The notes beneath the pieces are model-generated. The model had not been told where the DNA came from. It ran no database searches and saw nothing but the letters and a program-made list of their open reading frames with translations. A stretch of 64,000 bases of DNA from Marinobacter pelagius (lineage in GTDB: Bacteria > Pseudomonadota > Gammaproteobacteria > Pseudomonadales > Oleiphilaceae). Shown here piece after piece: positions 1-64,000 of this stretch. The stretch covers positions 1 to 64,000 of the forward strand of contig NZ_QNRO01000005.1 in the NCBI RefSeq assembly GCF_003315345.1. Direction: 5' to 3'. The position numbers and the translations under genes were made by a program. Position 1 is the first letter of the stretch; every line of letters begins with the position of its first letter.

Positions 1-157
1 AGAGTAGGCTGAAGAGGATCAATCAGATAATCCGCTGAGAAAGATTTTCTTCTTTACATCTTTGGCATTTTATCAACCAGAAATTCCGGATACCCCTGTA
101 AAAAAGCTGGGGCGATGAGCCTCAGCTGTTGATCTGATTATTTCTGGAGAAAGATCC

Positions 158-832
158 GTGAACAAGCTGCCGGTGTTGTTTGTCTCTTGTAACGCGGGAA
201 GTCTGCAGTCTCAGCAGGACGCCGGCTCAGGTCCAGCCCGGATGATTTGGGGAAAGCGTTACCAGAGCGTCGTATTGATCAGTACTGACACAGACCTTCA
301 GGCACCCCTGATAGTTCACTTGAAGGGCAGTGCTGACCGATCCGAGAGCATCCATAGACTGCTGGGTTCGCAGGGTTTTGCACCCGATAGTCGCTCCTAC
401 AGCCCAAACAGCCGGGATGGCTTGCTGCGTGTCCTGCTATCCGAAGAGCCGGGAGATCTGTCTGAGTTGCGGTTGAATACCGGGATGAGCGAGCAGGAGT
501 ATCGGCGTATCGGGCAGTGCCTGGAGGTTCTGCGCGAACAAGGGGTGCTGATCATTTGTCTGGACGACAAGGCCGACAGCCAAGTGTTGCTGCATGACCG
601 TCACTTGCGGGAGATGATCAATGGCTGGGTTCAGGACCAGCAATGGGGAACTGTAATGAAGTTCAAAGGGGATGCCCCGAAAATTGCACCAACCCTGCGA
701 CTGGATGACCCCACCGTGTGCCTGCTCAACGCGGCCTTCAGCCTTGGAGGTTCGCAATTTCCCCAGAGGATGTTCAGCAGCGGCATGGACAATTCCACCC
801 GGATGCTCTCCGGGTTCGGTTGGATGAGGTAG
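158..832 (+). CDS. LigB/DODA-like protein lacking metal ligands
   Basis: A 224-residue protein starting at GTG, with TGGAGAAAG a few bases upstream. By eye it follows the layout of DODA-type (LigB family) extradiol dioxygenases: a start resembling PVLFISHGSP, a middle resembling LxPLREEGVLI (here LEVLREQGVLI, about residues 122-132), and a C-terminal region ending in GFGWM. The positions where the family carries metal-binding histidines are changed: SCN at 10-12 instead of SHG, STDTD at 42-46 instead of SAHWE, SRDG at 85-88 instead of LDHG, and no His near 177-184. It is probably a non-catalytic relative or a new activity. The amidase gene begins 10 bases downstream, so they are likely co-transcribed. 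The similarity is remembered, not computed. Confidence 0.6.
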   Translation: MNKLPVLFVSCNAGSLQSQQDAGSGPARMIWGKRYQSVVLISTDTDLQAPLIVHLKGSADRSESIHRLLGSQGFAPDSRSYSPNSRDGLLRVLLSEEPGDLSELRLNTGMSEQEYRRIGQCLEVLREQGVLIICLDDKADSQVLLHDRHLREMINGWVQDQQWGTVMKFKGDAPKIAPTLRLDDPTVCLLNAAFSLGGSQFPQRMFSSGMDNSTRMLSGFGWMR

Positions 833-842
833 CAAAGGTGCG

Positions 843-2249
843 ATGATGCTTCAGAATCGCCTTCTGGCAATGCCGCTCAGAGAGCTGTCGGAAAGGCTCG
901 CGGATGGAATGCTCACAGGTAGAGCACTTGTCGAGGCTTCGATCGCTGCGTACGAGGCCTATGGTCAATACGACAATTCGTATGTTCACTGGAATCCCGA
1001 GAAGGCACTGAGCCTTGCCATCGCTAGCGATCGGGTTCGAGCGGCTGGTGGCAATACCGGTGCTTTGATGGGGATTCCCATATCAGTCAAGGATTTATAC
1101 GGTGTTCCTGGTCTTCCGATCCATGCGGGATGCGCAAGGCCGTTACCCGAGCAGTGGCAGGCGGCGGGGCCCTTGATAGATGCATTGCAATCTCAACTTG
1201 CGCCTGTCGTTGGCAAAACACACTGCGTTGAATTCGCGTTTGGAGGGCTGGGCACTAACGCTCACTGGGGAACGCCGAAAAACCCGTGGGATACGAGTTC
1301 ACATCGTGTTCCCGGGGGCTCCAGTTCCGGGGCAGGTGTTTCACTGATCAACGGAACGGCTTCGTTGGCTCTCGGGACGGATACTGCCGGTTCGGTTCGT
1401 GTGCCTGCAGCCATGACAGGCGTGGCCGGTCTGAAAACAACCGAAGGCCGATGGCCAAAAGCACAAATTGTTCCTCTCTCACGCACGCTGGACTCGCCCG
1501 GGATGCTTGCCCATCGCGTTGAAGACCTTGCATACGCATTCAATGCGCTGGATCCGAAAGTACACAGGCGTGGAAGTCGAGTGCCGGATACGCCAGATCT
1601 TGCGGATCTCACTTTTGGCGTTCCAGAGGCATTCTTCTGGGAGAACTGCAGTCCAGGGATTGCTGAAGCCATTGAGCGGTCATTGAGACAGCTTGAATTA
1701 GCGGGTGCCAGACTTGTCAGTTTCGAGTTGTCAGGGCTGGATGAAATTTATTCTGTCTTCCTTAAGGGAGGAGTGGCGGCACCAGAACTAGCTGCTTTTA
1801 TGAAGACTGAGTTGCCAGACTTTATTGAGTCGTTAGACCCGGACGTGGCGGCCAGACTGCATACTGCCGAACAGCTACCGGCCTGGGAATACATTCATCG
1901 TCGCCAGTTGATAAACAAGTTTTCTGAAAAAGCGGCGTCAGAACTGGCAAGGATTGATGCACTCCTGACTCCAACCGTTACCCTCACTCCGCCAACGGTA
2001 GCGAGCCTCAGTAAGCCCGAAGCCTATGTGAAAGCCAATATGCAGACGTTGCGAAATACTGCCATGGGCAACTATTTGGGACTATGCGGATTGAGTATGC
2101 CCGCAGGCAAAGATGAGGCGGGCATGCCGGTTGGGCTCCAGATACTGGCCGGTCCCTGGCAGGATCAGAGACTATTGGCAATCGGTCAGGCGATTGAAAA
2201 ATGCCTTGGGTGTTGGCCCGATATATTGGGCACACCTCCAGTCCGGTAA
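843..2249 (+). CDS. amidase signature family hydrolase
   Basis: A 468-residue cytoplasmic amidase of the amidase signature (AS) family, which hydrolyses amide bonds. The Ser-cisSer-Lys triad is visible: Lys83 in ISVKD, the cis-Ser at Ser160 in GGSSSGAG, and the nucleophile Ser184 in GTDTAGSVRVP. The usual GGSSGG glycine after the two serines is Ser162 here. Length is normal for the family. An ATGATG pair gives two possible starts (843 or 846). It lies 10 bases after the LigB-like gene and probably shares its transcript, which suggests a small catabolic or processing unit. The substrate cannot be read from sequence. Base composition looks less GC-rich than the neighbours, a possible sign of transfer. 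Confidence 0.9.
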   Translation: MMLQNRLLAMPLRELSERLADGMLTGRALVEASIAAYEAYGQYDNSYVHWNPEKALSLAIASDRVRAAGGNTGALMGIPISVKDLYGVPGLPIHAGCARPLPEQWQAAGPLIDALQSQLAPVVGKTHCVEFAFGGLGTNAHWGTPKNPWDTSSHRVPGGSSSGAGVSLINGTASLALGTDTAGSVRVPAAMTGVAGLKTTEGRWPKAQIVPLSRTLDSPGMLAHRVEDLAYAFNALDPKVHRRGSRVPDTPDLADLTFGVPEAFFWENCSPGIAEAIERSLRQLELAGARLVSFELSGLDEIYSVFLKGGVAAPELAAFMKTELPDFIESLDPDVAARLHTAEQLPAWEYIHRRQLINKFSEKAASELARIDALLTPTVTLTPPTVASLSKPEAYVKANMQTLRNTAMGNYLGLCGLSMPAGKDEAGMPVGLQILAGPWQDQRLLAIGQAIEKCLGCWPDILGTPPVR

Positions 2250-2273
2250 GTCTCCACGGGGCCCGTTTCAGGT

Positions 2274-3320
2274 TCACCGATCCGTCAGCTTCAACTCAAT
2301 CCGCCGGTTCTTCCGCAGCGCCTCCGGACTGGTGCCTTCGGCTACTGGGAAGAACTCGCCAAAGCCTGCGGCCACCATGCGCCGCTCGGGTACCCCCTGG
2401 GCAGCCAGGTAACGTACCACCGCCACGGCGCGAGCGGTGGACAGCTCCCAGTTGGAGGGGAATTTCGGCGTATTGATAGGCACGATGTCGGTGTGCCCGT
2501 CTACGCGCAGGATCCAGTCGACATCTTCGGGAATCTTGCTGGCAACATCCAGCAGCAGGTTCGCCAGTTTGTCGAGTTCGCGCTTGCCGTCCTCGCCCAG
2601 TTCCGCCGAGCCTGAGGCAAACAGCAGTTCCGAAGGCAGCAGGAAGCGGTCGCCCACGATCCGGATATTCTCGTTGGTGGCCAGGATATCCCGGAGGCGG
2701 GCAAAAAATTCCGACTGGTACTGCTCCAGTTCATTGACCCGTTCGGCCAGCAGGGTGTTCAGGCGCTGGCTGACCTTCGCCAGCTCCTCTTCCTTCTCCG
2801 CGGTCATCTGTTCCTGTAATTCCAGTGCCGAGGCAATTTTCCGCAGTTGTTCCCGCAGAGAGGCAATCTGGTTGGAGAGGCGCAGGATCATGGCCTGCTG
2901 GCTCGCGGACATGTCGTCCTTCTGGGCCATCGACTGTTCCATGCGGGCCAGTCGCTCGGCCTGGGCCTCGGCCGTGGCGGTCTGCTGCATCAGCTGTTCG
3001 CGGGTGGATTCGAGGCTGCTCACCAGTTCGTCGTTACGGGCCAGGCTGCTGCTGTAGTCCTCCTGCAGCGTGATCATCTGCTCTTCCAGGGCCTCGGTTC
3101 TGCTCCGTTCCATCCCCAGCAGCTCTGACAGTTCATCCAGCTGGGCATTCAGGCGGGCGAGCTGCGTATCGCGGTCTGACAGGGTCTGGGACAGATAGAG
3201 CTGACTGACCACATAGATCAGTAGCATGAAGATCACGAGCATCAGCAGGGCGGACAAGGCGTCCACAAAGCCCGGCCAGACGTTGGTGGTACTGCGGCTG
3301 CGGCGTTTGGATCCGATCAT
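2274..3320 (-). CDS. MotB/OmpA-like peptidoglycan-binding stator protein
   Basis: A 348-residue inner-membrane protein with three parts: a basic N-terminus and one membrane span (about 18-42) containing an Asp in PGFVDALSALL, equivalent to the proton-carrying Asp of MotB; a long predicted coiled coil (about 45-195); and a C-terminal OmpA/MotB peptidoglycan-binding domain (about 210-345) with DGHTD and the NRRIEL motif. It overlaps the end of the MotA/ExbB-like gene by 4 bases, so the two form a translationally coupled channel pair. Such pairs turn ion flow into motion or force against the cell wall. The process driven is unknown. No flagellar or Tol genes lie nearby. The partner and architecture are clear; the role is inference. 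Confidence 0.85.
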   Translation of the reverse strand: MIGSKRRSRSTTNVWPGFVDALSALLMLVIFMLLIYVVSQLYLSQTLSDRDTQLARLNAQLDELSELLGMERSRTEALEEQMITLQEDYSSSLARNDELVSSLESTREQLMQQTATAEAQAERLARMEQSMAQKDDMSASQQAMILRLSNQIASLREQLRKIASALELQEQMTAEKEEELAKVSQRLNTLLAERVNELEQYQSEFFARLRDILATNENIRIVGDRFLLPSELLFASGSAELGEDGKRELDKLANLLLDVASKIPEDVDWILRVDGHTDIVPINTPKFPSNWELSTARAVAVVRYLAAQGVPERRMVAAGFGEFFPVAEGTSPEALRKNRRIELKLTDR

Positions 3321-4045
3321 GACGGCTCTTTCTGGTCATCGACCCGGTCGACGAGGTTGGTGACCCCCGTGAGCCACTCCTCAAGCCCGTCGTAGAAACG
3401 GTTCTGGGCATGGCCGGCCTGGATATCGAGAAAGCCCAGGATCAGTGAGCCGCCCAGTCCCAGCAGTGAAGAACTGAAGGCCGTTCCCATGCCCTCCAGT
3501 GGCTTGAGCAGGCCCTCCTGCAGGTCCGCGAATACCTTGCCGAAATCCTCCTGACTCATGTCCAGCCCGGTGATTACCTGCCCCACTGCATTGATCGTGC
3601 CCAGCAGCCCCCAGAAGGTGCCCAGCAGACCCAGGAACACCAGCAGGCTGATGAAATACCGTGTGATTTCCCTCTGCTCATCCATGCGTGAATGGATACC
3701 GTCCAGCACCGTGCGCAGCGAAAGCGTCGACAGGGTAAACCGGTCCCGTTTGGCCTCTTCACCCAGCTGTCGGGCCAGGGGCTTCAGCAGGCGGGGCTCC
3801 TGCACCACCGAAAGACCGGCATGGCCCGTGCGGAACTGGGCAATCCAGCGCAGCTCCGGGAACAGGACAAACACCTGTCGATAGGTCAGGGCGATGCCGA
3901 CAATCAGAACGCCGACAATCAGCAGGTTGAAGACCCAGTTGGCCATGAAGGCGGTCATCAGGGGCTTGTGGATCAGAACACCAACGACCACCACCACGCC
4001 GAGGAACAGCGTCATCCAGAAAAGAGTGTGTTTGGGGTTGCTCAT
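3317..4045 (-). CDS. MotA/TolQ/ExbB proton channel family protein
   Basis: A 242-residue polytopic inner-membrane protein. An upstream in-frame ATG (4123) exists, but the internal start MSNPKHTLFW places the first membrane helix next to the N-terminus and removes a non-membrane extension, so I chose 4045. Two N-terminal helices are followed by a cytoplasmic stretch and then two C-terminal helices containing LGLLGTFWGLLGTI and SSSLLGLGGSLILGF, the conserved core of MotA/TolQ/ExbB channels. It overlaps the downstream MotB/OmpA-like gene (ATGA-type), fitting a 5:2 ion-driven motor. The function beyond ion conduction is not evident from context. Confidence 0.85.
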   Translation of the reverse strand: MSNPKHTLFWMTLFLGVVVVVGVLIHKPLMTAFMANWVFNLLIVGVLIVGIALTYRQVFVLFPELRWIAQFRTGHAGLSVVQEPRLLKPLARQLGEEAKRDRFTLSTLSLRTVLDGIHSRMDEQREITRYFISLLVFLGLLGTFWGLLGTINAVGQVITGLDMSQEDFGKVFADLQEGLLKPLEGMGTAFSSSLLGLGGSLILGFLDIQAGHAQNRFYDGLEEWLTGVTNLVDRVDDQKEPS

Positions 4046-4129
4046 GACGAAGGCCAGTCTGCAGGAAGTTTCACAGAAACATAGCACAGGCTGGGGGATG
4101 TGTATCGGAGGAGTCGGAGACATTAAAAA

Positions 4130-4207
4130 GGGGTCAGATGAACGATTTCATCAGACCCCAGGCTCAGCGCCAACTCCGGGGTCAGAAGAACGCTTTCTTC
4201 TGACCCC
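4130..4207. repeat. two REP-like hairpins in tandem
   Basis: Two 30-base inverted repeats, 4130-4159 and 4178-4207, separated by 18 bases. Both start GGGGTCAGA and end GACCCC and fold into hairpins with 13-bp arms. The second is perfect. The first has one A-A mismatch at position 7/24. At position 10/21 the copies differ as T-A versus A-T, so pairing is conserved. The pair lies just upstream of the MotA-like gene and downstream of the DJ-1 family gene, both on the minus strand. It resembles the GGGGTCAG-type REP elements associated with RAYT transposases; no transposase is in the window. Confidence 0.7.
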
Positions 4208-4221
4208 TCCTTCACCGGCAG

Positions 4222-4905
4222 TCAGCCCTCCTGCAAAGCCTGCACCACCGCCTTGGCAGCACCCTCGGAGGAGGCCGGGTTCTGCCCGGTGATCAGCTTG
4301 CCGTCGACCACGATGTGAGGGGCCCAATCGTCACCCCGGGTGTATTCCCCGGCGTTGTCCTTGAGCATGTCCTCGACCAGGAACGGCACGATGTTGGTCA
4401 GCTGTACCGCATCTTCCTCGGTGTTGGTGAAGGCGGTAACCTTCCGGCCGCCGACGATATTCTGCTCCGGCTTGATGAATACGTTTTTGAACACGGCCGG
4501 GGCGTGGCACACTGCGCCGATGACCTTGTCCTGATCGTAGGCTTTCTTGATCAGCGCGATAGAGGTCTCGTCGTTGGCCAGGTCCCACAGCGGGCCGTGG
4601 CCGCCGGGATAGAAAACCGCGTCATACTCGTTCATGTCGACATCGCTCAGCTTCTTGGTGCTGGCGAGCATTTCCTTGGCGTGGGCGTCCTTCATGAAGC
4701 GTTCGGTGGTCTCGGTGAGGGCCCCTTCGGCTTCGCTGTTCGGATCCACCGGCGGCTGGCCGCCCTTGGGAGAGGCGATGGTGATGTCGGCACCGGCGTC
4801 CTTGAACACGTAGTAGGGCGCGGTGAACTCTTCAAGCCAGAAACCGGTCTTGTGGCCGGTGTCGCCCATTTGGTCGTGTGATGTCAGAACCATCAGGATC
4901 TTCAT
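4222..4905 (-). CDS. DJ-1/PfpI family protein, Hsp31/glyoxalase III-like
   Basis: A 227-residue protein from the start MKILMVLTSH; a longer in-frame start at 4941 adds 12 residues not typical of the family. The nucleophile elbow AVCHAPA gives Cys133 with His134. The YPGGHG loop is at 100-104 and a Glu pair at 25-26 (WLEEF) supplies the expected acid. This is the large DJ-1 subgroup that includes yeast Hsp31 and glyoxalase III-type enzymes, which detoxify methylglyoxal or repair glycated protein. It is transcribed toward the REP-like hairpins and away from the binding-protein gene at 5108. A 7-bp inverted repeat (4948-4954/4970-4976) sits in the shared upstream region and could be an operator. 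The exact substrate is unproven. Confidence 0.85.
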   Translation of the reverse strand: MKILMVLTSHDQMGDTGHKTGFWLEEFTAPYYVFKDAGADITIASPKGGQPPVDPNSEAEGALTETTERFMKDAHAKEMLASTKKLSDVDMNEYDAVFYPGGHGPLWDLANDETSIALIKKAYDQDKVIGAVCHAPAVFKNVFIKPEQNIVGGRKVTAFTNTEEDAVQLTNIVPFLVEDMLKDNAGEYTRGDDWAPHIVVDGKLITGQNPASSEGAAKAVVQALQEG

Positions 4906-5107
4906 ACAGGTCGGTACCTCTCGTTTCGGAATAAATGGCACAATTTGTCCGATGTACTTACCGAGCTGGCATCGGAACGGTCCGGATTCAACCCTGCATA
5001 CGTAAATTCACGGGGAGCAGATCTGGAGCGGCTATACTCGTTAGTGGCCAGAAACAGATCGTCGTCTGTTCCAAATGCACGGAAAATCCGCAAAGGATGC
5101 TTTTTAG

Positions 5108-5860
5108 ATGGGACGTATCATTCTTCTCCTGCTGGTGTTGATGGCTGTTCCTGCCATGGCCCAGCGGGGTACAGAGACCGTCGAGCCGTTAGCCGTGACG
5201 GTCGGGGTGAACCACGCACCTCCCTACCGAATTATCGAAGCGGATCAGAAAAGCGGCCTCTACGTGGAAATCTTCGAGGAAATCGCGGATTTGCTCGGTT
5301 GGCAGGTGCATTATCGGGAAGCTCCCTTCCGCCGTGTCCTCCGGATGGTGACCCAGGGCGAGGTGGATATCATGCTTGGCCCGGTGCGTACTGATGCGCG
5401 GGATGAAGATCTGGAATTTGTGGCCCCCGCCTTTCCGCCGGAACGCCGGCTGTTTTTCTACCTGAATGATAATCACCGGATCGACCGGTATTCGGACCTG
5501 TACGGCAAGCGCATCGGAGTACTTGAGGGCGCGCGGTATTTCAATCGCTTCGACAGCGACGAGAACCTGACGAAAGAGCCGGCCCCACGCTATGAAAACC
5601 TGATGCTGATGATGGCCCGGGGCAGGGTCGATGTGGTGATCGCGCCGGAACTGGTAGGGCTGTACACTGTCCGGAAACTGGATTTGGCGGCGAGGGTGTC
5701 ACCGTTCTTCGTGCCGGGTGAGCGCTCCTGGATCGCGGTAGCCAAGGATTCCCCGGCCCTGGCCTATGCCGATGACATTCGCGCGGCCCTGAAACTGATT
5801 GAAATGAACGGAACCCACGAGGCCCTGGTGCTGAAATACCTGGAAAATTCCCCGCAATGA
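5108..5860 (+). CDS. periplasmic amino-acid-type solute-binding protein
   Basis: A 250-residue secreted protein with a clear signal peptide (MGRIILLLLVLMAVPAMA, cleavage after AMA) followed by a type 3 extracellular solute-binding fold. Family landmarks include YVEIFEEIADLLG, the run GEVDIMLGPVRTD, and GKRIGVLEG at the hinge. Such proteins bind amino acids or related ligands, or act as sensor modules. No ABC permease or ATPase is adjacent. The stop overlaps the start of the RNase J-like gene (ATGA), so the two are translationally coupled, an unexpected pairing. A TATACT hexamer at 5033-5038 is a possible -10 box. The ligand is unknown. Confidence 0.85.
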   Translation: MGRIILLLLVLMAVPAMAQRGTETVEPLAVTVGVNHAPPYRIIEADQKSGLYVEIFEEIADLLGWQVHYREAPFRRVLRMVTQGEVDIMLGPVRTDARDEDLEFVAPAFPPERRLFFYLNDNHRIDRYSDLYGKRIGVLEGARYFNRFDSDENLTKEPAPRYENLMLMMARGRVDVVIAPELVGLYTVRKLDLAARVSPFFVPGERSWIAVAKDSPALAYADDIRAALKLIEMNGTHEALVLKYLENSPQ

Positions 5861-7248
5861 CCCCGGACCACAACGACCTCTGGTTTTTACCCCTTGGCGG
5901 CACCGGCGAAATCGGCATGAACCTGAACCTCTACGGTCACGATGGTCAGTGGCTGATGGTGGATTGCGGTGTCACCTTCCCGAAACCGGGCCGGATTGCG
6001 GCCGATGGCACCGTACATCACCGTGGCGAGCCGCCGGTACAGATGGCCGACCCGGCCTTTATCGCCGATCGTCGCGAACAGCTGGCGGGCCTGGTCATCA
6101 CCCATGCCCACGAGGATCATGTCGGTGCGGTGCCCTACCTTTGGCCGATGCTGCAATGCCCGGTCTACACCAGCCGGTTCACCGCCGAGATCCTGCGCCG
6201 GAAACTGGCGGAATTCGATCTCCTGCATCGGGTGCCGATTATCGAGGTCAATACGGGTGAGGAAGGTGAGGAAAGGCAGATCGGTCCGTTCAATGTGCAG
6301 TGGCTGGCCCTGACCCATTCCATTCCCGATCCCAACGCCCTGATGATCCGCACGCCGCTGGGCAATATTTTCCACAGTGGTGACTGGAAGCTGGATGACC
6401 AGCCCCTGGTTGGCCATGGCTACTCGCCCGGGACCTTCACCGATCTGGCGGAGGAAGGGGTGGCTGCCATGGTCTGCGATTCCACCAACGCCACGGTGAA
6501 GGGGCATTCCCTGTCCGAGGCGGCCCTGCACAAGGGGCTTCTGGACGCTGTGCGCAGCGCCGAAGGCCGTGTTGTGGTGACCTGCTTTGGCAGCAACATT
6601 GCGCGGCTGCATACCCTGGCGGGGATTGCCCGGGAGACCGGCCGTTACATGGGGCTGCTGGGGCGCTCCCTGATCAACATGAGTGGTGCCGCCAAGGCAG
6701 CGGGTATCTGGGACCGGGCCGACGAACTGATCAATCCTTCCCACCTTGGTTACCTGCCCCGGGAAGAGGTGCTGGCGGTGGCGACCGGCAGCCAGGGCGA
6801 GCCCAGGACCGCGCTTCGGCGGCTCTCGATGGGCAGCCATCCGGACTTCGAGCTGGAGGCCGGCGATACCGTGATCTTCAGCGCAAGGGCGATCCCGGGC
6901 AACGAGGAGGCCATTGAAGCGCTGATCTCGAGACTCAAAGAGCTGGGCGTCCGGGTGATCACCGCCGAAGATGCCGGCGTTCCCATCCACGCCTCCGGCC
7001 ATCCGGCCCAGGAGGAACTGGAAACCATGTACCGATGGGTGAAACCCAACCTGGCGATTCCGGTCCATGGCGAGATGGAGCATATGGAGACCAATGCGGA
7101 TATAGCCCGGGCCTGCGGCGTGCCCCGAACCCTGGTGGGCCGAGACGGCGACCTGTTCATGATCCGGCCGGTACCGGGTATTCGCCGCCAGGTTGTGGAA
7201 ACCGGCCGGCTCGGCTGGGAAAAGCGGGAGCTGGTTCGGGTTTACTGA
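5857..7248 (+). CDS. RNase J-like metallo-beta-lactamase nuclease
   Basis: A 463-residue cytoplasmic protein with a metallo-beta-lactamase fold and beta-CASP insertion. The metal motif HAHEDH is at residues 83-88. Further RNase J landmarks are LGGTGEIG near the start, THSIPD, HSGDWK, CDSTN, TGSQGEP, SARAIPGNE and the beta-CASP His in IHASGHPAQEE, then IPVHGEM. Bacillus RNase J1 is about 555 residues; this protein ends soon after the catalytic core, so the C-terminal oligomerisation domain is missing or very short. The predicted role is RNA processing or decay. The preceding binding-protein gene overlaps by 4 bases. Confidence 0.85.
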   Translation: MTPDHNDLWFLPLGGTGEIGMNLNLYGHDGQWLMVDCGVTFPKPGRIAADGTVHHRGEPPVQMADPAFIADRREQLAGLVITHAHEDHVGAVPYLWPMLQCPVYTSRFTAEILRRKLAEFDLLHRVPIIEVNTGEEGEERQIGPFNVQWLALTHSIPDPNALMIRTPLGNIFHSGDWKLDDQPLVGHGYSPGTFTDLAEEGVAAMVCDSTNATVKGHSLSEAALHKGLLDAVRSAEGRVVVTCFGSNIARLHTLAGIARETGRYMGLLGRSLINMSGAAKAAGIWDRADELINPSHLGYLPREEVLAVATGSQGEPRTALRRLSMGSHPDFELEAGDTVIFSARAIPGNEEAIEALISRLKELGVRVITAEDAGVPIHASGHPAQEELETMYRWVKPNLAIPVHGEMEHMETNADIARACGVPRTLVGRDGDLFMIRPVPGIRRQVVETGRLGWEKRELVRVY

Positions 7249-7354
7249 GTGGATCTGTAAGGTCATAAAAGCCGTGGTGCTGAGCAAGCTAACCGGATAG
7301 ACTCAGGCCATTAGCGCGTACCGAACAAGTTCAATTCAGGAGCAACGTACCACC

Positions 7355-7783
7355 ATGGCAATCTGGACCAGAACCCCGAATCTAGAGCAAATGATGGAAG
7401 CCAGCCGGAAAACGGCTGTTGGCCACATGGGCATTGAATACCTCGAAGTCGGTGACAATTACGTGAAGGGCCGGATGCCGGTGGATGAGCGCACGGTCCA
7501 GCCGTTCGGTATCCTGCATGGCGGTGCCTCGGTGGTGCTGGCAGAAACCCTGGGCAGCATGGCCGCCAACTGTTGCCTGAAGGATCCCGGTACCGTTGCC
7601 GTGGGTCTGGACATCAACGCCAACCACATCCGTCCGGTCAGCAAAGGCTGGGTTTACGGAACCGCCACCGCTCTGCATATCGGCAGCGCCACCCAGGTCT
7701 GGGAAATCCGTATCGAGAACGAAGAGGGCAAAACCACCTGCATCTCACGCCTGACCATGGCGGTCACCAAGCGTCCCGGATAA
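7355..7783 (+). CDS. hotdog-fold thioesterase, YdiI/PaaI type
   Basis: A 142-residue single-domain hotdog protein that probably hydrolyses an acyl-CoA thioester. The motif PFGILHGGASVVLAETLGS (about residues 50-68) contains the HGG loop and the catalytic Glu typical of EntH/YdiI-like enzymes. Length is normal. The ATG is preceded by AGGAGCAACG. It is convergent with the HD-GYP gene, which ends 5 bases beyond it on the other strand. The family acts on dihydroxynaphthoyl-CoA, benzoyl-CoA or mischarged carrier proteins; nothing in the neighbourhood chooses between these. Confidence 0.9.
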   Translation: MAIWTRTPNLEQMMEASRKTAVGHMGIEYLEVGDNYVKGRMPVDERTVQPFGILHGGASVVLAETLGSMAANCCLKDPGTVAVGLDINANHIRPVSKGWVYGTATALHIGSATQVWEIRIENEEGKTTCISRLTMAVTKRPG

Positions 7784-7788
7784 TCCGA

Positions 7789-9120
7789 TTACGGGGCTGG
7801 TTGAGAAGGTTTGCTGGTGATCAGCCCCTGATCGACGAAGTCCTGCAAGACGATGTCGAAGCTGCCATCCGGCACTTCTTTCTTGATGCGATAGGTGTTG
7901 CCGGCGTGGTCATCGGGTAAAGTCATCAGGTCGATCAGGCGGTAGGGCTCAAGCAGGGATTTATCAGCTTCCCGTACCAGCAGAACCTTGGGCTTGAGCT
8001 TTTGCCCGGGCCGGGTTTCCACCACGATGCCCACTTCGCCGTTGTGCATTTCCACGATCGAACCGGGTGGGTAGACACCGATCATCTGGATAAAGGCCTC
8101 GGCCAGTTCCTCGTCGAACTGGGTGCCCCGATGGGTGTGGATGATCTCCAGCGCCTGCATGGAGGCCCGGCCCTTGTCGTAGATCCGGTTGCTGGTGATG
8201 GCGTCGTAGGTGTCCACCAGGCCGACCATTTTCGCAAACAGCGGAATCTGGTGGCTCTGCAGCCCGCGCGGGTAACCGGAACCGTCCATCCGTTCATGGT
8301 GGCTGAAGGCCACATCCACTGCCGTTGCCAGGGCATTGCTGGTGCCCATGAGAATGGAGCGGCCGTGATTGGTGTGTTCCCGCATGATGCTGAATTCGTC
8401 CGGGGTCAGGGCGCCGGGCTTGTTCAGGACCCGGTCCGGAATCCGGGTCTTGCCGACATCGTGCAGAAGCCCGCACAGGGCCAGGTTGCGGATTTCCCCT
8501 TCCAGCAGTCCCAGATGTTTGCCAAACGCGGCGGAGAGGATCGATACGTTGATGCAGTGCTCGGCGGTGTATTCGTCCTGATTCTTGATCTTGGTGAGCA
8601 GCAGCAGGGCATTCTCGTTTCTCAGAACGCTGTCCACGCAACTGTTGACCACTTTCCGGGCATTGTTCAGATCCAGGGTGCGCCCCAGGCGAAGCCCGGC
8701 CATCAGGGACTTCGCGGTATCCCGGGCCTCCTCGAAACGCATCACCGCCGGCCCCATTTCCTCCGACATGCTGACCTTGTTGATGTAATTGACGCGCTTG
8801 CGGGGCAGCTTGCTCCGGGACGAGGCTGTCGGGGGCTGCTGGGCGGGGGATTTCTTGCGCTTGCCGAACAGGCTGAAGCGTTTCCGGGCGGGTTGTTCCG
8901 ATCGGGCTGCGGGTGCGGCCGCCTCGACGCGGCCTTCGATAAACACGAACTGGCACTGGGCCTGAAGGGCCTGCAGTTCGGACTTGTTCTGGATGACAAA
9001 GCCCTGCAGCAGGAAGTCGGTATCTTCCCACGGCCGATCCAGCCGGATTACGTGCATGCCGATTTCCAGGTCGGCAACGTCGATCCGGGTTTCAACGACT
9101 TCCTGGTGCCGTAGAGCCAT
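7789..9120 (-). CDS. HD-GYP domain phosphodiesterase with DUF3391
   Basis: A 443-residue cytoplasmic signalling protein. An N-terminal DUF3391 region (about 10-65) is followed by a basic, low-complexity linker (75-110) and an HD-GYP domain. The HD pair is His220-Asp221 in LLHDVGKTRIP and the GYP motif is HHERMDGSGYP (274-284), both complete, so cyclic-di-GMP hydrolysis is expected. DUF3391 HD-GYP proteins are common in marine gammaproteobacteria and influence motility and biofilm. It is monocistronic as far as visible. The alginate genes at the far end of the window are another output class often governed by c-di-GMP, but a link is only a guess. Confidence 0.93.
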   Translation of the reverse strand: MALRHQEVVETRIDVADLEIGMHVIRLDRPWEDTDFLLQGFVIQNKSELQALQAQCQFVFIEGRVEAAAPAARSEQPARKRFSLFGKRKKSPAQQPPTASSRSKLPRKRVNYINKVSMSEEMGPAVMRFEEARDTAKSLMAGLRLGRTLDLNNARKVVNSCVDSVLRNENALLLLTKIKNQDEYTAEHCINVSILSAAFGKHLGLLEGEIRNLALCGLLHDVGKTRIPDRVLNKPGALTPDEFSIMREHTNHGRSILMGTSNALATAVDVAFSHHERMDGSGYPRGLQSHQIPLFAKMVGLVDTYDAITSNRIYDKGRASMQALEIIHTHRGTQFDEELAEAFIQMIGVYPPGSIVEMHNGEVGIVVETRPGQKLKPKVLLVREADKSLLEPYRLIDLMTLPDDHAGNTYRIKKEVPDGSFDIVLQDFVDQGLITSKPSQPAP

Positions 9121-9242
9121 GACGGAGTCCGCTTCTCTTTGATTCCTTTTTATTGCACCATTCTGGCCCTGATTGGTGAAAGTTTGGTCATCTGAAATGT
9201 AAAATCTCGTGAAACATCCGGTTTCCGGGATATGTTTGGCCT

Positions 9243-9974
9243 TCAGAGCGACATCAGCCCCCGCACCAGTGCCGCCGTTCCCGCCACTGCGGCGATCCCC
9301 AGGATGATCGGTCTCAGTCCTTCAAAAGGCATTCGGTTTACCAGTTTTCCGGACATCAGGAAGCCGATGAGCACTCCCGGAAAGGTGGCTGCGAACAGTC
9401 CCAGTTCCCGAATGCCGAGATAGCCGGACAGTGCCAGGGCGGTCAGACTGAAGAAACTGGCAACCAGAAAGAACGCGGACATATTCGCCCGCACCAGTGG
9501 GCCCTTCTCGTTCTGGTAGATCAGGGCAATCGGTGGCCCGCCGACAGCGGTAATGGTGCCCATGTAGGTGGAAGCGGCACCGGCGATGACGCTGTTGCGG
9601 GCATTGAGTCGGGGTTTGAGACCGCCCACGCTCAAGGCGACACCGGCCAGGATCAGGATGCCGAACACCAGTTCAAACCCATTCGGGGAAATCAGTACCA
9701 GGGTAATGCCCGCCAGGATCATGCCGACAAACCCGCCGCCGATGGCAAAGCGCACCTGCCGGATTTCCAGGGCACCGCGGTTGCGGATCAGCATCAGGAT
9801 AGTGAGCAGCGTCGCATTCAGCACCAGGGGCGCCGGCAACAGGATCGGGCTGATCAGGAACAGCAGCGGTGCGGACAGGGTGCCGATACCATAACCGGCA
9901 ACCCCCTGCAGGCAGGCACCGGCGATAATGGCCAGATTGGCCAGGACGAGCTGTGCCACGGAAAGGTCAAACAA
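9243..9974 (-). CDS. TSUP (TauE/SafE) family permease
   Basis: A 243-residue integral membrane protein with about eight hydrophobic helices in two repeats, typical of TSUP/TauE/SafE permeases. Landmarks are GVAGYGIGTLSAPL in the first repeat and the small-residue motif GGPPIAL around residues 155-162. Members move sulfite, sulfonates or organic anions out of or into the cell. No sulfur-metabolism gene adjoins, so the substrate is open. It diverges from ychJ, whose true start lies 68 bases away. Confidence 0.88.
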   Translation of the reverse strand: MFDLSVAQLVLANLAIIAGACLQGVAGYGIGTLSAPLLFLISPILLPAPLVLNATLLTILMLIRNRGALEIRQVRFAIGGGFVGMILAGITLVLISPNGFELVFGILILAGVALSVGGLKPRLNARNSVIAGAASTYMGTITAVGGPPIALIYQNEKGPLVRANMSAFFLVASFFSLTALALSGYLGIRELGLFAATFPGVLIGFLMSGKLVNRMPFEGLRPIILGIAAVAGTAALVRGLMSL

Positions 9975-10041
9975 GCCTTTTCATCCTTCTGAACTTGATA
10001 CACTTTGGGGCTCCACAGCCAAACCGGAGCAAACCCACGAA

Positions 10042-10500
10042 ATGATACCTGAGCAGTCAAACACCCTCTGCCCATGCGGCTCGGGGAGAACCTATGAACA
10101 ATGCTGCGGCCCGTGGCACCGGGGTGAACCGGCGCCGTCTCCGGAAGCGCTGATGCGGTCCCGGTATACGGCATTTGTTCAGGGGCGGGCGGATTATCTG
10201 CTTGCGACCTGGCATCCCGATACCCGTCCCCCGGAACTGGGCCTGGACGGCTCGCCGGACTGGGTGAATCTTAAGATCCTCGATAGCACGGAACAGGGTA
10301 GCAGGGGCAGGGTCCATTTTCGCGCTGTTTATCGTGCCGGTGCCGCTTGGGGCTATCTCGAGGAAAAATCCGACTTTGTCCGGGAAGACGGGCGTTGGTA
10401 TTACCTCTCCGGCGAGACCGAGGAGGGTCAGCTCAAGCCCGGTCGCAATGAACTCTGTCCCTGCGGCAGCGGGAAAAAGTTCAAGGCCTGCTGCAGGTAA
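10042..10500 (+). CDS. ychJ: YchJ family SEC-C motif protein (UPF0225)
   Basis: A 152-residue protein with SEC-C type zinc motifs at both ends: CPCGSGRTYEQCC near the N-terminus and CPCGSGKKFKACC at the C-terminus, with an NTF2-like YchJ middle domain (SRYTAFVQGRADYLLATWH). The length equals E. coli YchJ when translation starts at MIPEQSN, so I reject the 38-residue longer frame that would run into the divergent permease region. The molecular role is not established; SEC-C motifs bind zinc and are also found on SecA. It is followed by rarD in the same direction after 67 bases. Confidence 0.9.
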   Translation: MIPEQSNTLCPCGSGRTYEQCCGPWHRGEPAPSPEALMRSRYTAFVQGRADYLLATWHPDTRPPELGLDGSPDWVNLKILDSTEQGSRGRVHFRAVYRAGAAWGYLEEKSDFVREDGRWYYLSGETEEGQLKPGRNELCPCGSGKKFKACCR

Positions 10501-10567
10501 GCCGTTCGTTCAAGCGCACTCATCATCGTCCTTGTGGTAGATTGACCGGCTGGATAATGAGGAACCT

Positions 10568-11458
10568 ATGAAAGCAGCCACACCCGAGACGACCAAGGGC
10601 GTTCTCTATGGCCTTGCGGCCTACACCATGTGGGGAAGTTTCCCCCTGTATTTCGCCCTGTTCGAGGGGGTGCCCGCCTGGGAGGTCCTGATCCACCGGG
10701 TGATCTGGTCCTGCCTGTTCCTTGCCATCGTGATCACGCTCATGCAGCGCTGGCAGCCGGTGAGATTGGCCCTGGCCAGACCCCGCAAGCTGGGCTTTGT
10801 GCTCGGCTGTGCCGTGTTCATTGCCCTGAACTGGGGCGTGTATATCTACGCGGTGGAAACCCGCCATGTGCTCCAGGCCAGCCTTGGCTACTTCCTCACG
10901 CCCCTGGTGAACGTGGCTATGGGGATGCTGATTCTCAGGGAGACCATTACCCGCCTGCAGGCCATCGCGGTGGTGCTGGCCACCGTGGCCATCCTGTACC
11001 AGTTGTTCCTGTTGGGCATCGTGCCCTGGATCACCCTGATTCTGGCCTTCAGTTTCGGCACTTATGGCCTGTTGCGGAAGAAAGTGGAACTGGATGGGCT
11101 CTCCGGCCTGTTTGTGGAAACGCTCCTGCTGCTGCCCGTAGCCCTGCTGACCTGGGCCTGGCTTGGTAGTGAGGGTGTTTCCCACTTCTCCGACAGCACC
11201 GGCATGATGCTGTTGTTGCTGTCTTCCGGTATCGTCACTGCCATCCCGCTGTTGGCGTTCGCCGGTGCGGCCCGCCGGCTGCGGCTGGCGACGGTGGGAT
11301 TTCTCATGTACATCAACCCGACCATCCAGTTCCTCATTGCCCTGTTTGTGTTCGAAGAGCCCCTGAGTGGTGAGAAGCTGGCCAGTTTTGTCATGATCTG
11401 GGTGGCGCTCGCGATCTATTCCTGGTCGGCCTGGAATGGGAGGAAATCACCGCAATGA
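10568..11458 (+). CDS. rarD: RarD-type EamA family transporter
   Basis: A 296-residue inner-membrane protein with about ten helices in two EamA repeats. It opens with the RarD hallmark KGVLYGLAAYTMWGSFPLYF and includes NWGVYIYAVE and ASLGYFLTPLVNV, all characteristic of the RarD subfamily. Proteins of this group were linked to chloramphenicol sensitivity and are thought to export or import small metabolites; the native substrate is unknown. The start follows GAGGAACCT. The stop codon overlaps the start of the DUF3565 gene (ATGA), so the two are co-translated. Confidence 0.93.
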   Translation: MKAATPETTKGVLYGLAAYTMWGSFPLYFALFEGVPAWEVLIHRVIWSCLFLAIVITLMQRWQPVRLALARPRKLGFVLGCAVFIALNWGVYIYAVETRHVLQASLGYFLTPLVNVAMGMLILRETITRLQAIAVVLATVAILYQLFLLGIVPWITLILAFSFGTYGLLRKKVELDGLSGLFVETLLLLPVALLTWAWLGSEGVSHFSDSTGMMLLLLSSGIVTAIPLLAFAGAARRLRLATVGFLMYINPTIQFLIALFVFEEPLSGEKLASFVMIWVALAIYSWSAWNGRKSPQ

Positions 11459-11664
11459 AACAATCCATCACCGGTTATCACCGGGACGAGGAAAACCACT
11501 GGGTCGCCCAACTTGCCTGCGGCCATAACCAGCATGTGCGCCATGACCCGCCCTGGGTGAACCGTCCCTGGGTCACCACTGAAGAGGGCCGGCGGTCCAT
11601 GCTGGGTTTTGACCTGGAGTGCAAGAAATGCGATCAGGGCGCGCCTCTGGACGATCAACCCTGA
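11455..11664 (+). CDS. DUF3565 small zinc-ribbon-like protein
   Basis: A 69-residue protein of the DUF3565 family. The features are an ACGHNQHVRHDPPW block (about residues 21-34) and a CKKC pair near residue 56, which together could bind a metal ion. It overlaps the end of rarD by four bases. DUF3565 genes often accompany transporters or stress genes in Pseudomonas-like genomes; no function is established. It is one of the smallest genes here but its coding nature is supported by the conserved motifs and the coupled start. Confidence 0.85.
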   Translation: MKQSITGYHRDEENHWVAQLACGHNQHVRHDPPWVNRPWVTTEEGRRSMLGFDLECKKCDQGAPLDDQP

Positions 11665-11681
11665 TTCCGGAGCTTTGCCAG

Positions 11682-12050
11682 TCAGCCTGCGTCGCACTCT
11701 GCGCAGGCGTATTTGCGTTCATAGCGTCGGTCAGCCCAGAGCTCGTATACCGGTGAGGCGATCTGGTGGATCCCCGGCCAGAGCAGGGGCTTGAAGAGAA
11801 AGCCGAACGGTGTGTGGGACCAGGCGCGTACGGTGGCGTGCAGGCCGGTAACCCATTCGCCGGTCCAGGTCATCAGGTGCAGGCGGCGCAGCAGCATCTC
11901 GTGGGGCGGCAGGATCAGGCTGCCGTTGCGCTGCTGGTGGATATCCGCCAGAACCAGGTTGCCTTTGTTCAGGCGCCTCAGCGCCCGGACTTCCCGGGCG
12001 CACAACGGGCACTGGCCATCGTAGAAGAGAGTGTCATACCGGGGCTCCAT
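11682..12050 (-). CDS. DCC family thiol-disulfide oxidoreductase (DUF393)
   Basis: A 122-residue thioredoxin-like protein of the DUF393/DCC family. The signature FYDGQCPLCAREV (about residues 8-20) has the family DG-CPxC arrangement with two cysteines that may cycle between thiol and disulfide. Further in are the typical LADIHQQ and MTWTGEWVTGLHA segments, and a C-terminal CAEC pair. Its start overlaps the end of the SixA-CHAD gene by 17 bases, so both are in one minus-strand operon. The redox partner is unknown. Confidence 0.88.
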   Translation of the reverse strand: MEPRYDTLFYDGQCPLCAREVRALRRLNKGNLVLADIHQQRNGSLILPPHEMLLRRLHLMTWTGEWVTGLHATVRAWSHTPFGFLFKPLLWPGIHQIASPVYELWADRRYERKYACAECDAG

Positions 12051-13389
12051 CGAGTCCTCCTAGCGCGAGTATCTGGCGTCGGGCGTCCGCTTTCTGCTGT
12101 TCCAGTCTCTCCTTCAGGCCATCGACGGCCCCCGGCAGCGTTTCCGGTGCGCGCGTTCTGAAGGCTTTGACCAGCTCGATCTGCACGTGCAGGTCCTGGA
12201 ACCGGCCATAGAGCTCCTGGCGGTATTTCAGGGTCTTGAGTGGCTGTTTCCAGCCCCTGGCATCCAGCTCCATCAGGTAGCGGATACGCTTGAGCAGCTT
12301 CCGGAGCCGGTGAATGTCGTCATCCGGTGAGTTGTGTAACAACTCGGCGGTACGCCTGTTGAACTCCCGTATACGATTCTCTACCGCCTTCCGGATGTCT
12401 TTTGGTGTCAGCCGTCCGGCCAGTTTCCGGAACTGGCGGGAATGAATCTGATTGTCCCAGTGGTGCATGGCGTCCCGGTAGGGCTTGCTCCCGAGCCGTT
12501 TGACGAGGGCGTGGTGCTCCTGGTCGGCCTCGGTTTCTGCCCAGGTGCCGAGGGCAGTTTGCAGCTCGCTGTTGTGTTCACAGAGTGCCGGCAGATCCTG
12601 GAGGAATACATGCAGATCCCGGAGCCTGCTGGTGGCGCGTGCGTTGCGCTTGAGTTGCCTGATCGATCGGTCCAGGGATTTGTCGCCGGAGACTTCCTCC
12701 ACCGATTCGGTAATGGCCCGGCTGCGCCGGATGGCAATCCGGAACTGGTGCAGGAACTCATCATCCAGCCCTACCTTCACCCCCGGTTCCAGTTCCCGCA
12801 TGCGCTGGAGCTGATGGGACAGGGCCTCGGGAATGTCGCGTCCGGGCTCGTCGCCGGTGGTCCGGGCCCGTTTTTTCCGTTTGCGATCGAACTGCTGGTA
12901 GCTGAATTCCCTGGGCGTGAGGAAGGCTTCGAGCCGACCTTTGCCGGCCGCCATCTTGCGCCAGGGCTTGTCCGGTAACCGTATGTGCACAAAGCCGGCC
13001 GTGGGCAGGTTCGCGGGTGGATGCTTGAGCAGGTGCCCGGCCAGTTCCAGCAGGGCGGGGTTATGGCCGATGATGGTGATGGTTTCTTCCCCGTCGTCCA
13101 GGGCTTTGAGCCAGTGCAGGAGCCGGCGGTAGTCGAAGGTGTAAAGCTCCGGGGTGACCTGAACCCGGTTATCGGGAAATCCTGCCGGAACAATGCCTGC
13201 CAGAGTCCGCCGTGCCCTGACTGCATCGCTGGCATGGATGGTGCCACCGAAGGCACCGCTGCGCACCAGTGCCCGGCCAAGCGGAGCGAGCTGGCTTTCG
13301 CCGCGGCTGTTGAGCGGGCGTTGGTGATCGCTGAGGGCTTCATCCGCCCAGCTGGACTTGGCATGACGTACGAGAAACAGGTGCTTCAT
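12034..13389 (-). CDS. SixA-like histidine phosphatase fused to CHAD domain
   Basis: A 451-residue fusion. Residues 1-150 form a SixA-type histidine phosphatase with the RH signature (LFLVRHAKSSW) and the second catalytic His in TIIGHNPALLELAG. Residues about 185-440 form a CHAD domain, an alpha-helical bundle rich in conserved His and Arg (EFLHQFRIAIRRSRA; DDIHRLRKLLKRIRYLMEL) known to bind polyphosphate. Stand-alone SixA is about 160 residues, so this is a genuine two-domain protein. It may act on phosphohistidine or a polyphosphate-associated substrate. It is first in a two-gene operon with the DCC protein. The specific substrate is inference. Confidence 0.88.
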   Translation of the reverse strand: MKHLFLVRHAKSSWADEALSDHQRPLNSRGESQLAPLGRALVRSGAFGGTIHASDAVRARRTLAGIVPAGFPDNRVQVTPELYTFDYRRLLHWLKALDDGEETITIIGHNPALLELAGHLLKHPPANLPTAGFVHIRLPDKPWRKMAAGKGRLEAFLTPREFSYQQFDRKRKKRARTTGDEPGRDIPEALSHQLQRMRELEPGVKVGLDDEFLHQFRIAIRRSRAITESVEEVSGDKSLDRSIRQLKRNARATSRLRDLHVFLQDLPALCEHNSELQTALGTWAETEADQEHHALVKRLGSKPYRDAMHHWDNQIHSRQFRKLAGRLTPKDIRKAVENRIREFNRRTAELLHNSPDDDIHRLRKLLKRIRYLMELDARGWKQPLKTLKYRQELYGRFQDLHVQIELVKAFRTRAPETLPGAVDGLKERLEQQKADARRQILALGGLDGAPV

Positions 13390-13560
13390 GGAAAAGACCG
13401 AATCCAGGAGAGTTGGATAATAGAGTAGTGCCTGTGTGGCATGATGTCGCAGGGCCAGCCGTTGATTTATGACAAAGATTGGCTCCAGGCCGTTAGCAGG
13501 CTATGATGGACATGGACCCGAAATACCTATTCATACCTATAAAAAGCGGAAGCCAACACC

Positions 13561-14631
13561 ATGAATTTACGCAAGTCTTTCTTTGCCGCTGTGGCTGTTG
13601 CGGCGTCGGCCTTCAGCGTGTCTGCGCTGGCACAGGAAACTCATACCCTGACCCTGGCTCAGACCTGGGGGCCGAATTCACCAATCCTGGGGGAAACCAC
13701 CGAGCACTTTGCTGACATGGTCGAATCCATGTCCGATGGTCGGCTGAAAGTCCGTGTGGACGCCTCCAACAAGCACAAGGCGCCTTTCGGCATTTTTGAC
13801 CTGGTGCGTACCGGCCAGTACGACATGGGGCACACTGCCTCATACTACTACAAGGGCACCATCCCCAATGCCATGTATTTCACCACCATTCCGTTCGGCC
13901 TGATCGCACCGGAAATGTACGCCTGGTTCTACCATGGCGGCGGTATGGAGCTCATGCAGAAGGTTTACGAGCCTTACGGCGTGCTGTCATTCCCGGGCGG
14001 TAATACCGGTAACCAGATGGGTGGCTGGTTCCGCAAGGAAATCAACTCCGTGGAAGATCTCCAGGGTCTGAAAATGCGCACCCCGGGCTTTGCCGGCGAG
14101 GTCATGTCAGAGCTGGGCGTCGCGGTGACCAATATCCCGCCCGGAGAACTGTATAGCGCCCTTGAGCGTGGCACCATTGATGCTCTGGAATGGGTGGCCC
14201 CGGCACTGGACTTCCCCATGGGCTTCCACCAGATTGCGAAGTACTACTACTCTGGCTGGCAGGAGCCGGGTGCCGAGGTTCAGTTCCTGATCAACAACAA
14301 GACCTGGAACAAGCTGCCGGCGGATCTGCAGGAGATTCTCCGGGTCGCCATGCGCACCGCAGCGTATGACATGTACATCCAGAGTGTGCATGAAAGCAGC
14401 GTTGCCTGGAACAAGATGAAGGAAGACTATCCGGACGTGACCCACAAGGTGTTCCCGCCGGAAGTTATCGACGCCCTGCGTGAAACCACCGACCGTCTGC
14501 TCGAGGAAGCGGCGGCCAAGGATCCGCTGGCCAAGGAAATTATCACTTCCCAGCGTGACTACCTGAAGCAGGTACGTCCCTGGATCAACATCTCGGACAA
14601 GGCCTATCTGAACAGTGTTGCCGGCGAGTGA
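13561..14631 (+). CDS. TRAP transporter substrate-binding protein, DctP family
   Basis: A 356-residue periplasmic binding protein with a signal peptide (cleavage after SALA, before QETHTL). DctP-family landmarks include the conserved Arg/Asp helix region LKMRTPGFAGEVMSELG, PGELYSALERGTIDALEW, and a C-terminal long helix. The WVAPALDF segment recalls the TakP alpha-keto-acid branch. No DctQ or DctM gene is next to it, and a strong terminator follows, so it is an orphan binding protein that must use a membrane unit encoded elsewhere. It is not part of the teaABC set, whose binding protein is different in sequence. Confidence 0.93.
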   Translation: MNLRKSFFAAVAVAASAFSVSALAQETHTLTLAQTWGPNSPILGETTEHFADMVESMSDGRLKVRVDASNKHKAPFGIFDLVRTGQYDMGHTASYYYKGTIPNAMYFTTIPFGLIAPEMYAWFYHGGGMELMQKVYEPYGVLSFPGGNTGNQMGGWFRKEINSVEDLQGLKMRTPGFAGEVMSELGVAVTNIPPGELYSALERGTIDALEWVAPALDFPMGFHQIAKYYYSGWQEPGAEVQFLINNKTWNKLPADLQEILRVAMRTAAYDMYIQSVHESSVAWNKMKEDYPDVTHKVFPPEVIDALRETTDRLLEEAAAKDPLAKEIITSQRDYLKQVRPWINISDKAYLNSVAGE

Positions 14632-14660
14632 TCGCCCAAAACGCTTAAGGTCCTGAAAAC

Positions 14661-14706
14661 AAGGGGCGTCGGGGTTTCGGATTACCCCGACGCCCCTTTT
14701 TGTTTG
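14661..14706 (+). terminator. rho-independent terminator after TRAP binding protein
   Basis: A perfect 15-bp GC-rich stem (14661-14675 with 14684-14698) closed by an 8-base loop and followed by a T-rich tail. It ends the monocistronic orphan DctP transcript and separates it from the polyamine ABC operon. Confidence 0.92.
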
Positions 14707-14752
14707 CTACGCTTTCTGGAAAAATAGCGGGCTCACTTTCCGGGCAGGGCCG

Positions 14753-15874
14753 ATGAAAAAGACACTGCTTTCTCTGAGTAATCTCACCAAACAGTTTGAC
14801 GGCAAAACCGTTCTGGATTCCCTGAACCTGGACATCTATGACGGGGAATTCATTACCCTCCTGGGTCCGTCAGGCTGTGGCAAAACCACCTTGCTGCGTT
14901 TGATGGCGGGCTTCGAACATGCCGATGCCGGCACCATTACCCTGTCCGGGGAAGACCTGACTGGCACCCCGCCGGAACACCGTCCCCTGAATACCGTGTT
15001 CCAGCATTACGCACTGTTTCCCCACATGTCGGTGTTCGACAACGTCGCTTACGGCCTGAAAATGGAGAAGCGACCGAAGGAGGAGATTCGCGAGCGTGTC
15101 GAGGAAGCGCTGGCGATGGTTCAGCTGCAGGATTACATGCGTCGCAAGCCCCATCAGCTGTCCGGTGGCCAGCAGCAGCGTGTGGCGATTGCCCGGGCGG
15201 TGGTCAAGCGCCCGCGACTGTTGCTGCTGGATGAGCCGCTCTCGGCCCTGGATTACAAGTTGCGGCGCACCATGCAGGTGGAGCTGAAGCGCTTGCAGCG
15301 GGAGCTGGGCATCACCTTCGTGTTTGTCACCCATGACCAGGAAGAAGCGTTGTCGATGTCCGACCGGGTGGTGGTGCTCAAGGATGGTGTGGTCCAGCAA
15401 CTGGGCACCCCCAGGGAGGTGTACGAGCGCCCGGCCAACCTGTTTACCGCGCGTTTCGTCGGTGAGACCAATTTCTTTCCGGGCGAAGTGGAGTCGATCC
15501 ATGACGGCGCCATCACCGTGGATGTGTTCGGCCTGAAACGGACCCTGCGCCGCCCGGACTTCCCGGTACGGGAAGGGCAGCCGCTGCATGTGTTGCTGCG
15601 CCCCGAGGATATCCGCGTGCTTGATCCGGCCGATGAGCAGGGCGTGGCCGGCAAGATCGTCGAGCGCAACTATAAGGGCAGTACACTGGACTCGGTGATC
15701 CACCTGGATGATGGCACCGAAGTACTGGCCAGCGAGTTTTTCGACGAGGACGACCCCGCCTTCGATTACCGGTTGGGCGAACCGGTGAAGGTGAGCTGGG
15801 TCGATGGCTGGGAGTGGTTGCTCCCGGAGGAGGCGGATGAACCTGTCCATGAGGATGCACTGACCGATGCCTAG
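14753..15874 (+). CDS. potA: polyamine ABC transporter ATP-binding protein, PotA-like
   Basis: A 373-residue ATPase. Walker [10 protein letters not shown] is at residues 38-46, the signature LSGGQQQR starts at 136, Walker B LLLLDEP is near 157-162 and the switch His is in [14 protein letters not shown]. The C-terminal 130 residues form the TOBE/OB regulatory domain of the PotA/MalK group ([10 protein letters not shown]). It drives uptake of spermidine or putrescine-type compounds through the two permeases encoded next. The start of potB overlaps the stop by 8 bases. The gene follows the terminator of the orphan TRAP gene by about 50 bases, which must hold its promoter. Confidence 0.92.
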
Positions 15875-16727
15875 CATTACCCGGCAGCCGTTCAGGACGG
15901 CGGTGCTGGTGCTGGTGTGGGGCTGGTTGTTGTTTCTGGTGCTGGCGCCGAACCTGTTGGTGGTGGGTGCCAGTGTGATGACCCGGGATCCGGGCACGTT
16001 CATCTCATTGCCCCTGAACCTGGATGCCTACCGGCAGCTGTTCGACCCGCTGTACCTGGAGGTCTTCCTGCATTCCCTCTATATGGCGGCGATGACGACC
16101 CTGGTCTGTCTGCTGATCGGCTATCCCTTTGCCTGGGCCCTGTCGAAACTGGGCAAGCAGCGCCAGTTGCTGCTGATATTCCTGTTGATCGTACCGTTCT
16201 GGACCAACTCGTTGGTGCGTACCTACGCTCTCAAGATGCTGCTGGCCACCAACGGTCTGATCAACAGTGCCCTGATGGGGCTTGGCTGGATCGATGAACC
16301 ACTCCAGATGCTCTATACCGAGGGCGCGGTGATCATCGGTCTGGTCTATCTGCTGCTTCCGTTCATGATCCTGCCGCTGTATTCGGTGTTTGACGACCTG
16401 CGTCAGGAGCTGTTGCTGGCCTCCCATGACCTGGGCGCCGGCCGCTTCGCCACCTTTATCCACGTGATCGTACCACTGACCCTGCCGGGCGTTCTGGCCG
16501 GTGTGATGCTGGTGTTGTTGCCCGCTATGGGGCTGTTCTTCGTACCGGATATCCTTGGCGGGTCCCGCAACCTGCTGGTGGGTAACGTCATCAAGAACCA
16601 GTTTCTGGATGCGCGGGACTGGCCGTTCGGGGCGGCGGCGAGCATTGTGCTGACGGTGACCATGGCCATCCTCATGCTCGCCCACCGCCTGAGCAAACAG
16701 CGTATCGGTGAGGAGGGCGCGGGATGA
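15867..16727 (+). CDS. potB: polyamine ABC transporter permease, PotB-like
   Basis: A 286-residue inner-membrane permease with about six helices. The EAA coupling loop is visible as [28 protein letters not shown] (about residues 180-207; ASHDLGA core). The N-terminal [14 protein letters not shown] and [12 protein letters not shown] segments are characteristic of the PotB group. It overlaps potA upstream and potC downstream by 4-8 bases, so the operon is tightly coupled. The exact ligand depends on the binding protein. Confidence 0.92.
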
Positions 16728-17494
16728 CCCGGTGGTTGCCAAGAGCCTATCTGGTACTGGTCTATCTGCTGCTGTACGTGCCCATTGGTGTGCTGGTGGT
16801 GTTCTCTTTCAATGACTCCCGCAGCGGCTACACCTGGGGCGGGCTGAGCCTGCGCTGGTACCAGTCCCTGTTCAACAACAACGCCATGGTGGAGGCGATG
16901 TGGAACTCCCTGTGGCTGGCGCTCTCGGCGGCGACCGTCTCCACCATTATCGGGGCACTGACGGCGCTGGCGCTACACCGGTACCGGTTCCGGGGCAAGA
17001 AAGTGCTCAATGGCATGCTGTTCGTGGTGATGATGTCGCCGGAGATTGTGCTGGCGATCTCGCTGCTGGCACTGTTCCTGCTGGTGGGCATCCAGCTTGG
17101 CTATGTGTCACTGCTGCTGGCCCACGTCACCTTCTGCCTGCCGTTCGTGGTGATTACCGTGATGGCCCGGCTGAGCGGCTTTGATGAGAGCCTGCCCGAG
17201 GCGGCCCGGGACCTGGGTGCCTCCGATTTCACCATGACCCGGACGGTGCTGATCCCTGTGATCATGCCGGCGTTACTGGCGGGCTGGCTGCTGGGGTTTA
17301 CACTGTCACTGGACGATGTGGTGGTCAGTACCTTTGTGAGTGGCCCCAGTTATGAAATTCTGCCCCTGCGCATCTACTCCATGGTGCGGGTGGGGCTCAA
17401 GCCCGAGGTCAATGCCCTGGGCACGCTGTTGCTGGTGTTTTCACTGGTTATGCTGATGTTGTCGCAATGGATTCTTACAAGGAGCAAACGATGA
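16724..17494 (+). CDS. potC: polyamine ABC transporter permease, PotC-like
   Basis: A 256-residue permease, second membrane subunit of the PotABCD system. It opens with LVYLLLYVPIGVLVVFSFNDS and GLSLRWYQSLFNN, hallmarks of PotC. The EAA loop is in LPEAARDLGASDFTMTRTVLIPVIMP and the LDDVVVSTFVSGPS segment is strongly conserved in the family. Its stop overlaps the start of the binding-protein gene by ATGA, which supports starting the latter at the internal ATG. Confidence 0.93.
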   Translation: MTRWLPRAYLVLVYLLLYVPIGVLVVFSFNDSRSGYTWGGLSLRWYQSLFNNNAMVEAMWNSLWLALSAATVSTIIGALTALALHRYRFRGKKVLNGMLFVVMMSPEIVLAISLLALFLLVGIQLGYVSLLLAHVTFCLPFVVITVMARLSGFDESLPEAARDLGASDFTMTRTVLIPVIMPALLAGWLLGFTLSLDDVVVSTFVSGPSYEILPLRIYSMVRVGLKPEVNALGTLLLVFSLVMLMLSQWILTRSKR

Positions 17495-18531
17495 AGAAAC
17501 TCGCACTGGCCGGCCTGCTGGCTGTAGGCCTGACTGGCTGCAGTTCCGAGGAGCCGAAGGTTCTCAACCTGTATAACTGGTCCGAATACATGCCGCAGGA
17601 AGTGCTGACGCGCTTCGAGGAAGAAACCGGCATCCAGGTGGTCTATACCACCTACGACAGCAACGAAGCCATGTATGCCAAGCTCAAGCTGCTGGATGAC
17701 AGCGCCGCCTATGACCTGGCCGTGCCCTCCACCTACTACGTGAGCAAGATGCGCCAGGAAGACCTGCTGATGCCCATCGATCGCAGCAAGATCGAGGGCT
17801 TCGACAATCTGGACCCGGATCTGGTAAACCTGGACATCGACCCGGACAACAAGTTCAGTATTCCCTACCTGTGGGGCACCACCGGCCTGGCGGTGGACAC
17901 CGCCGATGTTGAAGGCGAGCCGGTGACCGCCTGGGCCGATCTGTGGGACGAGCGTTTTGAAGGCCGGGTGATGCTCACCAATGATATGCGCGAAGTGTTT
18001 CACGTGGGTCTGCGGGTGCTGGGCTATTCCGGCAACAGTACCAATCCCGAGGAGATCAAGGCGGCTTACGAAAAGCTGACTGAGCTGATGCCCTCCGTTC
18101 GTACCTTCAACTCCGACGCGCCCCGGGTGCCCTACCTGGAAGGCGAGACCGATGTCGGCATGATCTGGAACGGCGAGGCGGTGATGGCGGAAGAGACCAT
18201 GCCTGCACTGGAATACGTCTATCCGGAAGAGGGCATCATCGCCTGGCTGGACAGTTTCGTGATTCCCAAGAATGCCAAGAACCCGGAGGCCGCCCACAAG
18301 TTCATCAGCTTTGTGCTGCAGCCGGAAATTTCCGCACTGATCAGTGAGGAGATCGGCTATGCCACTCCGAACCTGGCCGCCCGAGAGATGCTGCCGGAGG
18401 AAGTGGCCAACAATCGCGCCAGCTACCCGACACCCGAGGACATGACCAACGCCGAGTTCCAGGTGGATATCGGAGACGAGGCGCTGCAGGTGTACGCCAA
18501 GTACTGGGAGATGCTCAAGTCCGGGCGGTGA
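17491..18531 (+). CDS. potD: polyamine-binding lipoprotein, PotD/PotF-like
   Basis: A 346-residue periplasmic binding protein made as a lipoprotein: MKKLALAGLLAVGLTGC has a lipobox (LTGC) with the acylated Cys17. I chose ATG 17491, which follows AAGGAG and gives a proper signal, over the frame start at 17467. Polyamine-binding landmarks are LNLYNWSEYMP, YDLAVPSTYYV, IPYLWGTTGLAV, MIWNGEA and WLDSFVIPKNAKNPEAAHKF. It closes the potABCD operon and is followed by a terminator. Ligand choice between spermidine and putrescine cannot be settled by eye. Confidence 0.92.
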   Translation: MKKLALAGLLAVGLTGCSSEEPKVLNLYNWSEYMPQEVLTRFEEETGIQVVYTTYDSNEAMYAKLKLLDDSAAYDLAVPSTYYVSKMRQEDLLMPIDRSKIEGFDNLDPDLVNLDIDPDNKFSIPYLWGTTGLAVDTADVEGEPVTAWADLWDERFEGRVMLTNDMREVFHVGLRVLGYSGNSTNPEEIKAAYEKLTELMPSVRTFNSDAPRVPYLEGETDVGMIWNGEAVMAEETMPALEYVYPEEGIIAWLDSFVIPKNAKNPEAAHKFISFVLQPEISALISEEIGYATPNLAAREMLPEEVANNRASYPTPEDMTNAEFQVDIGDEALQVYAKYWEMLKSGR

Positions 18532-18560
18532 TGTCAGTCCGATACATCAATGAATCCGGA

Positions 18561-18586
18561 ACGGAGGCCTCGGCCTCCGTTTTTTG
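18561..18586 (+). terminator. rho-independent terminator of potABCD
   Basis: An 8-bp perfect stem (18561-18568 with 18573-18580, ACGGAGGC/GCCTCCGT) around a 4-base loop, followed directly by a run of T. It lies about 30 bases after the binding-protein stop codon. Confidence 0.92.
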
Positions 18587-18627
18587 TGAATGGGGTTTCA
18601 CAAAACTGACATACATGGTCTATACCT

Positions 18628-18674
18628 TCCTGATAACAACCGGTTAGCAAACTTGTTACCTACCGTTATCAGGA
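18628..18674 (+). promoter_or_regulatory. inverted repeat covering a ribosome binding site
   Basis: A perfect 10-bp inverted repeat, TCCTGATAAC (18628-18637) and GTTATCAGGA (18665-18674), 27 bases apart. The right arm contains most of the AGGAG that serves as ribosome binding site for the gene at 18687. As RNA the hairpin would hide that site; as DNA it could be an operator. Nothing more can be said from one copy. Confidence 0.5.
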
Positions 18675-18686
18675 GATACAAAGATC

Positions 18687-19766
18687 ATGGGATCGCGCAC
18701 CGCAAGGACATCCGCACTGCTTGGCTCCACCTTCCTGGCTGCTGTCACTTTTTCCGGAAGCCTGCTCGCTGAAGAGCTGCGACTGATTACCTGGGGTGGA
18801 TATGCCCCGGACGACGTGGTGGCCCAGTTCGAGAAAGAGACCGGAATCGATGTGAAGGTCACCCTCTCCAACAATGAGGACATGATCTCCAAACTGCGGG
18901 CCACCGGCGGTGCCGGCTTTGACCTGGCCCAGCCCAGCCAGGACCGGATCATCGGTGTTCAGCGCCAGTTCAATATCTACAAGCCCATCGATTTCAGCCG
19001 CGTCAACACGGATCAGCTGCAGCCATCCATGGTCAAGGCCACCAAGGACTCCACCGAGCTGGATGGCGAATTCTACGGTGTGCCTTCGGTCTGGGGTACC
19101 AGCGGCCTGATCGTCCACAGCTCGGTGGCGGATACGGTTACAGATTACACCGACCTTTGTGACCCGGCGGTGGCCGGAGAGGTCAGCTACCGTCTCAAGC
19201 GCCCGACACTCATCGGATTTGCCTTCGCCATGGGTATGGATCCCTTCGCGGCCTATAACGACCGAGACGAGTACGAATCGATCCTGGCGAAGGTGGAAGA
19301 CAAGCTGATCGACTGCAAGAGCAACGTGAAGACCTACTGGACCGGTGGTGACCAGCTGCTGGCGTTGTTGCGCACCGGCGAGGTGACCGCGGCCATGGCC
19401 TGGGATGCCGGCGGCTGGAAACTGAACGCGGAGAACCCGGAGATCCGTTTCGTGGCCCCGGACTCCGGCGCCCTGGGCTGGATCGACACCTTTGCCATTC
19501 CCCGCCGCAGTGAAAACGAGGAAGCCGCCTACAAGTGGATCAACTTCGTGATGCAGCCGGAGATTGCCGCCCGGATCACCAACGCCTCGGGTAACTTTAC
19601 TGCCTCCAAAGGCGCGGACGAGTTTGTCCGGGCGGAGCTGCGGGATGCCTACCGCGCCAGCTTCAATGACCAGGCAATCAATAATATCAAGTGGTATCCG
19701 CCGGTACCTCCCGGACTGGAGACCCTGGAAGGGCAGGTGCTGGACCGCGTCCAGGCCGCGAACTGA
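18687..19766 (+). CDS. polyamine-type ABC transporter substrate-binding protein
   Basis: A 359-residue secreted binding protein; the first 28 residues form a signal peptide ending in SGSLLAEE. The mature protein has the PotD/PotF-type fold: LRLITWGGYAPDDVVAQFEKETG, FDLAQPSQDRI, YGVPSVWGTSGLIV, AMAWDAGGWKL and GWIDTFAIPRRSENEEAAYKW. It shares overall design but little sequence with the PotD-like lipoprotein just upstream, so the two systems probably differ in ligand. It heads a second operon in the order binding protein, ATPase, permease, permease. An inverted repeat covers its ribosome binding site. Confidence 0.9.
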   Translation: MGSRTARTSALLGSTFLAAVTFSGSLLAEELRLITWGGYAPDDVVAQFEKETGIDVKVTLSNNEDMISKLRATGGAGFDLAQPSQDRIIGVQRQFNIYKPIDFSRVNTDQLQPSMVKATKDSTELDGEFYGVPSVWGTSGLIVHSSVADTVTDYTDLCDPAVAGEVSYRLKRPTLIGFAFAMGMDPFAAYNDRDEYESILAKVEDKLIDCKSNVKTYWTGGDQLLALLRTGEVTAAMAWDAGGWKLNAENPEIRFVAPDSGALGWIDTFAIPRRSENEEAAYKWINFVMQPEIAARITNASGNFTASKGADEFVRAELRDAYRASFNDQAINNIKWYPPVPPGLETLEGQVLDRVQAAN

Positions 19767-19771
19767 TCTCT

Positions 19772-20866
19772 ATGGGGATCGAGTCCGACCTGTTCTGCTC
19801 GAACCTGGTCCGCCGCTTTGGCAGCAATGCCGCGGTGGACCATGTTTCCCTCGACGTGCCCGCGGGCACGTTTTTCTCGATTCTGGGCCCCTCAGGCTGC
19901 GGCAAGACCACGCTGCTGCGGCTGCTGGCGGGTTTTGACCGGCCCGATGAGGGCGATATCCACATCCGCGGCGCCCGCATGAACGATGTGCCCCCCAACC
20001 GGCGCCCGGTCAACATGGTGTTCCAGCATCTGGCCCTGTTCCCGACCATGTCGGTGGGTGACAACATCGGTTATGGCCTGAAGCGCCAGAAAGTACCGGC
20101 CGCAGAGCGGCGCACGCGGATCGCCCGGGTGCTGGAGCAGGTGGGCCTGCCCGGTATGGAAAACCGGAATCCGGGCGAGCTCTCCGGTGGCCAGCGCCAG
20201 CGTGTGGCCCTGGCCCGCTGTTTGGTGCTGGAGCCGACGCTGCTGCTGCTCGACGAGCCTCTCGGGGCCCTGGATCTGAAACTGAGGGAGCAGATGAAGA
20301 TCGAACTCAAGCATCTGCAGAAGGCCTTCGGGACCACTTTCGTGTACATCACCCACGATCAGTCCGAGGCCATGGTGATGTCGGACCAGGTCGCCGTGAT
20401 GAAGGATGGTCGGTTTGACCAGGTGGCCCCGCCGGAAGAACTGTACCGGGAACCGGCTACCCCATTTGTTGCCGGATTTGTCGGAGATAACAATCGCCTC
20501 ACCGGCGAGCTCGTAGCCGTGCAGGACGAGCTGGCGGAACTCCGGCTGGATGATGGCAGTATGGTCCGTGGCCGGCTGGGTCAGAGTTCGCCGCCCATCG
20601 GTGAGCGGGTGGACCTGTTCATTCGCCCTGAATCCCTGGTATTGGGAGGAGACGCCCTGAGGCCCGATTACTCGGCGCTCAGGGCTTCGGTGACCGCTAC
20701 CCTGTTTGATGGCGCCAACAGTCGTCTTGAGGCCGACAGTGCCGGCCAGACCCTGTATGCACGGTTACCCCAGGACGGCTCGGCGCCAAGATTGCGAGAG
20801 GGTGCCGGTGTCCAGCTGGCGTGGGATCCGATGCTGGCAAGGGTGTTTGCCCCGGGGGCCGCATGA
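19772..20866 (+). CDS. polyamine-type ABC transporter ATP-binding protein
   Basis: A 364-residue ATPase starting at MGIESDLFCSN, six bases after the binding-protein stop; the longer frame from 19691 lies inside that gene and is rejected. Walker [10 protein letters not shown] is at 39-47, the signature is LSGGQRQR, Walker [13 protein letters not shown], and the switch is YITHDQSEA. The C-terminal TOBE domain includes LFIRPESLVL. It energises the two permeases that follow; the next start overlaps its stop by ATGA. It is clearly diverged from the PotA-like ATPase 5 kb upstream. Confidence 0.92.
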   Translation: MGIESDLFCSNLVRRFGSNAAVDHVSLDVPAGTFFSILGPSGCGKTTLLRLLAGFDRPDEGDIHIRGARMNDVPPNRRPVNMVFQHLALFPTMSVGDNIGYGLKRQKVPAAERRTRIARVLEQVGLPGMENRNPGELSGGQRQRVALARCLVLEPTLLLLDEPLGALDLKLREQMKIELKHLQKAFGTTFVYITHDQSEAMVMSDQVAVMKDGRFDQVAPPEELYREPATPFVAGFVGDNNRLTGELVAVQDELAELRLDDGSMVRGRLGQSSPPIGERVDLFIRPESLVLGGDALRPDYSALRASVTATLFDGANSRLEADSAGQTLYARLPQDGSAPRLREGAGVQLAWDPMLARVFAPGAA

Positions 20867-21723
20867 ACGCCAGTGCCGGTCGCCTGTCCCTGTGGTTGCT
20901 GCTCACACCCTTCCTGCTGTGGATTGTGCTGCTGGTGCTGGTACCCCACCTGCAGATGCTGCGGGTATCCTTCCAGGTCCGGGAGAGCTGGGATACGCTG
21001 GCATGGGGGCTTGAGCAGTACCAGAACTTCTTTACCGAATCCTATTACTGGCGCACCTTTGTCCGAACGGGGGTGATGTCGCTGTTCACCACGTTTCTCA
21101 CCCTGCTGATTGCCTTTCCCATTGCCTGGTACATCGCGAGGCTGGCACGGGGCCGTGCCAAGGGACTGCTGTTTCTGGCGTGCCTGGTGCCGTTCTGGGC
21201 CAGTGAACTGGTGCGTACCTACGGCTGGATGATCCTCTTACGGGAAAGCGGACTGTTCAGTTCCTGGCTGCAAGCTCTGGGCTGGGCGGATGGCCCGGTG
21301 GAAATGCTCTACAACGACGTGGCGGTGATCATCGGCCTGGTCTACAACGGCCTGCTGTTCATGGTGGTGCCGCTGGTCACCACCCTGGACGGCATGGACG
21401 AGAACCTGGTGGAGGCCGGCTATGATCTCGGGGGTAGCCACCTCACCGTGCTGCGAGAGGTGGTGGTGCCCTGGGCCATGCCTGGCATCGTATCCGGTTG
21501 CATCGTGGTGTTCATGCTGACCCTCGGCAGTTACCTGACCCCCATCCTCATGGGCGGCAAGGACAGTGCCTGGTTCACCGGGCAGATTTTTACCCAGTTC
21601 ATTACCCGCTTTAACTGGGAACAGGGCGCCGCCCTCGGCGTTTTGCTGCTGGTACTGTCGTCGCTGATCGTCTGGCTGGGACTGAAACTCTCTGGCCAGT
21701 CCCTGCGCAAGGTCATGGGGTGA
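20863..21723 (+). CDS. polyamine-type ABC transporter permease (PotB position)
   Basis: A 286-residue permease from the ATG that overlaps the ATPase stop (ATGA); the frame upstream of it belongs to the ATPase region. About six membrane helices are present, with the N-terminal LLLTPFLLWIVLLVLVPHLQML, the ELVRTYGWMILL segment and the EAA loop LVEAGYDLGGSHLTVLREVVVPWAMPG. It pairs with the next permease. Spacing to that gene is only 4 bases. Confidence 0.91.
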   Translation: MNASAGRLSLWLLLTPFLLWIVLLVLVPHLQMLRVSFQVRESWDTLAWGLEQYQNFFTESYYWRTFVRTGVMSLFTTFLTLLIAFPIAWYIARLARGRAKGLLFLACLVPFWASELVRTYGWMILLRESGLFSSWLQALGWADGPVEMLYNDVAVIIGLVYNGLLFMVVPLVTTLDGMDENLVEAGYDLGGSHLTVLREVVVPWAMPGIVSGCIVVFMLTLGSYLTPILMGGKDSAWFTGQIFTQFITRFNWEQGAALGVLLLVLSSLIVWLGLKLSGQSLRKVMG

Positions 21724-21727
21724 GGGC

Positions 21728-22585
21728 ATGATACGGTCGGTTCCCCGCTCCCGTTGGTTCGATGGCCTGTACCTGGCCTACCTGGCGGCGTTTTTTGTCT
21801 ACCTGGCACTGCCCCTGACCGTGACGGCGGTATTTGCGTTCAATGATGCCCCGTTCCCGTCGCTGCCCTGGAAGGGCTTTACCCTGGACTGGTACCTGGC
21901 GGACGGTTCTGGTGGTCGCACCGGCCTGTTCCACGATGACACGCTGTTGTCCGCGCTCTGGGTGAGTACCAAGATCGCCTTCTGGGTGACGGTAGTCAGC
22001 GTTACCCTGGGGTGCGCCAACGCGGTGCTGTTCGAGCGCCTGGAGTTTCGCGGCAAGGAGTTCCTGTACCTGCTGATGTTGCTGCCGCTGGTGATTCCGG
22101 GAGTAATTCTGGGGGTGTCGATCCTGGTGTTCTACAGTGGTATGGCCAATGATGCCTCCCGGCTGTGGGGTGTCGAGCTGGATGTGTTCCGGCCGGGGAT
22201 GACTCTGGTGGTGATGGGGCAGGTGACTTTCATTGCCACGCTCGCCACCCTGGTGATCGCTGCCCGCCTGCGCAAGTTTGACCGGCAGCTGGAAGAAGCG
22301 GCGCTGAACCTGGGCGCCACACCCGTGGTGGCCTGGTTCACGGTGACGCTGCCCTGGCTGATGCCGTCGATTTTCGGGGCAGCGGCGATGGCGTTCCTGA
22401 TGTCCTTTGAGAACTTCAACACCACGGTAATGCTCACCGGCAGTGATACACCGCTGACCGTTGCGCTGTTCAATCGGTTGCGGGAAGGATCGACACCAGT
22501 ACTGAATGCGGTGGCGCTGTTGCTGATGGTGGGCTCTGCGTTGTTGGCAGTGATGGCGCTGGGAAGGTCCCGGGATAGCGCCTGA
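21728..22585 (+). CDS. polyamine-type ABC transporter permease (PotC position)
   Basis: A 285-residue permease, last gene of the second polyamine-type ABC operon. Landmarks are LPLTVTAVFAFNDAPFPSLPWKGFTLDWY near the N-terminus and the EAA loop LEEAALNLGATPVVAWFTVTLPWLMP. The FLMSFENFNTTVM segment, replacing the LDD..VS of typical PotC, is seen in some opine/polyamine-type permeases. It is convergent with teaD, whose stop lies 27 bases further on. Confidence 0.9.
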   Translation: MIRSVPRSRWFDGLYLAYLAAFFVYLALPLTVTAVFAFNDAPFPSLPWKGFTLDWYLADGSGGRTGLFHDDTLLSALWVSTKIAFWVTVVSVTLGCANAVLFERLEFRGKEFLYLLMLLPLVIPGVILGVSILVFYSGMANDASRLWGVELDVFRPGMTLVVMGQVTFIATLATLVIAARLRKFDRQLEEAALNLGATPVVAWFTVTLPWLMPSIFGAAAMAFLMSFENFNTTVMLTGSDTPLTVALFNRLREGSTPVLNAVALLLMVGSALLAVMALGRSRDSA

Positions 22586-22612
22586 TGGCGCTATCCCGGC
22601 CGGGATGGAGTG

Positions 22613-23056
22613 TCAGACCACCAGTACCGGGCACTTGGCGTGGGACGCCACCCGGTGGGAGACACTGCCCAGGAACATGCCGTCCTTGTCGCTGTTGGTA
22701 CCCTTGGTACCGACCACAATCAGGTCCGCTTCCTTGTCCTGGGCGAACTTGATGATCACCCGTGATGGCCGTCCGGCTTTCACAAAGCCGCGCACCTTGG
22801 TGGCGCCATGTTCCTTGGCCAGGTCTTTGGCATGGTTTACCACTTCCTTCGCATACTCCGAGAGCACCTTGTCCGGAATGTCCATGTCGGCCGGGCGACC
22901 GATCGACAGTGAAGCCTCGAACAGGCTGTGGTGTTTGTACACGCAGAGGATGTAGATCTCCGCCTCGGGGATCAGTTTCTGGAGATCGATGGCCTTGTCC
23001 AGCGCCTTGAGCGAGGTCTTGGACCCGTCCACCGCGACCAGGATTCTTTTGAACAT
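22613..23056 (-). CDS. teaD: TeaD-like universal stress protein
   Basis: A 147-residue UspA-family protein. The ATP-binding loop is recognisable as [23 protein letters not shown] (about residues 114-136), and the N-terminus [19 protein letters not shown] is typical. In Halomonas elongata, TeaD of the same size binds ATP and modulates the ectoine transporter TeaABC. Here it is the last gene of the same cluster, 33 bases after teaC, so the same regulatory role is likely. That role is transferred from the family, not seen in the sequence. Confidence 0.9.
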
Positions 23057-23089
23057 GGGTTTCTCCTTAAGGACCCTTGAGTCTCTCCA

Positions 23090-24376
23090 TTAATCCCTGA
23101 ACGCCACGTCCCGCAGGAACAGGGCAATGTCCGGGAAGGCGATAATCAGGCCTGCGGCCGCCACCAGCATGAAGATGAACGGCGGAGTTCCCCGAATCAC
23201 CTCAAGGTAGGGCCGTTTGAAGATCGCGATGGCCGTGAAGATATCGCAGCCAAAGGGTGGTGTGGCTGAGCCGATGGCCACCTGGAGTGTAATCAGTACA
23301 CCCACCAGAACCGGGTCCAGGCCGGTCGCCTCGATAGCCGGTGCGAAGATGGGGGTCAATACCAGGATCACCACAATCGGGTCCACGAACATACAGGCAA
23401 TGAAGAACGCGACACAGATGGCGATCAACACGCCCACCGGGCCGGCTTCATTGACGCCAACCGCTTCCAGGATGGACTGCGGAATCTGGGCAAAGGAAAT
23501 GATCCAGGAGAAGCCGTTGCCCACAGCCACCAGGATGAAGACGACTGCCGTTATCAGACCGGTTGATTTGGCAATCCTGTAGATATCTGCCAGCTTGAGC
23601 GAGCGGAATACGACAAACTCGAGCAGGAATGCATAGAGCACACAGACTGCCGCTGCCTCGGTCGGACTGAAGATGCCGCCGTAGATGCCGCCGACAATAA
23701 TGACCGGGAAGAACAGTGGCCATAGTGCCTCTCGAACCGATACCGCTCGCTGTTTCCAGGTGGCCTTCTCTTCGGTGGGAACATTGTTCCTGTAGGCATA
23801 GATCAGGCAGTAGATCGAGAACATGAACAGTATCAGAAACCCAGGGCCGATACCGGCAATGAACAGCTCGGCAATGGAGGTCTCAGAGATGACCCCGTAG
23901 ATAATCATGCCAATGCTGGGCGGGATCAGGAAGGCTATGTCACTGGAGTTGATGATCAGTGCCAGAGTGAATGGATCCGAGTAGCCTGCCTTCAGCATCT
24001 TCGGTCGCAGCGGGGAGCCCACGGCCACCACAGTCGCCTGGGTTGAGCCGGAGACCGCGCCGAACAGTGTGCAGGAGGTGGCAGTACTGATCGCAAGGCC
24101 GCCCTTCACATGGCCGATAAAGGCCATGACCATGTTGATCAGTCGATCCGCGGACTGGCCGCGGGTCATGATATCTGCAGCCAGAATGAACATCGGTACT
24201 GCAATCAACGACGCCGGCCGGATGCCCCCCATCATCTGCTGGATGAAGGTACCCATCTGGCCGAAGCCGTCGAACATCATTACAAAGCCGACCACCGCAC
24301 CGGTAATCAGCGGAACCATCATCGGGAAGCCCAGCAGCAATAACCCGATCATGATCACCATCATTATAGTTGCCAT
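23090..24376 (-). CDS. teaC: ectoine TRAP transporter large permease, TeaC/DctM
   Basis: A 428-residue inner-membrane protein with about twelve helices, the sodium-coupled transport subunit of a TRAP system. DctM landmarks are GVVGFVMMFDGFGQMG-like early loop, ATSCTLFGAVSGSTQATVVAVGS and DIAFLIPPSIGMIIYG. It lies 35 bases downstream of teaB in the order teaA-teaB-teaC-teaD. With the binding protein so close to Halomonas TeaA, ectoine or hydroxyectoine uptake is the expected function. Confidence 0.93.
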   Translation of the reverse strand: MATIMMVIMIGLLLLGFPMMVPLITGAVVGFVMMFDGFGQMGTFIQQMMGGIRPASLIAVPMFILAADIMTRGQSADRLINMVMAFIGHVKGGLAISTATSCTLFGAVSGSTQATVVAVGSPLRPKMLKAGYSDPFTLALIINSSDIAFLIPPSIGMIIYGVISETSIAELFIAGIGPGFLILFMFSIYCLIYAYRNNVPTEEKATWKQRAVSVREALWPLFFPVIIVGGIYGGIFSPTEAAAVCVLYAFLLEFVVFRSLKLADIYRIAKSTGLITAVVFILVAVGNGFSWIISFAQIPQSILEAVGVNEAGPVGVLIAICVAFFIACMFVDPIVVILVLTPIFAPAIEATGLDPVLVGVLITLQVAIGSATPPFGCDIFTAIAIFKRPYLEVIRGTPPFIFMLVAAAGLIIAFPDIALFLRDVAFRD

Positions 24377-24411
24377 GATTTCTTATCCTTACCTGAGTTC
24401 AGCTGCAGGGG

Positions 24412-25005
24412 TCATACTTCCGATTCGGTGTCGGCGTAACCATCAACAACGCCAGTGGAGAGGTAGACATCCTTGCTGGTGAAGTTCTTGATGGCGGTGA
24501 GGAAATACTGGATGCCGGTAATCGCAAAACCTACCGGGGCCCAAATATAGATCCACCAGATCTCAAAGCCCAGTGCCGGCAGAATCCGGCCCCGCTCATA
24601 GAGAGTCTCGATATAGCCGTAGGAATGGTAGCAGAGGAAAAACATCACCACCGAGGTGAACAGGGCAATGATGATCATCAGCAACTTGCGTCCCTTGGTG
24701 GGAATCGCGTCGTAGACAGCCGACATACGAATGTGGCGTCCGTGGCGGGCTGCGTAGCCGATACCAGCGAAGGTGATAAGAATGATCAGAATTCGGTTGA
24801 TTTCTCCGGAGAAGAACAAACCCTCCTGGAAAACGAACCGGGCAATTACATTCACGCAGGTGTTGACGGCCATAAGGATCACGCCCATGGCGAGCATGAC
24901 CGCTTCGACTTTGCTGATGAAAACGTCAATGGTACCCAGGAAGCCGGGTAAGCCGGATTCATAAGATCCGGTGTCGTCTTCGATCTCCGGAGACTTTTCG
25001 GACAT
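24412..25005 (-). CDS. teaB: ectoine TRAP transporter small permease, TeaB/DctQ
   Basis: A 197-residue membrane protein with four helices, the DctQ-type partner of TeaC. The conserved NRILIILITFAGIGYAARHGRHIRMSA block (about residues 66-92; RILIILITFAGIG core) is the DctQ signature region. A cytoplasmic N-terminal tail of about 30 acidic residues precedes the first helix. It is separated from teaA by 114 bases that hold a hairpin, an arrangement that lets the binding protein be made in excess. Confidence 0.92.
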   Translation of the reverse strand: MSEKSPEIEDDTGSYESGLPGFLGTIDVFISKVEAVMLAMGVILMAVNTCVNVIARFVFQEGLFFSGEINRILIILITFAGIGYAARHGRHIRMSAVYDAIPTKGRKLLMIIIALFTSVVMFFLCYHSYGYIETLYERGRILPALGFEIWWIYIWAPVGFAITGIQYFLTAIKNFTSKDVYLSTGVVDGYADTESEV

Positions 25006-25080
25006 AGGGTTAGCGCTCCGAAAAAAGGCTTTCAGCCGGGGGATGATGAATGAATGGCTGATAGCCGGGGGTTAACTGAG

Positions 25081-25107
25081 AAAGGGCTCCCTCTTCCGAG
25101 GGAGCCG
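25081..25107 (-). terminator. intercistronic hairpin after teaA
   Basis: A perfect 9-bp stem (25085-25093 with 25098-25106) with a TTCC loop, 14 bases past the teaA stop. On the minus strand a pyrimidine stretch CTTTCTC follows. It probably acts as a partial terminator or 3-prime stabiliser, giving more teaA than teaB/teaC message. Confidence 0.7.
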
Positions 25108-25119
25108 CCTTCAGTGGGT

Positions 25120-26148
25120 TCAGTCGGACTGAACTTCTTTCAGGTCTTCCTTGAACTGGTTCAGCAGCTCTTTACCGCTTTCGCCAGTCATCTCGATGAA
25201 CTTCTCTTCAACCTGAGGCGCGCGCGCCTTGAAGGCTTCGATCTGTTCGTCGTTCAGTCGGGTAACCGTGACCTCATCGCTGGCTTTCTTGATCTTCTCG
25301 AGTGACTCCTCTGCCAGACCGTCGATATGCACAAGGATCTTTTCAAATGCATAGTCGGCAGCATCCTGGACCAGCTTCTTGTCTTCCTCGGACAGGCCGT
25401 TATAGAAGTCCTGGTTCGCCATCATGGCCGTAGTAAACCATCCGTGACCGGTAAAGATCAGGTTCGGAGAAACTTCATAAAGACCGCCGGATTCGATCCA
25501 GAAGATCGGGTTTTCCTGACCCTGAATCATGTTGGTCTGCAGGGCACCGTAGACCTCACCCCAGGGCAGCGGCGTAGGAGTTGCGCCGAATGCGTCGTAT
25601 GTCTCGGACAGAAGCGGGTTGGTCATGACCCGGATCTTCTTGTTGTTGAAGTCTGCGGGCTTGGTGATCGGCTCATCAGCCGTTACAACCATTTCACCTT
25701 CAGGATACATCTGCAGAAGCTCGAGGCCGTGTTGGGCATACAGCTTCGGGAACATCTCGTTGATTGCTTCACTTTCCCGGAAGAACTCTACCACTGTCTC
25801 CATATCGGTAGGCATCAGGTATGGAATGAAGAAAATCTGTGCCTCGGGAATCAGTGCGCCAGTGAAACCGGGAGACTGGTTTACGAAATTCAGAATGCCC
25901 GCCTGGGTCTGCTCCATGATATCACTGGACTCACCCAGCTCACCGAAGCGATAAACCTGCAGGGTGTGGTCCGAGTTTTCCTCGATATATTCCTTGAACT
26001 TGTAGGCGTAAACGTCCTGAACATCGCCTTCGTATTCTTCATGGGCATAGCGCCAGTTGGCCGCGTTTACGGCGTTTGCCGCGGTCAGGCCGGCGAATGC
26101 CAGCGCTGAAATACCAGCCAGTTTCCTGAATTTACTCTTGCTGCTCAT
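25120..26148 (-). CDS. teaA: ectoine-binding TRAP protein TeaA
   Basis: A 342-residue periplasmic protein with a signal peptide (cleavage near NAVNA before ANWRYAHEEYEG). Long stretches match the Halomonas elongata TeaA sequence as I remember it, for example WRYAHEEYEGDVQDV, VYRFGELGES, FVNQSPGFTG, IFFIPYLMPTDM and FGATPTPLPWGEVYG. The similarity is high enough to assign ectoine/hydroxyectoine binding with good confidence. It is the first gene of teaABCD. The compatible solute supplied by this system protects against salt stress, so osmotic induction is expected, though I see no clear promoter motif. Confidence 0.94.
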   Translation of the reverse strand: MSSKSKFRKLAGISALAFAGLTAANAVNAANWRYAHEEYEGDVQDVYAYKFKEYIEENSDHTLQVYRFGELGESSDIMEQTQAGILNFVNQSPGFTGALIPEAQIFFIPYLMPTDMETVVEFFRESEAINEMFPKLYAQHGLELLQMYPEGEMVVTADEPITKPADFNNKKIRVMTNPLLSETYDAFGATPTPLPWGEVYGALQTNMIQGQENPIFWIESGGLYEVSPNLIFTGHGWFTTAMMANQDFYNGLSEEDKKLVQDAADYAFEKILVHIDGLAEESLEKIKKASDEVTVTRLNDEQIEAFKARAPQVEEKFIEMTGESGKELLNQFKEDLKEVQSD

Positions 26149-26289
26149 CGGGTTGTCTCCGCTCGTTATTTTACGTTAATCCATTGTTACGTTTATAAAG
26201 ACTGGCAAAACAAAGTCGTTTTCGCAAGAAAATGGCGGAAATAAGCCAATACCGGATACAGGTTTTAGCCGGATCGCAAGTGCATGAAT

Positions 26290-26829
26290 TCAGGATGGAT
26301 TCAGTTCTGACAGGCAGTTTTTCACGAACAGGGTGAATTCCCGTACCACGGTATCGACACTGTTCTGGAGGCGGTGCCCGTCGGGCAGAACCAGGGTGGT
26401 GATGCGTTGCTCCCGGGCCAGTTCCAGAACCGGCATTGCCGGTACCACATCGTCATCCCAGCCGTGGATGATCCGGGTGTGTTTCGCCTGAATGACGGGG
26501 CTGGACTGGGGATAACGCGGCAGTGCCAATGCCGGTGCCAGCAGGAAACAGCCCAGCACCGGGGTGAGGGCGCTGGTCTGGGCGCAGACCCAGCCACCCA
26601 TGCTGGATCCGGCCAGGATCGTTCGCGCCGGATCCGCGCTGGCCTCATCCATGGCCGCCCGCATCTGCTGCAGGCGGACATCCGGATCCTTGCTGCTGCG
26701 GTGGTCGATGGCCTCGGCGCAAATGCCGGGGAAAGCTTCTGCTGCCTGTTTCATGGCCTGGATCTTGGTGCTGCCGGGCCCGCTTTCCAGTCCGTGGGAA
26801 AGGAACAGGTGAATGATCTCTCGGGGCAT
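26290..26829 (-). CDS. small alpha/beta hydrolase, YqiA/UPF0227-like
   Basis: A 179-residue compact alpha/beta hydrolase. The nucleophile elbow GSSMGG (Ser near 95), an acid in IHGWDDDVVP and the base in LPDGHRL form a complete triad. An early LSHGLESGPGSTK loop provides the oxyanion region. The size and the SHG start match the YqiA-like esterases. It stands alone between teaA, upstream on the same strand, and the divergent glutathione peroxidase gene. The substrate is unknown. Confidence 0.82.
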   Translation of the reverse strand: MPREIIHLFLSHGLESGPGSTKIQAMKQAAEAFPGICAEAIDHRSSKDPDVRLQQMRAAMDEASADPARTILAGSSMGGWVCAQTSALTPVLGCFLLAPALALPRYPQSSPVIQAKHTRIIHGWDDDVVPAMPVLELAREQRITTLVLPDGHRLQNSVDTVVREFTLFVKNCLSELNPS

Positions 26830-26949
26830 ATCGGTCTTCCTGAAACGTGTATTTACAGGGATGATTGCGATTGATGGCGCCGGTGTCCAGTGATCAGAGC
26901 CGTATTGGTGTCCGGAACGTATGAAGGGTTGATATCAAGGAGGCTCTTT

Positions 26950-27492
26950 ATGTCCAGATTGCTAATGATCCTGGTGCTCGCGGCTCTCACCAGCACCGCG
27001 CAAGCCCAGGAAACAGAGGGCTGCCCGGCGTTTCTCGACCACGAGCAGCGGAAGCTGCATTCCCGGGATTCCGTCAACCTGTGCGAGCTTGCGGGCGGCA
27101 AACCCATGCTGGTGGTCAACACTGCCAGCCGCTGTGGGTACACCGGTCAGTTCGAGGGGCTGGAGGCACTGCATCAACGATATGCAGACAAGGGTCTGGT
27201 GGTTGTGGGGTTTGCCAGCGACGACTTCCGGCAGGAAGCGGACAGCGAGGAAGAGGCCGCCAATGTGTGCTTCGTGAATTTCGGTGTCACCTTCACCATG
27301 ATCGCACCGGGTCCGGTGACCGGCACCGACGCCAATCCGGTGTTCCGCGAGCTCAATCGGCAGAGCCAACCACCCCGGTGGAATTTCACCAAATACGTGG
27401 TGAACCGGGATGGCGAAGTGGTGCAGCGGTTCCCGAGCCAGGTCCGGCCGGAGGATCCTCAGTTGATCGAGGCGGTCGAGTCGGTGCTCTGA
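26950..27492 (+). CDS. exported glutathione peroxidase family protein
   Basis: A 180-residue Cys-type glutathione peroxidase. The start at 26950 follows AAGGAGG and yields a signal peptide ([19 protein letters not shown]), so the protein should act in the periplasm; an upstream frame start at 26890 would bury it. The catalytic motif [11 protein letters not shown] has Cys in place of selenocysteine, and [10 protein letters not shown] supplies the conserved Trp-Asn. It reduces peroxides with thioredoxin- or glutathione-type donors. Its last 34 bases overlap the end of the convergent flavin oxidoreductase gene. Confidence 0.9.
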
Positions 27493-28478
27493 TTCCGGGT
27501 AGCGGCCAGTATGTCGAGGGCATGGCGGCGCTTTTCCGGGTCGTAGATGTCCACCGTGAACATGAGCTCGTCCACCTCCACCGTCACCAGCAGGTCGTTT
27601 AGTTGCTGGCGAATGGTGGCAGCATCTCCCAGCAGCTGTAGCCCCAGGAAATCCCGGACACTGGCCTCCTCACCGGCATTCCACAGGCCCTCCATGGTTT
27701 CCACCGGTGGCTTCATCCACAGCGGCTGGCCCCGGAACAGCGACAGGATACGCTGGTAGCTGGTGGTGGCCAGGTAGCGGGCTTCCTCAACGGAATCCGC
27801 GGGTATGGCCGGCACTGCCAGCATGGCATAGGGCTCGACAAGCTGGTCGGAAGGCTGGAAGTTGTCCCGATAGACTCTCAGGGCCTCCCGGTAGAGGCGT
27901 GGCGCGAAATGGCCGGCAAAGGCATAAGGCAGCCCCCGCATGGCCGCCAGTTGGGCGCTGTAAAGGCTGGATCCCAGCAGCCAGATGGGTACATTGGTGC
28001 CGGCGCCGGGAATGGCCTTGACCGGTTGGCCGGGCTGTAACGGCCCCAGAAGGGTTTGCAGCCGGGCGACGTCTTCCGGGAATTGCTCGGCGCCCAGCCC
28101 ATCCCGGCGCAGAGCCCGGGCTGTTACCGGATCGGTGCCGGGAGCCCGGCCCAGGCCCAGATCGATCCTGCCGGGATAGAGTGATTCCAGGGTCCCGAAC
28201 TGTTCGGCAATCACCAGCGGCGGATGGTTGGGCAGCATCACACCGCCGGAGCCCACTCGAATGGTGGAAGTCTTGCCCGCAATATGGCCGATCAGTACCG
28301 AGGTTGCCGAGCTGGAGATGCCTTCCATGTTGTGGTGCTCGGCCAGCCAGAACCGCCTGAACCCGAGCTTTTCCGCGTGTTGGGCATAGGCAACACTGTT
28401 CGCCAGGGTAGTGCCGACGGAGTCGCCCTCGCGGACCGAGGCGAGTTCCAGCAGGGAATAGTCAGGGTGTTTGGACAT
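27459..28478 (-). CDS. luciferase-like flavin-dependent oxidoreductase
   Basis: A 339-residue LLM-class flavin oxidoreductase of the luciferase-family group often called MsnO8-like. Motifs are [23 protein letters not shown] and [22 protein letters not shown] early on, then [12 protein letters not shown] start at [13 protein letters not shown] (28478); the longer frame runs into the phosphoesterase gene, whose stop is only 9 bases upstream. Members use FMNH2 for monooxygenation of unknown substrates. It is likely co-transcribed with the phosphoesterase. Confidence 0.9.
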
Positions 28479-28486
28479 GGTGCTCC

Positions 28487-29116
28487 TCAAAGGTCCAGAA
28501 CGACAGGCAGGTTCAGTGGCTTGTAACTGCCTGTACAGGTGCTGGCGTTGACGTGCAGGCAATTGCCTACCTGTTTCTGGCCATAGCTTTCATGGATGTG
28601 CCCGAAAATGTGGAACCGGGGCGACCGGGATTCAAGCACCCGGGCCAATTCCTCGCAGCCCACGGACTGATCTCCCAGGCCGCTGGGCACCGTGTCCAGG
28701 ATGCCGGCGGCCGGACCATGGGTGATCAGTACATCCAGCTTCTCGGGAATGCGTTCCCAGCGCTCGGCCAGCTCGGGCCCCCGCTCCAGGTTGAATGCCC
28801 AGTTGAAGAAAACCGGGGTCCAGGGGCTGCCCCAGAACCTCAGCCCTTCCAGCTCCAGGCCACTGTCCTGAAGATAATGGGCGTGGGTCAGCAGAACACG
28901 GGATTCCTCCGGTTCGTCCTGGAAACACCAGTCATGATTGCCCGCGATCAGAATCTTGTGCCGGTGGGGCAGGCTGCCGAACCAGTCATTCAGATCCTCC
29001 AGATCATCCAGGGTGCCCTGGCCCAGGCAGTCGCCGGCGTGGATCAACAGGTCGCCATCAGGCACTTTTACCTGGCGATGCATGCCGTGGGTGTCGGAAA
29101 TACAGACAATTTTCAT
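28487..29116 (-). CDS. calcineurin-like metallophosphoesterase
   Basis: A 209-residue single-domain phosphoesterase. The metal motifs are in order: SDTHG (residues 7-11), HAGD (about 26-29), GNHDW (about 59-63), THGP and FGHIH near the C-terminus, so the binuclear site is complete. The family covers phosphodiesterases and nucleases of unknown substrate. The gene starts the minus-strand pair with the flavin oxidoreductase and diverges from the Nmad3 gene; about 95 bases separate the two starts. Confidence 0.9.
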
Positions 29117-29210
29117 GGTGGTCTCCGATTGGCGGCCTGTCGGGGCGCATTGGACAACAATCTACGATAGCATTTTCCCCTGCCGAATCCCCATTGATCC
29201 AGGAGTGCGT

Positions 29211-30098
29211 GTGCGACTGATTCTGAGCCGGAAAGGCTTCGATTCCTCTGCCGGAGGCTGTCCCAGCCCGGTTCTGCCCGATGGTTCCCTGTGTGTCCTG
29301 CCAATTCCCGACCGGCTGTCACAGATCCGCTATGACGATGTGTCATTCGGGGCGCGCCGTCTCGGCAAGATTGCCCGGGACCTTTCCGGTGGCCGGGTGC
29401 GGGGCGGTTCCGGTGCACATCTGGATCCGGATCTGGTGGCCGATGCCCTGCCGCGCCAACCCGGCTGGCGGCCTTTGCTGGGCCAGACCGGTTCAGCCCA
29501 GGGGCATCTGAATAATCAGGGTGTGGGTGTGGGCGATCTGTTTCTGTTCTTTGGCGTATTCCGAAAGGCTGAGATGGTGCGTCGTCGATGGCGGTTTGTG
29601 CCGGGTACCCGGCCATTTCATGCCATCTGGGGCTGGTTGCACGTCGGTCAGGTGCATGCTGTAGATGATCTGCCGTCGAAGGCACTGCCCTGGGCGCGCT
29701 ACCATCCGCATTTTTGCCGGGGACCGGATCCGGGCAATACCCTGTATGTGTCATCGGATTCCTGGCGGTTACCCGGGCATCGACGCGCTTTGCCGGGTAG
29801 TGGCGTGTTCCCGCAACTGCAAGATCGCCTGAGGCTGACTGATCCTGAAGGCCGACTCCCCACCCGTTGGCGGCTGCCGGCCGGATTTTTCCCCGCCGGG
29901 GGCAAACCGGCGCTAAGCTATCATCAGAAGCCTGACCGTTGGCGACTGGACCTGCCCTGGTGTTATCTGGCCAGTGCCGCACGGGGCCAGGAGTTTGTGC
30001 TGGATCTGGATGCCTATCCCGACCTGCTGCCCTGGCTGGCAGAGTTGATAGGGACGGGTAACGCCGAAATCAAGAACAAGGAACCGGCGAATGGCTGA
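29211..30098 (+). CDS. Nmad3 family putative nucleotide-modification protein
   Basis: A 295-residue protein. I chose the GTG at 29211, five bases after AGGAG and just before RLILSRKGFDSSAGG; the frame further upstream is not family-like and overlaps the divergent gene. Family landmarks as I recall them: LSRKGFDSS, GGCPSPVLPDG, HLDPDL, GHLNNQGVGVGDLFLFFG, AIWGWLHVGQV and RYHPHF. The Nmad3 domain was named for predicted links to nucleotide modification, but no activity is established. The stop overlaps the MscS gene by 8 bases, so the two are co-translated. No other DNA-modification gene is close. Confidence 0.8.
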   Translation: MRLILSRKGFDSSAGGCPSPVLPDGSLCVLPIPDRLSQIRYDDVSFGARRLGKIARDLSGGRVRGGSGAHLDPDLVADALPRQPGWRPLLGQTGSAQGHLNNQGVGVGDLFLFFGVFRKAEMVRRRWRFVPGTRPFHAIWGWLHVGQVHAVDDLPSKALPWARYHPHFCRGPDPGNTLYVSSDSWRLPGHRRALPGSGVFPQLQDRLRLTDPEGRLPTRWRLPAGFFPAGGKPALSYHQKPDRWRLDLPWCYLASAARGQEFVLDLDAYPDLLPWLAELIGTGNAEIKNKEPANG

Positions 30099-31236
30099 GA
30101 CCTTTATTACGGCTGTAATCGAACAGCTGAAGAAAAACCTCGGGGACACCGTCGAGGCGCTTGGCGGCGGAGAGCTGGACTGGGGGGCGCTTGCGATCCA
30201 CGCCTTGAGCCAGTTGGTGATATCGGTGTTCTATGTCGCTCTGTTTGTTGGCGCCTACGTGATTGTGATCGGTCTGACTCGACTCGTCGTTGGCAAGCGC
30301 CGGGCTGCCCACCCGCTGTTCGGTCATCTGCGTACCGGAGTGCGTTACCTCATGGGCCTCGGCGCGTTACTGGTGATTCTGGCCCAGTTCGGGGCGGGTG
30401 CGGTGTTTCTGGCAGCGATGGCAAAGGCCGGATTGATGGCGCTCGGTTTCTTTGTCGCCTGGCTGGTCCTGGGCCGGCTGATTCGGGAGACGATGACCCG
30501 CTACCGGATGGATCCTTCAATCCGGCAGCTGGTGGAAAATCTGTTCTCGGTACTGGCGGTCACCTTCGCGGTTGTCACGGTCGTTGCCCAATTCGGCTTT
30601 GACGTGGTCTCCATCGTGGCCGGGCTGGGTATCGTTGGTATCGCGGTGGGTTTCGCCGCCCAGTCCACCCTTTCCAACTTCATCGCCGGTATAACCCTGC
30701 TTATCGAACGGCCTTTTCGCATCGGGGACTGGGTGACGATCAACGGCCAGGATGGCAAGGTGGTGAAAATTGCTCTTCGGACCACCTGGCTGCGGACCCG
30801 GGATAACATCTTCACAATGATTCCCAACGACAGCGTGGCGTCCTCTGATATTGTCAATTACAGCGCGGAGGGCGCGACACGACTGAATATTCCGGTGGGC
30901 ATCGCCTACAAGGAATCGGCACAGGCGGCCCGGGAGGTCATCATGCCGGTATTGCACGCGCACCCGGAGGCACTGCAGTCGAAAGGCATGGAGCCCAGGG
31001 TACTGATGGAGAGCCTGGGGGATTCCTCGGTCAATCTGAAAGCGCAGGTGTGGATCACGCCGGACAATCTGGATGTGCAGCCCAGAATCATGGCCGAGAT
31101 ACTCGAGCAGATCAAAGAGGCGCTGGATGCCGCCGGTATCGAGATACCTTTCCCGCATCTGCAATTGTTTATCGATGACGCCAAGGGGCTGAAACCGGTG
31201 GTGGAGCCCCTGTACCCGAAACCGGCGGGCGACTGA
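30091..31236 (+). CDS. MscS family mechanosensitive channel
   Basis: A 381-residue inner-membrane channel protein. Four hydrophobic segments precede the pore helix and the conserved MscS beta domain: GLGIVGIAVGFAAQSTLSNFIAG (pore-lining region), then ERPFRIGDWVTING and IRTTWLRT-like LRTTWLRTRDNIFTMIPN. The C-terminal region ends in IEIPFPHLQLFI. It releases solutes on osmotic downshift. It is translationally coupled to the Nmad3 gene by an 8-base overlap. An osmotic valve fits the solute-importing systems elsewhere in the window. Confidence 0.93.
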   Translation: MAETFITAVIEQLKKNLGDTVEALGGGELDWGALAIHALSQLVISVFYVALFVGAYVIVIGLTRLVVGKRRAAHPLFGHLRTGVRYLMGLGALLVILAQFGAGAVFLAAMAKAGLMALGFFVAWLVLGRLIRETMTRYRMDPSIRQLVENLFSVLAVTFAVVTVVAQFGFDVVSIVAGLGIVGIAVGFAAQSTLSNFIAGITLLIERPFRIGDWVTINGQDGKVVKIALRTTWLRTRDNIFTMIPNDSVASSDIVNYSAEGATRLNIPVGIAYKESAQAAREVIMPVLHAHPEALQSKGMEPRVLMESLGDSSVNLKAQVWITPDNLDVQPRIMAEILEQIKEALDAAGIEIPFPHLQLFIDDAKGLKPVVEPLYPKPAGD

Positions 31237-31276
31237 TTCGCTGCTCTCATGGCAGGATCGGCCCAGCAACGAGGAT

Positions 31277-32035
31277 ATGCATGTGAACGAGCCCAGCGGC
31301 TATTACGAGAGTGACACCACACTGGCGCAGTACCTGGAATTCCACTTTGGTGAATCCTGGCACGGCGAGCCGAACTTCCCCCAGGAACTGGCGCGGCTGT
31401 GTTTCGATGCGATGAACGGTCGGGATCACGGCAAGGCCCTGGATCTGGGCTGCGCCTGCGGCCGGGCCACCTTCGAGTTGGCTACCCGCTTTGACCACGT
31501 CGACGGTGTCGACTATTCCGAAAGCTTTGTCAGTGCAGCAGCAGACATGGCGAAGCAGAGGCAGGTACGCTATGCCCGCCCGGAAGAGGGTGAACTGGTG
31601 AGTTACCAGGAGCGGAGCCTCGCGTCCCTCGGGTTGGAAGATGCCGCCGGCAAGGTGAGTTTCCATCAGGGCGATGCCTGTGATCTCAGTTCCCGGTTCA
31701 CCGGATACGATCTGGTACTGGCGGCCAACCTGATCGATCGTCTGTATCAGCCGTCAAAGTTTCTCACCACGATTCACGAGCGTATTACCGAAAACGGCCT
31801 GCTGGTCATCGCCTCCCCGTATACCTGGCTGGAGGAGTACACGCCCCGCGAAGCCTGGGTCGGTGGTTTCCGGAAGGACGGGGAGGACTACACCACCTTT
31901 GATGGCCTGCGGGATATGCTGTCTCCGCATTTCCGGCTGCTGGTGGACCCCCACAGCGTGCCCTTCGTGATCCGCGAGACCCGGAACAAGTTCCAGCACA
32001 GTTTCTCTGAAGTGACGGTCTGGGAGAAACTCTGA
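31277..32035 (+). CDS. OvoA C-terminal-type 4-mercaptohistidine methyltransferase
   Basis: A 252-residue SAM-dependent methyltransferase of the type found at the C-terminus of OvoA, which N-methylates 4-/5-mercaptohistidine to ovothiol. Typical are YYESDTTLAQYLEFHFG at the start, the SAM loop LDLGCACGRATFELA (about residues 55-69), VDYSESFV, and the C-terminal HSFSEVTVWEKL. The sulfoxide synthase half of OvoA is not present in the window. It follows the MscS gene by 40 bases. Its role therefore depends on a synthase elsewhere, or on another thiol-histidine substrate. Confidence 0.85.
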   Translation: MHVNEPSGYYESDTTLAQYLEFHFGESWHGEPNFPQELARLCFDAMNGRDHGKALDLGCACGRATFELATRFDHVDGVDYSESFVSAAADMAKQRQVRYARPEEGELVSYQERSLASLGLEDAAGKVSFHQGDACDLSSRFTGYDLVLAANLIDRLYQPSKFLTTIHERITENGLLVIASPYTWLEEYTPREAWVGGFRKDGEDYTTFDGLRDMLSPHFRLLVDPHSVPFVIRETRNKFQHSFSEVTVWEKL

Positions 32036-32038
32036 ACG

Positions 32039-32815
32039 TCAGCTTCGGGTCAGGCTGTCCCGGCGGATGGCCCGCTCCAGACGACGGTGGCTTTCGCTGC
32101 GCTCGGACAGCACCTGCTGCACGTATTGTATGTGGGTGCCTGCGATCTCCCGGGCGTCATCCGCGCGCCCTTCCATGATGGCGTTGAACAGCAGTTGATG
32201 CTGCTGCTTGAGCCCTTCCCGGGTTTCTGCTTCTCTCGCGTACATGCCGCCGATGTTGGTCACCACGCTGCTCTTGAGCATGTTGAACAGGGTGCGGATG
32301 GTGTGCAGAAGAATGACGTTATGGCTCGCCTCCGCGATGGCCAGGTGAAAGCGGGCATCCGCCGCGCCCTCGGCTTCCACATCCCGCTCGGACGTTTTCT
32401 CGTAGCAGGCCTGGAGTTCCTTGTAGGCCGCCTGCAGATGCTCACGATCCACCTCTGTCGCTCGCTGGGCGGCGTAATAGGCGCAATCCGCCTCCAGGGT
32501 GCGGCGGAACTCCAGCAGATCCCGCTGGGCCTCAGGCCGGTCTTCCAGTAGCGAGATCAACGGGTCACTGAAGCTGGAGCCCAGGTTTTCGGTGACAAAG
32601 TTGCCGCCCCCCTGACGGCTGGTGAGCAGCCCCTTGGCGGCGAGTTTCTGCACAGCCTCCCGAAGCGAAGGGCGTGATACCCCGAACTGCTCGGCCAGCA
32701 CCCGTTCCGGCGGCAGCCGCTCGCCCGGCTGCAGGGTTCCTTCCAGAATCATGGTTTCCAGCTGCTCGACGATGGTGTCGGCCAGGCGCCGGGGGGCAAT
32801 ATGTCCGATGGCCAT
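32039..32815 (-). CDS. lldR: GntR/FadR family lactate regulator LldR
   Basis: A 258-residue repressor, equal in length to E. coli LldR when started at MAIGHIAPRR (32815). The N-terminal winged helix carries LPPERVLAEQFGVSRPSLREAV (about residues 31-52; VSRPSLREA recognition helix) and a FadR-type all-helical FCD effector domain with metal-binding His residues follows (RFHLAIAEASHN). It is divergent from lldP and two TTGGT-N3-ACCAA operators lie in the shared 229-base region. Lactate binding should release it and induce lldP-lutABC. The assignment rests on homology, location and operator sequence together. Confidence 0.92.
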   Translation of the reverse strand: MAIGHIAPRRLADTIVEQLETMILEGTLQPGERLPPERVLAEQFGVSRPSLREAVQKLAAKGLLTSRQGGGNFVTENLGSSFSDPLISLLEDRPEAQRDLLEFRRTLEADCAYYAAQRATEVDREHLQAAYKELQACYEKTSERDVEAEGAADARFHLAIAEASHNVILLHTIRTLFNMLKSSVVTNIGGMYAREAETREGLKQQHQLLFNAIMEGRADDAREIAGTHIQYVQQVLSERSESHRRLERAIRRDSLTRS

Positions 32816-32851
32816 TAAATGCACTACCTGAGGATTTCGGTGGATTTCAGA

Positions 32852-32864
32852 TTGGTCTTACCAA
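32852..32864. promoter_or_regulatory. LldR operator near lldR
   Basis: TTGGTCTTACCAA, a perfect 5-bp dyad with a 3-base spacer, 37 bases upstream of the lldR start. It shares the TTGGT-N3-ACCAA core with the second operator at 32989. Centre-to-centre distance is about 139 bases, suitable for looping. A related ATTGGACCAAT dyad (32914-32924) has a different spacing. Confidence 0.8.
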
Positions 32865-32940
32865 AACAGCATACCCCGATTACCGGTTGATTTGACAGCA
32901 ATCACCAAACGCAATTGGACCAATGTCGAGGGTGGTCGTT

Positions 32941-32970
32941 TTGACAGCGGTCGGCCCCTTCCCCTAACGT
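32941..32970 (+). promoter_or_regulatory. possible sigma-70 promoter of lldP
   Basis: A perfect -35 box TTGACA (32941-32946) and a weak -10 box TAACGT (32965-32970) with an 18-base spacer. Transcription would start near 32977, placing the operator at 32989-33005 just downstream, where a bound repressor would block elongation or initiation. Confidence 0.4.
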
Positions 32971-32988
32971 AAGCGCCTACCTCTTGTA

Positions 32989-33005
32989 AATTGGTAATAC
33001 CAATT
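32989..33005. promoter_or_regulatory. LldR operator near lldP
   Basis: AATTGGTAATACCAATT, a perfect 8-bp dyad around one base, 40 bases upstream of the lldP start. The flanks match the E. coli LldR operator form AATTGG-N5-CCAATT as I recall it. This is the stronger of the two sites. Confidence 0.88.
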
Positions 33006-33044
33006 ATCCACTAAAGATTCCAAAAACAAGATTTGGAGAGTTGT

Positions 33045-34733
33045 ATGTCGTCCGGATTGCTTGCCCTCTTGGCGTTTACCCCCATCCTCCTGGCCGGGAT
33101 TCTGCTACTCGGCCTGCGTTGGCCGGCCCGCCGTGCCATGCCGCTGGTGTTCCTGGTCACGGCCCTGATCGCCTATACCGGCTGGGACATGAGCTTCAAC
33201 CGTATTCTCGCATCCTCGCTGCAAGGGCTGGTGATCACCCTCGGTCTGCTGTGGATCATCTTCGGCGCCATCCTGCTGCTCAACACCCTGAAACATTCCG
33301 GGGCCATTACTGCCATCCGCGCCGGCTTCACCAACATCAGCCCGGACCGTCGGGTGCAGGCGATCATCATCGTCTGGCTGTTTGGCTCGTTCATCGAAGG
33401 AGCCTCGGGCTTTGGTACCCCGGCGGCCATTGCCGCACCCCTGCTGGTGGCGGTCGGCTTCCCGGCCATGGCGGCGGTCATGCTGGGCATGATGGTACAG
33501 AGCACGCCGGTATCGTTCGGGGCGGTCGGCACTCCGATCATCGTGGGTGTGACCACGGGTCTCGATCGCAACAGTATTGGCGAGCGCATGGAACAGCTGG
33601 GTTCAAACTGGGACCAGTACCTGCAGCTGATCACCTCCGAGGTGGCCATTATCCATGCCATCGTCGGTGTGCTCATGCCGCTGTTCATGGTCATGATGAT
33701 GACCCGCTTCTTCGGCAGGAACAAAAGCTGGCGCGAAGGCCTTGAGGTGCTGCCGTTTGCTCTGTTTGCCGGTATTGCCTTTGTGGTGCCTTATGCCCTG
33801 ACCGGCGTGATCCTCGGGCCCGAGTTCCCTTCGCTGCTGGGTGGACTGATCGGCTTGGCTATTGTCACCACCGCCGCTCGCAAGGGCTTCCTTCTGCCGA
33901 AAACCACCTGGGATTTTGCGCCCCGAGACCAGTGGCCGTCCGAGTGGTTCGGCCTGATTGAAATGAAACTGGAAGATCTGGCCGCCAAGCCCATGAGCGG
34001 TTTCCGCGCCTGGCTGCCCTATGTGCTGGTGGGCGTGGTGCTGGTGATCAGCCGGGTGATCCCAGAGGTCAAGGCGGCCTTCACCGCTGTCGGCGTGGGC
34101 TTTTCTAACATCCTGGGCGAGGCGGGCATCAACGCCGGTGTTCAGCCGTTGTACCTGCCCGGCGGTATTCTGGTGATGGTGGTGATCGCCACCTTCTTTA
34201 TTCACCGGATGCAGGTGCGGGAGCTGACCGCTGCGGTCAAAGAATCCGGCAGTGTGCTGCTGAGCGCCGGTTTTGTGCTGCTGTTTACCGTGCCAATGGT
34301 GCGGATCCTGATCAACTCCGGGGTCAACCTGTCTGACCTGCCGAGCATGCCCATTGCCATGGCAACCTGGGTGGCCGATACCGTCGGCGGTATCTATCCG
34401 CTGCTGGCGCCTGCCGTTGGTGCCATGGGTGCGTTCCTGGCTGGCTCCAACACCGTCTCCAACATGATGTTCAGCCAGTTCCAGTTTGGTGTCGCCGAGA
34501 GTCTTGGTCTGTCCACCGCATTGATCGTGGCGGTGCAGGCGGTGGGCGCTGCTGCTGGCAACATGGTGGCGATCCACAACGTGGTGGCCGCGTCTGCCAC
34601 GGTCGGTCTGCTTGGCCGCGAGGGCCAGACCCTGCGCAAGACCGTCTGGCCAACCCTGTATTACCTGTTAATGACCGGCCTGATTGCCCTGATCGCCGCC
34701 TACGGGCTGGGCATCGTGGATCCGTTGGTCTGA
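33045..34733 (+). CDS. lldP: L-lactate permease
   Basis: A 562-residue inner-membrane protein with more than ten helices, of the lactate permease (LctP/LldP) family. Landmarks are [26 protein letters not shown], and [15 protein letters not shown] start at [11 protein letters not shown] (33045), after TGGAGAG; a start 12 bases earlier is less supported. It imports L- or D-lactate or glycolate by proton symport. First gene of lldP-lutA-lutB-lutC and controlled by LldR through the operators upstream. Confidence 0.94.
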
Positions 34734-34773
34734 CTGTAAGCGCGCGAGCGCTGTTTCCGTGAAGGAGCCAATC

Positions 34774-35601
34774 ATGAGCGAACTGTTTTACGACGCCGCC
34801 CCCAATGCCACCCGGGTGGCTCCGGAGCGACCCGGTCCGCGACACTATCCGGCCAAACCCCGGGAAGTGATCCTGTTCGGGACCTGTGTGGTGGATCTGT
34901 TCTTTCCGGAAGCAGGCCTGGATGCCATCCGCCTGTTGGAACGCGAGGGCGTCCGGGTACATTTCCCGGAAGGGCAGAGCTGTTGCGGCCAGCCGGCGTG
35001 GACCTCCGGCTATGCGGCCGAGGCGAGGGAAGTGGCCCGTGCGCAGCTGGCCATTCTCGATGCCGACATGCCGGTGGTGGTGCCCTCGGGCTCCTGCGCC
35101 GGCATGTTCCGCCAGCATTACCGGGAACTGTTCGCCGATGAGCCGGACACCCTGAAACGGGTTGAGTCGCTGGCCGAGCGTACCTTCGAGCTGACCGAGT
35201 TCCTGCTCAACGTCTGCCAGGTTGAGTGGCAGGATCTGGGTGAACCCACCCGGATTGCCCTGCACACCTCCTGTTCCGCCCGCCGTGAGATGAACACCCA
35301 CCTCCATGCCCGGGAACTGCTGGGCAAGCTATCCAATGTGGAGCGGGTGGACCATGACCACGAGAGCGAATGCTGTGGCTTTGGCGGAACCTTTTCGGTA
35401 AGGATGCCGGAAGTCTCCGGCGCCATGGTAATGGACAAGACGCAATCCCTGATGGCTTGCGGAGCCGACGAAATGGTTACCGCCGACGGCGGCTGCCTGA
35501 TGAACATCAACGGTTCCCTCGACAAACAGCAGCAGACTTTCCGGGGCCGGCACCTGGCCAGTTTCCTTTGGGAGCGCGTGAGCGGGGAGGGCAAGGTATG
35601 A
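34774..35601 (+). CDS. lutA: lactate utilisation Fe-S protein LutA/LldE
   Basis: A 275-residue cysteine-rich subunit of the LutABC (LldEFG) L-lactate dehydrogenase complex. It has two CCG-type cluster-binding domains: SCCGQPAWTSG (about residues 69-79) and ECCGFGGTFSV in the second half. ATG at 34774 follows AAGGAG. It is 40 bases after lldP and its stop overlaps the start of lutB. Cytoplasmic electron transfer from lactate to quinone is the family role. Confidence 0.93.
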   Translation: MSELFYDAAPNATRVAPERPGPRHYPAKPREVILFGTCVVDLFFPEAGLDAIRLLEREGVRVHFPEGQSCCGQPAWTSGYAAEAREVARAQLAILDADMPVVVPSGSCAGMFRQHYRELFADEPDTLKRVESLAERTFELTEFLLNVCQVEWQDLGEPTRIALHTSCSARREMNTHLHARELLGKLSNVERVDHDHESECCGFGGTFSVRMPEVSGAMVMDKTQSLMACGADEMVTADGGCLMNINGSLDKQQQTFRGRHLASFLWERVSGEGKV

Positions 35602-37043
35602 GCCAGCGAATTCCTGTTACCGAACTGACCGGCGGTTTCCGGGACCGGGCGGAAATTGCGCTGGCGGACGGTCAGCTTCGGACCAACTTCCGCACCGCCA
35701 TGGACTCGCTGATGAAAAAGCGGGCCGACGCCTTCCCCGATGAGGAGGAGCGCGAAGGCCTGCGGGAGCTGGGCAACCGGACCAAGGCCCGGGCCCTGTC
35801 CCGACTGCCGGACCTGCTCGAGCAGCTGGAAGCAAAGCTGACCGACAACGGCGTGAAGGTGCACTGGGCCGAAACCACCGAACAGGCCAACGAGATCGTC
35901 CATGGCATCATCCGGGCTCGCCAGGGTTCCCGGGTGGTCAAGGGCAAGTCCATGGTCAGCGAGGAAATGGAGATGAACGACTACCTCGCCGAGCGCGGGG
36001 TAGAGTGCCTGGAGTCGGATATGGGTGAGTACATCGTCCAGCTCGACGGTGAGAAACCCTCCCACATCATCATGCCGGCGATCCACAAGAACCGTCGCCA
36101 GGTGTCGAAGCTGTTCCACGACAAGCTGGGGGTTGAGGAGACCGACGACGTCAACGAGCTGATCCAGATCGGCCGTCGCACCCTTCGCCGCAAGTTCATG
36201 GAGGCGGATGTCGGGGTTTCCGGTGTGAACTTCGCCATTGCTGAGACCGGCACCCTGCTGCTGGTGGAGAACGAGGGCAACGGTCGGATGAGTACCACCG
36301 CGCCACCGGTGCACATTGCTGTAACTGGTCTCGAGAAGGTGGTGGAAAACCTGCGGGACGTGGTGCCGCTGCTCTCCCTGCTGACCCGCTCGGCCCTGGG
36401 GCAACCGATCACCACCTATGTGAATATGATCTCCGGCCCGCGCAAAGCCGACGAGTTGGACGGCCCGGAGGAGGTGCACCTGGTGCTGCTGGACAACGGC
36501 CGCAGCGGTGCTTTTGCCGATGCCCAGATGCGCCAGACCCTCAACTGCATCCGCTGCGGCGCCTGTATGAATCACTGCCCGGTGTACACCCGGGTGGGTG
36601 GCCACACCTACGGCGAGGTCTACCCGGGGCCGATCGGCAAGATTGTGACGCCGCATATGGTCGGCCTGCACCAGGTGCCAGACCATCCCAGCGCCTCCTC
36701 CCTTTGTGGGGCCTGTGGTGACGTGTGCCCGGTGAAGATCCCGATCCCGGAACTGCTTCAGCGCCTGCGCCAGGAGAATGTGAAAAGTCCGGCGGAAGGG
36801 GCGAAGGTGAAAGATGGGGGCGCCAAGTATTCCCGGAAGGAACGTCTGGTCTGGCGGTTCTGGCGGACCCTCAATAGCAGCCCGGTGCTCTACCGCCTGT
36901 TCCTCTGGGGGGCCACCCGGTTCCGCAAACTGACACCGAAAAATGTCGGTCCCTGGACCGAAAACCACACCGCGCCGGTCCCGGCGAAACGTTCCCTGCA
37001 CGATCTGGCCAGGGAGCACCTGGCCCGTAACGGAGGGCAATGA
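35598..37043 (+). CDS. lutB: lactate utilisation iron-sulfur protein LutB/LldF
   Basis: A 481-residue protein with an N-terminal LUD domain and two 4Fe-4S motifs near the C-terminus: CIRCGACMNHCP and CGACGDVCPVKIP. The start overlaps the lutA stop (ATGA). The EVYPGPIGK segment between the two motifs is strongly conserved in LutB. It carries electrons between the lactate-oxidising unit and the respiratory chain. A much longer frame extends upstream inside lutA and is not used. Confidence 0.94.
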   Translation: MSQRIPVTELTGGFRDRAEIALADGQLRTNFRTAMDSLMKKRADAFPDEEEREGLRELGNRTKARALSRLPDLLEQLEAKLTDNGVKVHWAETTEQANEIVHGIIRARQGSRVVKGKSMVSEEMEMNDYLAERGVECLESDMGEYIVQLDGEKPSHIIMPAIHKNRRQVSKLFHDKLGVEETDDVNELIQIGRRTLRRKFMEADVGVSGVNFAIAETGTLLLVENEGNGRMSTTAPPVHIAVTGLEKVVENLRDVVPLLSLLTRSALGQPITTYVNMISGPRKADELDGPEEVHLVLLDNGRSGAFADAQMRQTLNCIRCGACMNHCPVYTRVGGHTYGEVYPGPIGKIVTPHMVGLHQVPDHPSASSLCGACGDVCPVKIPIPELLQRLRQENVKSPAEGAKVKDGGAKYSRKERLVWRFWRTLNSSPVLYRLFLWGATRFRKLTPKNVGPWTENHTAPVPAKRSLHDLAREHLARNGGQ

Positions 37044-37044
37044 G

Positions 37045-37716
37045 ATGAGCGCCCGCAGTAATATCCTGAACAAGCTTCGCTCCGGTCTGGCCGGCTCCAT
37101 TCCGCGCCCGGACGACTTCGACGAGCGCCTGGTAACCGAACCCTGGCAGTACGCGCCGGAGGACCGGATCATGCGGCTGCGCAATCTGATGGAGGCGGTG
37201 CATACCGAGATCCATCAGGTCAGCAGCGACAACTGGCCGGAAAAAGTGGCCGCGATCCTGGCCAAGCGGGACCTCGGCAATCTGCTCCATGCCCCGGCAA
37301 CCGACCATGGCCAGCAACTCGCGGAATACTTGCAGCAGTCAGACTCGTCCGTGCAACTGCTGGCGTACGACCGACCGGTGGAGGAATGGAAAGAGGAACT
37401 GTTCTGGGAAGTGGACGCGAGCATTACCGGCACCGTTGGTGCCATTGCTGCCACCGGCTCGCTGGTGCTCTGGCCGGACCGGCACGAGCCGAGGCTGATG
37501 AGCCTGCTGCCGCCGTTGCACATCGCCCTGCTCAGGGCCAGCGAGATCGAGGATAACCTGTACGCCATGATGCAGCGCCAGAACTGGTCGGCGGGCTTGC
37601 CCACCAACCTGTTGCTGGTGTCCGGCCCGTCCAAGACCGCGGATATCGAGCAGGTCCTGGCCTATGGTGCCCATGGGCCGAAGGAGCTGGTGGTCCTCAT
37701 ACTTGAGGATGCCTGA
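37045..37716 (+). CDS. lutC: lactate utilisation protein LutC/LldG
   Basis: A 223-residue LUD-domain protein, third subunit of the LutABC system. It begins MSARSNILNKLRSG and includes the conserved TGTVGAIAATGSLVL region and GPSKTADIEQVLAYGAHGPKEL near the end, which mark the LutC/YkgG family. ATG at 37045 follows GGAGGG and comes one base after the lutB stop. No separate lldD or dld dehydrogenase gene follows; a convergent LysR gene ends 31 bases on. Confidence 0.93.
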   Translation: MSARSNILNKLRSGLAGSIPRPDDFDERLVTEPWQYAPEDRIMRLRNLMEAVHTEIHQVSSDNWPEKVAAILAKRDLGNLLHAPATDHGQQLAEYLQQSDSSVQLLAYDRPVEEWKEELFWEVDASITGTVGAIAATGSLVLWPDRHEPRLMSLLPPLHIALLRASEIEDNLYAMMQRQNWSAGLPTNLLLVSGPSKTADIEQVLAYGAHGPKELVVLILEDA

Positions 37717-37746
37717 GGTGGTACGGGCGTAGCTGCCTCACTGTTC

Positions 37747-38634
37747 TCATGACATATCCAGGCCAGCCAGGCTTGTCAGTATCCGTTCTTCCAGGGCCTG
37801 GGCCGGCGGCGACAGAGAACGATGGGCCGGCTTGATAATGCCGATCTGCCGTACCAGCCTGGGTTCACTCAGGGGTATAAAACAGAGCTTGTCACTATCT
37901 ACGGGGAAGGCTAGTCGCGGCAGTGTTGTAATCCCACTTCCCGCCTCGAGCATGGCAAGCAGTGAAATCATGTTGGAAATGAAGAAGTCGTTATTTTCGA
38001 CCAGGCTGGCCGCCGCCGTATTTTCCAGAAGCCGGGAGGTACCGTTGGCAATGAATCGCTCCCGGGCCAGTTCTGTCCATTTCAGACTTTTACGGTTCGC
38101 CAGCGGGTGATCCCGTCGCATGACTACACCCACCTTGTCCTCGAATAGTGGGGCAAAACTCAGGCGTTCGTCTTCCACCCAGACGCTGCTGATGCCCAGG
38201 TCCACCTCGCCACTGGCCACCAGGCGGCAGACAAATTCTGCATTCTCGTCGTGAAGGTTGATGTTGATGTCCGGATACTGGCTGACAAACCCGGCCAGGA
38301 ATTCCGGCATCAGCCGACTGGCGACAGACGGAACCGTCGCCAGGGTCACCCGACCCTGATGACCGCCGGCCACCTGCTGTAATTCGCTCGCCAATCGATC
38401 GTGCTGTTTGACCAGATCCCGGAATCTTGGCAAACAGTATTCGCCAAAGGGCGTGAGCTGGGCTTTGTGGGTTTTTTCGAAAAATGGCTGGCCGAGCCGT
38501 TCTTCCAGGTCCCGGATCGCCATGGAGAGAGCCGGTTGACTGCGATACAACTTGCGGGCTGCGCCCTGAACACTGCCTTCTTCCCATACAGCCAGGACAT
38601 AGCGTAGCGGCTGGATTTTCAACTCGATCGACAC
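37747..38634 (-). CDS. LysR family transcriptional regulator
   Basis: A 295-residue LysR-type regulator starting at GTG. The helix-turn-helix spans about residues 18-45 (VQGAARKLYRSQPALSMAIRDLE; SQPALSMAI recognition region). A typical effector domain follows (GRVTLATVPSVASRLMPEFL, EVDLGISS). It diverges from the aldehyde dehydrogenase operon with 126 bases between starts, and a T-N11-A palindrome lies there. It most likely activates the six-gene catabolic operon in response to the substrate or an intermediate. The effector is unknown. Confidence 0.92.
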   Translation of the reverse strand: MSIELKIQPLRYVLAVWEEGSVQGAARKLYRSQPALSMAIRDLEERLGQPFFEKTHKAQLTPFGEYCLPRFRDLVKQHDRLASELQQVAGGHQGRVTLATVPSVASRLMPEFLAGFVSQYPDININLHDENAEFVCRLVASGEVDLGISSVWVEDERLSFAPLFEDKVGVVMRRDHPLANRKSLKWTELARERFIANGTSRLLENTAAASLVENNDFFISNMISLLAMLEAGSGITTLPRLAFPVDSDKLCFIPLSEPRLVRQIGIIKPAHRSLSPPAQALEERILTSLAGLDMS

Positions 38635-38668
38635 GCTAACTCCCTCAAAAACTTTGATTTCCCAAAAG

Positions 38669-38685
38669 TATAAGATCTTCTTATA
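38669..38685. promoter_or_regulatory. LysR-type palindromic box
   Basis: TATAAGATCTTCTTATA, a perfect 6-bp dyad around five bases that contains the T-N11-A motif of LysR regulators (ATAAG-N5-CTTAT). It lies between the divergent LysR gene (start 38634) and the aldehyde dehydrogenase gene (start 38761), the expected place for the regulator to bind. Confidence 0.72.
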
Positions 38686-38760
38686 AAAATCACGAAATTT
38701 TTGATTATCCTTATTAATGCTCAGGGTCTACTCTGTGGAAACATCTTGAGGAGGAACCCT

Positions 38761-40203
38761 ATGTCACAGTCACACGCACTCTACATCGGCGGAGAGTGGG
38801 TCGCAGGCGCCAACGGAGCGCTGCCGAATCAGAATCCGTCAGATCTCAGCGACATCATCGGTCACTACGATCAGGCCAGCACCGATCAGGTAAAGCAAGC
38901 GATCACCGCGGCCAGGGAGGGGCAGAAGGTATGGGCCGAGACCGGGCTGGAAGCGAGATACAGCGTACTGATGGCGATTGGTGATGAGCTGATTGCCCGC
39001 AAGGATGAGCTGGGTGAGTTGTTGTCGAGGGAAGAAGGCAAGCCTCTGGCCGAGGGCAAGGGAGAGGTTTACCGTTCCGGCCAGTTCTTCCACTACTACG
39101 CGGCGGAAGTGCTGCGGCAGATTGATGACAGGGTAGCGTCAGTGCGTCCCGGGATTGAAATCGAGACGCGCCGTGAGCCCCTGGGCGTGATTGGCGTGAT
39201 TAGTCCCTGGAATTTCCCTATGGCCACTGCCGTCTGGAAGATTGCGCCGGCTTTGGCTTTCGGCAACGCGGTGGTGTTCAAGCCGGCGAACCTGGTGCCG
39301 GCCAGCGCCTGGGCATTGACGGAGATTATCAGTCGGCAGGACCTGCCGGCGGGAACCTTCAACCTGGTGACCGGAAGCGGCCGTGAAGCAGGCGAAGCCC
39401 TCATCACCAGTCCCGAGGTTCAGGCGATTACCTTCACCGGATCGCTTGATGTTGGCCGTCGCGTGGCATCGGCCACAGCCGCCAATCTGGTGAAATGCCA
39501 ACTCGAGATGGGCTCGAAAAATGCACTGATCGTGCTCGAGGACGCAGACCTCGATCTTGCAGTTGAAGCGGCTTTCGCCGGTGCCTACTCGGGCTCAGGC
39601 CAGAAGTGCACAGCGTCATCCCGACTGATCGTTATGGACGCTGTACATGACGAATTCGTGGACAAACTGACTGCCAGACTGGCCAGCGCCAAGGTTGGCC
39701 CGGCTCTGTCAGAGAATACGGTGATCGGGCCCATTGCCAGCAAGACCCAGCTGGAGGCCAATCAGCGTTGGGTAAACGTTGCCCTGGAAGAGGGCGCAAA
39801 AATGGCGTTCGGTGGAGACCACGTTAACGCCGAAACCGACGGTTACTACATGCAACCGGTGCTGTTCACGGACACCACTAATGACATGAGCATCAACCGT
39901 GACGAAGTTTTCGGTCCGGTGGCGTGTGTCATACGGGTGCCGGATTATGAGGCCGCGCTGGCCACTCTGAACGATACCAACTATGGGCTCACCGCTGGTC
40001 TGATCACCGGCTCCCTGAAACGCGCGACCGATTTCAAGGCCCGTGCCGAGACAGGCTGTGTCATGGTCAACCTGGCCACTGCCGGCACTGACTACCATGT
40101 GCCTTTCGGCGGTCGAAAGGATTCCAGCTTCGGTCCCCGTGAACAGGGACAGTACGCGCGGGAGTTCTACACCGTGGTGAAGACCTGTTACACGAAGGCC
40201 TGA
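38761..40203 (+). CDS. NAD(P)-dependent aldehyde dehydrogenase, KGSADH-like
   Basis: A 480-residue aldehyde dehydrogenase; ATG at 38761 follows TGAGGAGGAA, and the upstream in-frame extension is rejected. The catalytic Cys is in SGSGQKCTASSR, the general-base Glu in CQLEMGSKN, and the cofactor motif is FTGSLDVGR. The N-terminus GALPNQNPSDLSDIIG resembles alpha-ketoglutarate-semialdehyde dehydrogenases, so a five-carbon dicarboxylic semialdehyde is a reasonable substrate. First gene of the LysR-linked operon; the M19-like gene starts 11 bases downstream. Confidence 0.9.
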   Translation: MSQSHALYIGGEWVAGANGALPNQNPSDLSDIIGHYDQASTDQVKQAITAAREGQKVWAETGLEARYSVLMAIGDELIARKDELGELLSREEGKPLAEGKGEVYRSGQFFHYYAAEVLRQIDDRVASVRPGIEIETRREPLGVIGVISPWNFPMATAVWKIAPALAFGNAVVFKPANLVPASAWALTEIISRQDLPAGTFNLVTGSGREAGEALITSPEVQAITFTGSLDVGRRVASATAANLVKCQLEMGSKNALIVLEDADLDLAVEAAFAGAYSGSGQKCTASSRLIVMDAVHDEFVDKLTARLASAKVGPALSENTVIGPIASKTQLEANQRWVNVALEEGAKMAFGGDHVNAETDGYYMQPVLFTDTTNDMSINRDEVFGPVACVIRVPDYEAALATLNDTNYGLTAGLITGSLKRATDFKARAETGCVMVNLATAGTDYHVPFGGRKDSSFGPREQGQYAREFYTVVKTCYTKA

Positions 40204-40214
40204 GGAATCGCACC

Positions 40215-41216
40215 ATGTCGAAGTCTGTATTAACCATTGATGGTCTCCAGTACTCCAACTGGTCCCGCGGTATCTTTGAACAAATGCGGGAGGGCGGTGT
40301 TGATGCTGTCCATGCCACCCTCGTGTATCACGAGAATTGCCGGGAAACTTTACTGCGGTTTGGCGAGTGGGAGCGTCGCTTCGAGGAGCACAGCGACCTG
40401 ATCATGCCGGTGCGCGCGCCGGACGATATCGAGCTGGCGCGGGAAACCCATCGGGTGGGGGTGTTCTTCGGGGCCCAGAACTGCTCGCCAATCGAGGACG
40501 ATATCGACCTGGTCGCCCTCATGCGCCGGCTCGGGCTTCTGATCATGCAGCTCACCTACAATAACCAGAGTTTACTGGCTTGTGGCTGCTACGAATTGGA
40601 GGACAGCGGAATTACCCGTTTTGGCAAACAGGCAATCCGGGAAATGAACCGGGTCGGCATGCTTATTGATATGTCCCACAGCGGCGAGCGATCCACCCTG
40701 GAGGCCATTGAAATCTCCGAGCGGCCGGTGATCATCTCCCACGCCAACCCGTCAAGTTTTCATCCGGCCAAGCGCAACAAGTCTGATTCTGTGCTCCGTG
40801 CCATCGCACAAAGCGGTGGTATTCTCGGCTTTTCGGTGTATCCGTTTCACCTGAAGAATGGCCCGGACTGCACGCTGGATGATTTCTGCGGCATGGTCGC
40901 CGATACCGCGGAGCTGATGGGCATCGATCACATCGGGATGGGTACCGATCTTTGCCAGGCTCAGCCGGAATCGGTACTGACCTGGATGCGTAACGGGCGT
41001 TGGTCCAAGGCGATGGACTACGGCGAAGGCAGCCAAGCGAACGCCGGGTGGCCATCACCGTTGTCCTGGTTCAGTGATAACCGGCACTTCCCGAACATCA
41101 TTGAGGGCCTGCGCCGAAAGGGATTCAACCATGAAGAAATCGAGAAGATCATGGGCCGAAACTGGCTCCGGCAACTAACCGAGGGCACGCGGCCGGCTGT
41201 TGATACCGCGTTCTGA
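40215..41216 (+). CDS. divergent M19 dipeptidase-like amidohydrolase
   Basis: A 333-residue protein with the M19 (renal/membrane dipeptidase) fold. Retained family residues are His155 in DMSHS, His176 in ISHAN, Arg187 and Asp245 in GMGTDL. Others are lost: the HxD metal motif (DGHND in the family) is DGLQY at residues 9-13, and the bridging Glu of GVEGG corresponds to Gln88 in FGAQNCSP. So it cannot bind two zinc ions in the usual way. It has no signal peptide. Its place between an aldehyde dehydrogenase and a BCCT transporter suggests hydrolysis of an amide or ring intermediate in catabolism rather than peptide cleavage. That role is inference. Confidence 0.85.
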   Translation: MSKSVLTIDGLQYSNWSRGIFEQMREGGVDAVHATLVYHENCRETLLRFGEWERRFEEHSDLIMPVRAPDDIELARETHRVGVFFGAQNCSPIEDDIDLVALMRRLGLLIMQLTYNNQSLLACGCYELEDSGITRFGKQAIREMNRVGMLIDMSHSGERSTLEAIEISERPVIISHANPSSFHPAKRNKSDSVLRAIAQSGGILGFSVYPFHLKNGPDCTLDDFCGMVADTAELMGIDHIGMGTDLCQAQPESVLTWMRNGRWSKAMDYGEGSQANAGWPSPLSWFSDNRHFPNIIEGLRRKGFNHEEIEKIMGRNWLRQLTEGTRPAVDTAF

Positions 41217-41253
41217 AAACCAATCTGTTCAAAAACAACAACAGGTAATCGTC

Positions 41254-42873
41254 ATGACCAACTCAGCCAGCTCCATCGCTATCCCGGAAATCGGCGCCAG
41301 TCGTTTCGGCGACCCGATTGTACTGTTCCTGACCGTCGGCTTTATTCTGCTCTTCCTTGGGCTGTCACTGTATGACATTGAATGGACAGCCAGCCTGATC
41401 AGTGCGGGCTTTGCCTGGACCGCTGCTAATCTGGGCTCCTATTTCCAGCTTCTGCTACTGCTCACCTTTCTGATCGGTATGGGCGTGGCCATATCGCCGG
41501 CGGGTAGCGCAAAAGTCGGGAACCTGGATGCGCCCGAGTTGAGTACCTTCAAGTGGTTGTCGGTAATTATGTGCACCCTGCTGGCGGGCGGCGGGGTTTT
41601 CTTTGCTGCTGGTGAGCCAATCTACCACTTCGTCGTCACGCCGCCGGTGTTCGATACCGAAGCAGCCACAGCGGAGGCGGTTGCCCCGGCTCTTGCCCAG
41701 TCCTTCATGCACTGGGGCTTCCTGGCCTGGGCCATTCTTGGCACTCTTTCCGCCATCGTTCTGGCTCATGCCCATTATGTGAAGGGGCAGCCGCTGAAAC
41801 CAAGGACTCTGCTCTACCCGGTATTTGGTGATCGGATAATGCAGGGATGGTTTGGGGCCTGTGTCGACTCAGCCTGTGTAATCGCGGTAGTCGCGGGAAC
41901 GGTCGGGCCTATCGGTTTTCTGGCTACCCAGGTCAGTTTTGGCTTGCACGATCTGTTCGGGTTTTCTGGAGGGTACGGTACCCAACTGGTCATACTTGGC
42001 GTCCTGGCGGCGGTATATGTGACCTCGGCAATGACGGGCATTCACAGAGGGATTCAGTTACTGAGTCGTCTCAACGTGTTTCTTGCCCTGGCGGTTGCTG
42101 CCGTTATCTTCCTGTTCGGTCCGACGCTGTTTCTCACTAACGCCTTCACCCAGGGGTTTGGTGAATACATTAGTTCCTTCTTTGCCATGGCTACCGTCAC
42201 TTCTGTCACTGCAGAGGGCTGGTGGATGCAGTGGTGGACGGTGTTCTTCTTTGCCTGGTTCCTGGGCTATGGCCCGTTGATGGCGCTTTTTGTAGCGCGT
42301 ATTTCACGGGGGCGGACCATACGGCAGATGATTCTCGCGGTCAGTGTTCTGGCCCCTATTGTCACAACCATCTGGTTCACACTCCTGGGTGGCTCCGGCA
42401 TTTTTTATCAGCTCACTGGAGTGATTGACTTGAGCGAGGCGCTCAACAACTTCCAGTTTGATGTCGCAACGCTCACTGTTGCCCAGGCCTTGCCGGGCGG
42501 AGCAATGATGGCCCTGGCGATCCTCGTGCTGACAACCATTTTCGTGGCAACGACCGGCGACTCGATGAGCTACGCCATTGCCGTGGTCAGTGTGGGCCAT
42601 GATGAGCCGGAACCGATTGTGCGGGCCTTCTGGGGTGTGGCCATGGCGCTCATGGCGGCTGTACTGCTGTACATGGGAGCAGGCCAGATCAGTGCGCTGC
42701 AGCAGTTTATTGTGATAACGGCGATACCCGTGTCACTGATTCTTTTACCCTCGCTGTACATTGGCCCAAAATCGGCCTACGCCATGGCCCGTGAACAGGG
42801 AATTGTCGCTCCCAAGGGCGAAGTGGCACTAGTTGGCGCGACCACCGCCTCGCCTGCGAGTTCAGGAGACTGA
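41254..42873 (+). CDS. BCCT family transporter with altered Trp box
   Basis: A 539-residue inner-membrane symporter with about twelve helices. The start MTNSASSIAIPE (41254) is used because the frame upstream overlaps the previous gene. The family block is WTVFFFAWFLGYGPLM then ARISRGRTIRQM. In BetP-type proteins the same helix reads YWAWWISWSP; here the aromatic cage positions are F, W, F and Y. Helix 4 keeps HWGFLAW. So an aromatic cation-binding site remains but is tuned differently from glycine-betaine carriers. It presumably imports the substrate of the surrounding catabolic operon. Confidence 0.92.
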   Translation: MTNSASSIAIPEIGASRFGDPIVLFLTVGFILLFLGLSLYDIEWTASLISAGFAWTAANLGSYFQLLLLLTFLIGMGVAISPAGSAKVGNLDAPELSTFKWLSVIMCTLLAGGGVFFAAGEPIYHFVVTPPVFDTEAATAEAVAPALAQSFMHWGFLAWAILGTLSAIVLAHAHYVKGQPLKPRTLLYPVFGDRIMQGWFGACVDSACVIAVVAGTVGPIGFLATQVSFGLHDLFGFSGGYGTQLVILGVLAAVYVTSAMTGIHRGIQLLSRLNVFLALAVAAVIFLFGPTLFLTNAFTQGFGEYISSFFAMATVTSVTAEGWWMQWWTVFFFAWFLGYGPLMALFVARISRGRTIRQMILAVSVLAPIVTTIWFTLLGGSGIFYQLTGVIDLSEALNNFQFDVATLTVAQALPGGAMMALAILVLTTIFVATTGDSMSYAIAVVSVGHDEPEPIVRAFWGVAMALMAAVLLYMGAGQISALQQFIVITAIPVSLILLPSLYIGPKSAYAMAREQGIVAPKGEVALVGATTASPASSGD

Positions 42874-42876
42874 AGC

Positions 42877-44607
42877 ATGGCAACTCCCTCACACGTTACC
42901 GAGCAGTTACACCTGCGCCCGTCGGATCAGGTGATGAAACTGGAGCGACTGGGAAGCCTTCACGCCAGCCGACTGAGCTTCTGTCGCAGCCTGGTTCGCC
43001 AGATGGCGCGCGAGGACTGGACAGTCAACACGGACCGTTTTGACCTGGATGCTGACGGCCACGGGGTCGTGATCTACCGGCTGAATACGCCCAACCACAC
43101 CTATCACGGAGTGGTATTCTCCCAGCACCTGGATCCGGCGCGCCGGTCTGACCGGGTGATTGCCGAAGCTTGGGACGTCACTTTTGCCCTGGTAGAAGGA
43201 GAAGTGGAGGCCAGCCTGCTCGACCAGATGGCGGCCAATGTACCGCTTCAGGAGGCTGGTCGTCAGCATCCGAGATTGCTGGTGCTATCGAGAGCCAACA
43301 AGAGCCTCCGAAATTTCAGCCACTTTGTTGAGGCATTGGCCTCCGGGCGCCAGCCGGATCCCGCCTGGTTAACCCGGGTGGGGTACCTGTACCGCACGAC
43401 AGCCGTATACGGCAATGGCAAATTCGGGATCGCGGACTACGCCCGGCTCCAGAAAAACCCGGATTTCAACCGGCCGTTCTCCGCGCAGATGTTTGCCGTG
43501 TACCTGCTTCGCCATTTCTCGGTGCAGCAGGTAGAGCATCTTGCCCAAATGCATTCGCCGGAGCGTGCCGTGACCCTGGCCCCGGCACTTCAGCGTTACC
43601 TGGGTATCGGCAACTCAACCGGTCTTGGGATGGCTCCTTTCCTGATCAATCATCCGCAGCTGATCCAGCAATGGGTATATGGCAGGGAGCGGGCACTGGC
43701 GTATGCCCGCGAACAGTTGCCGGATGACGCCGGCCGTCGGGAGCTGCTGGCGTTATTGAAGCGGGCACATCAGCATTTTTCCGAAACGGTGACGGAAGAC
43801 GCTGAGCAGAGCCTGCGCAACGAGGCCACCGTCGCTTCTATCAAAGCGGTTATGGAGTGGCTGGAAAGAACCCCGGCCACATCCCGTCTCTGGACCGATT
43901 TGCTGGCGTGGGCGGATGAGCAATGCGCACTGGAGGCGCAGGAGCTGATCAACACCTTACTGATCGAGCTATATCCGGACATCATCGATGCTATGGAGAA
44001 TGAGCTGGGTTGTGAGGAAATACTCGAATTACAGCCGGAAATGCGGGCGGCAACCCTGAAAAGCCAGATTGAACGCCGGTTTTCGTGGGCGCTCGACTAC
44101 GATCCCAAGAATCCCGACCACCATTACTGGTTCTGGTACCGGTCCGCCGAAAAGGAGGAACCGCGCCTGGGTGTGCGTGCCGCCGAACCGGGTGCCGAGA
44201 AGGAAATGCTCCTGGCCATAGGGCCGCGTATTTACCGCACACATCAGTTGCTGGATGCGTTTCTCGACCGTTGTCCGGCAGGTTCCGTGGTCGAGTTCCT
44301 GATGGCCCATCCGCGGCAGAAGGAAACGGTAAGGCGCATCCAGACCATGGCAGCTACGCCTTATGGAGAAATTCAGGCCAACCTCTGGCACCGGGACATG
44401 AAACCTATGCACCTGCTTCGAACCAAACTGTCGTTTTTTGGTGCCAGCCGCTTTGACCCCAAATCCGATCGCTGGGTTCGGGTTACGTTGTTTCAGGGGG
44501 CGCCGCTGTTTTGTGAACTGTTCAGCGATCATGGTGCCAACAAGGCACGTCTGGCGGAGCTGGATGACTGGAGTTTTCCCGTGCAACCGGAGTTGGAATC
44601 GCAATGA
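42877..44607 (+). CDS. 576-residue protein of unknown family
   Basis: A 576-residue protein I do not recognise. ATG follows CAGGAGA and comes 3 bases after the BCCT stop; the last 4 bases overlap the DUF3726 gene, so it is firmly inside the operon. No signal peptide or membrane helix is visible. It looks mixed alpha/beta, then mainly helical from about 190. Possible conserved patches are RLNTPNHTYHGVVFS (66-80), YRTTAVYGNGKFG (173-185), DPKNPDHHYWFWYRSAEKEEPR (about 410-431; HHYWFWY core) and NLWHRDMKP near 505. Clusters of His, Trp and Tyr suggest an enzyme. The role could be the first catabolic step, but this is only a contextual guess. Confidence 0.88.
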   Translation: MATPSHVTEQLHLRPSDQVMKLERLGSLHASRLSFCRSLVRQMAREDWTVNTDRFDLDADGHGVVIYRLNTPNHTYHGVVFSQHLDPARRSDRVIAEAWDVTFALVEGEVEASLLDQMAANVPLQEAGRQHPRLLVLSRANKSLRNFSHFVEALASGRQPDPAWLTRVGYLYRTTAVYGNGKFGIADYARLQKNPDFNRPFSAQMFAVYLLRHFSVQQVEHLAQMHSPERAVTLAPALQRYLGIGNSTGLGMAPFLINHPQLIQQWVYGRERALAYAREQLPDDAGRRELLALLKRAHQHFSETVTEDAEQSLRNEATVASIKAVMEWLERTPATSRLWTDLLAWADEQCALEAQELINTLLIELYPDIIDAMENELGCEEILELQPEMRAATLKSQIERRFSWALDYDPKNPDHHYWFWYRSAEKEEPRLGVRAAEPGAEKEMLLAIGPRIYRTHQLLDAFLDRCPAGSVVEFLMAHPRQKETVRRIQTMAATPYGEIQANLWHRDMKPMHLLRTKLSFFGASRFDPKSDRWVRVTLFQGAPLFCELFSDHGANKARLAELDDWSFPVQPELESQ

Positions 44608-45371
44608 AAGTGTCATTTAACGAACTTCAGGGCATCGGTCGAAAAGCCTTTGCCGCGATCGGCTTTGCCGAGGGTGACGCGATAGACGCTTCGGAAATGG
44701 TTGCCTGGCTTGAAGCCCACGGCCTCGGCGGTGCCGAAGCCCTGAAGAAGGGCTTGCGATACATCGTTACCGAAGATCAGAGCACTTCACCAACACTGGT
44801 CTATCAGGACGCCGACTTCAGCGTACTGGATGCCCACAACCATAGCATCCTGGGCAATGCCAGCCTGGCTGTCGAACTCGGCTATGCCCGGGCGCGGTCG
44901 AGGGGATTGTCGATCACCAAGATTCGTCGCTGCCACAACCGTATTCTGATTATCGGCTATCTGTCGCGGCTGGCGCGCCGCGGCATGAACGTCACCGCGT
45001 TCTGGCGCAACGCCCACGACCCTCTGACGGAAGTGGTGGTCGGCTTCAAGGCGGGGCATCCGGTGCCTGAAATCTGTTTCTACAGTCTGGATGATGCGCC
45101 CGATGACACCGAGAGGAACGACGGCATCACCCTGATCATGGCCAATCACGTTGATTTGTTGCCAAGTCTGCGTTCGGACTACGCATTGACCAACTTGATG
45201 TGGCAGACCGAGGAAGACCTGGAACGGCTGAAGGATCGGGCGCTGGTTGAGGGCATGGAGGTGGACGACGAACTCTGGCGCAGCCTCAAATCCCTGGCCG
45301 AGCAACTGTTGGTCGAGGCGACCGATGCTTCACGGGGTGGCGCGGGTGCGGGTACCAATGACAACGACTGA
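44604..45371 (+). CDS. DUF3726 family protein
   Basis: A 255-residue cytoplasmic protein that matches DUF3726 as I remember it: it opens with MKVSFNELQGIGRKAFAAIGFAEG and WLEAHGLGG, with the motif DAHNHSILGNASLAVE (about residues 74-89; the DAHN-N region) further on. No function is known for the family. It overlaps the 576-residue gene by 4 bases and precedes a RidA gene by 13 bases. The constant linkage with an unknown large protein suggests that the two form a complex or catalyse successive steps. Confidence 0.82.
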   Translation: MKVSFNELQGIGRKAFAAIGFAEGDAIDASEMVAWLEAHGLGGAEALKKGLRYIVTEDQSTSPTLVYQDADFSVLDAHNHSILGNASLAVELGYARARSRGLSITKIRRCHNRILIIGYLSRLARRGMNVTAFWRNAHDPLTEVVVGFKAGHPVPEICFYSLDDAPDDTERNDGITLIMANHVDLLPSLRSDYALTNLMWQTEEDLERLKDRALVEGMEVDDELWRSLKSLAEQLLVEATDASRGGAGAGTNDND

Positions 45372-45384
45372 CAGGAAGGCAACA

Positions 45385-45780
45385 GTGACCGAATCCATAA
45401 CGACCACTCCTATTGCAACCGGCTTGCCGCAATCAAAGGCCCCCCTCGAATGGGCCGTGAGTGCGAACGGCATCCTTTTCACCGCCCAGATTCCGATCGA
45501 CGCCAGCGGCCAGGTGGTTGCAGGCGGAATAGAAGCGCAGGCCCGGCAAACCATGGAGAATCTGAAACACACACTTGAGTGCGCAGGGGGCGGGATGGCC
45601 AGCCTGGCGCAGGCCCTGATCTATGTGACGGATCGGGCCCACCTGCCGGTGGTGAACCAGGTGTACGGTGAATACGTTACGCAACCATACCCGAACCGCG
45701 CGGCAATCATCGTCTCCGGATTTGCCCGAGAAGAGATGTTGGTCGAGATCGTGGCTTATGCCGCGACACCTCATCCTTGA
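45385..45780 (+). CDS. RidA family enamine/imine deaminase-like protein
   Basis: A 131-residue RidA/YjgF protein. I chose the GTG at 45385, which follows AGGAAGG at a good distance and starts after the DUF3726 stop; an ATG at 45358 would overlap that gene. The family Arg is in YPNRAAIIV (about residue 105) and the C-terminal EIVAYA is typical. RidA enzymes hydrolyse reactive enamines/imines to keto acids. In this operon it may clear such an intermediate formed during breakdown of the imported nitrogen compound. Last gene of the cluster. Confidence 0.87.
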   Translation: MTESITTTPIATGLPQSKAPLEWAVSANGILFTAQIPIDASGQVVAGGIEAQARQTMENLKHTLECAGGGMASLAQALIYVTDRAHLPVVNQVYGEYVTQPYPNRAAIIVSGFAREEMLVEIVAYAATPHP

Positions 45781-45801
45781 GGACGCCTGAGGCGGTCGGG
45801 G

Positions 45802-46539
45802 TTACTTGACCCCGAACCCGCGCTTGTTGAGAAATTCCTTCATGTGCGGCCGAAGCTTGGTGGTGAACAGCGGCTTCAGCTCCTTGGACCAGTTGGAATC
45901 CTTGTTGCCACCGGTGCGGTCCAGGTAATACTGGTGCATGGTGTCGTCGAATGCGGCGACCTGCTCCTCGTCCTTGCTGTCGTCGTAGTAGTCTTCCTTG
46001 AGAATGGTCTCCAGCGACAGCCGGGGCTTCACTTCCGGATCCTGGTCCGGGTAGCCGAGGCTCATGCCGAACACCGGGTAGACGTGCTCCGGCAGTTTCA
46101 GAATCTCGGCCACCTGGGCCGGATCATTCCGGATCCCGCCCACGTAACACAGCCCCAAGCCTTCGGATTCGGCGGCAACCGCCACGTTCTGGGCCATCAG
46201 CGCGGCATCAACACTGGCCACCACCAGCTGCTCGGTCATACCCCGGACCACGTCGGCGCCAGCTCGCTCCGCGGCTTCGGTGGAGCGTTTCATGTCGGCG
46301 CAGAACACCAGGAAATCTGAAGCCTCCACCACATGGGCCTGGCCACCGGCCAGTTCGGAAATCTTGCGGCGGTTCTCCGGATTGACCACGTGGATGATGG
46401 AGTAGGCCTGAACGTGGTTGGAGGTGGCGGCGCACTGGCCGGCACGAACCAGCTCTTCCAGCAGGTCGCGGGGGATCTTCTGGTCCTTGAACTTGCGGAT
46501 GGAGCGGTGGGATTTGATGAGTTCAATGGTCGGATTCAT
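45802..46539 (-). CDS. NfsA-like FMN nitroreductase
   Basis: A 245-residue flavin reductase of the oxygen-insensitive nitroreductase (NfsA/FRP) type. Start MNPTIELIKSHRSIRKFKDQ; the frame start 21 residues earlier is not family-like. Motifs are the FMN-contacting SHRSIRKF and the conserved LMAQNVAVAAESEGLGLCYVGGIRN. It uses NADPH to reduce nitro or quinone compounds, or serves as a flavin reductase. It is monocistronic, divergent from an MFS permease and convergent with the RidA operon. Confidence 0.9.
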   Translation of the reverse strand: MNPTIELIKSHRSIRKFKDQKIPRDLLEELVRAGQCAATSNHVQAYSIIHVVNPENRRKISELAGGQAHVVEASDFLVFCADMKRSTEAAERAGADVVRGMTEQLVVASVDAALMAQNVAVAAESEGLGLCYVGGIRNDPAQVAEILKLPEHVYPVFGMSLGYPDQDPEVKPRLSLETILKEDYYDDSKDEEQVAAFDDTMHQYYLDRTGGNKDSNWSKELKPLFTTKLRPHMKEFLNKRGFGVK

Positions 46540-46650
46540 GGGTTCTCTCTGATACATGGCTTTCAGATAGCATACGAAACAGTTCACAATAATCCGTTCC
46601 ATTGCCGTAAGGCAAACGACTGAGAATTCCCTTCCCTGGAGATTACGCTC

Positions 46651-47859
46651 TTGTCTGCTGACGAGACCAAACGAAATTTCGTGGCCGTCTGTGTATCGCT
46701 GACGTTCTGCTTTGTCGTCTACTCGATGCTGCTGGTGACGGTTCCGGTCTACAGCCTTGAGTTGGGCGCGACACCGCTGATGCTGGGTGTGGTTCTGAGT
46801 TCCCAGTATCTACTCCCGTTCCTGCTGGCCATTCCGCTCGGCGGCGTGGTCACTCGGCATGGCGGTCGGGTGACCCTGGTGGCGGGGGCGCTGGTCATGG
46901 TGGTGGGGCTGGTGCTGATGCAGGTGCTGCCGGGTTTCTATGGCCTGATTGCCGGCCAACTGCTGGTCGGGCTGGCCCATCTGCAGATGGTGCTCTCGGC
47001 GCAGACCGTGATCTCGTCACTGGCAACGGGGCCCAGGTTGGAAGGTTATTTCGGATGGTATGCGACCTGGCTGTCCGGCGGCCAGGTGATTGGGCCGCTG
47101 ATTGCCGGCGGCTGGATCGAAGTAGCAGGAGGCGTTGGCAATCTTTTCCTGGTGATGGCCGCCATCGCCCTGGCAGGTGGAATCACGGGCCTGCTGCTCA
47201 CCGGCGAGGCGAACCGGGGCGAGCGGGTTGCCCGATCGCAAACCGGGTTCCGGGCCCAGGCCAGGCTGATGCGGGAGAATAGCGGGGTGCAGATTTCCGT
47301 GCTGATCACAGTTGCCGGCATGTTCGCATTGGGTGTCTATGGCAGCTACCTGCCGGTGTACCTCGACAGCCTTGAAATGGGCGCGGCATTGATCGGGGTG
47401 CTGGTCAGTATTCGGGCGGGCGTGTCCATGCTCGCACGCCCCTTCATTCCGAGGATCATAGCTGCTGTGGGCGGTCGGGAAAATGCGACTTATTTGTCCC
47501 TCGGCACGCTTGCGGTTGGCCTGGGTTGCCTGGGATTTGCCGGGAATGCGCCCCTCGTGGCGCTGTTGTCGGTTCTGGTGGGAGTGGGCTCTGGTCTGTG
47601 TCAGCCCCTGTCGATGGTGGTGCTGGCGGAAAGTGTCGAGAAGGCCCAGCGGGCGGGGGCGCTTGGCATGCGGCTGATGGCGAACCGGGCGATCCACTTC
47701 CTGGCCCCGTTGCTGTTCGGTGCGATCCTGGCTATTAGTGGTTTTGGCGTGTCGTTTGCGCTGTCGGGGATTGTGGTGGCGGTGGTTGCCGGAGCTCTAT
47801 ATCGCTTTGGGTTTCCAACTCCGGGGGCATCGGCACGGCAGGAATCGAATCGTAAGTGA
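46651..47859 (+). CDS. MFS transporter
   Basis: A 402-residue major facilitator protein with about twelve helices; the GGVVTRHGGR loop between helices 2 and 3 is the usual MFS signature A region. The start is TTG at 46651, preceded by CTGGAGA, giving MSADETKRNF before the first helix. Charged inter-domain loop residues lie near 190-215. Drug or metabolite export is the common activity of this subgroup, but the substrate is unknown. A terminator follows it. Confidence 0.87.
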   Translation: MSADETKRNFVAVCVSLTFCFVVYSMLLVTVPVYSLELGATPLMLGVVLSSQYLLPFLLAIPLGGVVTRHGGRVTLVAGALVMVVGLVLMQVLPGFYGLIAGQLLVGLAHLQMVLSAQTVISSLATGPRLEGYFGWYATWLSGGQVIGPLIAGGWIEVAGGVGNLFLVMAAIALAGGITGLLLTGEANRGERVARSQTGFRAQARLMRENSGVQISVLITVAGMFALGVYGSYLPVYLDSLEMGAALIGVLVSIRAGVSMLARPFIPRIIAAVGGRENATYLSLGTLAVGLGCLGFAGNAPLVALLSVLVGVGSGLCQPLSMVVLAESVEKAQRAGALGMRLMANRAIHFLAPLLFGAILAISGFGVSFALSGIVVAVVAGALYRFGFPTPGASARQESNRK

Positions 47860-47908
47860 TCGTGGGCTGCACCGTAATGAAAACCGGCCCGCTTTATTGC
47901 ACCAAAAC

Positions 47909-47950
47909 AAGGCGAAAAGGTCTCGTCAGAGGTCTCTTCGCCTTTCTTTT
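47909..47950 (+). terminator. probable terminator after MFS gene
   Basis: AAGGCGAA (47909-47916) pairs with TTCGCCTT (47937-47944) around a 20-base loop and is followed by TCTTTTT. The loop is long, so it is weaker than a classical terminator. It separates the MFS gene from the cytosine operon. Confidence 0.65.
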
Positions 47951-47965
47951 TGTGCAGATTGCACA
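47951..47965. promoter_or_regulatory. perfect dyad upstream of the codB promoter
   Basis: TGTGCAGATTGCACA, a perfect 6-bp inverted repeat with a 3-base spacer, centred about 80 bases before the likely transcription start. That distance fits an activator site for a sigma-54 promoter. The half sites do not have the NtrC orientation, so the protein binding here is unknown. Confidence 0.5.
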
Positions 47966-48011
47966 TGCAGGGTCCTCTTTTTGTTAGCGCGTGGCTGAAT
48001 TAAACGGCATA

Positions 48012-48027
48012 TGGCATAGACGTTGCC
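48012..48027 (+). promoter_or_regulatory. sigma-54 promoter of the codB operon
   Basis: TGGCATAGACGTTGCC matches the -24/-12 consensus (TGGCA and TTGC) with exactly 10 bases between GG and GC. Transcription would begin near 48038, 24 bases before the codB ATG at 48062. Control by a sigma-54 activator suggests that cytosine is used as a nitrogen source. Confidence 0.75.
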
Positions 48028-48061
48028 ATGTCTTCTGGTGAGTTTTCACCACAGAGAGACA

Positions 48062-49351
48062 ATGGCAATGACTTCACAAGTATCTCCCCAGGAACAGGAC
48101 TATCCGCTTAGCCCGGTTCCCATGGACCAGCGTCGCAGTATCTGGTCCATGGGTCTGGTTCTGCTTGGCTTCACGTTCTTCACTGCCACCATGTGGGCTG
48201 GTGGCAGTATCGGTGTCGCATTCGATTTTTCCACCATGCTGCTGGTGCTGGCAGTGGGTAATCTCCTGCTGGGCACCTACGCGGCGATACTCGGCTATAT
48301 CGCCGCCAAGACCGGTCTGAACACGGCGCTGATGAGCCGCTTCACCTTTGGCGAGCTGGGCAGCAAGCTGTCCGACTTCATTCTCGGGTTTACCCAGATC
48401 GGCTGGTACGCCTGGGGCACGGCCACCATGGCCATCCTGCTGGTCAAGCTGACCGGCCTGCCGGAAAGCTGGACCACCCCGCTGATGGTGGTGTTCGGAT
48501 TTGGCTTCTGTATCACCGCCTTCATTGGCTACAAGGGGCTGGAAATGCTGTCCCGCTTTGCGGTGCCGGCCATGATCATTCTGGTGGCGGTCAGCATGAC
48601 CATTGCCACCTCCGATGCCGGAGGTCTCACCGGGCTGCTGGCCATTACCCCGGCCGATGACATGACGGTGGCGGCCGCGATCACTCTGGTGTTTGGCACC
48701 TTCGTGAGTGGCGGCACCCAGGCCACCAACTGGACCCGCTTTGCCAAATCCGGAAAGACTGCCGTGATTGCGACCCTGGCTGCCTTTTTCCTCGGTAACG
48801 GTCTGATGACCCTGATCGGCGCCTTCGGCGCGCTGGTCTACCAGCAGGCAGACATCGTCGACATCATGGTGGCCCAGGGCCTGGCCACGCTCGGCATCCT
48901 CATGCTGTTCCTGAATCTCTGGACGACGCAGGATAATACCGTATACAACTTCGCGGTCGCCGGCTGCAACATGTTGCGTACCCGTCGACGTAAGTCGGTG
49001 ACCATTGGTGGCGCAGCCATCGGTACGGCACTGGCCGTCATGGGGATGTACGAGTGGCTGATCCCGTTCCTGGTGCTGCTGGGAACCTTCATCCCGCCCA
49101 TCGGTGGCGTCATCATGGCCAGCTACTTTATCGGCTACAAGCGTCAGTACCCGGCCCTTGAGGAGGCGACCCTGCCGGCGTTCAACGTGCCGGGACTGGC
49201 AGCCTATGCCATCGGCTCCGCGGCGGCCTATACCTCACCCTGGATTGCGCCGATTGTCGGGGTACTGGTTGCGGCGGCGAGCTATGGGCTGGTACTGCTG
49301 GTCAGCGACGCGGTGCGTGAGCGCCGGGCCCAGGTCCTGGGAGTCGCGTAA
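48062..49351 (+). CDS. codB: cytosine permease
   Basis: A 429-residue NCS1-family permease with about twelve helices. It resembles CodB throughout: PMDQRRSIWSMGLVLLGFTFFTATMW at the start, AGGSIGVAFDFSTMLLV, TGLNTALMSRFTFGELGS and NLWTTQDNTVYNFAVAG. The ATG at 48062 is used, with a second ATG two codons on. It imports cytosine or a related pyrimidine by proton symport. It is followed directly by a pucR-like gene and codA, all behind a sigma-54 promoter. Confidence 0.93.
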   Translation: MAMTSQVSPQEQDYPLSPVPMDQRRSIWSMGLVLLGFTFFTATMWAGGSIGVAFDFSTMLLVLAVGNLLLGTYAAILGYIAAKTGLNTALMSRFTFGELGSKLSDFILGFTQIGWYAWGTATMAILLVKLTGLPESWTTPLMVVFGFGFCITAFIGYKGLEMLSRFAVPAMIILVAVSMTIATSDAGGLTGLLAITPADDMTVAAAITLVFGTFVSGGTQATNWTRFAKSGKTAVIATLAAFFLGNGLMTLIGAFGALVYQQADIVDIMVAQGLATLGILMLFLNLWTTQDNTVYNFAVAGCNMLRTRRRKSVTIGGAAIGTALAVMGMYEWLIPFLVLLGTFIPPIGGVIMASYFIGYKRQYPALEEATLPAFNVPGLAAYAIGSAAAYTSPWIAPIVGVLVAAASYGLVLLVSDAVRERRAQVLGVA

Positions 49352-50053
49352 GTGGCCCTGCAATGCCGCGACATTCCGCAACTTCCCGGCCTCGGAGCGA
49401 TTCAGCTCCGGGGCGGAAGTTCCGGCGCGGACAACTCGGTGCGCTGGCCTTACCTGGCGGAGAATCGTTCTTTCCGGCAGTGGGTAAGGGGCGGCGAGCT
49501 GGTGTTTGTCACCGGGATCAGCCGCCATCGTAGCCCGGCGAACCTGGCCGAGTGTCTCTACGAGGGCAGGGACTGCCGCATCTCGGGGCTCGTCGTGCTG
49601 ACCGGCGATGCCTACATCGGTCAGTTGCCCGCCATGTTGAGCCGTCTGGCGGATGAACTTGCCATACCGTTGTTCGAGCAGCCGTACTCGCTGCCGCTGG
49701 TGGATGTGACCGAGGCCATCGCCAGGGCCATTCTGACCGGGGAGCAGGCGCAACAGCCCGAGGGTGACAGTCTGGCTGATGCCCTGGTGGCCCGCCTCGA
49801 CGGTCATCAGCTGGACAAACTCATCGGTCAGTACCTGCCCGGGATGCAGGACCGTCTTGCCGGGAGTGCGGATCTCCTCGAAGCCTGGCTGGCCGAGCGG
49901 GGTAATCAATGTGCCATGGCCGAGGCGCTTGGCTGCCATAGAAACACCATCCGGAACCGGATGAACCGGTTGGCGGAGGACATGCCTCCGCAGACCGATC
50001 CTGATGAAACCTTCAAGACCCTGGTGCTGGCTCACCTGCTGTCAAAGCGATGA
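49352..50053 (+). CDS. short PucR family transcriptional regulator
   Basis: A 233-residue regulator beginning with GTG immediately after the codB stop. The N-terminal part (about 1-130) is a PucR purine-catabolism-type domain (LQCRDIPQLPGLG and GELVFVTGI), and the C-terminal 60 residues hold the PucR helix-turn-helix (MAEALGCHRNTIRNRMNRLAEDM; CHRNTIRNR core). Full-length PucR proteins are 400 residues or more and carry an extra middle domain; that part is absent. Between codB and codA, it presumably regulates this operon in response to pyrimidine or a nitrogen signal. Confidence 0.87.
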   Translation: MALQCRDIPQLPGLGAIQLRGGSSGADNSVRWPYLAENRSFRQWVRGGELVFVTGISRHRSPANLAECLYEGRDCRISGLVVLTGDAYIGQLPAMLSRLADELAIPLFEQPYSLPLVDVTEAIARAILTGEQAQQPEGDSLADALVARLDGHQLDKLIGQYLPGMQDRLAGSADLLEAWLAERGNQCAMAEALGCHRNTIRNRMNRLAEDMPPQTDPDETFKTLVLAHLLSKR

Positions 50054-50083
50054 TCCGGGCCAGAGTGAGAATGTGGAGATGTT

Positions 50084-51313
50084 ATGAGTGAAAACCTGAA
50101 TGCCATTGTCAACGCCCGGCTGCAGGGCCGCGAGGGACTGTATCAACTGATCATCGCCGATGGCCGGTTTCGCAGCATCCAGGCCCAGTCCGCACCCGCC
50201 GATGCCGGAGAGAATCAGCTGGACGCCGGCGGTAATCTGGTCACGTCACCGTTCGTGGAGCCGCACATCCACCTGGACGCGGCCATGACCGCCGGCGAGC
50301 CACGCTGGAACCAGAGCGGAACCCTGTTTGAGGGCATTGAATGCTGGTCCGAGCGCAAAGCCAGCCTGACCCGCGACGACGTGATCGGCCGGGCTGAGCA
50401 GACGCTGAAACTGTTTGCCGATCATGGTATTCAGCATGTCCGCACCCATGTGGATGTGACCGACCCCAAGCTGACAGGCCTTAAGGCCATGCTTGAAGTG
50501 CGTGAGCGCGTGGCTGAAACGGTGGATCTCCAGATCGTCGCTTTCCCGCAGGAGGGCCTCTGGTCGTTCCCCCAGGGCCGGGAATTGATGGAGGAGGCCG
50601 TGCGTCTGGGAGCCGATGTAGTTGGTGGCATTCCCCATTTCGAGTTCACCCGGGATTACGGTGTTGAATCGGTGCGTTGGCTGGTGGAGCTGGCCCACAA
50701 GCACGACCGCCTGGTCGACGTGCATTGTGACGAGATCGACGATCCCGAATCCCGCTTCCTGGAGGTTCTGGCTGCCGAAGCTCTCAGGCTCGATTATGGC
50801 TCCCGGGTCACTGCCAGCCATACCTGTGCCATGGGTTCCTATAACGACCACTACTGCAGCCGGCTGTTCCGGTTGTTGAAGAAATCCGGCCTGCGTTTCC
50901 TATCGATGCCCACAGAGAGTCTGCACCTGCAGGGGCGATTTGACGGTTACCCAAAACGGCGTGGCCTGACTCGGGTCCCTGAACTGCTCGATGCGGGCCT
51001 GAAGGTGGCGTTCGGTCAGGATTCCATCCGGGATCCCTGGTACCCGCTCGGGAACGGCAACATGTTGCGCACCCTGGACGTCGGCCTGCACGCCTGCCAC
51101 ATGCTTGGCATGGGCTGGATCGATCGGTCGCTGGAACTCATTACGGACAACGGCGCCGCAGCCCTGGATTTGAAGGAGTACGGCATCGAGGAAGGGCTGC
51201 CGGCACGCTGCGTGGTTCTTCAGGGGCGGTCCCCTTACGAGGTGTTGCTGGGGCAGTTGCCGGTTGCCGCGTCCATCCGCGATGGCCGGGTTCTGGTGAA
51301 CCGGCGGGCTTGA
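50084..51313 (+). CDS. codA: cytosine deaminase
   Basis: A 409-residue amidohydrolase that converts cytosine to uracil and ammonia. All metal-site residues of E. coli CodA have counterparts: the PHIHLDA pair of His, DVHCDEID, ASHTCAMGSYND, and the Asp in GQDSIRDPWYPLG. Length fits. Third gene of the codB-pucR-codA operon; ammonia release explains the nitrogen-type sigma-54 promoter. A strong hairpin lies 20 bases past the stop. Confidence 0.95.
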   Translation: MSENLNAIVNARLQGREGLYQLIIADGRFRSIQAQSAPADAGENQLDAGGNLVTSPFVEPHIHLDAAMTAGEPRWNQSGTLFEGIECWSERKASLTRDDVIGRAEQTLKLFADHGIQHVRTHVDVTDPKLTGLKAMLEVRERVAETVDLQIVAFPQEGLWSFPQGRELMEEAVRLGADVVGGIPHFEFTRDYGVESVRWLVELAHKHDRLVDVHCDEIDDPESRFLEVLAAEALRLDYGSRVTASHTCAMGSYNDHYCSRLFRLLKKSGLRFLSMPTESLHLQGRFDGYPKRRGLTRVPELLDAGLKVAFGQDSIRDPWYPLGNGNMLRTLDVGLHACHMLGMGWIDRSLELITDNGAAALDLKEYGIEEGLPARCVVLQGRSPYEVLLGQLPVAASIRDGRVLVNRRA

Positions 51314-51333
51314 GCCGCCTTTCAATAAAAATG

Positions 51334-51365
51334 CAGAATCCCCGGTTTGCCGGCCGGGGATTCTG
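51334..51365 (-). terminator. terminator between codA and FMN reductase
   Basis: A perfect 12-bp stem (51334-51345 with 51354-51365) with an 8-base loop. Reading the minus strand it is followed by CATTTTTATT, so it best terminates the FMN reductase gene, and it may also stop the codA transcript from the other side. Confidence 0.85.
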
Positions 51366-51382
51366 GTCGCCTATTCCCCTGT

Positions 51383-51940
51383 TCAGCGAATCGTTTTAAG
51401 GGCCCTCGCCCATTTTTCCATTTCCTCCAGCATGGCGTTGGCGGAGCCCGTGTGATGCTCGGCCGGGAGGAAACGACGCTGGTCATCCAGGCTTTCCCAG
51501 GGCATCTGGACCATCACGCCTTCCACCATCGGCATCATTTTTACCGTGGTGACCAACTGCTTGGCGACCTGGGCCGAGCGTAGACCTCCGGAAACACCGC
51601 CGTAGCTGACAAATCCGCAGGGCTTGTAGTTCCACTCGTTGTAGATGTAGTTCAGCGCGTTCATGAATGACGGCGGCGGGCAGAAATTGTATTCGGGAAT
51701 GACGAACACATACGCATCTGCCTTGCTGACGCTCGCTGACCAGGCTTTGGTGTGCTCATGTTCGTACTTCTGCATGCGAGGATGGTTGGCCTCGTCATAG
51801 ACCGGAAGGTTGAAATCTGCCAGATCCACCAGTTCGCTGGTAAATGCTCCCTGGGCATTGGCCAATGAGTCGAACCACTCGGCAATGGAGGGGCCGACCC
51901 GGCCGGGGCGTGTGCTGCAGATGATGGTTTGCAGTTTCAT
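51383..51940 (-). CDS. NADPH-dependent FMN reductase family protein
   Basis: A 185-residue flavodoxin-like reductase. Family motifs are ICSTRPGRVGPSIAEW (phosphate loop, residues 6-21), PEYNFCPPPSFMNALNYIYNEW (about 92-113; PEYNF core) and FVSYGGVSGGLR. It probably reduces FMN, quinones or azo compounds with NAD(P)H. It is monocistronic and convergent with codA; the 253 bases beyond its start hold the promoter region shared with panE, in which I see no clear motif. Confidence 0.9.
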   Translation of the reverse strand: MKLQTIICSTRPGRVGPSIAEWFDSLANAQGAFTSELVDLADFNLPVYDEANHPRMQKYEHEHTKAWSASVSKADAYVFVIPEYNFCPPPSFMNALNYIYNEWNYKPCGFVSYGGVSGGLRSAQVAKQLVTTVKMMPMVEGVMVQMPWESLDDQRRFLPAEHHTGSANAMLEEMEKWARALKTIR

Positions 51941-52193
51941 GGAAGGACCTCGGATAGTGGATTCTCAGCCGTAGTGGGCCGGCCAGAGAATCTGTTTAAC
52001 AAATCTTGATTGAAAACAGAGAGTAAAGTGCGCGAACCCGAAAAGATAACGGAGGATTCAGCAGGATTTCATCAAATATTCTGAGCGTCTCGGTGCGCTC
52101 AGGTAGTGATCCTGCGGGTCAGCGGGTTTGCCTCACATTCCCCGACGTTGTCCATGGTAAAATGCCGCTTTCCATGCAGCAGGAAATTACTCC

Positions 52194-53144
52194 ATGACCC
52201 TCAAAGTGTTGATGATCGGTGCCGGCGGGATCGGCGCCTATTACGCAGCCCGGCTCGCCAGGGCCGGCCATGACGTGGTGCTTACGGCCAGGGGGGATCA
52301 CCTGACAGCGCTGCAAAGCCAGGGGCTTCAGGTGGATTACGAGGGTGAGAAGCTGGACTGCCGGTTGCCGGCGGTCGACCACGCGGCACTGGTTCAGGAT
52401 TATCGGCCGGACGATTTTGATCTGGTTGCAGTTGCCCTCAAATCAACCGCAACCGGTCCGGTAATGGACGAACTCGGGGACTGGCTTGGAACCGGCTCCG
52501 TCCCGGTGTTATCCCTGCAGAACGGCGTGGACAATGAGCCGCTGATTGCGGATGTGATCGGGGAGAATCGGGTGCTGGGCGGCCTGGCCGTGCGCATTGG
52601 TGGCCACATCATCGGGCCCGGTAAGGTGTTCGCCGAAGGCGTGGCACAGATCGTTATGGGGGCCTGGCCGCAAACAGATGGTCCGGACGATACCCGGCTG
52701 CCGCTGCTCAAGCGCCTGGAAAAAGCCTTCAACGAAGCGGGCATTCCCACCACGGTCACTGACAACATCCGTTACGAACTCTGGCGCAAGCTGGTCATCA
52801 ACAATGGAGTCAATCCACTCTCGGCCCTGACCAGCCTGGATACCCGCAGCCTCACTCACCATCCCGAGTTCAGCAAGATTGTCTACGGCATGATGGCGGA
52901 AACGGTGGAAGCGTCGAAGGCGGATGGGGTAAACCTTGGTCAGCAGGATCTGGACGAGATGTTTGATCTGATCAGCAACTTCAACGCCATCAAGACCTCC
53001 ATGCTGGTGGACAAGGAAAAGGGCCGGCCACTGGAACTGGACAGCATCGCCGGGGCGGTGCTCAGGCGATGCAGTCAGCTCGGCGTGGCAGCACCCCATA
53101 CCTTTACGGTAAATGCCTTGTTGAAGCACCAGGAAGGGCAGTGA
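52194..53144 (+). CDS. panE: 2-dehydropantoate 2-reductase family protein
   Basis: A 316-residue NADPH-dependent ketopantoate reductase (ApbA/PanE). The nucleotide-binding motif IGAGGIGAYYAARLARAGHDV is at residues 7-27 (GAGGIG core), the catalytic Lys is in LWRKLVINNGVNPLSAL, and the C-terminal helix domain contains TSMLVDKEKGRPLELDSI. It makes pantoate for coenzyme A, though many organisms carry extra PanE-like paralogues for other 2-oxo acids. It is monocistronic, convergent with the RND pump gene; a strong hairpin separates the two. Confidence 0.88.
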   Translation: MTLKVLMIGAGGIGAYYAARLARAGHDVVLTARGDHLTALQSQGLQVDYEGEKLDCRLPAVDHAALVQDYRPDDFDLVAVALKSTATGPVMDELGDWLGTGSVPVLSLQNGVDNEPLIADVIGENRVLGGLAVRIGGHIIGPGKVFAEGVAQIVMGAWPQTDGPDDTRLPLLKRLEKAFNEAGIPTTVTDNIRYELWRKLVINNGVNPLSALTSLDTRSLTHHPEFSKIVYGMMAETVEASKADGVNLGQQDLDEMFDLISNFNAIKTSMLVDKEKGRPLELDSIAGAVLRRCSQLGVAAPHTFTVNALLKHQEGQ

Positions 53145-53149
53145 GAATC

Positions 53150-53175
53150 CGTGGTCACCGGAGTCGGTGACCACG
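53150..53175. terminator. symmetrical hairpin between convergent genes
   Basis: An 11-bp perfect stem (53150-53160 with 53165-53175) with a GAGT loop, 6 bases after panE and 15 bases before the end of the RND gene. There is no T-run on either side, so it is a weak or bidirectional terminator, or a message-stabilising hairpin. Confidence 0.55.
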
Positions 53176-53189
53176 ATCTGGGGCTGGTG

Positions 53190-56100
53190 TTACTCGCCCG
53201 TCTTTCCCTTATTACCGGTCAGCCCGGCTACCACCACATAGAATAGCGGCACGAAGAAGATGGCCAGGAACGTCGCCGCGAGGGTGCCTCCCACTACGGC
53301 GGTCCCGATGGCGTGCTGGCTGGCACTGCTGGCACCGCTGGCGATCGCCATGGGCAGGACCCCGAACACGAAGGCCAGCGAGGTCATGATGATCGGACGC
53401 AGCCGCAGTCGTGCTGCTTCTGCGGTGGCCTGCAGCAGCGGTTTGCCTTCCTCTTCATAGAGTTGGCGAGCGAACTCCACGATCAGGATGGCGTTCTTGG
53501 AGGCCAGACCCATGGTGGTGAGCATGCCCACCTGGAAGAAAACGTCGTTGGACAAGCCCCGCGCCATGGTGGCCAGTACCGCTCCGAGCACGCCCAGTGG
53601 CACCAGCATGATGACCGCAAACGGGATTGACCAGCTCTCGTACAGAGCCGCCAGGCACAGGAATACCACCAGAATCGACAACAGGTAGAGCATCATGGCC
53701 TGGTTGCCCGCCTGTTTTTCTTCAAACGAGAGACCGGTGTACTCCAGGCCCAGCCCCGGCGGGAGATCGCGGGCGATACGCTCCAGCGTCGCCATGGCAT
53801 CGCCTGTGCTGTATCCCGGGGCCGGGCTGCCCTGGATCTGCACGGCAGGCACGCCCTGGTAACGCTGCAGGCGCGGAGAACCATACACCCATTCACCGGT
53901 GGCAAAGGCCGCAAAGGGCACCATCTCGCCCTGGGCGTTGCGTACAAACCACTTGTCGAAGTCTTCCGGCGCCAGCCGGGATTCCTGCTGCCCCTGGACA
54001 TAGACTTTCTTCACCCGGCCATTGTGCAGGAAGTCGTTGACGTAACTGGACCCCCAGGCCGCTGACATGGTGGCGTTGATGTCGGCAATGGACACTTGCA
54101 GTAACCGGGCCTTTTCGTCGTCGATCAGTACCTGGTACTGGGGCTCGTCCGGCAGGCCGTTATGACGCACCATGGTCAGCTCCGGTGCAGCATTGGCCCT
54201 GGCGAGGAACTCGCCCATACCCGCCATCAACCCCTGGTGGCCGATGGCGCCATTGTCTTTCAGGTAGAGATCGAAACCGCTGGCGTTGCCCAGCTCCAGA
54301 ATGGCCGGAGGCACGATCGGGAATACGATTGCGTCCTTGATCCCGGCGAACCGACCGCCGGCCCGGCCGGCCAGCGCAAAGACGCTCCGGGCAAAGGTTT
54401 CCCGGTCGGCAAAGGGTTTGAGATCGACAAACAGAATCCCGGAGTTCTGGCCGCGGCCGGCGAAGTTGAAGCCCCGCACAGACATCACGCTCTTGACCAC
54501 GTCGGATTCTTCTTCAAGCAGGTAATTCCCGGCTTCCGCCAGCACGGCTTCGGTACGCTCGGCGGTGGCGTTGGCGGGCAATTGCACCATGACAATCATC
54601 ACGCCCTGATCTTCATCCGGCAGGAACGCGGTGGGGAGCCCTTTGAACAGGAAAGCCACACCGACAACCAGCAGAAGGTACAAGCCCATAAAGCGCCCTT
54701 TGCGCTTGATAAGGTAACTGACGCTGGATTTGTAACGGTCTGCATTGCGGTCAAAGGTACGGTTGAACCAGCCGAAAAAGCCTTTTTTGGCGTGCTGGTT
54801 CCCAGGCTTCAGCAGGGTGGCGCAAAGAGCCGGGGTGAAGATAAAAGCGATCAGCACAGAGAATGACATGGCCGAGATGATGGTGATTGAGAACTGTCTG
54901 TAGATCACCCCGGTAGAGCCGCCGAAGAATGCCATGGGCAGGAATACCGCTGAAATCACCAGGCCGATACCCAGCAGGGCGCCTGAAATCTGGTCCATGG
55001 ATTTCCTGGCCGCCTCTTTGGGGGACAGACCTTCTTCTTCCATCAAGCGTTCAACGTTCTCCACCACTACGATGGCGTCGTCTACCAGCAGGCCGATAGC
55101 CAGCACCATGGCGAACATCGTCATGACATTGATCGTGAACCCGAAAGCGTACAGCACGCCAAAGGTCGCAAGCAGAACCACCGGCACCGCGAGTGTGGGG
55201 ATGATCGTGGCCCGCCAGCTCTGGAGGAACAGGAACATCACCAGGAACACCAGAACCACGGCTTCGGCCAGGGTCTTGGCCACCGTCTCGATGGACGCGG
55301 AGACCACCGGCGTGGTGTCGTACGGCAGAACAATCTCTATACCTTCAGGCAGGAAGCGCTCCAGCTCGGCCAGGGTTTCTTTCACCCGTGCGGCCGTTTC
55401 CAGCTGGTTGGCGCCGGTCGCCAGGCGCAGCGCCATACCGGCCGCTGGCGCGCCATTGTATTTACCGGTGATGGCGTAGTTTTCGTTGCCCAGATTCACC
55501 TCGGCCACATCGGCCAGGCGCACCTGTGAACCATCCGGTTTCACTTTCAGCAGGATGTTCTCGAATTCTGCGGCGGTTTTCATGCGCTGTTTGCCAATCA
55601 CCGTGGCCTGCAGCTGAACACCCTCCGCCGTGGGCAGCCCGCCAAGCTGGCCCACTGACACCTGGACGTTCTGGGCCCGCACCGCGTTGATCACATCCTG
55701 TGGGGTCAGCTGGAAACTGTTCAGTTTTTCCGGATCAAGCCAGATGCGCATGGCGTACTGGGAACCGAACAGCAGGAAGTCACCCACACCCTGGGTGCGG
55801 GCAATCGGGTCCTGGATGTTAGAGACGATGTAATCGGCCAGGTCGCCCTGGGTGTACTTGCCATCCGGGCTGGTCAGCGCAAACACCGTGAAAAAGTTCA
55901 CCTTGTACTTGGACACCCGGATACCCTGGCGTTGCACTTCCTCCGGTAACAGTGGGTTAGCCAGCTGCAGTTTGTTCTGAACTTGCACCTGGGCAATGTC
56001 CGGGTCGGTGCCCTGTACGAAGGTGGCAATGATGGTCATGCTGCCGTCCGAGTTGCTCTCGGAGGAGATGTAGCGCAACCCATCAAGGCCGTTGAGCTGT

Positions 56101-56300
56101 TGCTCGATGACCTGTACCACGGTGTCCTGCACAGTCTGTGCCGAAGCGCCGGGATAGACCACAGAGAGTGCGATGGCCGGCGGGGCCACGTCCGGAAACT
56201 GGTTGATGGCCAGGTTCTTCACCGCCAGGCCGCCACCAAGCATCAGCATCAGCGCGATGACCCAGGCAAAGATAGGCCGTTCGATAAAAAATCGGGGCAT
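53190..56300 (-). CDS. RND multidrug efflux permease, AcrB/MexB-like
   Basis: A 1036-residue hydrophobe/amphiphile efflux pump of the HAE1 RND family. Two halves of six membrane helices flank large periplasmic loops. The proton-relay Asp pair is in [19 protein letters not shown], and later landmarks include [15 protein letters not shown] and [19 protein letters not shown]. It trimerises in the inner membrane and works with the adaptor encoded 12 bases upstream. No TolC/OprM-type gene is in this operon, so an outer-membrane channel must come from elsewhere. Substrates are not predictable. Confidence 0.95.
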
Positions 56301-56312
56301 GCTGGGAACTCC

Positions 56313-57461
56313 TTATTCGGTCCGGGGTGTCAGATCAGGACGCAGGTCGACATTGGTTGCCGGGGCGGCCTGCACGGGAATGCCCGGTGCCAGGCGCTGA
56401 ACGCCTTCGGTCACAATTTTTTCGCCGGCCTCCAGGCCAGCGTTGACTAACCAGGTGTTGCCTACCGTGCGGGCGGTCTCCAGGGCACGGCGACTGACGG
56501 TGTTGTCCTCGGTCACGACCCAGACCGTGGGGACGCCCCGCGTGTCACGGGTCACGGCCTGCTGGGGAATCAGGATGGCATCCGGTCGCGTGCCTTCTTC
56601 CACCACAGCACGGACAAACATGCCCGGGAGCAGCTTGCCATCAGGATTGGGGAATTCTGCACGCAAGGTAACCGAGCCGGTGCCTTCGTCCACCATCACC
56701 TCGGAAAACTTCAGGACGCCTGCAAGGGGATAACGCTCGCCATTTTCCAGTACCAGGGAAACCCGGACATCGTCGTTTTCATTCGCCTCGATCAGACCGC
56801 TTTCGATGGCTTTCTGGAGATCCAGCAGTCTGGTGACCGGCTGGACAATGTCGACGTAGATCGGATCCAGTTGGGTAATGGTGGCCATTTCATCCTGCTG
56901 GCCATTGGTGACGAGAGCCCCTTCGCTGACCCGGGAGCGGCTGATTTTGCCACCGATGGGGGCCTTCACCGAGGTGTAGGCAAGATTGATCTGTGCAGCC
57001 TGGTACTCTGCCTCTGCACTGCGGCGGGCTGCCAGAGCATCATCATACTGCTGGCGGCTGATGGAACGGCTGCCCACCAGATTCTCGTAGCGCTGGGCCA
57101 GATTGCGGGCATTCACCAGAGCCGCTTCGGCCCGGGCCAGGGCGGCCAGGTAGGGCGCATCATCGATCTGGTAAAGCACTTCGCCCTCTGCCACAACACT
57201 GCCCTCGGTAAACAGCCGTTCCTCGATAATGCCGTTCACCTGCGGGCGAACCTCGGCAACACGCCAGGCCCGTGTTCGGCCCGGGAGTTCCGACGTCAGC
57301 GTCAGGGGTTGTTCGGTGACCTCGTAGACTCCGACCTGGGGTGGCGGGCGCTGGCCCTGATCCACGCTGTTCGGGTCACTGCATCCGGCCAGTATCATCG
57401 GCAGGGTTAATAAGACTGCAAGAAGCCGCGCGAGCCTCTGCCGTTCAAGGGTAAGGTGCAT
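56313..57461 (-). CDS. RND efflux adaptor lipoprotein, AcrA/MexA-like
   Basis: A 382-residue periplasmic adaptor, made as a lipoprotein: the signal ends with the lipobox ILAGC (Cys27). I start at MHLTLERQRL (57461); the longer frame adds a non-signal leader. It has the usual barrel-sandwich and alpha-hairpin arrangement (EVRPQVNGIIEERLFTEGSVV, then a hairpin around 85-145), followed by beta domains. It precedes the pump gene by 12 bases in a two-gene operon. The IclR gene is divergent, but RND pumps are usually TetR-controlled, so regulation by IclR is uncertain. Confidence 0.93.
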   Translation of the reverse strand: MHLTLERQRLARLLAVLLTLPMILAGCSDPNSVDQGQRPPPQVGVYEVTEQPLTLTSELPGRTRAWRVAEVRPQVNGIIEERLFTEGSVVAEGEVLYQIDDAPYLAALARAEAALVNARNLAQRYENLVGSRSISRQQYDDALAARRSAEAEYQAAQINLAYTSVKAPIGGKISRSRVSEGALVTNGQQDEMATITQLDPIYVDIVQPVTRLLDLQKAIESGLIEANENDDVRVSLVLENGERYPLAGVLKFSEVMVDEGTGSVTLRAEFPNPDGKLLPGMFVRAVVEEGTRPDAILIPQQAVTRDTRGVPTVWVVTEDNTVSRRALETARTVGNTWLVNAGLEAGEKIVTEGVQRLAPGIPVQAAPATNVDLRPDLTPRTE

Positions 57462-57573
57462 CCGATATCTCCGTATGTGCTGGTGAGGATGTACTGCAAT
57501 GCGGGATAACAACCGTATTGCGATACACCCGTTAATATCGGATTCTACTGCGGATTGCGGGTAGCGCGGCGGG

Positions 57574-57602
57574 TTGACAGGGACGTCCCGGGGCTCCGTA
57601 AT
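57574..57602 (+). promoter_or_regulatory. possible sigma-70 promoter of the IclR gene
   Basis: A perfect -35 box TTGACA (57574-57579), a 17-base spacer and a CGTAAT -10 box (57597-57602, four of six consensus bases). Transcription would start near 57609, about 29 bases before the ATG. Confidence 0.5.
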
Positions 57603-57637
57603 ACCTCCACATGTGAAACCATCCGGAAGCTGCGCCG

Positions 57638-58402
57638 ATGATGTCAGAACAGGATCAGAACCCCGAACCCAGGCACGGGGGGATTCAGGTAATCGCCCGC
57701 GCGGCGGCGATCATGAGGGTGTTGGGTACCCATCCCGATGGCCTGAGCTTGGGTGAATTAGCCAGGGAATTGTCGCTGCCCCGGTCCACGGTCCAGCGCA
57801 TTATCGCGGCGCTGGAAACGGAAGGTTTTGCGGAGCACGCCAGAAGCGGTTACCGGCTGGGGCCGGAACTGGGTCGTTTGCTCTACCATACCCAGGTTGA
57901 CGTGATATCCGTGGCCCGACCATTGCTGGATGAATTGAGCCAGAGCCTGGACGAAACCGTTGTGTTCTGTACCGCAGAACGGGAACGGGTACTGGTAATC
58001 GACAGGGTGGTTGCCGAGCGGGAACTTCGGGTGGTCCCGCCCATGGGCACGATTCGCGTACCGTTTCATTCCACGGCGCCGGGCAAGGCGCTGATGGCTA
58101 ACATGGACGACCAGAGAGTTGGTGCACTGCTGGATCTGGCGGAGGCCGAGACCTCAGAAAAGACGGTGGACCGGCAAGGTCTCCTGCGGGAAATTCAGAC
58201 CGTGCGCCGAACCGGCGTGGCGGAGGAAATGGAGGAGTACCGCGAAGGCATCACAGCCTTCGCGGTGGCACTGGAAACCTACCTGGGCCACTTCGCCGTG
58301 GCGGTGGTGGTCCCGACTTTCCGGGCCCGGCATCACCGCAAGGAATATGTTCAGCCTCTCAAGGACTTCAAATCCCGTCTTGAAGCCAAACTCGGCGCCT
58401 GA
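57638..58402 (+). CDS. IclR family transcriptional regulator
   Basis: A 254-residue IclR-type regulator. The N-terminal winged helix (about 12-75) has LGELARELSLPRSTVQRIIAALETEG (SLPRSTVQRI recognition region). The IclR effector domain follows (VPFHSTAPGKALMAN and EYREGITAFAVAL). An ATGATG pair makes the first or second Met equally possible. It diverges from the RND adaptor gene and is convergent with a small membrane-protein gene that starts beyond it. IclR proteins mostly control catabolic operons; the target here is not evident. Confidence 0.92.
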   Translation: MMSEQDQNPEPRHGGIQVIARAAAIMRVLGTHPDGLSLGELARELSLPRSTVQRIIAALETEGFAEHARSGYRLGPELGRLLYHTQVDVISVARPLLDELSQSLDETVVFCTAERERVLVIDRVVAERELRVVPPMGTIRVPFHSTAPGKALMANMDDQRVGALLDLAEAETSEKTVDRQGLLREIQTVRRTGVAEEMEEYREGITAFAVALETYLGHFAVAVVVPTFRARHHRKEYVQPLKDFKSRLEAKLGA

Positions 58403-58404
58403 TC

Positions 58405-58737
58405 CTATTCGGTGCCGTAACGGTCCTCGGACCAGTCCATCAGGCTGCGCTTCTGCAGTTGCGTCAGCAGGCTGTTGATGCCGGCGAGCATCAGGAACAC
58501 GAAAATGCCGAAAGGCACCAGGCCGTGAACCTCGGGGTTCGGCGCGGCGACGGCGGGCACCAGGATCAGGCCGATGCCGTTACGCAGCAGCCGGATGCCG
58601 AGGATGCTGTAGTGGAATCCCGGCTGAAGGGTGTTGGCCGGTCCTGTCAGAGTGCGTCCCAGCACAGGTAACAGGTGTACGGTGTTCAGCAGTAGAATGA
58701 TAAAGATAAGTGTCTGGGCTATCTGCAAAAATGTCAT
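58405..58737 (-). CDS. small membrane protein of unknown function
   Basis: A 110-residue protein with three hydrophobic segments (about 5-25, 50-65, 73-90) and a charged C-terminal tail (QKRSLMDWSEDRYGTE). It looks like an inner-membrane protein with no recognisable family. Its stop is two bases from the end of the convergent IclR gene. A hairpin with A-rich and T-rich flanks lies just upstream, separating it from the alginate-side genes. Coding is supported by normal composition and an ATG start; function is unknown. Confidence 0.65.
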   Translation of the reverse strand: MTFLQIAQTLIFIILLLNTVHLLPVLGRTLTGPANTLQPGFHYSILGIRLLRNGIGLILVPAVAAPNPEVHGLVPFGIFVFLMLAGINSLLTQLQKRSLMDWSEDRYGTE

Positions 58738-58769
58738 GATACTGGATGAAAAGGTAAGAATATCGGGTC

Positions 58770-58807
58770 AAAAAACGGTCGGAATTATCGCCGATTGGCG
58801 CTTTTTT
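58770..58807. terminator. bidirectional A/T-flanked terminator
   Basis: AAAAAACG (58770-58777) on one side and CGCTTTTTT (58799-58807) on the other flank short inner pairings, including TCGG with CCGA. Read on the minus strand it would end the alginate-side operon after the phosphomannomutase. A separate GC-rich inverted repeat (58830-58837/58869-58876) lies closer to that gene. Confidence 0.5.
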
Positions 58808-58886
58808 ATCCAGTGTCTCGCGATCCTGGCCCTGGCCGGTGGAGGTGCCCTGGCGCCCCGCTTGCGAGGGCCAGGGTGGCCCCGGG

Positions 58887-60275
58887 TCAGATGGCGATGC
58901 TGATCTGTGAATCCTTCTGGGCCTCGCCATCGAGCTCGTCGATGTCATCGAGCAGGGATCGGGTAAAGCACTTCATCAGTTCGATATCACCCCGGCTCTC
59001 CACGTTCAGCCGGATCACCGGTTCGGTGTTCGACATCCTCAGATTGAAGCGCCAGCGCTGGAACTCCATGCTCAGGCCATCGATGTGCGTGACCGACAGG
59101 GCCTCCTCCAGATATCGGCGCTCGATGCCCTGGAGGATGTGTTCCGGGTCTTTCACGGTCCGGTTGATTTCACCGCTGGCAGGGAAGGCCTCGATCCGGG
59201 CGTCGATCAATGACGACAGCGCTATCCCGGATTGGCACAGCCGCTCGGCCACCAGCAACCACGGGATCATGCCGCTGTCACAATAGGCGAAGTCCCGGAA
59301 ATAATGATGGGCGCTCATCTCGCCACCGTAGATGGCGTCCTCGTCCCGCATCCGCTGCTTGATGAAGGCATGGCCGGTCTTGCTTTCAATGGGCTCGCCG
59401 CCGGCTTCCTGTACCAGTTCGCGGGTATTCCAGGTCAGGCGCGGGTCATGGATCACCTTGCCACCGCCGGTCTTGCACAGGAACTGGTCTGCCAGCAGCC
59501 CGACAATGTAATAGCCCTCGATGAACCGGCCCTTCTCGTCGAAGAAGAAGCAGCGGTCAAAGTCTCCGTCCCAGGCGATGCCCATGGCGGCATTGCTGGC
59601 AGTGACCGCCACGGATGTGGGCGTCCGGTTTTCCGGTAGCAGCGGATTGGGAACGCCGTTGGGAAAGTTGCCGTCGGGTGTATGGTGAACCCGATGGAAC
59701 TCGAACGGCAGATACGGTTCGAGGGCATCGATCACCTCGCCGGCACCGCCGTTGCCCGGATTCACCACGATGCTCAGGGGCGTCAGGGTATCCCGGTCGA
59801 TGTAGCCCAGAAGGTGCTCGATATAGGGCTTCATGGCATCGATCTGAAAAAACTCGCCTGGCTGGCGGGCATTGCCCAGGGGTTCCCGGCAACCCTCCCG
59901 GATGGCGAGCAGGCCGTTGGTGGAACTGATCGGGCGGGCGTCCGGGCCGACCATCTTCATGCCGTTGTAGTCCCTGGGGTTGTGGCTGGCGGTTACCATG
60001 ATGCCGCCATCCATGCCGAAATGGCTGGTTGCGAAATACACCTGCTCGGTGCCGCACTGGCCGATATCGAACACATTGGCACCGGCCGTGCGTAGTCCTT
60101 CGCTGAGTGCTGCCGCAATCTCGGGGCTGGACAGCCGGATATCGTAGCCGACGATCACCTTGCGGGCGCCGGTGACCTCCACATAGGACTGGCCGATGCG
60201 CTCGGCCAGTTCGGGATTGAGTTGTTCCGGTACCTTGCCCCGAATGTCATAGGCTTTAAAGCAGTCAAGATCCAT
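58887..60275 (-). CDS. cpsG: phosphomannomutase, CpsG/ManB type
   Basis: A 462-residue phosphohexomutase. The catalytic Ser97 is in VTASHNP, the metal loop DGDFDR follows in the second third, and the sugar-binding loop GEMSAHHYF with the CDSGMIPWL segment is that of CpsG/ManB rather than a phosphoglucomutase. It interconverts mannose-6- and mannose-1-phosphate for GDP-mannose. It follows algA by 60 bases in the same direction and thus supplies AlgA. An intercistronic inverted repeat is visible in that gap. Confidence 0.93.
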   Translation of the reverse strand: MDLDCFKAYDIRGKVPEQLNPELAERIGQSYVEVTGARKVIVGYDIRLSSPEIAAALSEGLRTAGANVFDIGQCGTEQVYFATSHFGMDGGIMVTASHNPRDYNGMKMVGPDARPISSTNGLLAIREGCREPLGNARQPGEFFQIDAMKPYIEHLLGYIDRDTLTPLSIVVNPGNGGAGEVIDALEPYLPFEFHRVHHTPDGNFPNGVPNPLLPENRTPTSVAVTASNAAMGIAWDGDFDRCFFFDEKGRFIEGYYIVGLLADQFLCKTGGGKVIHDPRLTWNTRELVQEAGGEPIESKTGHAFIKQRMRDEDAIYGGEMSAHHYFRDFAYCDSGMIPWLLVAERLCQSGIALSSLIDARIEAFPASGEINRTVKDPEHILQGIERRYLEEALSVTHIDGLSMEFQRWRFNLRMSNTEPVIRLNVESRGDIELMKCFTRSLLDDIDELDGEAQKDSQISIAI

Positions 60276-60335
60276 GGTCAGTCTCCTCTGAATCGCTGGG
60301 AAACAGGCCCGTACCCCGGAGGGCGGGCCCTGGTT

Positions 60336-61814
60336 TCAGGCCCGGGTCATCATTACCGGGATGGCTTCTTCTTCCACTTCGCCGTAGCCGGACTCCGTTT
60401 CCTGGGGCGTGCGGCCGTACTGGTCATCCAGTCGCTCGATGTCGTCCTCGCCGAGGTAGGCGCCGGACTGGACCTCGATCAGTTCCAGGGGAATCTTGCC
60501 GGGATTGAACAGGCGATGGACCGAACCGATGGGGATGAAGGTGGATTCGTTCTCCGAGAGCAGGAAGGTTTCCTCATCCCGGGTCACCTCGGCGGTGCCA
60601 CGCACGATGATCCAGTGTTCGGCCCGGTGGTGGTGCTTCTGCAGCGATAGCTTCTCGCCGGGTTTGACGGTGATCCGTTTGACCTGGAACCGGTTGCCGT
60701 TGTCGATGCTGTCATAGCTGCCCCAGGGCCGGAAGACTTCCCGGTGTACTTCGGTTTCGGTCCTGGCCTGTGACTTGAGCTCGTTGACGACGTGCTTGAC
60801 GTCCTGGACGCAATCCCGGCGGGCCACCATCAGGGCGTCCTTGGTATCGACGACAACCAGATCCTCCACGCCGACCATGGCCACCAGTTTGTCCGGTGCA
60901 TGGACCAGGCAGCCGGAGGTCTCCCTCAGGCAGGCGTCGCTGTATACCGCATTGCGCCGCTCATCCTTGTTGCTGATGTCCCAGATGGATGACCAGGCGC
61001 CGACATCGTTCCAGCCGGCGTCCAGGGGCACCAGGGTGGCGCGGGTGGTTTTCTCCATCACCGCGTAGTCGATGGAGTCCTCGGGGCAGTGTGCGAAAAT
61101 TTCGGCTGGAATCCGCTTGAAGCCCATGTCCTGCTCCAGGGAGCGGGCCGCGAGCATGGCGGTGTCATAGATATCGCGGCTGTGTTTTTTCAGCTCCGCC
61201 AGATAGACGTCGGCGCGGAACATGAACATGCCGCTGTTCCAGTAATAGCCACCTTCCTCGAGCAGTGCCCGGGCTGTGGCCGCATCCGGCTTTTCAATGA
61301 ACCGGCGGACCGGGCGCGGCTCGTTGGGCTCAAGCTCGGGGTGGCCGGCAGCGACATAGCCGTACCCGGTTTCCGGCCGGTCCGGAGTGATGCCGAACAG
61401 GACCAGGTTTCCGTCCCGGGCAACCTTCATGCCTTCTGCGATGGCCTTGTGGAAGGGCTCGGTCTGATCAATGGCATGATCCGCCGGCAGCACCAGCATG
61501 ATCGCCCTGGGGTCCTGCCGGGCCACCTCGATGGCGGCCAGAGCCACGGCGGGTGCGGTGTTGCGCCCGAACGGTTCCAGCAGGATGGACTGTGGTGCTT
61601 TGCCAATGGCGCTGAGCTGCTCCTGAACCAGGAACCGGTGGTCCTCGTTGGCCACGATGACGGGTGCCTCAACCTCCGTTTCGGGCAGGCGGGCCAGGGT
61701 CTGCTGGAACATGCTTTGTTCGTTCAGCAGGGGAAGAAACTGCTTGGGGTAGGCACGGCGCGATAACGGCCAAAGCCGGGAGCCTGTGCCACCTGAGAGT
61801 ATCACTGGAATCAT
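60336..61814 (-). CDS. algA: bifunctional GDP-mannose pyrophosphorylase/PMI AlgA
   Basis: A 492-residue two-domain enzyme starting at MIPVILSGGTGSRLWP after AAAGGAG; the frame 25 residues longer is not family-like. The N-terminal nucleotidyltransferase domain carries the GGTGSRLWPLSRRAYPKQF motif, and the C-terminal cupin (about 370-480) is the mannose-6-phosphate isomerase, with VKPGEKLSLQKHHHRAEHW. It makes GDP-mannose from fructose-6-phosphate via mannose phosphates, the precursor of alginate. It lies 78 bases after algL. Confidence 0.94.
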   Translation of the reverse strand: MIPVILSGGTGSRLWPLSRRAYPKQFLPLLNEQSMFQQTLARLPETEVEAPVIVANEDHRFLVQEQLSAIGKAPQSILLEPFGRNTAPAVALAAIEVARQDPRAIMLVLPADHAIDQTEPFHKAIAEGMKVARDGNLVLFGITPDRPETGYGYVAAGHPELEPNEPRPVRRFIEKPDAATARALLEEGGYYWNSGMFMFRADVYLAELKKHSRDIYDTAMLAARSLEQDMGFKRIPAEIFAHCPEDSIDYAVMEKTTRATLVPLDAGWNDVGAWSSIWDISNKDERRNAVYSDACLRETSGCLVHAPDKLVAMVGVEDLVVVDTKDALMVARRDCVQDVKHVVNELKSQARTETEVHREVFRPWGSYDSIDNGNRFQVKRITVKPGEKLSLQKHHHRAEHWIIVRGTAEVTRDEETFLLSENESTFIPIGSVHRLFNPGKIPLELIEVQSGAYLGEDDIERLDDQYGRTPQETESGYGEVEEEAIPVMMTRA

Positions 61815-61892
61815 AGTCCTGCTCCTTTCCTCGTTTCCTGAAGGCCCGGAGTCGGTTCCGGGCGGGTTTCTGACCTGGGTCGGTGCCATTGG

Positions 61893-63089
61893 TCAGCCGT
61901 TGGTTGTGTGTCCGTTGATGCGCAGGTCCGTCGGGGGGAAGGGATCGGTCCCGTTGGGCCAGAGCGGTTCGATGCCATACAGAAACTCGATGTCGCCACC
62001 CAGGCGGGTGCTCTTCATCGGGCCATACTCCTCCAGGAAGGAGGACATGCCCGGCAGGCCACTCCAGGTTTCGGTCCAGGGGCGCATCCAGGCCAGGCCC
62101 CAGCCGGTATAGAGCCCCTTGGTGATCTGCTCGTGGCCATTGATGGCGGCTATCCGGTCGGGCTCTTCCAGGCCATCCACCACGTTCTGGGCGAGCTTGA
62201 CGAACCGCTCCCGGTTGCCGTCGTATACCGGCGTGTCGTTCACCTCGGCGAACACGGCAAGGAGCGTCAGTGGCTGCATGGCATAGTTCAGGTACTCCAG
62301 GGCGCGATCCTCGCGGCTGAGCTCCTTGGGCAGGTAGCCGTCGGAGGTGATCTGGCCCATGGCCTCGTCAAACTTGGCAAGGGACCAGGACCAGTCGTCA
62401 CAGTCACCGGTCGCCACGGACGCAGACATGACCGCCCAGGCGGCCCAGTAGTCGTGGTTGTTCACCTTCCTTGGCTCGCGATCGGTGTAGTATTCCCTCA
62501 CCCCACCGACCACCCGGGAGAACCAGTCCTCGATGCGGGCCAGTCGCTCCTGGTCCAGGGCGGTTTCGCTCGACGACAGCTTCATCCGCAGGTAGGCATT
62601 GGCCGATGCTGCCAGTGCCCATTTGCGCACCGCCTGGCCAACATGGTTGATGTTCTCCGGCAACAGGGCGTCGGCACTGGCCCACTGTTCCAGGTTGTCC
62701 AGCACGCAGTCCCGGGCGGCAGGGCCGTCCCCGTCTACCTGGTAGTCGTCGGCGGCGGCGATAACCGTTTTTTCGAAGTTGCGGATGTTTTCCGATGCCT
62801 TCAGGTATTCCTGGTAGGCGGCTTCGTTGAGTTCATTGCGGGCGCTGTCGCTGCCCTCGTACTTGCTGGTGAAGTCCATGTCACCGGTGTGCGGTGGCAC
62901 CATTTCGCAGTCGTAGTCGCCGGCACCCTCCCGGACTTCGGGGATCTGGTAGTAGCCGAGAGGCGCCCTCAGGCCCTCAGTCGGGCATTCTGCGGCGTTG
63001 AGAACGGGCGTGGCGGCCAGGCTCAGCACTGTGGCCGGGAGGAGGGTGCGCCAGGCTCCGGGTATTCGTATCGGGTTTTCCGTGCTCAT
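61893..63089 (-). CDS. algL: periplasmic alginate lyase AlgL
   Basis: A 398-residue polysaccharide lyase family 5 enzyme with a signal peptide (cleavage near LNA before AECPTEG). Catalytic-site motifs are NNHDYWAAW (about residue 212) and ALEYLNYAMQPL. It clears polymer that ends up in the periplasm during alginate export. It is slightly longer than Pseudomonas AlgL (about 367). It follows algX directly, as in the classical alginate operon, but algI, algJ and algF do not come between it and algA. Confidence 0.95.
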   Translation of the reverse strand: MSTENPIRIPGAWRTLLPATVLSLAATPVLNAAECPTEGLRAPLGYYQIPEVREGAGDYDCEMVPPHTGDMDFTSKYEGSDSARNELNEAAYQEYLKASENIRNFEKTVIAAADDYQVDGDGPAARDCVLDNLEQWASADALLPENINHVGQAVRKWALAASANAYLRMKLSSSETALDQERLARIEDWFSRVVGGVREYYTDREPRKVNNHDYWAAWAVMSASVATGDCDDWSWSLAKFDEAMGQITSDGYLPKELSREDRALEYLNYAMQPLTLLAVFAEVNDTPVYDGNRERFVKLAQNVVDGLEEPDRIAAINGHEQITKGLYTGWGLAWMRPWTETWSGLPGMSSFLEEYGPMKSTRLGGDIEFLYGIEPLWPNGTDPFPPTDLRINGHTTNG

Positions 63090-63122
63090 AAGGCAACTCT
63101 CCTTTCAGAGTTGATGAATTGC

Positions 63123-64000
63123 TCAGATTTCCTGACGGCGGCAGATTTTGGCCGTGACCGTCAGGCCTTCGGTGACCTGTTCCGGTTCCAGCGCCAGGTC
63201 GAGGGACATGAACAGCTCGTCGTTCCAGCTTTCGCCAGTGGGTAGCTCAAACATGAAGCGTCCGGTGGTCTCGACCCGGGAGCCGTATTCCAGATCAATC
63301 CGGTCCTTACGGCCGAAGACGAACCAGATGAGAGCGTCGAGCTTCTTGACCTTCGGATCGCTGAACTGGAGTTCGATGAGGTACTCGTCACTTGGCAGTT
63401 CCAGGAATTCACCACCGCCGTTGAACAGCACTTCCGTGGTTCCGGCGGAGACTTTGGCGGTGTTCTGGAGTACCGGCTCGCTGCCGGAGCAGCCGTCGGT
63501 CACCATCGGGACGAGCTGGCGGTAGAACTCGGCGCTGTCCAGAGTGTGGTAGGCCGGCACCTCCCAGAGCAGGATCTTTGGAGGCGACTGCTGGAAGTTA
63601 TCGGACATCAGGTACTCGAAGATGGAACCGTCGTAACTGCCGCCGGCAACGGCGACGTTGAGAATCTCCACGCCGAGAAACTCCTGCAGATAACCGACAA
63701 AGTTATAGTCCTGGGCACCTTTGCTGTTACTGGTGCCCACCAGGGTGATGGGCGGCAGGGTGTCCTCGCCGAACAGGGCGCTGGCCTCGGAGGATTCCAG
63801 GGTGCCAGCGGCCTGGGTACGGAACTCGTCCACGTACTGGGTGGGCCAGGTCTGGCCACAGATCCTGCGGGCGGCATCCTGCAGCGAACCGTCCTTGCGG
63901 ATCAGGCCGGTGCGTCGGGTCTCGAAGCTCTGTTTGGGCAGGGACTGGTAGGCCGGCATCTGCTTTATCCGGTCGGCCACCAGCTGCGCCGTGCGTTTGG
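63123..64000 (-). CDS. algX: alginate acetylation protein AlgX, partial (N-terminus outside)
   Basis: The C-terminal part (about 292 residues seen) of an AlgX-like protein; the reading frame continues off the right edge, so the GTG at 63980 is not the true start. The SGNH nucleophile region is LVGTSNSKGAQDYNF; the Asp-x-His motif of the family would lie just outside the window. The last 120 residues correspond to the C-terminal carbohydrate-binding module. AlgX acetylates alginate in the periplasm. The gene is 33 bases upstream of algL on the same strand, the same order as in Pseudomonas. Confidence 0.88.
   Translation of the reverse strand, partial: KRTAQLVADRIKQMPAYQSLPKQSFETRRTGLIRKDGSLQDAARRICGQTWPTQYVDEFRTQAAGTLESSEASALFGEDTLPPITLVGTSNSKGAQDYNFVGYLQEFLGVEILNVAVAGGSYDGSIFEYLMSDNFQQSPPKILLWEVPAYHTLDSAEFYRQLVPMVTDGCSGSEPVLQNTAKVSAGTTEVLFNGGGEFLELPSDEYLIELQFSDPKVKKLDALIWFVFGRKDRIDLEYGSRVETTGRFMFELPTGESWNDELFMSLDLALEPEQVTEGLTVTAKICRRQEI

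Follow-up and report, generated by a model that had tools for sequence, protein, structure and literature searches.

We propose that positions 37747–45780 of the window, the 64,000-nucleotide stretch of Marinobacter pelagius DNA analysed here, probably hold a LysR-controlled operon that serves to take up and break down homarine (N-methylpicolinate), in a version with RidA at its end. The Marinobacter cluster resembles a recently reported homarine pathway, and it seems to have a different ending, in which RidA replaces the usual last steps. The locus has a LysR gene that diverges from six genes sharing one direction (ALDH, M19-like, BCCT, X576, DUF3726 and RidA; Table 1), with intergenic spacings of 11, 37, 3, −4 and 13 bp in order from ALDH to RidA. 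This layout confirms the preliminary description, which had noted six genes running in one direction with short gaps or overlaps, as well as a box between the regulator and the first gene. The box is real, and its arms are kept as ATAAG or ATAAA and CTTAT or CTTAC in an alignment of the window with ten relatives.

Table 1. Features of the proposed homarine locus (positions in the window)
Feature	Position	Strand	Domain or remark
LysR-type regulator, GTG start	37747..38634	-	PF00126, PF03466
ATAAG-N5-CTTAT box, probable LysR site	38670..38684	.	between LysR and ALDH
Aldehyde dehydrogenase (ALDH)	38761..40203	+	PF00171; proposed semialdehyde to carboxylate step
M19-like amidohydrolase, reduced metal site; proposed N-deformylase	40215..41216	+	PF01244
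BCCT-family betaine-type importer	41254..42873	+	PF02028, 475 bits
X576, 576-aa protein, family-less by sequence	42877..44607	+	no Pfam/NCBIfam family
DUF3726 protein	44604..45371	+	PF12525; overlaps X576 by 4 bp; proposed X576 partner
RidA-family imine/enamine hydrolase	45385..45780	+	PF01042, 74 bits

The order of the cluster is retained in dozens of genomes. We compared 80 loci, the best among at least 570 confirmed relatives; X576 was the criterion of their selection, and they are not independent, with many of them coming from Halomonas, Pseudomonas and Marinobacter. Counting the best match anywhere within a locus, LysR was matched in 72, ALDH in 75 and RidA in 60 of the 80. Among the 62 X576-holding loci of at least 19 kb, ALDH, M19 and DUF3726 were each present in all 62, LysR in 61, BCCT in 59 and RidA in 52. 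The exact gene order of the window recurs in 36 of these 62, and the check on gene-order conservation suggested in the preliminary description was thereby passed. A broader sample of 32 regions surrounding X576, which has at least two genomes in common with the 80 loci, contains M19 in 30, DUF3726 in 25 and an ALDH more than 60% identical in 17. Shinella, Aminobacter and Mesorhizobium have other transporter genes, of the ABC type, in their clusters.

The M19-like protein was earlier called an altered amidohydrolase, and the alignments bear this out. True M19 membrane dipeptidases have a binuclear metal site with an H-x-D motif and a bridging Glu. When aligned to the solved dipeptidase 5lx4, the window protein lacks H-x-D; the position of the bridging Glu is Gln88 in 84/84 rows, and H155, H176 and D245 are retained in all 84. 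These are metal-ligand positions of M19 enzymes. The protein thus does not fit a genuine M19 membrane dipeptidase. The closest solved relative is the 'amidohydrolase' 2i5g (E 3.9e-63), and both proteins carry D-G-L where H-x-D is expected and Q-N where E-G is expected. 2i5g is P. aeruginosa PA5396, from the dimethylglycine region; its neighborhood serves dimethylglycine catabolism, unlike the cluster of the M19-like gene. We lean slightly towards formate as the product released at the M19-like step.

X576 has no Pfam or NCBIfam family, only scattered weak matches, and an hmmsearch of PDB sequences with a 58-row profile (the A2 alignment, 58 sequences picked from 240 listed proteins and the 80 loci) gave no E value below 0.16. 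At least 7999 of 8000 candidates scored are relatives, and 98 positions are at least 97% conserved within the ingroup of an alignment of 93 rows. One protein (P0154) bears the UniRef name 'Zorya protein', and the defence-system reading suggested by this name was rejected, X576 having no PADLOC match at E values up to 1. DUF3726 scores 43.9 bits against PF12525, above the gathering cut-off of 22.1. An overlapping Ldh_2 match (E 2.8e-7) reaches 30.4 bits against a cut-off of 38.8 and covers 136 of 333 positions, all in the N-terminal part, and profile comparison gives a probability of 12%. A true Ldh_2 enzyme is therefore unsupported. No mention of DUF3726 was found in the literature searched. 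In Mesorhizobium, the X576 region and DUF3726 are annotated as a single protein.

The best NCBIfam model for ALDH is the alpha-ketoglutaric semialdehyde dehydrogenase NF042993, at 484 bits against a curated cut-off of 770, which rules it out as an equivalog. RidA may alternatively start at an ATG at 45358. Proteins of the RidA/YjgF family have a conserved Arg near the C-terminus, and the window sequence contains P-N-R-A-A. RidA is a common housekeeping family.

The substrate is most likely homarine, which is favored because the cluster is linked in relatives to N-methylglutamate dehydrogenase (MGD) and formate dehydrogenase genes. Heterotetrameric 'sarcosine oxidase' genes lie near the cluster in P. 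inhibens, Ruegeria TM1040 and Shinella, and also in Natronospirillum, Luminiphilus, a Woeseiaceae bin and Halieaceae bins, the gammaproteobacterial linkage falling in three separate places of the tree. We take these neighbors to be of the MGD (MgdABCD) type, on the basis of identity and a tree; a sarcosine oxidase is disfavored by both. The large subunits of Phaeobacter and Ruegeria are 55–57% identical to MGD references vs 45–46% to the oxidase, and those of Shinella 55 and 73% vs 45%; the MGD references were named from their neighbors alone (glutamate synthase-like and type III glutamate-ammonia ligase genes), and the oxidase reference is glyA-linked. The gammaproteobacterial subunits are 57–61% identical to the Acinetobacter MGD reference vs 35–36% to the oxidase; this assignment rests on that reference, as the gamma type is only 30–37% identical to the alphaproteobacterial MGDs, as far as from the oxidase. 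In the large-subunit tree (24 rows, without L171 and L162), the cluster neighbors stand on the MGD side, and they would represent two MGD types.

Unlike these cluster-bearing relatives, the window's own genome has no MgdABCD match: the best large-subunit match is 21 bits over 55 aa, and a 9-row profile gave none at E 1e-50. This genome likewise has no full-length Ldh_2 and no clear orthologue of GmaS. Therefore, the strongest clue to the substrate is borrowed from relatives.

Genes for NAD-type formate dehydrogenase occur in 10 of the 80 loci, downstream and on the same strand in nine of them. The window genome encodes a formate dehydrogenase alpha subunit, 82% identical, at another place. In a search for a further gene conserved next to RidA-type loci, ORFs of at least 100 aa from the 80 loci were clustered; two non-core groups were identified among the 45 largest, both formate dehydrogenase subunits; the ORF choice was crude, some groups were in the wrong frame, and a demethylase could have escaped.

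In the proposed pathway, homarine would be imported by BCCT, and X576 with DUF3726 would attack the pyridinium ring. Ring carbon C6, which adjoins the nitrogen, would become an N-formyl group and C5 an aldehyde; ALDH would oxidize the aldehyde, and the M19-like enzyme would remove formate. The carbon balance is consistent with this scheme, homarine being C6 plus N-methyl, N-methylglutamate C5 plus N-methyl, and the remaining C1 formate. The course resembles that of trigonelline degradation, in which an N-methylpyridinium carboxylate is opened, the aldehyde is later oxidized and an N-formyl-type amide is hydrolyzed. The ring attack differs. For trigonelline it is made by TgnA/TgnB, according to PMC8269262, and here X576/DUF3726 would make it. 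In a Pfam scan that covered the cluster and the next three genes downstream, there was no two-component FMN oxygenase of the TgnA/TgnB kind, and no Rieske oxygenase, MttB or betaine demethylase. Carnitine, proline betaine and trigonelline, which the preliminary description had listed with homarine as possible substrates, are thus disfavored, their typical enzymes being absent from that scan. Demethylation of carnitine, choline or glycine betaine was also rejected, as the cluster has no Rieske, DgcA-type or MttB-type gene; such genes adjoin the clusters of some relatives, inconstantly.

A homarine pathway was published by Ferrer-Gonzalez et al. (2026, Nat Microbiol 11:1531, doi 10.1038/s41564-026-02313-7), as cited in PMC13390433, which states, with reference to that work, that Mgd participates in homarine catabolism. 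MGD is thus common to that pathway and to the relatives in which this cluster is MGD-linked, and it is missing from the window genome, which further differs in having RidA and no full Ldh_2. The genes of the cluster are presumably those of the 2026 pathway. The operon is reportedly named homABCDER, which agrees, by count alone, with the Ruegeria TM1040 (L090) cluster of a LysR regulator and five enzymes (ALDH, M19, X576, DUF3726 and Ldh). The preliminary description had put forward a candidate undescribed pathway in which a quaternary or N-heterocyclic osmolyte is imported and its ring or amide opened, with a dicarboxylic acid as the end product. A pathway of this class, for an N-methylated heterocycle, is supported, and "undescribed" has probably been outdated by the 2026 report.

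We further infer two exits from the common part. In Rhodobacterales and some Gammaproteobacteria, an Ldh-family reductase would yield N-methylglutamate, which MGD would demethylate to glutamate. In clusters of the window's kind, RidA would act on an N-methyl imine or enamine, whose hydrolysis would release methylamine together with 2-oxoglutarate or the corresponding semialdehyde; we put this RidA exit forward tentatively, at somewhat less than even chance. MGD-linked clusters have an Ldh-family reductase in the place of RidA. In the genome tests for MGD and Ldh, which used 49 of the 80 loci, MGD lay within 15 kb in 4 of 10 RidA-less genomes vs 0 of 39 RidA-bearing ones (Fisher p 0.001). RidA and Ldh never occur together in the 80 loci, but just two of these hold Ldh; they are also never together in the 32 regions (9 with RidA, 7 with Ldh), 15 of which have neither RidA, Ldh nor Sox genes. 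Unlinked MGD is present in 5 of the 39 RidA-bearing genomes, and reference-type MGD is missing from 5 of the 10 RidA-less ones. An Ldh-family match occurs in 29 of the 49 genomes, with unlinked ones in many RidA-bearing genomes. The split between RidA and Ldh is mostly that between Gamma- and Alphaproteobacteria, and it offers few independent contrasts, at three or perhaps four places. It is doubtful, though conceivable, that both parts of a bolder proposal hold: that X576 and DUF3726 form a new enzyme class opening or dearomatizing the N-methylpyridinium ring without a recognized oxygenase, flavin or molybdenum domain, and that RidA provides a second, N-methylglutamate-free exit releasing methylamine.

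The RidA-type clusters might instead act on an N-heterocyclic betaine other than the substrate of the MGD-linked ones, with the front-end chemistry alone in common. Besides RidA standing in place of Ldh and the missing MGD of the window genome, nine other Marinobacter, two Psychrobacter, one Photobacterium and one Vibrio gave zero MGD matches among the 49 genomes searched. A divergent triad is present in Sinorhizobium and Variovorax, and the module is therefore re-usable. However, Natronospirillum, which is MGD-linked and without RidA, is 76–84% identical to the window in X576, ALDH, M19 and BCCT, and its X576 is sister to the window's Marinobacter group in the tree; the substrate is therefore probably shared, and a different betaine appears improbable.

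A proline-type N-methyl compound, such as N-methylproline from proline betaine, would also feed MGD, its ring opening giving N-methylglutamate semialdehyde, which ALDH would convert to N-methylglutamate. The nearest NCBIfam model for LysR is the proline-binding PsrA, at 145 bits far below the cut-off of 540, and an MttB-type gene with an FAD oxidoreductase lies near the Mesorhizobium locus and in two of the 32 regions (L212 and L223). Such a substrate is nevertheless quite improbable: it has no need for the M19 enzyme or X576/DUF3726, the most constant parts, the window cluster has no demethylase, and the formate dehydrogenase linkage would be left unexplained. Nearly all of that linkage (9 of 10 loci) is found in the Halomonas group, and MGD lies within 15 kb in just 4 of the 49 genomes searched, as would fit a salvage or osmolyte-turnover operon with no tie to homarine or N-methylglutamate and with coincidental neighbors. 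Coincidence is very improbable given MGD-type linkage, of two MGD types, in Phaeobacter, Ruegeria, Shinella and three places of the gammaproteobacterial tree.

If the homarine reading is true, halophilic and marine Gammaproteobacteria also have the newly reported pathway, in a version without N-methylglutamate dehydrogenase. The proposed ring-opening protein, X576, matches no known family by sequence. Under the tentative RidA exit, RidA-type bacteria would gain homarine carbon and hand on the nitrogen as methylamine. Whether nitrogen is kept as glutamate or released as methylamine bears on the cycling of nitrogen and methylated amines, and the fate of homarine nitrogen might be readable from a few genes, RidA or Ldh/MGD. 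Homarine is an abundant plankton compound. According to PMC8269262, it accounts for as much as 3% of the particulate carbon of surface ocean waters, R. pomeroyi DSS-3 grows weakly on it, and no degradation pathway had been characterized as of 2021; a published correction states that homarine concentrations had been overstated.

X576 is present in Phaeobacter, Ruegeria TM1040 and SAR11-like genomes. This distribution agrees with that of the homarine pathway, which is said to occur in Rhodobacterales and SAR11. The SAR11 assignment was inferred from genomes of 0.7–1.5 Mb, a GC content of 29–36% (eight regions) and the centre genome of the order, which has a rhodopsin and itself is without X576. 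In the eight regions read, ALDH lies outside the unit, save one 36% match on the opposite strand. Across this SAR11-like order, X576 occurs in 138 of 197 genomes, and in 101 of 149 at 90% completeness.

The unit of the window is a real and widely conserved catabolic unit. Gene positions, families and the intergenic box all bear out the preliminary description of six co-directional genes, a divergent LysR gene and a box between them. The six genes are separated by 11, 37, 3, −4 and 13 bp, and the box is among the best-kept stretches in an alignment of the window with ten relatives. The genes directly upstream give no indication of cluster membership.

Features of the window and of related regions (coordinates after an L-number are internal to that fetched region)
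Feature	Coordinates	Content
LysR and six-gene unit	window 37747-45780	LysR, divergent, on the opposite strand to ALDH, M19-like, BCCT, X576, DUF3726, RidA
Box	window 38670-38684	ATAAG-N5-CTTAT, LysR/ALDH intergenic
Upstream genes	window 34759-37716	Resemble a lactate-utilisation set, LutABC/LldEFG type (translations judged by eye)
Downstream genes	window 45802-49351	Nitroreductase (above PRK10765 cut-off), MFS transporter, cytosine permease (above PRK11017 cut-off)
Sinorhizobium meliloti pSymB	L089:9965-13411	Divergent X576/DUF3726-like/M19 triad
Variovorax	L091:9941-13437	Divergent X576/DUF3726-like/M19 triad
Pseudosulfitobacter plasmid	L096:3312-13477	MGD-type SoxBDAG near hutG (N-formylglutamate deformylase), formimidoylglutamate deiminase, purU
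Enterovibrio	L235:6956-14830	Ldh-family gene adjoining MGD, folD and purU

X576, the 576-residue protein of the unit, contains no known domain. Scanning named genomes for it gave at least 570 relatives; the copy in the window genome (4.13 Mb) is 89% identical to a Marinobacter sp. CP1 protein. The best 80 of these relatives, all gammaproteobacterial, were fetched with flanks of up to 10 kb. The neighbourhood of DUF3726 and X576, whose conservation had been proposed as a check, proved well kept: DUF3726 is found in all 80 loci, M19 in 78, ALDH in 75, LysR in 72, BCCT in 71 and RidA in 60. Gene order is identical to that of the window in 36 of the 62 loci of at least 19 kb, and RidA in front is the sole difference in 12 of the 62. 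In an even sample of Pseudomonadota, X576 is present in 29 of 398 genomes. Around X576 in 32 regions from genomes of the evenly sampled type, M19 occurs in 30, DUF3726 in 25 and an ALDH more than 60% identical in 17; the family as a whole is therefore wider than the window-type operon. Plasmids of Phaeobacter, Ruegeria, Shinella, Aminobacter and Mesorhizobium carry LysR, ALDH, M19, X576 and DUF3726 (the last two as a single annotated protein in Mesorhizobium), with an Ldh-family reductase in place of the window's RidA and a variable transporter (BCCT, ProU-type ABC or other ABC). The divergent triad of S. meliloti and Variovorax, about 32% identical, is accompanied by IclR regulators and other transporters, with no ALDH annotated alongside, and probably serves a different substrate.

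Four genes annotated as sarcosine oxidase subunits follow the unit, past LysR and one further regulator gene, in both P. inhibens DSM 17395 and Ruegeria TM1040, and such genes are also present in Shinella. Sarcosine oxidase belongs to this heterotetramer family, and so does N-methylglutamate dehydrogenase (MGD). The MGD references were copies from Aminobacter, R. etli and Acinetobacter with glutamate synthase-like or glutamine amidotransferase-like genes and a type III glutamate-ammonia ligase within 7 kb; the oxidase reference was the Thalassospira copy adjoining glyA, purU and an FAD dehydrogenase. Linked copies of Natronospirillum, Luminiphilus and two Halieaceae are 57-61% identical to Acinetobacter MGD versus 35-36% to the oxidase, and those of Phaeobacter and Ruegeria 55-57% to the alphaproteobacterial MGDs versus 45-46%. 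For the Shinella copy the identities are 73% (R. etli), 55% (Aminobacter) and 45% (oxidase). Because the gamma-type copies are equally distant from the alpha MGDs (30-37%) and from the oxidase, it is the Acinetobacter reference alone that gives them the name MGD. A 24-row tree places the gamma copies together with Acinetobacter (100/100) and joins the alpha copies to Aminobacter and R. etli (100/99). The oxidase of Thalassospira falls outside both groups, yet on the alpha-MGD side of the midpoint root. By identity and tree, the cluster-linked copies side with MGD. Since they do, the pathway served by the unit probably delivers N-methylglutamate, at least in the MGD-linked organisms.

The substrate of the window unit is most likely homarine. 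Homarine (N-methylpyridinium-2-carboxylate) has six carbons and an N-methyl group, and N-methylglutamate five carbons and an N-methyl group. We propose that ring carbon 6 would leave as an N-formyl group and yield formate, accounting for the carbon absent from N-methylglutamate. Such a route would call for an aldehyde dehydrogenase and an amidohydrolase, and both families occur in the unit. NAD-type formate dehydrogenase genes adjoin the unit in 10 of the 80 loci, downstream on the same strand in nine Halomonas-group loci and upstream in one Ectothiorhodospiraceae bin. The alpha subunit scored above the NCBIfam cut-off in both cases scanned, and the two NuoF-like partner subunits scanned fell below the NuoF cut-offs. 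The window genome encodes an 82% identical alpha subunit on a different contig. Ferrer-Gonzalez et al. reportedly described in 2026 a homarine operon, homABCDER, with N-methylglutamate and glutamate as products, and are said to have placed the pathway in Rhodobacterales, SAR11 and SAR116. PMC13390433 names Mgd as a participant in the catabolism of homarine, citing Ferrer-Gonzalez et al.; among the matches listed, a full-text literature search gave no further description of such genes.

In the M19-like enzyme, H-x-D is lost and Gln88 replaces the bridging glutamate in 84 of 84 rows, with two histidines and one aspartate retained; PDB 2i5g is alike at these motif sites in the parts aligned. Together, these losses and retentions suggest a single-metal hydrolase, not a dipeptidase. 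The 93-row alignment of X576 has 98 positions with at least 97% conservation within the ingroup. Fifty-nine of these, with many arginines and glycines, are identical also in the divergent proteins of Sinorhizobium and Variovorax, and no cofactor motif was recognised in X576. DUF3726 bears a weak likeness to Ldh_2 in its N-terminal part. By elimination, X576 and DUF3726 should attack the ring.

The window genome has no MGD by direct or 9-row profile search, no full-length Ldh_2 and no clear GmaS orthologue (best match 40% over 260 aa). Acinetobacter-type MGD (56-70% identity) occurs in 10 of the 49 X576-bearing gamma genomes searched, out of 80. RidA in the locus without MGD in the genome was found in 34, MGD without RidA in five, both in five and neither in five. 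Of the 10 RidA-less genomes, 4 have MGD within 15 kb, against 0 of the 39 RidA-bearing ones (Fisher p 0.001, kinship ignored). All five RidA-less genomes with MGD carry it on one contig with an Ldh-family gene, which stands beside the cluster itself in Natronospirillum, Luminiphilus, a Woeseiaceae bin and a Halieaceae bin (L048). RidA and Ldh co-occur in none of the 80 loci (Ldh in only two) and in none of the 32 regions (RidA in 9, Ldh in 7, RidA, Ldh and Sox all absent in 15). In the X576 tree, MGD-linked lineages appear at three separate places amid RidA lineages, Natronospirillum being sister to the window's own group. From this distribution, we read the variants as two possible exits from one front end, of which the RidA exit is our inference. 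One exit would proceed by reduction and then demethylation, via N-methylglutamate; in the other, RidA would act on an N-methyl imine or enamine, releasing methylamine and a 2-oxo acid by hydrolysis. However, Ldh-family matches (24-53%) occur in 29 of the 49 genomes, many RidA-bearing and unlinked. Poor fits to the two-exit scheme are L059, the Ectothiorhodospiraceae bin, and several loci from Halomonas and Marinobacter with neither marker. The window shows an MGD-less RidA form. A homarine pathway was reported in 2026, and the claim of an undescribed catabolic pathway probably no longer holds; the MGD-less RidA form is one that we have not seen described in the papers searched.

The SAR11 part of the reputed distribution was tested in the order to which a rhodopsin-bearing genome of 1.2 Mb belongs. 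X576 is present in 138 of 197 genomes of this order, the centre genome itself being without it. M19, X576 and DUF3726 occur together in all eight of the regions read from SAR11-sized genomes (L192-L199), which we infer to be SAR11 from size and GC. A SoxA match (41-46%) lies about 5 kb from the unit in five of the eight, and a Rieske oxygenase gene is nearby in five. ALDH was found in one, as a 36% match on the other strand, outside the unit; the lack of ALDH in the units argues against a fixed gene set in these genomes.

In Enterovibrio, which has a RidA-type cluster, an Ldh-family gene adjoins MGD, folD and purU on a separate contig, so that Ldh and MGD are found together even away from the cluster. 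The gene set of the Pseudosulfitobacter plasmid suggests a further way into the chemistry of N-methyl or N-formyl glutamate.
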